A stretch of 12,890 nucleotides of DNA, from contig DAOVBK010000017.1 of NCBI GenBank assembly GCA_030670605.1, positions 1 to 12,890 of the forward strand, given 5' to 3'. The notes below the pieces were generated by a model. That model had not been told where the DNA came from. It made no database searches and was given only the letters and a program-made list of their open reading frames with translations. Origin of the DNA: Candidatus Stahliibacteriota bacterium. GTDB lineage: Bacteria > Hydrothermota > Tepidihabitantia > SM23-42. Positions 1-12,890 of this stretch are shown here, one piece after another (the first letter of the stretch is position 1; every line of letters begins with the position of its first letter). Position numbers and translations under genes: made by a program.

Positions 1-414
1 CCAGAAATAGTAGCCAATGTGCCGTTCAGTGTAGTGCACCTCGCACTGTGTCACGAACGTATCGTACAGTGTAACAGTACATGTTGTATCACGAGCAAAC
101 CACAGGTCTGTGTACCGCGTCATGGTTGCATCAGAGAATTTTACCATGTCAACAAGTTGCTTGATGATGGAATCCTCATTCCGGTAGTATTCATCCTCAT
201 CAAAAAATTCAACTGCTCCGAATGCGACCGGCACCCAGTCAGAAACGAACATGTCTTCTGTTAGAGTGAGTGCGGGATTATCATCAAGCAAACCGAAAAT
301 TGCTACACTGTCTTCAGGGGAACCTCCATAGAAACCTTCGGGTGGCTCATTTCCACATGTAAGAAAGATGAACAGACCTGCAACAACCAAGAGGGAGAGA
401 AACTTTCTCTTCAT
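1..414 (-). CDS. Putative lipoprotein, N-terminal part (runs off the left edge)
   Basis: The first 138 residues are in the window with no stop. The protein opens with MKRKFLSLLVVAGLFIFLTC: a basic start, a hydrophobic core of about 14 residues, and Cys20 followed by GNEPPEG. This looks like a type II (lipoprotein) signal, although Thr just before the Cys is less usual than Ala, Gly or Ser, so processing is likely but not certain. The mature part is acidic and aromatic-rich (GLLDDNPALTLTEDMF, VEFFDEDEYY) and I recognise no family. The start is chosen from the strong AAAGGAGG ribosome site about 5 nt upstream. It lies downstream of tonB but has its own consensus promoter and a long leader. An envelope role is inferred only from the signal and the TonB neighbourhood. 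Confidence 0.75.
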   Translation of the reverse strand, partial: MKRKFLSLLVVAGLFIFLTCGNEPPEGFYGGSPEDSVAIFGLLDDNPALTLTEDMFVSDWVPVAFGAVEFFDEDEYYRNEDSIIKQLVDMVKFSDATMTRYTDLWFARDTTCTVTLYDTFVTQCEVHYTERHIGYYFW

Positions 415-455
415 TTTTCCTCCTTTATTTTATTCTCCTCGCGCTGAAGTGCCAT
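411..455 (-). CDS. Possible leader peptide coupled to the lipoprotein gene
   Basis: This is a 14-codon ORF reading MALQREENKIKEEK. Its stop overlaps the lipoprotein start as ATGA (414-411), the arrangement used for translational coupling. A GGGGAGG Shine-Dalgarno-like sequence (472-466) lies about 10 nt before its ATG. The ATG falls in the 3' arm of a stem-loop whose loop holds that ribosome site. A reading frame this short can occur by chance, so this is a proposal from geometry, not from homology. Confidence 0.3.
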   Translation of the reverse strand: MALQREENKIKEEK

Positions 456-491
456 GCACAGATATCCTCCCCTTGCCGTCGCTGTGCACGG
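452..491 (-). other. Stem-loop in the lipoprotein mRNA leader
   Basis: In the minus-strand RNA, CCGTGCACAG (491-482) pairs with CTGTGCATGG (461-452) over 10 bp with a single G-U pair, closing a 20-nt loop. The loop contains GGGGAGG, and the ATG of the possible leader peptide (455-453) lies in the 3' arm. No T-run follows, so it is not an intrinsic terminator. A translational control hairpin is inferred. Confidence 0.5.
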
Positions 492-534
492 TTGTGTTTG
501 CAATACGCTCACATTTGCAGTATATCGCTATTAC

Positions 535-546
535 ATCACCTCCTTA
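535..546 (-). promoter_or_regulatory. Perfect 12-nt anti-SD match next to an ATG-TAA start-stop
   Basis: The minus strand reads TAAGGAGGTGAT, the exact complement of the 16S rRNA 3' tail (ATCACCTCCTTA). It sits about 6 nt after the predicted transcription start (near 552) and about 120 nt before the lipoprotein ATG. The only nearby ATG (536-534) overlaps it and is followed at once by TAA and TAG. No ordinary gene follows at the right distance. Confidence 0.5.
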
Positions 547-558
547 TCCTACCAACCA

Positions 559-587
559 ATTATAACATACCTATGAATGAATGTCAA
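559..587 (-). promoter_or_regulatory. Sigma-70-type promoter of the lipoprotein gene
   Basis: TTGACA (587-582) and TATAAT (564-559) are separated by 17 nt, matching the housekeeping consensus at all 12 positions. The predicted start is near 552, giving a leader of about 138 nt. The -35 box begins 18 nt after the tonB stop, so the lipoprotein gene can be transcribed separately from the tonB operon. I see no terminator between the two. Confidence 0.85.
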
Positions 588-605
588 GTAAGCAAAGGTA
601 CGCAC

Positions 606-1217
606 CTAGCCGCCGGTCAGCTGGAACCGCATGGGGATGGAAACATACACCCGCACGTACTTGTCCCGCTGCTTTGCCGGCGTGAACTTGGCTTTCCTCG
701 CGGCTGCGAGGGCTGCCTGGTCGAGCATCTGATTGCCACTAGATTTCAGGACTTTTACCTCTATGATGCTCCCATCGATGTCAACTAATGCCTTTACCAC
801 GGTCGTCCCCTCGATTCCCGCCCTGCGTGCAAGGTCTGGATATCGAGGCTTGGGTATATTGATCGGTTGCGGTTTCACTTCTACCTTATAATACGGCACA
901 ATCTCAATTGCCGGACCAGTGGGTCTAGTACGTATCAGGTCTTCCTGGAATTCGGTTGCAGCAATCGTTTCAACAGCCTCTTCCGCAACCTCGCTTTCTG
1001 CCTCTACCGCTACCTTGGGACGTTCAACCGGAGGCGGTTCCTCAAATTTCTCCATTAGCTGTGAGATCTCCTCCACCATGGTGATAATTTCTTTCTTGAG
1101 TTCGTAAGGTTTTGGTTCAGCATAGGGCACAAAGAGGAACAACAACACAAAAATGACAAGGCTAGCAATCATGCCTGTCCGTATATAAACCCCATGCATC
1201 ACCTTATGATCGCGCAT
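606..1217 (-). CDS. tonB: TonB-family energy transducer
   Basis: 203 residues, slightly shorter than E. coli TonB. A cytoplasmic N-terminus is followed by one membrane anchor (about residues 14-31, GMIASLVIFVLLFLFVPY). A helical, acidic and proline-bearing periplasmic linker follows (about 40-110; EEPPPVERPKVAVEAES). The C-terminal TonB domain (about 120-200) has PRYPDLARRAGIEGTTVVKA, a DGS turn and an LDQAALAAARKAKFTPA segment. TonB links the ExbB/ExbD proton channel to outer-membrane receptors. The gene starts 2 nt after the upstream exbD stop, with AGGAG about 6 nt before the ATG, and is the last gene of the exbB-exbD-exbD-tonB run. No TonB-dependent receptor is in the window, so the transported substrate is unknown. 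The linker is short and is not a long Pro-Lys/Pro-Glu rod. Confidence 0.93.
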   Translation of the reverse strand: MRDHKVMHGVYIRTGMIASLVIFVLLFLFVPYAEPKPYELKKEIITMVEEISQLMEKFEEPPPVERPKVAVEAESEVAEEAVETIAATEFQEDLIRTRPTGPAIEIVPYYKVEVKPQPINIPKPRYPDLARRAGIEGTTVVKALVDIDGSIIEVKVLKSSGNQMLDQAALAAARKAKFTPAKQRDKYVRVYVSIPMRFQLTGG

Positions 1218-1219
1218 AA

Positions 1220-1636
1220 CTATCTCCTATGTTCTGTTGCAAAGGTTATCCTGAATGCCTTTGCCTCCTTCAGTTGATCTAAAATGATATCAACCACACC
1301 ATACAGAACACCTCCATCGATATTGAGAATCACGATGAGCTCAGGATTGTTCCAGACCTTTGGTGCTATCTTCGCGGCAACGAGATTTTCTGTGACAATG
1401 TTGTCATCAACATAAATTTTGCTGTCCGTGTCAACCCAAAGGCTCGTGACGTTTTTGCGAAGGAGTATACGCTCTGTTGACCGCGCCTCAGGCAGCTTGA
1501 TCATGAGCTTCAGTGTCGTTGCGCGGAACACAGTTGTTACCATGAAGAACAGAATGAGAAGAAAGGCAATATCGGCTGTTGATGCCGTCGGAATGGTGGT
1601 ACCACGCGCTGATCTTCGAATAATACTTTTTCTCAT
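1220..1636 (-). CDS. exbD: ExbD/TolR-family protein (second copy in the operon)
   Basis: 138 residues. A basic N-terminus (RKSIIRRSARG) leads into one membrane helix (about 17-38) with TASTADIAFLLILFFMVTT. Asp22 matches the essential channel Asp of ExbD/TolR. The rest is a periplasmic ExbD domain with the usual short strands and helices (LWVDTDSKIYVDD, LDQLKEAKAFRITFATE). ExbD forms the proton-conducting core with ExbB and passes energy to TonB. The gene overlaps the upstream exbD by ATGA (1636-1633), which implies coupled translation and similar output. It is shorter than the other ExbD and only weakly similar outside the membrane segment, so this is an old duplication. A TolR role cannot be excluded by sequence, but the adjacent tonB favours ExbD. 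Confidence 0.92.
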   Translation of the reverse strand: MRKSIIRRSARGTTIPTASTADIAFLLILFFMVTTVFRATTLKLMIKLPEARSTERILLRKNVTSLWVDTDSKIYVDDNIVTENLVAAKIAPKVWNNPELIVILNIDGGVLYGVVDIILDQLKEAKAFRITFATEHRR

Positions 1637-2103
1637 TGTTCCTCGCTCGTTGGTATAAGACTGATCTTGTTCGCCCAGAGCTCTCGACCATCATCGGTCG
1701 TGACCCTAACAAGCTTGAGTTGATCAAGAACCCCTATCATGTTGTAGTACGATGTATTCTTACTCGCTCGCAAAGAAACCACAAGAAGTGTATCCCGTGC
1801 AAGCAGCCGCTCCTCAACAATAGTTTTGATTTCATCATACTGATCAGGAGGTAGATCAGTCTCTTCACCAGCTGCCTTGATCCTAATTGCACCTTCGGGG
1901 TTAATGAGAATCATTACGATGTTTTCTGGTTTGACTTGCACTATTTCCTGCACTTCTGTCTTTTCGGGTAAGAGCATCTTGAGTCCTTTGTCTTTCGTGA
2001 ATACTGTTGATGTAAGGAAGAAGATAAGAATCAAGAATGCTACATCACCCATTGCTGCAGTTGGGATCCCTGATTTGAGCTTTTTTCTCTTCCTCAGTTC
2101 CAT
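1633..2103 (-). CDS. exbD: ExbD/TolR-family protein (first copy in the operon)
   Basis: 156 residues. The basic start MELRKRKKLKSGIP precedes a single membrane helix (about 18-36) with AAMGDVAFLILIFFLTST. Asp20 is the conserved channel Asp. The periplasmic domain follows (LPEKTEVQEIVQVKPENI, then LVVSLRASKNTSYYNMIGVLDQLK in outline). It has a longer loop than its neighbour (about 75-100, rich in Glu and Asp) and an extra C-terminal tail. It begins 5 nt after the exbB stop and overlaps the next exbD by 4 nt. Two different ExbD proteins beside one ExbB suggest either a mixed ExbD dimer in the channel or two ExbD proteins serving different partners. That reading is inferred. Confidence 0.92.
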   Translation of the reverse strand: MELRKRKKLKSGIPTAAMGDVAFLILIFFLTSTVFTKDKGLKMLLPEKTEVQEIVQVKPENIVMILINPEGAIRIKAAGEETDLPPDQYDEIKTIVEERLLARDTLLVVSLRASKNTSYYNMIGVLDQLKLVRVTTDDGRELWANKISLIPTSEEQ

Positions 2104-2108
2104 TGCGC

Positions 2109-2741
2109 TTACCCCTTAGGTTTACGCTCAATCAGATAATCAATCAATCCGCTTGCTGCCTCTTCCATATCTCTTGTGTACCCATCAGTCTTGCTCGCAA
2201 AGAGAATGTGAACTATAGCGAGCGGTGTCGCAATAATGAGACCCCATTTTGTGGTAATCAGAGCGGTCGAAATGCCACTTGCGACCACGGTTGGTTCCAC
2301 TTCACCGGCGATCGCGATAGCGGCAAATGCCGTGATCATTCCCATGACCGTTCCCAAGAACCCGAGGAACGGAGCAACGGTTGTTAGTCCGCCGAGTAGT
2401 GACATACCGCGATCAAGAAATGCGAGTTCAATCGCAGCACTTCGGGTAACCATCTCCTCCATTGCATCCTTGCCCTTATCAGCCTTATCGAGAACTGCTC
2501 TCAGAACTTTCGCCACCGGTGCAGCTGTATTATTGCACAAGGCAATTCCACCCTTCACACCCTGTGCATCGATAATCTTAATGAGTTTATCGAGAAAAGT
2601 CCTCGGGTTAAGACGCGCCTTGATGAAAAGGCTATATAGTCTTTCAATGATTATTCCAACACCAACGACCGCGCACATAAGCAAGAACCACATAACAAAA
2701 CCACCACCGCCTTCGGCACCCATCTGGAACTCTCGTATCAT
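2109..2741 (-). CDS. exbB: ExbB/TolQ/MotA-family proton channel subunit
   Basis: 210 residues from the ATG preceded by AGGAGG 7 nt upstream. An ATG 36 nt further out has no ribosome site and was not used. Membrane helices lie at about 15-35, 113-140 and 158-182. The family signature is clear at 119-138 (TTVAPFLGFLGTVMGMITAF), and GISTALITTKWGLIIATP forms the third helix. A cytoplasmic domain sits between helices 1 and 2. ExbB assembles as a pentamer around an ExbD dimer and uses the proton gradient to energise TonB. By eye alignment with E. coli ExbB, the channel Glu176 (GIAEALLAT) corresponds to Thr159 here, and Lys165 lies in the same helix. It is the first gene of the run, behind two tandem promoters. 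Confidence 0.93.
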   Translation of the reverse strand: MIREFQMGAEGGGGFVMWFLLMCAVVGVGIIIERLYSLFIKARLNPRTFLDKLIKIIDAQGVKGGIALCNNTAAPVAKVLRAVLDKADKGKDAMEEMVTRSAAIELAFLDRGMSLLGGLTTVAPFLGFLGTVMGMITAFAAIAIAGEVEPTVVASGISTALITTKWGLIIATPLAIVHILFASKTDGYTRDMEEAASGLIDYLIERKPKG

Positions 2742-2763
2742 ACAAGTCCTCCTTTCATATATT

Positions 2764-2791
2764 ACTATACCTAGCACCTAAACCAAGTCAA
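2764..2791 (-). promoter_or_regulatory. Downstream promoter (P2) of exbB
   Basis: TTGACT (2791-2786) and TATAGT (2769-2764) are 16 nt apart, matching consensus at 10 of 12 positions. The predicted start is near 2757, leaving only about 15 nt before the exbB ATG, just enough for the AGGAGG site. Its -35 box overlaps the start region expected for P1, so polymerase at one promoter should affect the other. Confidence 0.65.
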
Positions 2792-2798
2792 GTCTGAA

Positions 2799-2826
2799 AT
2801 TATACCGATAGTTACGCGCCTGTCAA
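2799..2826 (-). promoter_or_regulatory. Upstream promoter (P1) of exbB
   Basis: TTGACA (2826-2821) and TATAAT (2804-2799) are separated by 16 nt, a 12-of-12 consensus match. The predicted start is near 2792, about 50 nt before the exbB start. It lies just after the stop of the upstream three-TM protein, so exbB-exbD-exbD-tonB is an independent unit. Confidence 0.85.
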
Positions 2827-2840
2827 CGTAGAAAAGGTAC

Positions 2841-3191
2841 CTACCTCGAACTCGCCGCATAGTAGGATACGCCGCCGATAAGGGCACATATACCAGCCCC
2901 CAGCAACATGAGACTCTCAATACGTGAAAGCACAAGTGAACCGACGATAAGATCGAATAGATCTGATGGCCCAGCCGTCCCCAGTAGCGGAAAGTACAAG
3001 AGCATGCGATAGACATGCACAAGCGCAAGGCAGACAAGCAATACCCCAGCAAGTACCGGAAATATCCAAATGCCCTTGCTTTTGATCAACACGAGTAATC
3101 GTTTTATGATCAATCCATACATAATCAGAGAGACAACAGTGAGAAGGATAGCGACTATGAATATCATCTCGGCAGGAATGTCAGCCCGCAT
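2841..3191 (-). CDS. Small hydrophobic membrane protein, family not recognised
   Basis: 116 residues. AAGGAGG ends 4 nt before the ATG. I see membrane helices at about 9-32 (IFIVAILLTVVSLIMYGLII), 41-62 (IWIFPVLAGVLLVCLALVHV) and 90-112 (ESLMLLGAGICALIGGVSYY). A short basic stretch (KRLLVLIKSK) lies between helices 1 and 2, and a GPSDLFDLIVG segment that may be amphipathic precedes helix 3. There is no catalytic motif. Length, helix spacing, the basic turn after helix 1 and an aromatic just before helix 2 all resemble the protein at 3444-3797, so the two may be paralogs. Both lie between the Roadblock genes and exbB on the same strand. A role in either neighbouring system is a guess. Confidence 0.7.
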   Translation of the reverse strand: MRADIPAEMIFIVAILLTVVSLIMYGLIIKRLLVLIKSKGIWIFPVLAGVLLVCLALVHVYRMLLYFPLLGTAGPSDLFDLIVGSLVLSRIESLMLLGAGICALIGGVSYYAASSR

Positions 3192-3207
3192 AATGCCTCC
3201 TTAGAGG

Positions 3208-3443
3208 AAACCCTAAACTCTAAATACTAAACCCCAAATAATATCGTATTCGTGACTCGTATCTCGTACTCGTGGACAAGATGTGAGATTTGAGATGTGG
3301 GTTGTGAGCGCGCCCTGCTTCCCCGTCCGTGAACAGACGAGGGCACGCGCACGGCGAGGTCGGGGATATTCTTCATCACACATCGCATATCGTCTCCATC
3401 TATACGAACTACGATGCACGAGTACGAACACATGATTTTGATT
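3208..3443. repeat. Degenerate 7-nt word arrays around a central hairpin
   Basis: This fills the gap between two genes. Left side: five 7-mers at 3208-3242 (AAACCCT, AAACTCT, AAATACT, AAACCCC, AAATAAT), then TCGTnn(n) words at 3244-3275, then GATGTGA, GATTTGA, GATGTGG, GTTGTGA at 3280-3307. The centre is a GC-rich stem-loop in which GCGCGCCCT (3308-3316) pairs with AGGG-CA-CGCGC (3340-3350), with an inner CGTC/GACG. Right side: 7-mers from 3374 (CATCACA, CATCGCA, TATCGTC, ..., CTACGAT, GCACGAG, TACGAAC) in roughly the opposite orientation to the left words. No ORF with a ribosome site lies here. It recalls the short tandemly repeated repetitive sequences (STRR) of cyanobacteria, but the words vary and the two sides mirror each other. 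Confidence 0.75.
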
Positions 3444-3797
3444 TCATTTTCCTCTCGTCACCTGGTAGAACCGTACGTTCGCGACAAGCGAAAGGATTCC
3501 TGACAGAAGGAATAGACCATACGCAATATAATTTATGCCCTGTTTTGGCAGCATCATCTTACCACCAAGCCCGCAATAGATGAGTTGAATGATCGCGAAG
3601 ACGAGAATGCCGGTCGGTGCAATAATCATGAACTGCCAGTTTGTACGCTCGTTCAAGACGATCTCATATCTGCGCGCGATTCTGCCAAGCACGATAAATG
3701 CAAGCCACAAAAGCAGCGCGCCAAGAACTAACAAGTAATTTGGAATGACAGCGAGTAACAAATACTGATCCGCATCTATGCCAAATGGCGTGTTCAT
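3444..3797 (-). CDS. Small membrane protein, family not recognised
   Basis: 117 residues from the ATG at 3797. GGAGG ends 4 nt upstream, while a TTG codon just before it is too close to that site to be the start. Membrane helices lie at about 13-36 (LLLAVIPNYLLVLGALLLWL region), 54-75 (FMIIAPTGILVFAIIQLIYC) and 88-110 (AYGLFLLSGILSLVANVRFY). RIARRYE follows helix 1, and K and R residues flank the others. No known domain or catalytic motif is visible. Topology and size parallel the protein at 2841-3191. The gene is 146 nt downstream of the second Roadblock-like gene across a repeat-filled gap, and I see no convincing promoter, so readthrough from that block is possible. Confidence 0.7.
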   Translation of the reverse strand: MNTPFGIDADQYLLLAVIPNYLLVLGALLLWLAFIVLGRIARRYEIVLNERTNWQFMIIAPTGILVFAIIQLIYCGLGGKMMLPKQGINYIAYGLFLLSGILSLVANVRFYQVTRGK

Positions 3798-3810
3798 CAA
3801 ACCTCCGGTT

Positions 3811-3936
3811 AAACCCTAAACTCTTACTGATGGAAGATCGGTCAGGGTTAGGATGCTAGAAAAATTAAATTCTCGAGCTTCCTGACCCTTACCCTTGAAC
3901 CATCTGCTGGGGTTTAGAGTTTGGGGTTTAGAGTTT
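3811..3936. repeat. Imperfect inverted element with telomere-like 7-nt words at its ends
   Basis: The left end carries AAACCCT and AAACTCT (3811-3824). The right end carries GGGGTTT, AGAGTTT, GGGGTTT, AGAGTTT (3909-3936), the inverted form. Inside, 18-nt arms (3840-3857, GGTCAGGGTTAGGATGCT; 3876-3893) are inverted with 15 of 18 positions matching and an 18-nt AT-rich loop. GATGG (3829-3833) and CCATC (3900-3904) add a further inner pair. The whole gap between the two neighbouring genes is therefore one mirrored unit using the same 7-nt word as the element at 3208. Confidence 0.7.
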
Positions 3937-3943
3937 ATGATCT

Positions 3944-4522
3944 TCATTTCAGCAGTGCCAGCAATTTATTCCGCATATCGCGACTCTTCGTGGGACCAAT
4001 GATCATTGATGCGGCTTTTGTGAGTGCTGCAATAAGTCGACGTATGTCTTTTGCATACAATTCTTCAGTGTGGATATCCTGCGATTTAAGCTGTATGTTG
4101 TAAATACGTTCGGTGAAGTCTCCCAGATAGTCTGCCATGATGAGCTTCATTTTTTCCAGCATTGCGGCTTCAAGCAGCTCTTGTTTGCGTTCACCGACTG
4201 ACGCCACAGGACGCTTCTTAATGTCCTCGAGTAACGTCCACAGCTCTTCAATGACAACACCTTCACGGTTCTCAAACAGGCTCCCTAAGAGACTCTCTTC
4301 GCCCAATTGCATAATGAGCCCTCTAGACTCTCCCACTATTTCCATCTTGTCAACCTTGATCTCACCAATAGCACTTATCGTTTCAAACACAACAAGTGCC
4401 ATCTGCAAGAGTTGGTCTTTCTTCCCCTCGGCATCGCGTGCAACAGCAATATCGCCAGTCCGCGAAATAACGAAACACGAAGACAGGCCTTTTTCCGCAT
4501 ACCGATTAAGAATACTTTCCAT
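3944..4522 (-). CDS. Roadblock/LC7-like protein with helical C-terminal domain
   Basis: 192 residues. Residues 1-80 have the Roadblock/LC7 pattern: an opening helix, SCFVISRTGDIAVARDA (strand-turn-strand with the usual DG-like turn), a long helix (KDQLLQMALVVFETISAI), a strand (KMEIVGESRGLIMQL), then GEESLLGSLFE. The rest is mostly helical and charged, ending in IRRLIAALTKAASMIIG...RNKLLALLK. Roadblock proteins such as MglB act as dimers on small Ras-like GTPases or as adaptors, but no GTPase gene is in the window. It starts 1 nt after the stop of the other Roadblock-like gene without a clear ribosome site, implying coupled translation. Its last ~33 residues resemble the end of that protein. 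The fold is inferred from pattern; the function is not established. Confidence 0.65.
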   Translation of the reverse strand: MESILNRYAEKGLSSCFVISRTGDIAVARDAEGKKDQLLQMALVVFETISAIGEIKVDKMEIVGESRGLIMQLGEESLLGSLFENREGVVIEELWTLLEDIKKRPVASVGERKQELLEAAMLEKMKLIMADYLGDFTERIYNIQLKSQDIHTEELYAKDIRRLIAALTKAASMIIGPTKSRDMRNKLLALLK

Positions 4523-4523
4523 A

Positions 4524-5165
4524 TCACTTCATCTTTGCAATGACTGCCTGCACTCTCTGCCGAGCCTGCGAAGAACCCATCTCGGCAACCGCCTTTTTGA
4601 CAAGAAAATCAATGATCGACCGCAGTGCCTGCACGAAGTCCTCTTCTCTACCGTGTGGCACCTCTTCTTTTATTGCAAGCTTGTCATTGACAACACCGAC
4701 AGACGGCACTATATCACCGCCCAGAATACCTAATCCCTGGCTGAGAAGTTCACACCAATGTTGCTTTTGATCTCTTCCGCCAAATTCATCGACAAGAAAA
4801 TTAATTTGATAAATCTTCGAACGTATGCTATGCGCAAGCTTGACTTCTACCTGCCGTGTTGTGGAGATCGACGCTTTGACACTCTTGAGAACACCATCCG
4901 GGTTCCGCTCGCGCTCGACCTCTATACCGACATATTTAGGCCCGTGCGGGAAGACGACAAGACGCTTCGAACCATAGCACAGTGAAATATATCCAATATC
5001 ACCCATTGCGAGACTCTTCACAATAACCTCACCAGCTGATGAGAAAAATGCCGTGAGGTCACCGATCGGTGCAGTTGATGAACCTCGTATTGACTTCACT
5101 GAACCATCCTCTGCATTCACTATCGCGTAGCCGATAAGTCCTGCAACTTTATCGAGTGCTTCCAT
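4524..5165 (-). CDS. Roadblock/LC7-like protein, first of a pair
   Basis: 213 residues from the ATG at 5165, chosen because GAGGGA lies about 9 nt upstream. The ATG at 5207 has no ribosome site and would add a non-conserved tail. Residues 1-85 read as a Roadblock/LC7 domain: LIGYAIVNAEDGSVKSIRG (two strands around a DG turn), IGDLTAFFSSAGEVIVKSLA (central helix), GYISLCYGSKRLVVFPHG (strand pair) and KYVGIEVE (last strand). A linker and a helical C-terminal region follow, ending LRSIIDFLVKKAVAEMGSS...AVIAKMK. Such proteins usually pair with an MglA-type GTPase or with DUF4388 proteins in signalling or polarity systems, and the DUF4388 gene is just upstream. With the second Roadblock-like protein it could form a heterodimer. 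Confidence 0.65.
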   Translation of the reverse strand: MEALDKVAGLIGYAIVNAEDGSVKSIRGSSTAPIGDLTAFFSSAGEVIVKSLAMGDIGYISLCYGSKRLVVFPHGPKYVGIEVERERNPDGVLKSVKASISTTRQVEVKLAHSIRSKIYQINFLVDEFGGRDQKQHWCELLSQGLGILGGDIVPSVGVVNDKLAIKEEVPHGREEDFVQALRSIIDFLVKKAVAEMGSSQARQRVQAVIAKMK

Positions 5166-5166
5166 G

Positions 5167-5256
5167 CTACACGTCCCTCTGCGTGCTTGGAGAGGCTCCT
5201 CCAACATGCGCGAAGGTACTGGTGGTCATGTCGTTACGCTCTGTACTTTGCAACAT
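5167..5256 (-). CDS. Possible 29-residue ORF filling the gap before the Roadblock gene
   Basis: This ATG directly follows the TGA of the DUF4388 gene in the same frame. The ORF ends at a TAG 1 nt before the Roadblock ATG, so it occupies the gap exactly. The peptide starts MLQSTERNDM and is polar, with no membrane segment. There is no ribosome site, so translation would depend on termination-reinitiation at TGA-ATG or on TGA readthrough that extends the DUF4388 protein. It may equally be a chance open frame. Confidence 0.25.
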   Translation of the reverse strand: MLQSTERNDMTTSTFAHVGGASPSTQRDV

Positions 5257-6099
5257 TCATCGTATTTTGTAGCGTCGCTCAAAATCCTGCCACTTTTTCC
5301 GGAAAAGGACCTTTCCATAGACTGACGGTCCTTCTTTTCGCATATACTGTTCGAAATCCTTTATTGCTTTCTTTATCTCTGTAGAGTCGAGTTCGAACGC
5401 TGGTTCTACCGTCATCGTTTTCTCGTTTATACGCACTGCATGCACTACCGTGCTGTTCTCTGCATTCAGAGCACCCCACGCACTCAACCACTTCGGTCCG
5501 TTCTTGCCAAAAACATCAAACAGGAATCGTAAGAATTCGATAAGCTCTGACATGACCTCTTCTACTTCTTTGGGAGCATATATCAATCCCTGTTCTTTGA
5601 GCCATATGATGGTCTTTGTTGCCTCATAGCCACCGACCTTTGATTCAGCTAGTATATCGCTCAATGTTCGTTTCCCGTCAACCAGGGCAAGAATGTGCCA
5701 ATCGGTCCGCCTCAGCGCAACGGCTGACTCGAGATCCTTTGTAGATTTCACAAGCACGGCATCCATGCGTGGTAGTTTCTTTCTGATTTCCTCAAATTCA
5801 ATGCGCCTTTTTTCCAGATTCTCAGTAAGCTTGCCAAAATCCCCGGATATCGTACGTTCAGGCGGGTTTGCATCAGCGATGAATTGACCGGTTCTAAGCT
5901 CGCCGAACGAAAGATTGAGAAGAGCAGTCATACCTTTCCCGAAGTTGTCCGTCGCATGTACGACAATACCATTTTCCAGGTAAATCTCCCCTGAATCACT
6001 GCCAGCGATTCTCAAAACTCCCGTTTTCTTAACGCGTGACAAGAACTGCAAGACGTCACCAAGAAGAAATGTTTTGAAATTGACTTCCAGCCCGAGCAT
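5257..6099 (-). CDS. DUF4388 (PATAN-type) domain protein
   Basis: 280 residues. Residues 6-85 match the DUF4388 pattern: NFKTFLLGDVLQFLSRVKKT, GVLRIAG, GEIYLENGIVVHA, then GMTALLNLSFGELRTGQF, the usual output sub-domain with a small hydrophobic 'sensor' sheet. A helical linker with a lysine-rich stretch follows (about 88-112). A winged-helix-like unit comes next (about 136-175, ILALVDGKRTLSDILAES...IIWLKEQGLI), as is common after DUF4388. The C-terminal part (about 180-280) is unassigned and ends basic (FRKKWQDFERRYKIR). DUF4388 proteins in other phyla occur with response regulators, MglA/MglB-type GTPases and gliding or pilus systems. Its ATG overlaps the upstream stop as TAATG, so it belongs to the membrane-protein run. 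Confidence 0.8.
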   Translation of the reverse strand: MLGLEVNFKTFLLGDVLQFLSRVKKTGVLRIAGSDSGEIYLENGIVVHATDNFGKGMTALLNLSFGELRTGQFIADANPPERTISGDFGKLTENLEKRRIEFEEIRKKLPRMDAVLVKSTKDLESAVALRRTDWHILALVDGKRTLSDILAESKVGGYEATKTIIWLKEQGLIYAPKEVEEVMSELIEFLRFLFDVFGKNGPKWLSAWGALNAENSTVVHAVRINEKTMTVEPAFELDSTEIKKAIKDFEQYMRKEGPSVYGKVLFRKKWQDFERRYKIR

Positions 6100-6755
6100 T
6101 ATATTATGCGCAGCCAGCTATGAAGAAGAAAGTATACGCGTCCAATCAAAAGCGAAATACGTGCCATGACTGTGTATCCAAATGATGCCCCGAATGCAAT
6201 CATCAGGAACCAGACGCCAATTTTCGCGAGTCCACCAAAAACACCTTTGTGCTCTTTGGAAAAGAAAAAGTAAATGATGCCGGTGATAACACCGACCACA
6301 ATGAGGGGTACGGCAATGGCGTAGAGAAACGTAATGATACCTGGTTCAGCAAACAAACGCTGCCAGCTTTCAACCTGCACCAAAGAGACAAGTGTTGCTC
6401 TGATTTGCTCAACAGCATTTGTCTGCAGATACGTAATCATGTAGTACCCGGAATACGTACCAACAATGAACGCAAGTGGCCATCGCGACACCCACGAAAT
6501 ACGAGGGACTAATCGTGCAAGCATCATGATGCCAAGTGCAAGCGGAATGATAAAGAGAAGTTGACCTTCTCGAAAGAGCGGCTGAACAAGATTTGGCAAA
6601 AGAATATTGTGGTAATAATATGCTGCCCAGTAGGCGGCAGAAACACCGATGAATAGATGCTCAGCGAATTTATAGAACGGATTGTCTCTATAGAGAAAGC
6701 TCAATATGCACAGTGTTAGGAATGCTGCTATCCAGATGCCAATGGTTTCAATCAT
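6099..6755 (-). CDS. Conserved-looking polytopic membrane protein, function unknown
   Basis: 218 residues with about six membrane helices (near 3-21, 33-50, 64-82, 91-110, 138-166, 177-200) and a hydrophobic C-terminal end. After helix 1 the segment YRDNPFYKFAEHLFIGVSA (22-40) is charged and aromatic and looks like a conserved family signature. R81, R85, R91 and W88-W92 form a basic-aromatic loop before helix 4. I know no named family and see no transporter or enzyme motif. Start and stop overlap the neighbours (ATGA upstream at 6755-6752, TAATG downstream), the tightest form of coupling. The protein is therefore probably made in proportion to the double-anchored protein before it and the DUF4388 protein after it. 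Confidence 0.75.
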   Translation of the reverse strand: MIETIGIWIAAFLTLCILSFLYRDNPFYKFAEHLFIGVSAAYWAAYYYHNILLPNLVQPLFREGQLLFIIPLALGIMMLARLVPRISWVSRWPLAFIVGTYSGYYMITYLQTNAVEQIRATLVSLVQVESWQRLFAEPGIITFLYAIAVPLIVVGVITGIIYFFFSKEHKGVFGGLAKIGVWFLMIAFGASFGYTVMARISLLIGRVYFLLHSWLRII

Positions 6756-7576
6756 TCTTTCTTTTTCCTTCCGATAATGTAGAAAATGTTAGCAAAGACA
6801 ATGAGGAAAATGATAACGCCATGCGCTATTGACTGAGCATCCATACCACTTGTCGCAGTGCCGGCTATTTCGAGAATCGTCTCATATTCCGCGGCTCCTT
6901 TCATACCACCCATCATTCCACAGAGTTGGCCTGCGTTTAGATATGGATAGAACGCAGGTGCACTGACTGCGGTAACGCCTGCACCAACTGTCTTGCCATA
7001 TCTGCCCTGTGCGATCATCACCCACTCACGTACACCCGGGTCGCCGGCTGAAAGACTAACAATAAGGTTTACGTTGTCGAAATTCTTGACGCCCTCCATT
7101 ATGGAAAATTCGTCAATTGGAGTACCGGCATAGTCCTGTGGAAACGTGTTAGGAATATTTTCTGCTACCGCCGATATGACAACGATACCGCCGGCTTTGT
7201 AGCCAAGGTTCACATAGTCAACGCCGTATTCTTTGCCGTATTCTGTAGCAGACACCTCCATCACCTCTTGTGCAAGCGAGACTCCTTCTGGCCAGAGCGC
7301 CATTCCAATGATCTTGATGTCTTTTTCAAAAAAATGCTGTACCAATGCCTGGTTCATCGGATAGACTTCAGGCATGGTTGATGGCCCGTAATCGAAGGAC
7401 ATTAACACCCTCGATCCTGCGGGTAGCGCCTCCACTGTTTCATAGAGACTGCGAACAGGATCGCTGACTTCGATCTTGAAACCAATGGGAAAAAGAAGAG
7501 GAATGACGACGGCAAGAAAGATGAGCAAAAATATTATCCTGCGGTCAAGTTTTTCTAAACGTTCAATTAACTTCAT
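6752..7576 (-). CDS. Double-anchored membrane protein with large soluble domain, function unknown
   Basis: 274 residues from the ATG at 7576. The frame is open for 123 nt further upstream inside the previous gene, but the ATGA overlap (7576-7573) and AGGA just before it mark this start. One helix lies at about 13-34 (IIFLLIFLAVVIPLLFPIGF) and one at 252-268 (GVIIFLIVFANIFYIIG). About 215 residues lie between them. This domain has alternating strands and helices: AGSRVLMSFDYGPSTMPE (54-70), DIKIIGMALWPEG (86-98), GIVVISAVAENIP (130-142) and VNLIVSLSAGDPGVREWV (169-186). It ends with a glycine/methionine-rich GQLCGMMGGMKGAAEYE (216-232). The alternation suggests a Rossmann-like alpha/beta fold, but I see no nucleotide-binding loop. 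Confidence 0.75.
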   Translation of the reverse strand: MKLIERLEKLDRRIIFLLIFLAVVIPLLFPIGFKIEVSDPVRSLYETVEALPAGSRVLMSFDYGPSTMPEVYPMNQALVQHFFEKDIKIIGMALWPEGVSLAQEVMEVSATEYGKEYGVDYVNLGYKAGGIVVISAVAENIPNTFPQDYAGTPIDEFSIMEGVKNFDNVNLIVSLSAGDPGVREWVMIAQGRYGKTVGAGVTAVSAPAFYPYLNAGQLCGMMGGMKGAAEYETILEIAGTATSGMDAQSIAHGVIIFLIVFANIFYIIGRKKKE

Positions 7577-8193
7577 TTTCCTGCAAGGTATGTTCTCTCT
7601 ATACCAAGGATGATACGGAGCGACGTTGAAACAACACCAAGCGCAATACCAATCATAATTGCGCGCTGACCAGCCATGTTCGGATAACTCATGATCCAAT
7701 CGCTAATCAATGGTAACCTGTCCCATATGTAATTTCCAATTGGTACGCGACCGATCATAACCAAGATTGCCGAGGCGAGCAACACTGTGGCCTCCGGGGT
7801 TCGAGCACGAAATGCACGATATGAGGCTGATGCGACAAAAAAGGCAAGAAGTGCAAACATCGTTGATGACATTGGTATATGCATGTGCCAATATAAATAA
7901 TAGAAGAATGTACCTCGCTCGATTCCTCCGAATATGCCGGCAGCAAACATAACCACAAAGGCAACGAGCAAGACAATACTATACCACCAGCCGCTGCGCA
8001 GGCGATGCACGCGCTCGATGTGTATTTTCATCAGATTACCAATGCCGAGAGTCATCGCAAAAACAGTAATAATCAAAAACCAGGCATTGAAAACTTGTTG
8101 TATGTCTGAAAAAGGTCGATGTGGCACGAAATATTGAATTATCATTGCCATGCCAGCAATGAAGGTTATCAATAGCGGTACATTCTTCTTCAT
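7573..8193 (-). CDS. Multi-spanning membrane protein, function unknown
   Basis: 206 residues with about six helices (near 5-22, 33-53, 69-90, 107-126, 136-152, 176-196). Notable loops are HIERVHRLRSGWW (58-70) before helix 3, FFYYLYWHMHIPMSS (96-110) with two His before helix 4, and GRVPIGNYIWDRLPLISDW (148-166). The His/Met-rich YWHMHIPM segment could bind a metal or heme, but there is no CxxCH or other recognised site, so this is only a possibility. It begins 4 nt after the DUF6754 stop without an evident ribosome site and overlaps the next gene by ATGA, so translation looks coupled on both sides. Confidence 0.75.
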   Translation of the reverse strand: MKKNVPLLITFIAGMAMIIQYFVPHRPFSDIQQVFNAWFLIITVFAMTLGIGNLMKIHIERVHRLRSGWWYSIVLLVAFVVMFAAGIFGGIERGTFFYYLYWHMHIPMSSTMFALLAFFVASASYRAFRARTPEATVLLASAILVMIGRVPIGNYIWDRLPLISDWIMSYPNMAGQRAIMIGIALGVVSTSLRIILGIERTYLAGK

Positions 8194-8197
8194 ATTA

Positions 8198-9316
8198 TTA
8201 AAACGTTGTCAGCCAGTTAATAATGTTGGTGAATCCGAGCGTGACCAGAATCACACCGACAACAAGAATGAAAATCATAACCGCCTTTCCCCAATCCTGT
8301 CCTTTAAGACTTCCGAGAAGGAGCGGTTCATTCCCCAGATATGCACTCGCTGCAAAAAGCTCCTCGCCAATCAAGGTATAGTCACACGCAGTGACGAAAA
8401 ACGGCAACTGCGATGGCATGGCGGTTCCGGCAATCTGAATAGCACCTGTCGAATGACCAGTCTCAGCGAGGATGAGTGATTCAGCATAGAAACAACCCAT
8501 GTAGAATATCGCGCCTGGTTTTTCCCGTAACATAATGCCGTCAACACCTGCAGCATACCCGAACTGGTCGTCGGTAAGATATCTGATCTTATCAGCATCA
8601 TACGTATCTGGTCTTCCCGCATCGAGATATGCTTCCTTGACTATCTCTTGTGCGGCGCTCATGACAATCGAACGACAGCATGGAACAAGCAGAGGCGTTT
8701 CATATGATGCTGCTTTACGCGCGACTCTTCCCAGAATAATCATGCTGGCAATCGTCTGAATATTATCCATGTCCATAATCCCCGGTACATACATGATCGG
8801 TCTACCCATCTCAGTTGCTCGACCAACCGCATCATCAACTGCCTCTAATCCCGCGATCGGACGGATATAGAGTTTCTCTCCTTTTTTCGCCTTGCGAATG
8901 AACCAGAGGACAAAAAACGAAAGGAGGACGAGAGCGACGAGAATATTAACCCGTCCCGCATGGAACCACTGGGCGCGTGATGCGATCGGCATACTGATGA
9001 GTGGCTCTGACAGCGCTATGCCATCGGACGCACGTATCACATAACGGTAGAGTGTTCCGTCCAATGTGTTGCCATCAATAAACTTTTCTGAACCCGGCGC
9101 GGCTGTACCAATGATTTCAAACTCTTCCTCCCCTGATGAACGGAGAATCTGATACTCAACAATAGCATCAGCACCTGCTCCGTCATCAGCAGATTTGGTC
9201 CACGAAATAACGATGCTTCCACCTGCATCATTTGTTCTATCGTAAACCTGTATGTCTGTAGGGGATGCTGGCGTTACCGCAAGCTGTGCAGCGATGACTA
9301 GCACGACAATTAGCAT
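8198..9316 (-). CDS. FN3-like and DUF6754 domain membrane protein
   Basis: 372 residues from ATG at 9316; a GTG just before it is the alternative. An N-terminal hydrophobic stretch (1-15) acts as signal or anchor. Residues 17-103 look like a fibronectin type III domain (PTDIQVYDRTND, GSIVISWTKS, EYQILRSSG, YRYVIRASDG). A membrane helix follows at about 121-140 (RVNILVALVLLSFFVLWFI). Residues 145-340 match what I recall of DUF6754: RPIMYVPGIMDMDNIQTIAS, ETPLLVPCCRSIVMSAAQE, YLTDDQFGYAAGVDGIMLRE, FYAESLILAETGHSTGAIQI, LLLGSLKGQDWGK. A last helix spans 345-365. The domain's function is unknown. It is the first gene of a run of at least seven and appears to be read from a leaderless transcript. 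I recall DUF6754 next to similar membrane proteins in other uncultured lineages, from memory only. Confidence 0.8.
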   Translation of the reverse strand: MLIVVLVIAAQLAVTPASPTDIQVYDRTNDAGGSIVISWTKSADDGAGADAIVEYQILRSSGEEEFEIIGTAAPGSEKFIDGNTLDGTLYRYVIRASDGIALSEPLISMPIASRAQWFHAGRVNILVALVLLSFFVLWFIRKAKKGEKLYIRPIAGLEAVDDAVGRATEMGRPIMYVPGIMDMDNIQTIASMIILGRVARKAASYETPLLVPCCRSIVMSAAQEIVKEAYLDAGRPDTYDADKIRYLTDDQFGYAAGVDGIMLREKPGAIFYMGCFYAESLILAETGHSTGAIQIAGTAMPSQLPFFVTACDYTLIGEELFAASAYLGNEPLLLGSLKGQDWGKAVMIFILVVGVILVTLGFTNIINWLTTF

Positions 9317-9322
9317 CACTTA

Positions 9323-9350
9323 ATCATATATACGACTTGCTCGTTGTCAA
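9323..9350 (-). promoter_or_regulatory. Promoter of the DUF6754 operon, predicted leaderless
   Basis: TTGACA (9350-9345) and TATGAT (9328-9323) are 16 nt apart, an 11-of-12 consensus match. Counting the usual distance from the -10 box places +1 on the A of the ATG at 9316, and no Shine-Dalgarno sequence precedes that ATG. Together these point to a leaderless mRNA. Confidence 0.75.
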
Positions 9351-9359
9351 CAGTGAGCA

Positions 9360-9513
9360 TGGTTGGATGGTTGCATGGTTGAATAGTTGGATGGTTCGAT
9401 GGTTAACAATGCAACTATCAAACTATATAATGTTACTAGTCCAATAGTCCTATTGTCGTATTGTCACTCCAATGATTTGACTATTGGACTATCCAACCAT
9501 CCGACCATGGGAC
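9360..9513. repeat. Register-locked 8-nt degenerate word array
   Basis: From 9360 the sequence breaks into 8-mers without slipping: TGGTTGGA, TGGTTGCA, TGGTTGAA, TAGTTGGA, TGGTTCGA, TGGTTAAC (9360-9407), a transition, then TCCAATAG, TCCTATTG, TCGTATTG (9440-9463), and ACTATTGG, ACTATCCA, ACCATCCG, ACCATGGG (9480-9511). Nineteen units stay in one frame. The last group is close to the reverse complement of the first, so the array mirrors itself. It lies directly upstream of the DUF6754 promoter. Confidence 0.85.
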
Positions 9514-9526
9514 TAAGTGTGTAGTG

Positions 9527-9542
9527 GCAGAGTTTACTCTGC
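9527..9542. repeat. Short perfect hairpin between word arrays
   Basis: GCAGAG (9527-9532) and CTCTGC (9537-9542) are perfectly complementary around a TTTA loop. No T-run follows on either strand, so it does not look like a terminator. It separates the two 8-nt arrays. Confidence 0.5.
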
Positions 9543-9556
9543 GGGGTTGCTTCTAT

Positions 9557-9612
9557 TAGTCTAATAGTCCTATGGTCGTATCGTCGTATTGGTGACAACC
9601 CGACAATGGGAC
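9557..9612. repeat. Second 8-nt degenerate word array
   Basis: Seven 8-mers follow one another: TAGTCTAA, TAGTCCTA, TGGTCGTA, TCGTCGTA, TTGGTGAC, AACCCGAC, AATGGGAC. They share words with the array at 9440-9463 but sit in a different register. Both arrays end with ATGGGAC. The first and last units are roughly inverted copies of each other. Confidence 0.75.
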
Positions 9613-9673
9613 AGGAAAAGCGAAACTCGTCTCGCGCTTTCTGGCGCAGAGCAAGCTCGAACACCAATGGCGT

Positions 9674-9765
9674 ATAGCTAATGGCATAGCAATGCCCGCT
9701 ATCTGAAACTAACTCATCCTAAAGTTTACAAAAACTGCACGGCAGATTTTGTAACGTTTAGGATG
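9674..9765. repeat. Two palindromes, including a 24-bp near-perfect inverted repeat
   Basis: A compound hairpin at 9674-9702 nests GGCAT/ATGCC inside ATAGC/GCTAT. Next to it, arms of 24 nt (9715-9738 and 9742-9765, beginning CATCCTAAAG and ending TTTAGGATG) match inverted at 21 of 24 positions around a 3-nt loop. Both lie between divergent genes, where no terminator is needed. The long palindrome could be a small non-autonomous element or a binding site. The rest of 9613-9800 shows only small inverted repeats, such as TGCGC-TGT-GCGCA at 9779-9791, and no gene. Confidence 0.65.
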
Positions 9766-9800
9766 GTGGTTTCCGATTTGCGCTGTGCGCAGCTGTCCCT

Positions 9801-9868
9801 ATTCGCCATTCACTATTGGCAATTCACTCTTTGACTCTGTGACCTTGCGACTCTTTGACCCCTTTGCC
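9801..9868. repeat. Word array that switches from 7-nt to 8-nt units
   Basis: Four 7-mers (ATTCGCC, ATTCACT, ATTGGCA, ATTCACT; 9801-9828) are followed without a break by five 8-mers (CTTTGACT, CTGTGACC, TTGCGACT, CTTTGACC, CCTTTGCC; 9829-9868). No protein start or ribosome site fits this stretch. Positions 9869-9913 beyond it hold CGAATACG/CGAGTACG words like those of the 3208 element. Confidence 0.7.
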
Positions 9869-9913
9869 TTGCACGAATACGGTCTACGAGAACCGAGTAC
9901 GTCCTTCTTATCA

Positions 9914-9941
9914 TTGACATTACAGCAAAATCTGCTAAACT
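9914..9941 (+). promoter_or_regulatory. Promoter of the acyl-CoA dehydrogenase gene
   Basis: TTGACA (9914-9919) and TAAACT (9936-9941) are 16 nt apart. The -10 box is weak (4 of 6) but carries the TGC extension (9933-9935) of an extended -10 promoter. The predicted start is near 9948, then AAGGAGG (9954-9960) and 7 nt to the ATG. Confidence 0.65.
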
Positions 9942-9967
9942 GGTGTTTGTAGTAAGGAGGAAAATTC

Positions 9968-11125
9968 ATGGAATATTTCTTAAACAATAAAGAAAAACAG
10001 TTAAAGAACAAGGCACATGATATTGCCGAGAATCTTGTTCTACCTGTCCGTGACGAATTCGATGAGAAAGCGGAATTCCCTCGCGAGCTCATCAAGGAAA
10101 TGGCAAAACAGGGCATGCTTAAGATCTTCATCCCTGAAGAGTATGGTGGAACAGGAGGGAAAATTATGGATATGTGCATTGCCTGCGAAGAAATCGCGCG
10201 CGCGTGCGCTGGTATTGCAACATCTTATGCAGTCAATGCACTTGGCTGTGGTCCTATTGTATACTTCGCCAGCGAAGAGCAGAAAAAGAAGTATTTGCCG
10301 AAAATCGCCTCCGGGGAATCACTCTGCGCATTCGGTTTAACCGAGGCACAAGCAGGTAGTGACGTTGCGAACATCCAAACGACGGCACGAAAGGAAGGTG
10401 ATTACTACGTACTGAATGGCGTGAAACAATTCATATCGAATGCGAGCGAATCAGACATCTACACTGTTCTCGCCTCAACAGATACATCCCGTGGTGCACG
10501 TGGCATCTCAGCCTTCATTGTCGAAAAGGAAATGTCGGGTTTGTCTTATGGTAAAGAAGAAAACAAACTCGGTATCAGAGCATCAGTCACGACTGAACTC
10601 GTTTTTGAGGACTGCAACGTGCCAAAAGAAAATCTCATGGGACGTGAAGGAATGGGCTTTATCTACACCATGCGTAATTTTGACCGTGCGCGACCCGGCG
10701 TCGGTGCAATCGGACTCGGCATTGCACAGGGAGCATATGAAGATGTGCTGGACTATGCATACACACACGACCTTTTGAACAATCAGTACATTGTACGAAA
10801 AATAGCCGACATGGCAACTGAAATCGAAGCAGCACGCGCACTTATTTATGCGACAGCACGCATGATTGATTCTGGAGTAAAAGGATTCGCTAAAGAATCA
10901 TCTTTTGCCAAGCTCTACCCATCTGATGTAGCAATGAAGGTATGCATTGACGCAATTGAAATCCTCGGTCCCCACGGAATCTTGAAGGAATACTATATTG
11001 AAAAACGATTGCGTGATGCTAAAATCACTCAAATATACGAAGGCACGAACGAAATTCAGAGAGGCGTGATCGCCCTCGAACTAACGAGGGAGATGGGAAT
11101 AAAAGAAAGGGCTAAAAAGGGATAA
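9968..11125 (+). CDS. Acyl-CoA dehydrogenase, catalytic-type subunit (ACAD1)
   Basis: 385 residues, the usual length. It has the N-terminal helical domain, a beta domain with FGLTEAQAGSD (123-132) and QFISNA (154-159) for FAD, and a C-terminal domain ending IYEGTNEIQRG. Glu358 aligns with the catalytic base of butyryl- and medium-chain dehydrogenases. These enzymes oxidise acyl-CoA to 2-enoyl-CoA and pass electrons to ETF. Two partner-facing FAD elements are missing. The R-x-QFG-x-PI stretch after DYA is replaced by a segment about 5 residues shorter (THDLLNNQYIV, 266-276), and Q-x-x-GG-x-G is EILGPHG (331-337). Its ribosome site is AAGGAGG. The last residues (ERAKKG) are encoded by the following word array. 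Substrate unknown. It probably pairs with ACAD2. Confidence 0.9.
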   Translation: MEYFLNNKEKQLKNKAHDIAENLVLPVRDEFDEKAEFPRELIKEMAKQGMLKIFIPEEYGGTGGKIMDMCIACEEIARACAGIATSYAVNALGCGPIVYFASEEQKKKYLPKIASGESLCAFGLTEAQAGSDVANIQTTARKEGDYYVLNGVKQFISNASESDIYTVLASTDTSRGARGISAFIVEKEMSGLSYGKEENKLGIRASVTTELVFEDCNVPKENLMGREGMGFIYTMRNFDRARPGVGAIGLGIAQGAYEDVLDYAYTHDLLNNQYIVRKIADMATEIEAARALIYATARMIDSGVKGFAKESSFAKLYPSDVAMKVCIDAIEILGPHGILKEYYIEKRLRDAKITQIYEGTNEIQRGVIALELTREMGIKERAKKG

Positions 11126-11175
11126 AATGGCTCAAAAGGGCAATAGAGGGCAGAAAAGGCAACCAAGGGGACATG
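11106..11175. repeat. Left 10-nt word array flanking the S23 gene
   Basis: About seven units of roughly 10 nt carry an AAAGGGC-like core: AAAGGGCTAA, AAAGGGATAA, AATGGCTCAA, AAGGGCAATA, GAGGGCAGAA, AAGGCAACCA, AGGGGACATG. The array starts inside the ACAD1 reading frame and supplies its stop codon. A matching array in the opposite orientation lies beyond the S23 gene. Confidence 0.75.
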
Positions 11176-11198
11176 AAAAGATGGTTGTCTGACAAAAC

Positions 11199-11540
11199 AT
11201 GAATAAGTTTGATATTTTAGTACAGAAAATATTACCATCAATACCGAAATACGAATTCAAGACACGATCACAAATCGATAATGCGTCTGATTCTGTGGGT
11301 GCCAACTTCGTTGAAGGATACTACAGTGGTTCACTTGCAGAGTATCTACGATTCTTGCATTACAGCAAGCGCTCGCTTGGTGAGTTGAAAGAACGAGGTA
11401 GAAGAATTAGACGAAAAGGATACATAGCAGACCCAGTCTTTGAAGAATTCGACAACTGTGCCAATGGTACTATGTATCTACTGGATCGTCTCATCCAGTC
11501 TCTAAAAGACAAGCAGGTGCAGAAGGCAGTGCGGAAATGA
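11199..11540 (+). CDS. Four-helix-bundle protein, S23 / 23S rRNA intervening-sequence family
   Basis: 113 residues, normal for the family. The signature is SQIDNASDSVGANFVEGYYSGS (spanning 24-45) followed by EYLRFLHYSKRSLGEL (48-63), RRIRRKGYI and a final helix (TMYLLDRLIQSL). The fold is a four-helix bundle that forms pentamers in known members. Relatives are encoded in 23S rRNA intervening sequences, and Avd of diversity-generating retroelements is related. No cellular role is settled. The usual N-terminal VWQKA-type helix is replaced by MNKFDILVQKILPSIPKYEF. No ribosome site is clear, but a 9-codon ORF from 11173 overlaps the start as ATGA. The gene sits between the two dehydrogenase genes, inside inverted 10-nt arrays, so it may be an insertion. 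Confidence 0.85.
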   Translation: MNKFDILVQKILPSIPKYEFKTRSQIDNASDSVGANFVEGYYSGSLAEYLRFLHYSKRSLGELKERGRRIRRKGYIADPVFEEFDNCANGTMYLLDRLIQSLKDKQVQKAVRK

Positions 11541-11554
11541 ACCCAGCTGTTATA

Positions 11555-11615
11555 GCCATTTTCGCCTTTAATCCCCCTCTTTCAGCCCTCTCTCAGCCTT
11601 TTCGAGCCTTTTGAT
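11555..11615. repeat. Right 10-nt word array flanking the S23 gene, inverted
   Basis: Six units of 9-11 nt carry GCC-pyrimidine-rich cores: GCCATTTTC, GCCTTTAATC, CCCCTCTTTCA, GCCCTCTCTCA, GCCTTTTCGA, GCCTTTTGAT. The core is the reverse complement of the left array's AAAGGGC. Together they bracket about 510 bp (11106-11615). The array stops just before the ACAD2 ribosome site. Confidence 0.75.
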
Positions 11616-11631
11616 CATGGAGGTGTAGTAT

Positions 11632-12732
11632 ATGGAACTTAATCAAGAATGCATTTTACTTCAAACTGAATTACGAAAATTCGCACAACAAGTAATCCTC
11701 GACAAAGTCGATGAATTCGACAAAACCTGCAGTGTGTCTTCAGACAACGTGAAACGGCTCGCCGAGATGGGTATTCTCGGTGCAATCATCCCTGAAGACA
11801 TGGGTGGCGCAGCACTGGATACAATCGGGTTGGTTGTGTCACTTGAGGAAATCAGCAACGTATGTCCGTCAACTGCGCTCATTGTGGCAATTCACAACGC
11901 GTTTGCCTTTTCGATAATGAAATTCGGCAGTGATGACATGAAAAAGAAATACTTGGAAAATGCAGCAAGCGGTGAAATCATCGGCGGTTTTGCAATCACT
12001 AACACAAACGAATTCAGTGTCGAACGCACAGACGGAAGCATGATGTTGAACGGTACAAATTCACTTGTCCTCAATGCAGACATGCACGGACCATTTGTTA
12101 TCTTTCTGCCTACCGATGTAGAGAAAAAGAACCTCGCCACGTATGTCATTGACCGGGGTTTTCCAGGGATGACAATCCGAAAGAACGAGACTGCCCTCGG
12201 ATTAAAAGCTGCCGGCATTGGAATTGCATCATTTGAAAACAGTAGTATCACAAACGCGTCGCTCGTTGGTACAGAAGAAGATGGTAACAAAATATACCAC
12301 GCTGTGTGCGACCTTCTGAATATCTACCTTGCTGCAATCGCATGTGGTCTCGCACAGGGCGCTACAGAGGCAGCAATCAAATATGCGAAAGAGCGTGTTC
12401 AATTTGGTCAACCAATAATCACCTTCGGCATGGTCAGAGAGAAAATTGCTGACATGTCAACACAGATTGAAGCGGGTCGTCTGCTGGCGTACAACGCAGC
12501 GTTGGCGTGCGATGCTGGTAAGAACTATAGCCGCGCTGCATCAATGGCAAAATACTACATGGGGCGTGCTGCGATTGATGTAACTAATTCTGTGATCCAA
12601 ATCTTCGGTGGTTACGGGTACATGAAAGACTATCCTGTTGAACGCTACTTCCGTGATGCCCAAGTGATCAATGTATTATGTAGCACACCTGCAGACGAAA
12701 AAGAAAAAATCGTAAAGGAAACGATAGGCTAG
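11632..12732 (+). CDS. Acyl-CoA dehydrogenase homolog lacking the catalytic Glu (ACAD2)
   Basis: 366 residues over the whole family length; GGAGGTG lies 6 nt before the ATG. The N-terminal helical domain is normal (LAEMGILGAIIPEDMGG). The FAD loop usually reading LTEPxAGSD is AITNTNEFSVERT (121-133), shorter and without the motif. The F-I-T-N-A element is LVLNA. The C-terminal YEGT is LCST, putting Cys350 at the catalytic Glu position. The other known Glu position, of isovaleryl-CoA dehydrogenase, is also absent (DLLNIYL, 227-233). In contrast, the elements that reach into a partner's FAD site are intact: R254-VQFGQPI and Q323-IFGGYGY. This is the reverse of ACAD1. It is probably a non-catalytic partner subunit. 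The reading frame is complete, so it is not an obvious pseudogene. Confidence 0.88.
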   Translation: MELNQECILLQTELRKFAQQVILDKVDEFDKTCSVSSDNVKRLAEMGILGAIIPEDMGGAALDTIGLVVSLEEISNVCPSTALIVAIHNAFAFSIMKFGSDDMKKKYLENAASGEIIGGFAITNTNEFSVERTDGSMMLNGTNSLVLNADMHGPFVIFLPTDVEKKNLATYVIDRGFPGMTIRKNETALGLKAAGIGIASFENSSITNASLVGTEEDGNKIYHAVCDLLNIYLAAIACGLAQGATEAAIKYAKERVQFGQPIITFGMVREKIADMSTQIEAGRLLAYNAALACDAGKNYSRAASMAKYYMGRAAIDVTNSVIQIFGGYGYMKDYPVERYFRDAQVINVLCSTPADEKEKIVKETIG

Positions 12733-12742
12733 AAACGGAATT

Positions 12743-12873
12743 AAATTTCAAAATCCAAATTACAAATTCCAAACAAATCCCAAATGCCTAAATTTCAAAT
12801 AGTTGTTTATGTATTGTAATTTGGATATTGTTTGTGAATTGGTGCTTGGGATTTGGTGCTTTCTATTTGTTGA
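12743..12873. repeat. Mirrored 7-nt word array downstream of ACAD2
   Basis: Left arm: AAATTTC, AAAATCC, AAATTAC, AAATTCC, a 4-nt AAAC, AAATCCC, AAATGCCT, AAATTTC (12743-12796). Right arm, inverted: TTGGATA, a 4-nt TTGT, TTGTGAA, TTGGTGC, TTGGGAT, TTGGTGC, TTTCTAT, TTGTTGA (12821-12873). CAAATcC-type words on the left correspond to TTGG-type words on the right. No T-run hairpin terminator is evident, although the mirrored arms could fold in the ACAD2 mRNA end. Confidence 0.7.
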
Positions 12874-12890
12874 CACCAGTATTATATCTC

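Follow-up and report, generated by a model that had tools for sequence, protein, structure and literature searches.

Two acyl-CoA dehydrogenase genes and their motifs

The window, meaning the whole stretch of DNA that was analysed (12,890 nucleotides), carries two acyl-CoA dehydrogenase (ACAD) genes, ACAD1 and ACAD2, whose open reading frames sit where a preliminary description of this DNA had placed them. We checked its motif numbering; it was right for TEAQAGSD (125-132), FISNA (155-159), Glu358, EILGPHG (331-337), Gln323 and Cys350, and the arginine of RVQFG in ACAD2, numbered 254 there, is Arg255 on recount. The genes and features are:

9968..11125, + strand: ACAD1, proposed alpha (catalytic) subunit, 385 aa; AlphaFold2 ACAD fold, mean pLDDT 94.4
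10340..10363, + strand: TEAQAGSD, residues 125-132, own-chain flavin loop, kept in ACAD1 (120/120 listed homologs)
10430..10444, + strand: FISNA, residues 155-159, isoalloxazine contact kept in ACAD1 with Ser for Thr (motif alignment)
10760..10783, + strand: ACAD1 residues 265-272, short turn replacing the R-x-x-F-G hairpin, 5-residue deletion (alignments, model)
10784..10786, + strand: ACAD1 Gln273, equivalent by alignment to Gln323 of isovaleryl-CoA dehydrogenase; kept here, lost in ACAD2
10958..10978, + strand: EILGPHG, residues 331-337, degenerate QxxGGxG of ACAD1 (motif alignment)
11039..11041, + strand: Glu358 in YEGT, catalytic base kept in ACAD1 (120/120 listed homologs)
11199..11540, + strand: four-helix-bundle / 23S-rRNA-IVP family ORF, 113 aa, in the spacer (TIGR02436 and PF05635 above cut-off)
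11632..12732, + strand: ACAD2, proposed beta (FAD-clamp) subunit, 366 aa; AlphaFold2 ACAD fold, mean pLDDT 92.6
11986..12030, + strand: ACAD2 residues 119-133, tight turn; TExxAGSD loop deleted (alignments, model)
12394..12408, + strand: R255-VQFG, ADP/ribose clamp kept in ACAD2 (R and F in 120/120 listed homologs)
12598..12618, + strand: QIFGGYG, residues 323-329, pyrophosphate clamp kept in ACAD2 (120/120 listed homologs)
12679..12681, + strand: ACAD2 Cys350 in place of the catalytic Glu (Glu in 0/120, Cys in 97/120 listed homologs)

ACAD1 scored above the Pfam cut-offs for the ACAD N-terminal, middle (95.1 bits) and C-terminal domains. ACAD2 passed those for the N- and C-terminal domains, and its middle domain scored 28.1 bits against a cut-off of 33.3, as expected from the lost flavin loop. 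By domains and modelled fold both chains are members of the acyl-CoA dehydrogenase superfamily, with the middle domain of ACAD2 below its cut-off. Alignments, both to solved ACADs and between the genome's own five, showed that the RxQFG hairpin of ACAD1 is short by 5 residues and the TExxAGSD loop of ACAD2 by about 8. Modelled separately with AlphaFold2, both monomers retained the ACAD fold with the expected loops absent, and in ACAD1 helix 230-266 passes nearly straight into helix 273-301.

Complementary half sites and linkage of the two genes

ACAD1 keeps TEAQAGSD, FIS and Glu358 and has lost RxxF and QxxGG, while ACAD2 keeps R255-x-x-F258 and QIFGGYG and has lost TExxAGSD and the catalytic Glu. 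This complementarity, first proposed from the letters of the window, was borne out by the nearest homologs among the matches listed (120 for each chain, which are not a random sample of ACADs), where the split is near-invariant. Among the best 120 listed homologs of ACAD1, TExxAGSD and YEGT were each found in 120, RxxFG in none and the QxxGG pattern in 1. Among those of ACAD2, the R, F, Q and GG were each present in 120 and TExxAGSD in none; the base position held no Glu, Cys in 97 and Gly in 17. In one of these ACAD2 homologs the letters EGT appear at a different place close to the C-terminus. Sequence alignment and the separate monomer models revealed neither an equivalent Arg/Phe/Gln set in ACAD1 nor an equivalent catalytic base in ACAD2, either of which would have spoken against the first description.

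Each chain thus presents one half of a site: the alpha has the flavin loop and catalytic Glu and lacks the clamp, with a caveat for Gln273, and the beta has the RxxF and QxxGG clamp and lacks the flavin loop and Glu. In isovaleryl-CoA dehydrogenase, FAD is shared across monomers and R312, G384 and Q323 come from the neighbour (PMC12369846). Gln273 occurs in 120/120 listed ACAD1 homologs, and the same position is Gly in 114/120 listed ACAD2 homologs; judged by alignment, this putative neighbour-type FAD contact on the alpha side argues against a perfectly clean split.

Because the half sites complement each other, ACAD1 and ACAD2 most likely function solely in a mixed complex, and we consider it highly probable that ACAD1 is the alpha and ACAD2 the beta subunit of a single obligate heteromeric acyl-CoA dehydrogenase, most likely an alpha2-beta2 tetramer. 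The alpha would bind the acyl-CoA and the isoalloxazine ring and supply Glu358 for catalysis, and R255-x-x-F258 and QIFGGYG of the beta would grip the ADP end of the alpha's FAD across the dimer interface. The beta would be unable to hold a flavin of its own or to deprotonate the substrate, and the alpha would offer the beta no full clamp in return, so that each pair would have a single active site and neither chain would work alone. The predicted complex would contain FAD and may pass its electrons to the ETF encoded beside a second pair in the genome.

It is very unlikely that ACAD1 is instead a working homomer with rearranged FAD binding and ACAD2 a separate, non-dehydrogenase protein. ACAD1 does keep Gln273 and Thr360, but the Arg, Phe, Gln and Gly contacts of its unsplit orthologs are gone from it, and with one exception (genome G027, below) the loss falls in the lineage that has ACAD2; ACAD2 conserves exactly the contacts that ACAD1 lost.

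Mean column entropy was 1.29 for beta1 (the ACAD2 group) and 0.59 for alpha1 (the ACAD1 group), in homolog lists that also differ in depth. The higher variability of beta1 also fits relaxed constraint, and the genome assembly is a draft broken into 294 contigs, 79% complete; both would suit ACAD2 as a decaying paralog or the motif losses as assembly errors. That explanation can be given almost no weight, since the losses are identical in 120 listed homologs, the frames are intact in 21 genomes and the clamp residues are invariant.

Relatives belong to candidate division WOR-3. We assessed whether the two genes occur together, and the expectation that they do was confirmed: intact alpha1 was present in 21/27 order-level genomes and intact beta1 in the same 21. 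No intact alpha1 or beta1 was found in the other 6, one of which holds a beta1 fragment. Genome searches for neighbouring ACAD pairs with the same split, as suggested earlier, found alpha followed by beta at 23/24 alpha1 loci (one with a cut alpha), besides the second pair of the genome; the half-site genes are thus adjacent and co-occurring. The adjacent genes overlap at 14 loci (at 1 only via an over-long predicted start), lie 2 bp apart at 2 and are more widely spaced at 7. A single alpha1 copy without a beta alongside was seen in G005 (L158). At 506 bp, the ACAD1-ACAD2 spacer is the longest among the 23 pair-I loci compared, and its 113-aa ORF, absent from the preliminary description, is probably an insertion outside the enzyme; the distance and the extra ORF count against a heteromer. 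In the protein database, 37/120 listed alpha1 clusters, the window's own included, shared a longest-contig size with one of 120 listed beta1 clusters, compared with a mean of 0.75 and a maximum of 4 in a control with shifted sizes.

A second pair and the origin of the split

The genome carries a second complementary pair, alpha2 and beta2, beside one ordinary dehydrogenase and ETF, and 4/5 of the ACADs detected in it are half-site proteins. The recurrence of the same split in this pair counts for the heteromer. The canonical enzyme of the genome has a full clamp.

Outside the order, 17/18 typed alpha1 orthologs were canonical and unsplit (typed counts exclude 5/168 ACAD rows, namely four fragments and one odd G032 protein), and no beta1-rank match was found in 34 class-level genomes. 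The 18th, in G027, is alpha1-like with both clamps lost; no beta1 was found in this genome, only one beta2-like protein, so in some genomes alpha1 may do without a beta of its own. In sister families we found a clamp-less alpha without a recognisable beta, and in 11 class-level genomes a clamp-less alpha2-like protein lies directly beside the canonical gene, with no beta found. A 400-aa class-level ACAD was considered as a hidden beta and rejected, as all 11 examined carry the canonical motifs WIS, RxxF, QxxGA and YEGS/T; 'glutaryl-CoA-dehydrogenase-like' is an informal label for these proteins.

These genomes bear on the donor of the clamp. The canonical dehydrogenase or the second-pair beta could serve ACAD1 in place of ACAD2 or together with it, given that a full clamp is available in the canonical enzyme, that clamp-less alpha2-like proteins stand directly beside the canonical gene without a recognisable beta, and that G027 has two alphas and one beta. 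However, in every one of the 21 order-level genomes that carry alpha1, a dedicated beta1 stands next to an alpha1, in many cases overlapping it, and the beta1 R, F, Q and GG are invariant in 120/120 listed homologs, which leaves another donor improbable.

In the trees, alpha1 groups with unsplit WOR-3 orthologs; alpha descends from an unsplit enzyme. A single origin of the alphas was rejected: none of the 200 bootstrap trees recovered it, and its AU p value was 0.00036, for a group named after the first tree was seen. The sequences indicate that alpha1 and alpha2 split independently. The WOR-3 beta1 and beta2 formed one clade (100/100) beside the canonical operon gene, both on long branches, and independent origins of the two were unsupported. 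Attraction between the two long-branched betas may contribute; in separately built trees each still joined the canonical operon gene. For the careful tree, six rows that were long or odd were dropped (three from L100, the G027 beta, one G006 beta and one G032 protein), along with part of the genomes, G027 included (81/142 rows).

We tentatively suggest, at somewhat less than even confidence, that the clamp subunit was reusable, one beta lineage having served alpha2 and then the unrelated alpha1, each of which lost its own clamp. The beta lineage would have arisen from the canonical operon gene or a relative; alpha2 first and alpha1 later would have relied on it and lost their clamps independently, and a subsequent beta duplication would have given each alpha a dedicated beta. 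The 11 genomes in which a clamp-less alpha stands next to a canonical enzyme and no beta turned up, and G027 with two alphas and one beta, may be surviving steps in which the canonical enzyme would double as clamp donor.

Comparison with known enzymes and possible substrates

ChsE4-ChsE5 and ChsE1-ChsE2 (FadE26-27, FadE28-29) of Mycobacterium tuberculosis have two active sites per tetramer (PMC11153573, PMC8399759); in ChsE, isoalloxazine binding and the Glu belong to the alpha chain, and the beta chain contacts the ADP-ribose portion (PMC11153573). The window likewise has two ACAD-like genes with a proposed alpha/beta division of labour. The ChsE-like reading of the preliminary description gained support, as it survived the motif and co-occurrence checks and matches the published descriptions. 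Unlike ChsE, ACAD1 and ACAD2 come from a WOR-3 lineage with no steroid pathway shown and are nearest to short-chain/butyryl-type ACADs.

Among steroid and bile-acid degraders, IpdE1-IpdE2, Scd1AB/Scd2AB/Scd3AB and CasC (two fused ACAD domains) are shown or suggested to be heteromeric or fused (PMC8399759). ACAD2 differs from IpdE2 in reaching 71 bits against a cut-off of 450, with only its C-terminal part matching. No ChsE label appeared among the best 60 solved structures per query, of 120, 110 and 128 matched. Neither the IpdE2 model nor the best structures pointed to descent from ChsE or steroid ACADs, and the trees were built without ChsE sequences. The half-site design seems to have arisen here separately from that of the steroid degraders.

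The pimeloyl-CoA dehydrogenase PimC/PimD and its beta-proteobacterial homologs have paired ACAD genes in one operon, and for the homologs a heterotetramer has been mentioned as possible (PMC12543098). ACAD1 and ACAD2 fall outside these families, with 110 bits on pimC (cut-off 624) and 74 on pimD (653), respectively. The best-scoring NCBIfam model was the acryloyl-CoA reductase AcrC, and the 381 and 271 bits obtained lie below its cut-off of 640. In fold and in closest solved relatives among the matches listed, the chains resemble homomeric short-chain ACADs (MmgC 5lnx, C. difficile Bcd 5ol2, SCAD). Unlike ACAD1 and ACAD2, 5ol2 and 5lnx hold both site halves in every chain according to the aligned motifs, and other homomeric short-chain ACADs such as SCAD also have both halves in each chain. 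A search of open-licence papers for WOR-3 together with heteromeric ACADs listed six, none with a title on that subject.

The earlier suggestion of a bulky or unusual acyl-CoA was unsupported, and so was a steroid-like substrate; the neighbourhood of the pair gives no substrate. It consists of DUF6754, DUF4388, ExbB/ExbD/TonB and unnamed genes on the other strand. Enzymes that act on alpha-substituted acyl-CoAs have a small residue just before the Glu (PMC11659651). The second-pair alpha has GEGT, and YEGT rather than GEGT in ACAD1 argues mildly against alpha-branched substrates. Another part of the genome holds a cluster (G000:C290) in which a biotin carboxylase and an HMG-CoA synthase of archaeal type each exceed at least one NCBIfam cut-off and a thiolase-domain protein exceeds one subfamily cut-off; its carboxyltransferase-like, two enoyl-CoA-hydratase-like and one 3-hydroxyacyl-CoA-dehydrogenase-like proteins stay below the cut-offs shown. 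Turnover of leucine or short branched-chain acyl-CoAs would be a fitting role for this cluster; nothing was found to link it with ACAD1-ACAD2.

The half-site design is known in the open-licence literature for steroid and bile-acid degraders, and here a single genome of an uncultured phylum, with no steroid metabolism shown, has it twice. Sources that give half-site ACADs a name call them acyl-CoA or butyryl-CoA dehydrogenase, a warning for annotation. Because unsplit orthologs and possible intermediates survive in sister families, the passage from a homomer to an obligate heteromer by complementary loss is now testable.

Half-sites of the ACAD1-ACAD2 pair

The window is an entire contig (G000:C205, 12,890 bases) of a draft genome of 1.75 Mb (79% complete, 294 contigs), whose named relatives are candidate division WOR-3 or Candidatus Stahlbacteria MAGs. 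Its two acyl-CoA dehydrogenases (ACADs), here called pair I, lie at the contig end:

606-9319, - strand: TonB, ExbD and ExbB-like genes plus a block encoding DUF6754 and DUF4388 proteins, oriented divergently to the ACAD pair
9968-11125, + strand: ACAD1 (alpha1, proposed catalytic subunit), contig end
11199-11540, + strand: four-helix-bundle ORF of the 23S rRNA IVP family (TIGR02436 and PF05635 above cut-off), between ACAD1 and ACAD2
11632-12732, + strand: ACAD2 (beta1, proposed FAD-clamp subunit), contig end

Families of the 606-9319 neighbours recur beside pair I in relatives; the family of the 6752-7699 protein, for example, does so in 13 of their genomes.

The preliminary description assigned complementary half active sites to ACAD1 and ACAD2. 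We re-checked both sequences and found the motifs correct apart from one residue number, the arginine of RVQFG in ACAD2 being residue 255 and not 254. Alignments revealed deletions in both chains: 5 residues are missing from the RxQFG hairpin in ACAD1, and about 8 from the TExxAGSD loop in ACAD2. Both AlphaFold2 monomers kept the ACAD fold (mean pLDDT 94.4 for ACAD1 and 92.6 for ACAD2; TM-scores of about 0.9 against ordinary ACADs), with a short turn joining helix 230-266 to helix 273-301 in ACAD1 and a tight turn leading from strand 119-121 into 126-133 in ACAD2. For ACAD1 and ACAD2 alike, the nearest solved structures belong to ordinary short-chain ACADs, among them 5ol2, 5lnx and 4l1f. Among the matches listed, the nearest 120 alpha1 homologs all carried TExxAGSD and YEGT, none carried RxxFG, and one showed the QxxGG pattern; the nearest 120 beta1 homologs all had the clamp R, F, Q and GG, and none had TExxAGSD or a Glu at the base position.

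In human isovaleryl-CoA dehydrogenase, two monomers hold each FAD: T200 of one contacts the isoalloxazine, Q323 of its neighbour reaches the adenosine, and the ribose and pyrophosphate are contacted by R312, G384, T409 and E411 (PMC12369846). Our own alignment, not that paper, matches R312 and F315 with RxxF, G384 with the second Gly of QxxGG, and T200 with the final residue of FIT. In ChsE enzymes, alpha binds the isoalloxazine and carries the Glu, and beta meets the ADP-ribose (PMC11153573), and the tetramer has two active sites (PMC8399759). Residues are divided between ACAD1 and ACAD2 as between ChsE alpha and beta, except at the equivalent of isovaleryl-CoA dehydrogenase Q323. This position is Gln in alpha1 (120/120) and in the second catalytic-type chain, alpha2 (24/24), so one listed neighbour contact remains on alpha; it is Gly in 114 of 120 beta1 sequences and Pro in 22 of 25 sequences of the second clamp-type chain, beta2, while canonical ACADs of the set, with both half-sites in one chain, have Glu (30 of 54), Gln (23) or Gly (1).

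Co-occurrence of the two genes

We searched 60 relatives and the own genome. Of the 27 order-level genomes, 21 held an intact alpha1, and the identical 21 held an intact beta1, in line with the expectation that the two genes co-occur; neither was found intact in the other six, among them G015, where a fragment of beta1 lies at the end of a contig, and G012 (94% complete), where neither gene was found. Directly 3' of alpha1 lay beta1 at 23 of 24 alpha1 loci (one truncated), and one alpha1 copy in G005 had no adjoining beta. The genes overlapped at 14 of the 23 loci (G018 counting here solely through an early start chosen by ORF calling) and were separated by 2 bp at two and by a longer gap at seven, the 506-bp spacer of the window being the longest. 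The heteromer reading holds in its core: the complementary losses are near-invariant in the listed homologs and the genes co-occur. By a wide margin, ACAD1 and ACAD2 are best explained as an obligate heteromer of known design, and we consider this prediction very probably correct.

A second pair and a case in gut Clostridia

Another half-site pair lies on contig C71 of the same genome:

L006 (G000:C71), 213-5628: beta2 (368 aa), then alpha2 (378 aa, 4-bp overlap), followed by a canonical ACAD and the two ETF subunits (EtfB/EtfA)

An ACAD N-terminal domain census gave five ACADs in the own genome, and with two half-site pairs four of the five are therefore halves. Of the 12 order-level genomes in this census that are at least 90% complete, 11 had five or six ACADs and G012 had three. 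Beta2 was typed in 25 and alpha2 in 24 of the 27 order-level genomes, G013 having alpha2 only as contig-end fragments; G007 (66% complete) yielded only the canonical gene of the cluster, and in G009 none of its ACADs was found. An iron-sulfur CCG-domain protein recurs near such clusters in 14 genomes of relatives and a flavoprotein, taken as HdrA-like, in 10. The same three genes are also clustered in MAGs that bear the labels Cloacimonadota (L077, L078) and Armatimonadetes (L079).

Elsewhere in this genome, a cluster that is a candidate pathway for short branched-chain acyl-CoAs (L247; G000:C290, 1782-13192) encodes an archaeal-type HMG-CoA synthase, a thiolase-domain protein and a biotin carboxylase, together with carboxyltransferase-like, 3-hydroxyacyl-CoA-dehydrogenase-like and two enoyl-CoA-hydratase-like proteins.

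A third case, with overlapping alpha-like and beta-like genes, was found in a Pseudoflavonifractor MAG from gut Clostridia (L100, 2676-4917). The surrounding cluster contains further ACADs and, judged by our reading of its ORFs, a thiolase, a 3-hydroxyacyl-CoA dehydrogenase and crotonases. Of the 120 homologs listed for the L100 beta, 36 had the R and Q motifs and lacked TExxAGSD and the Glu, four had R only, 74 were canonical and six mixed. In the first tree, where both L100 chains and the WOR-3 betas are all long branches, the L100 beta fell on the WOR-3-beta side (97); the L100 alpha grouped with a canonical ACAD from the cluster in which it lies (93) and therefore looks separate.

Origins of the split

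Trees were built without the motif columns. Alpha1 clustered with canonical orthologs (17 rows, 100/100 in one tree; 32 rows, 99 in the first), and alpha2 with canonical GEGT-type ACADs of other lineages (21 rows, 95/87). One common origin of alpha1 and alpha2 was rejected, as a single alpha clade appeared in 0% of 200 bootstrap trees and lowered the log-likelihood by 129 units when enforced (AU p 0.00036); two origins are therefore needed for the alphas. The 19 betas in the tree formed one clade (100/100), sister to the canonical operon gene (100/95), which the beta1 or beta2 group also joined when built alone; because the betas are long branches, this placement may be a shared artefact.

Outside the order, 17 of 18 typed ACAD1 orthologs were canonical and one, from G027, was split and groups with alpha1. 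Among the matches listed for the 34 class-level genomes, none was of beta1 rank, and the best matches to ACAD2 were canonical genes with identity of at most 42%. A clamp-less alpha2-like ACAD adjoins a canonical gene, with no adjoining beta, in 11 class-level genomes, which may represent intermediates:

Genomes: G029, G031, G033, G037, G039, G043, G047, G049, G051, G056, G059
Loci: L207, L209, L211, L212, L214, L216, L218, L220, L222, L224, L226

By census and typing, which left out the ACAD1 ortholog of G059, a beta-like ACAD was not found in ten of these, all but G033. An extra divergent ACAD-like protein of 360-375 aa, with no usual motif intact, is present in G031 (L238), G039 (L239) and G059 (L240). 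G027 (91% complete; L197, L198) holds two clamp-less alphas, one beta-like and one canonical ACAD. The canonical enzyme could have been the clamp donor before a dedicated beta arose; alternatively, the class-level genomes could have lost beta.

In these trees, which were built without ChsE, IpdE and Pim chains, half-site ACADs apparently originated separately in WOR-3. This apparently separate origin is new, as are the doubling of the design in one genome and the relatives in which steps towards it seem to be preserved.
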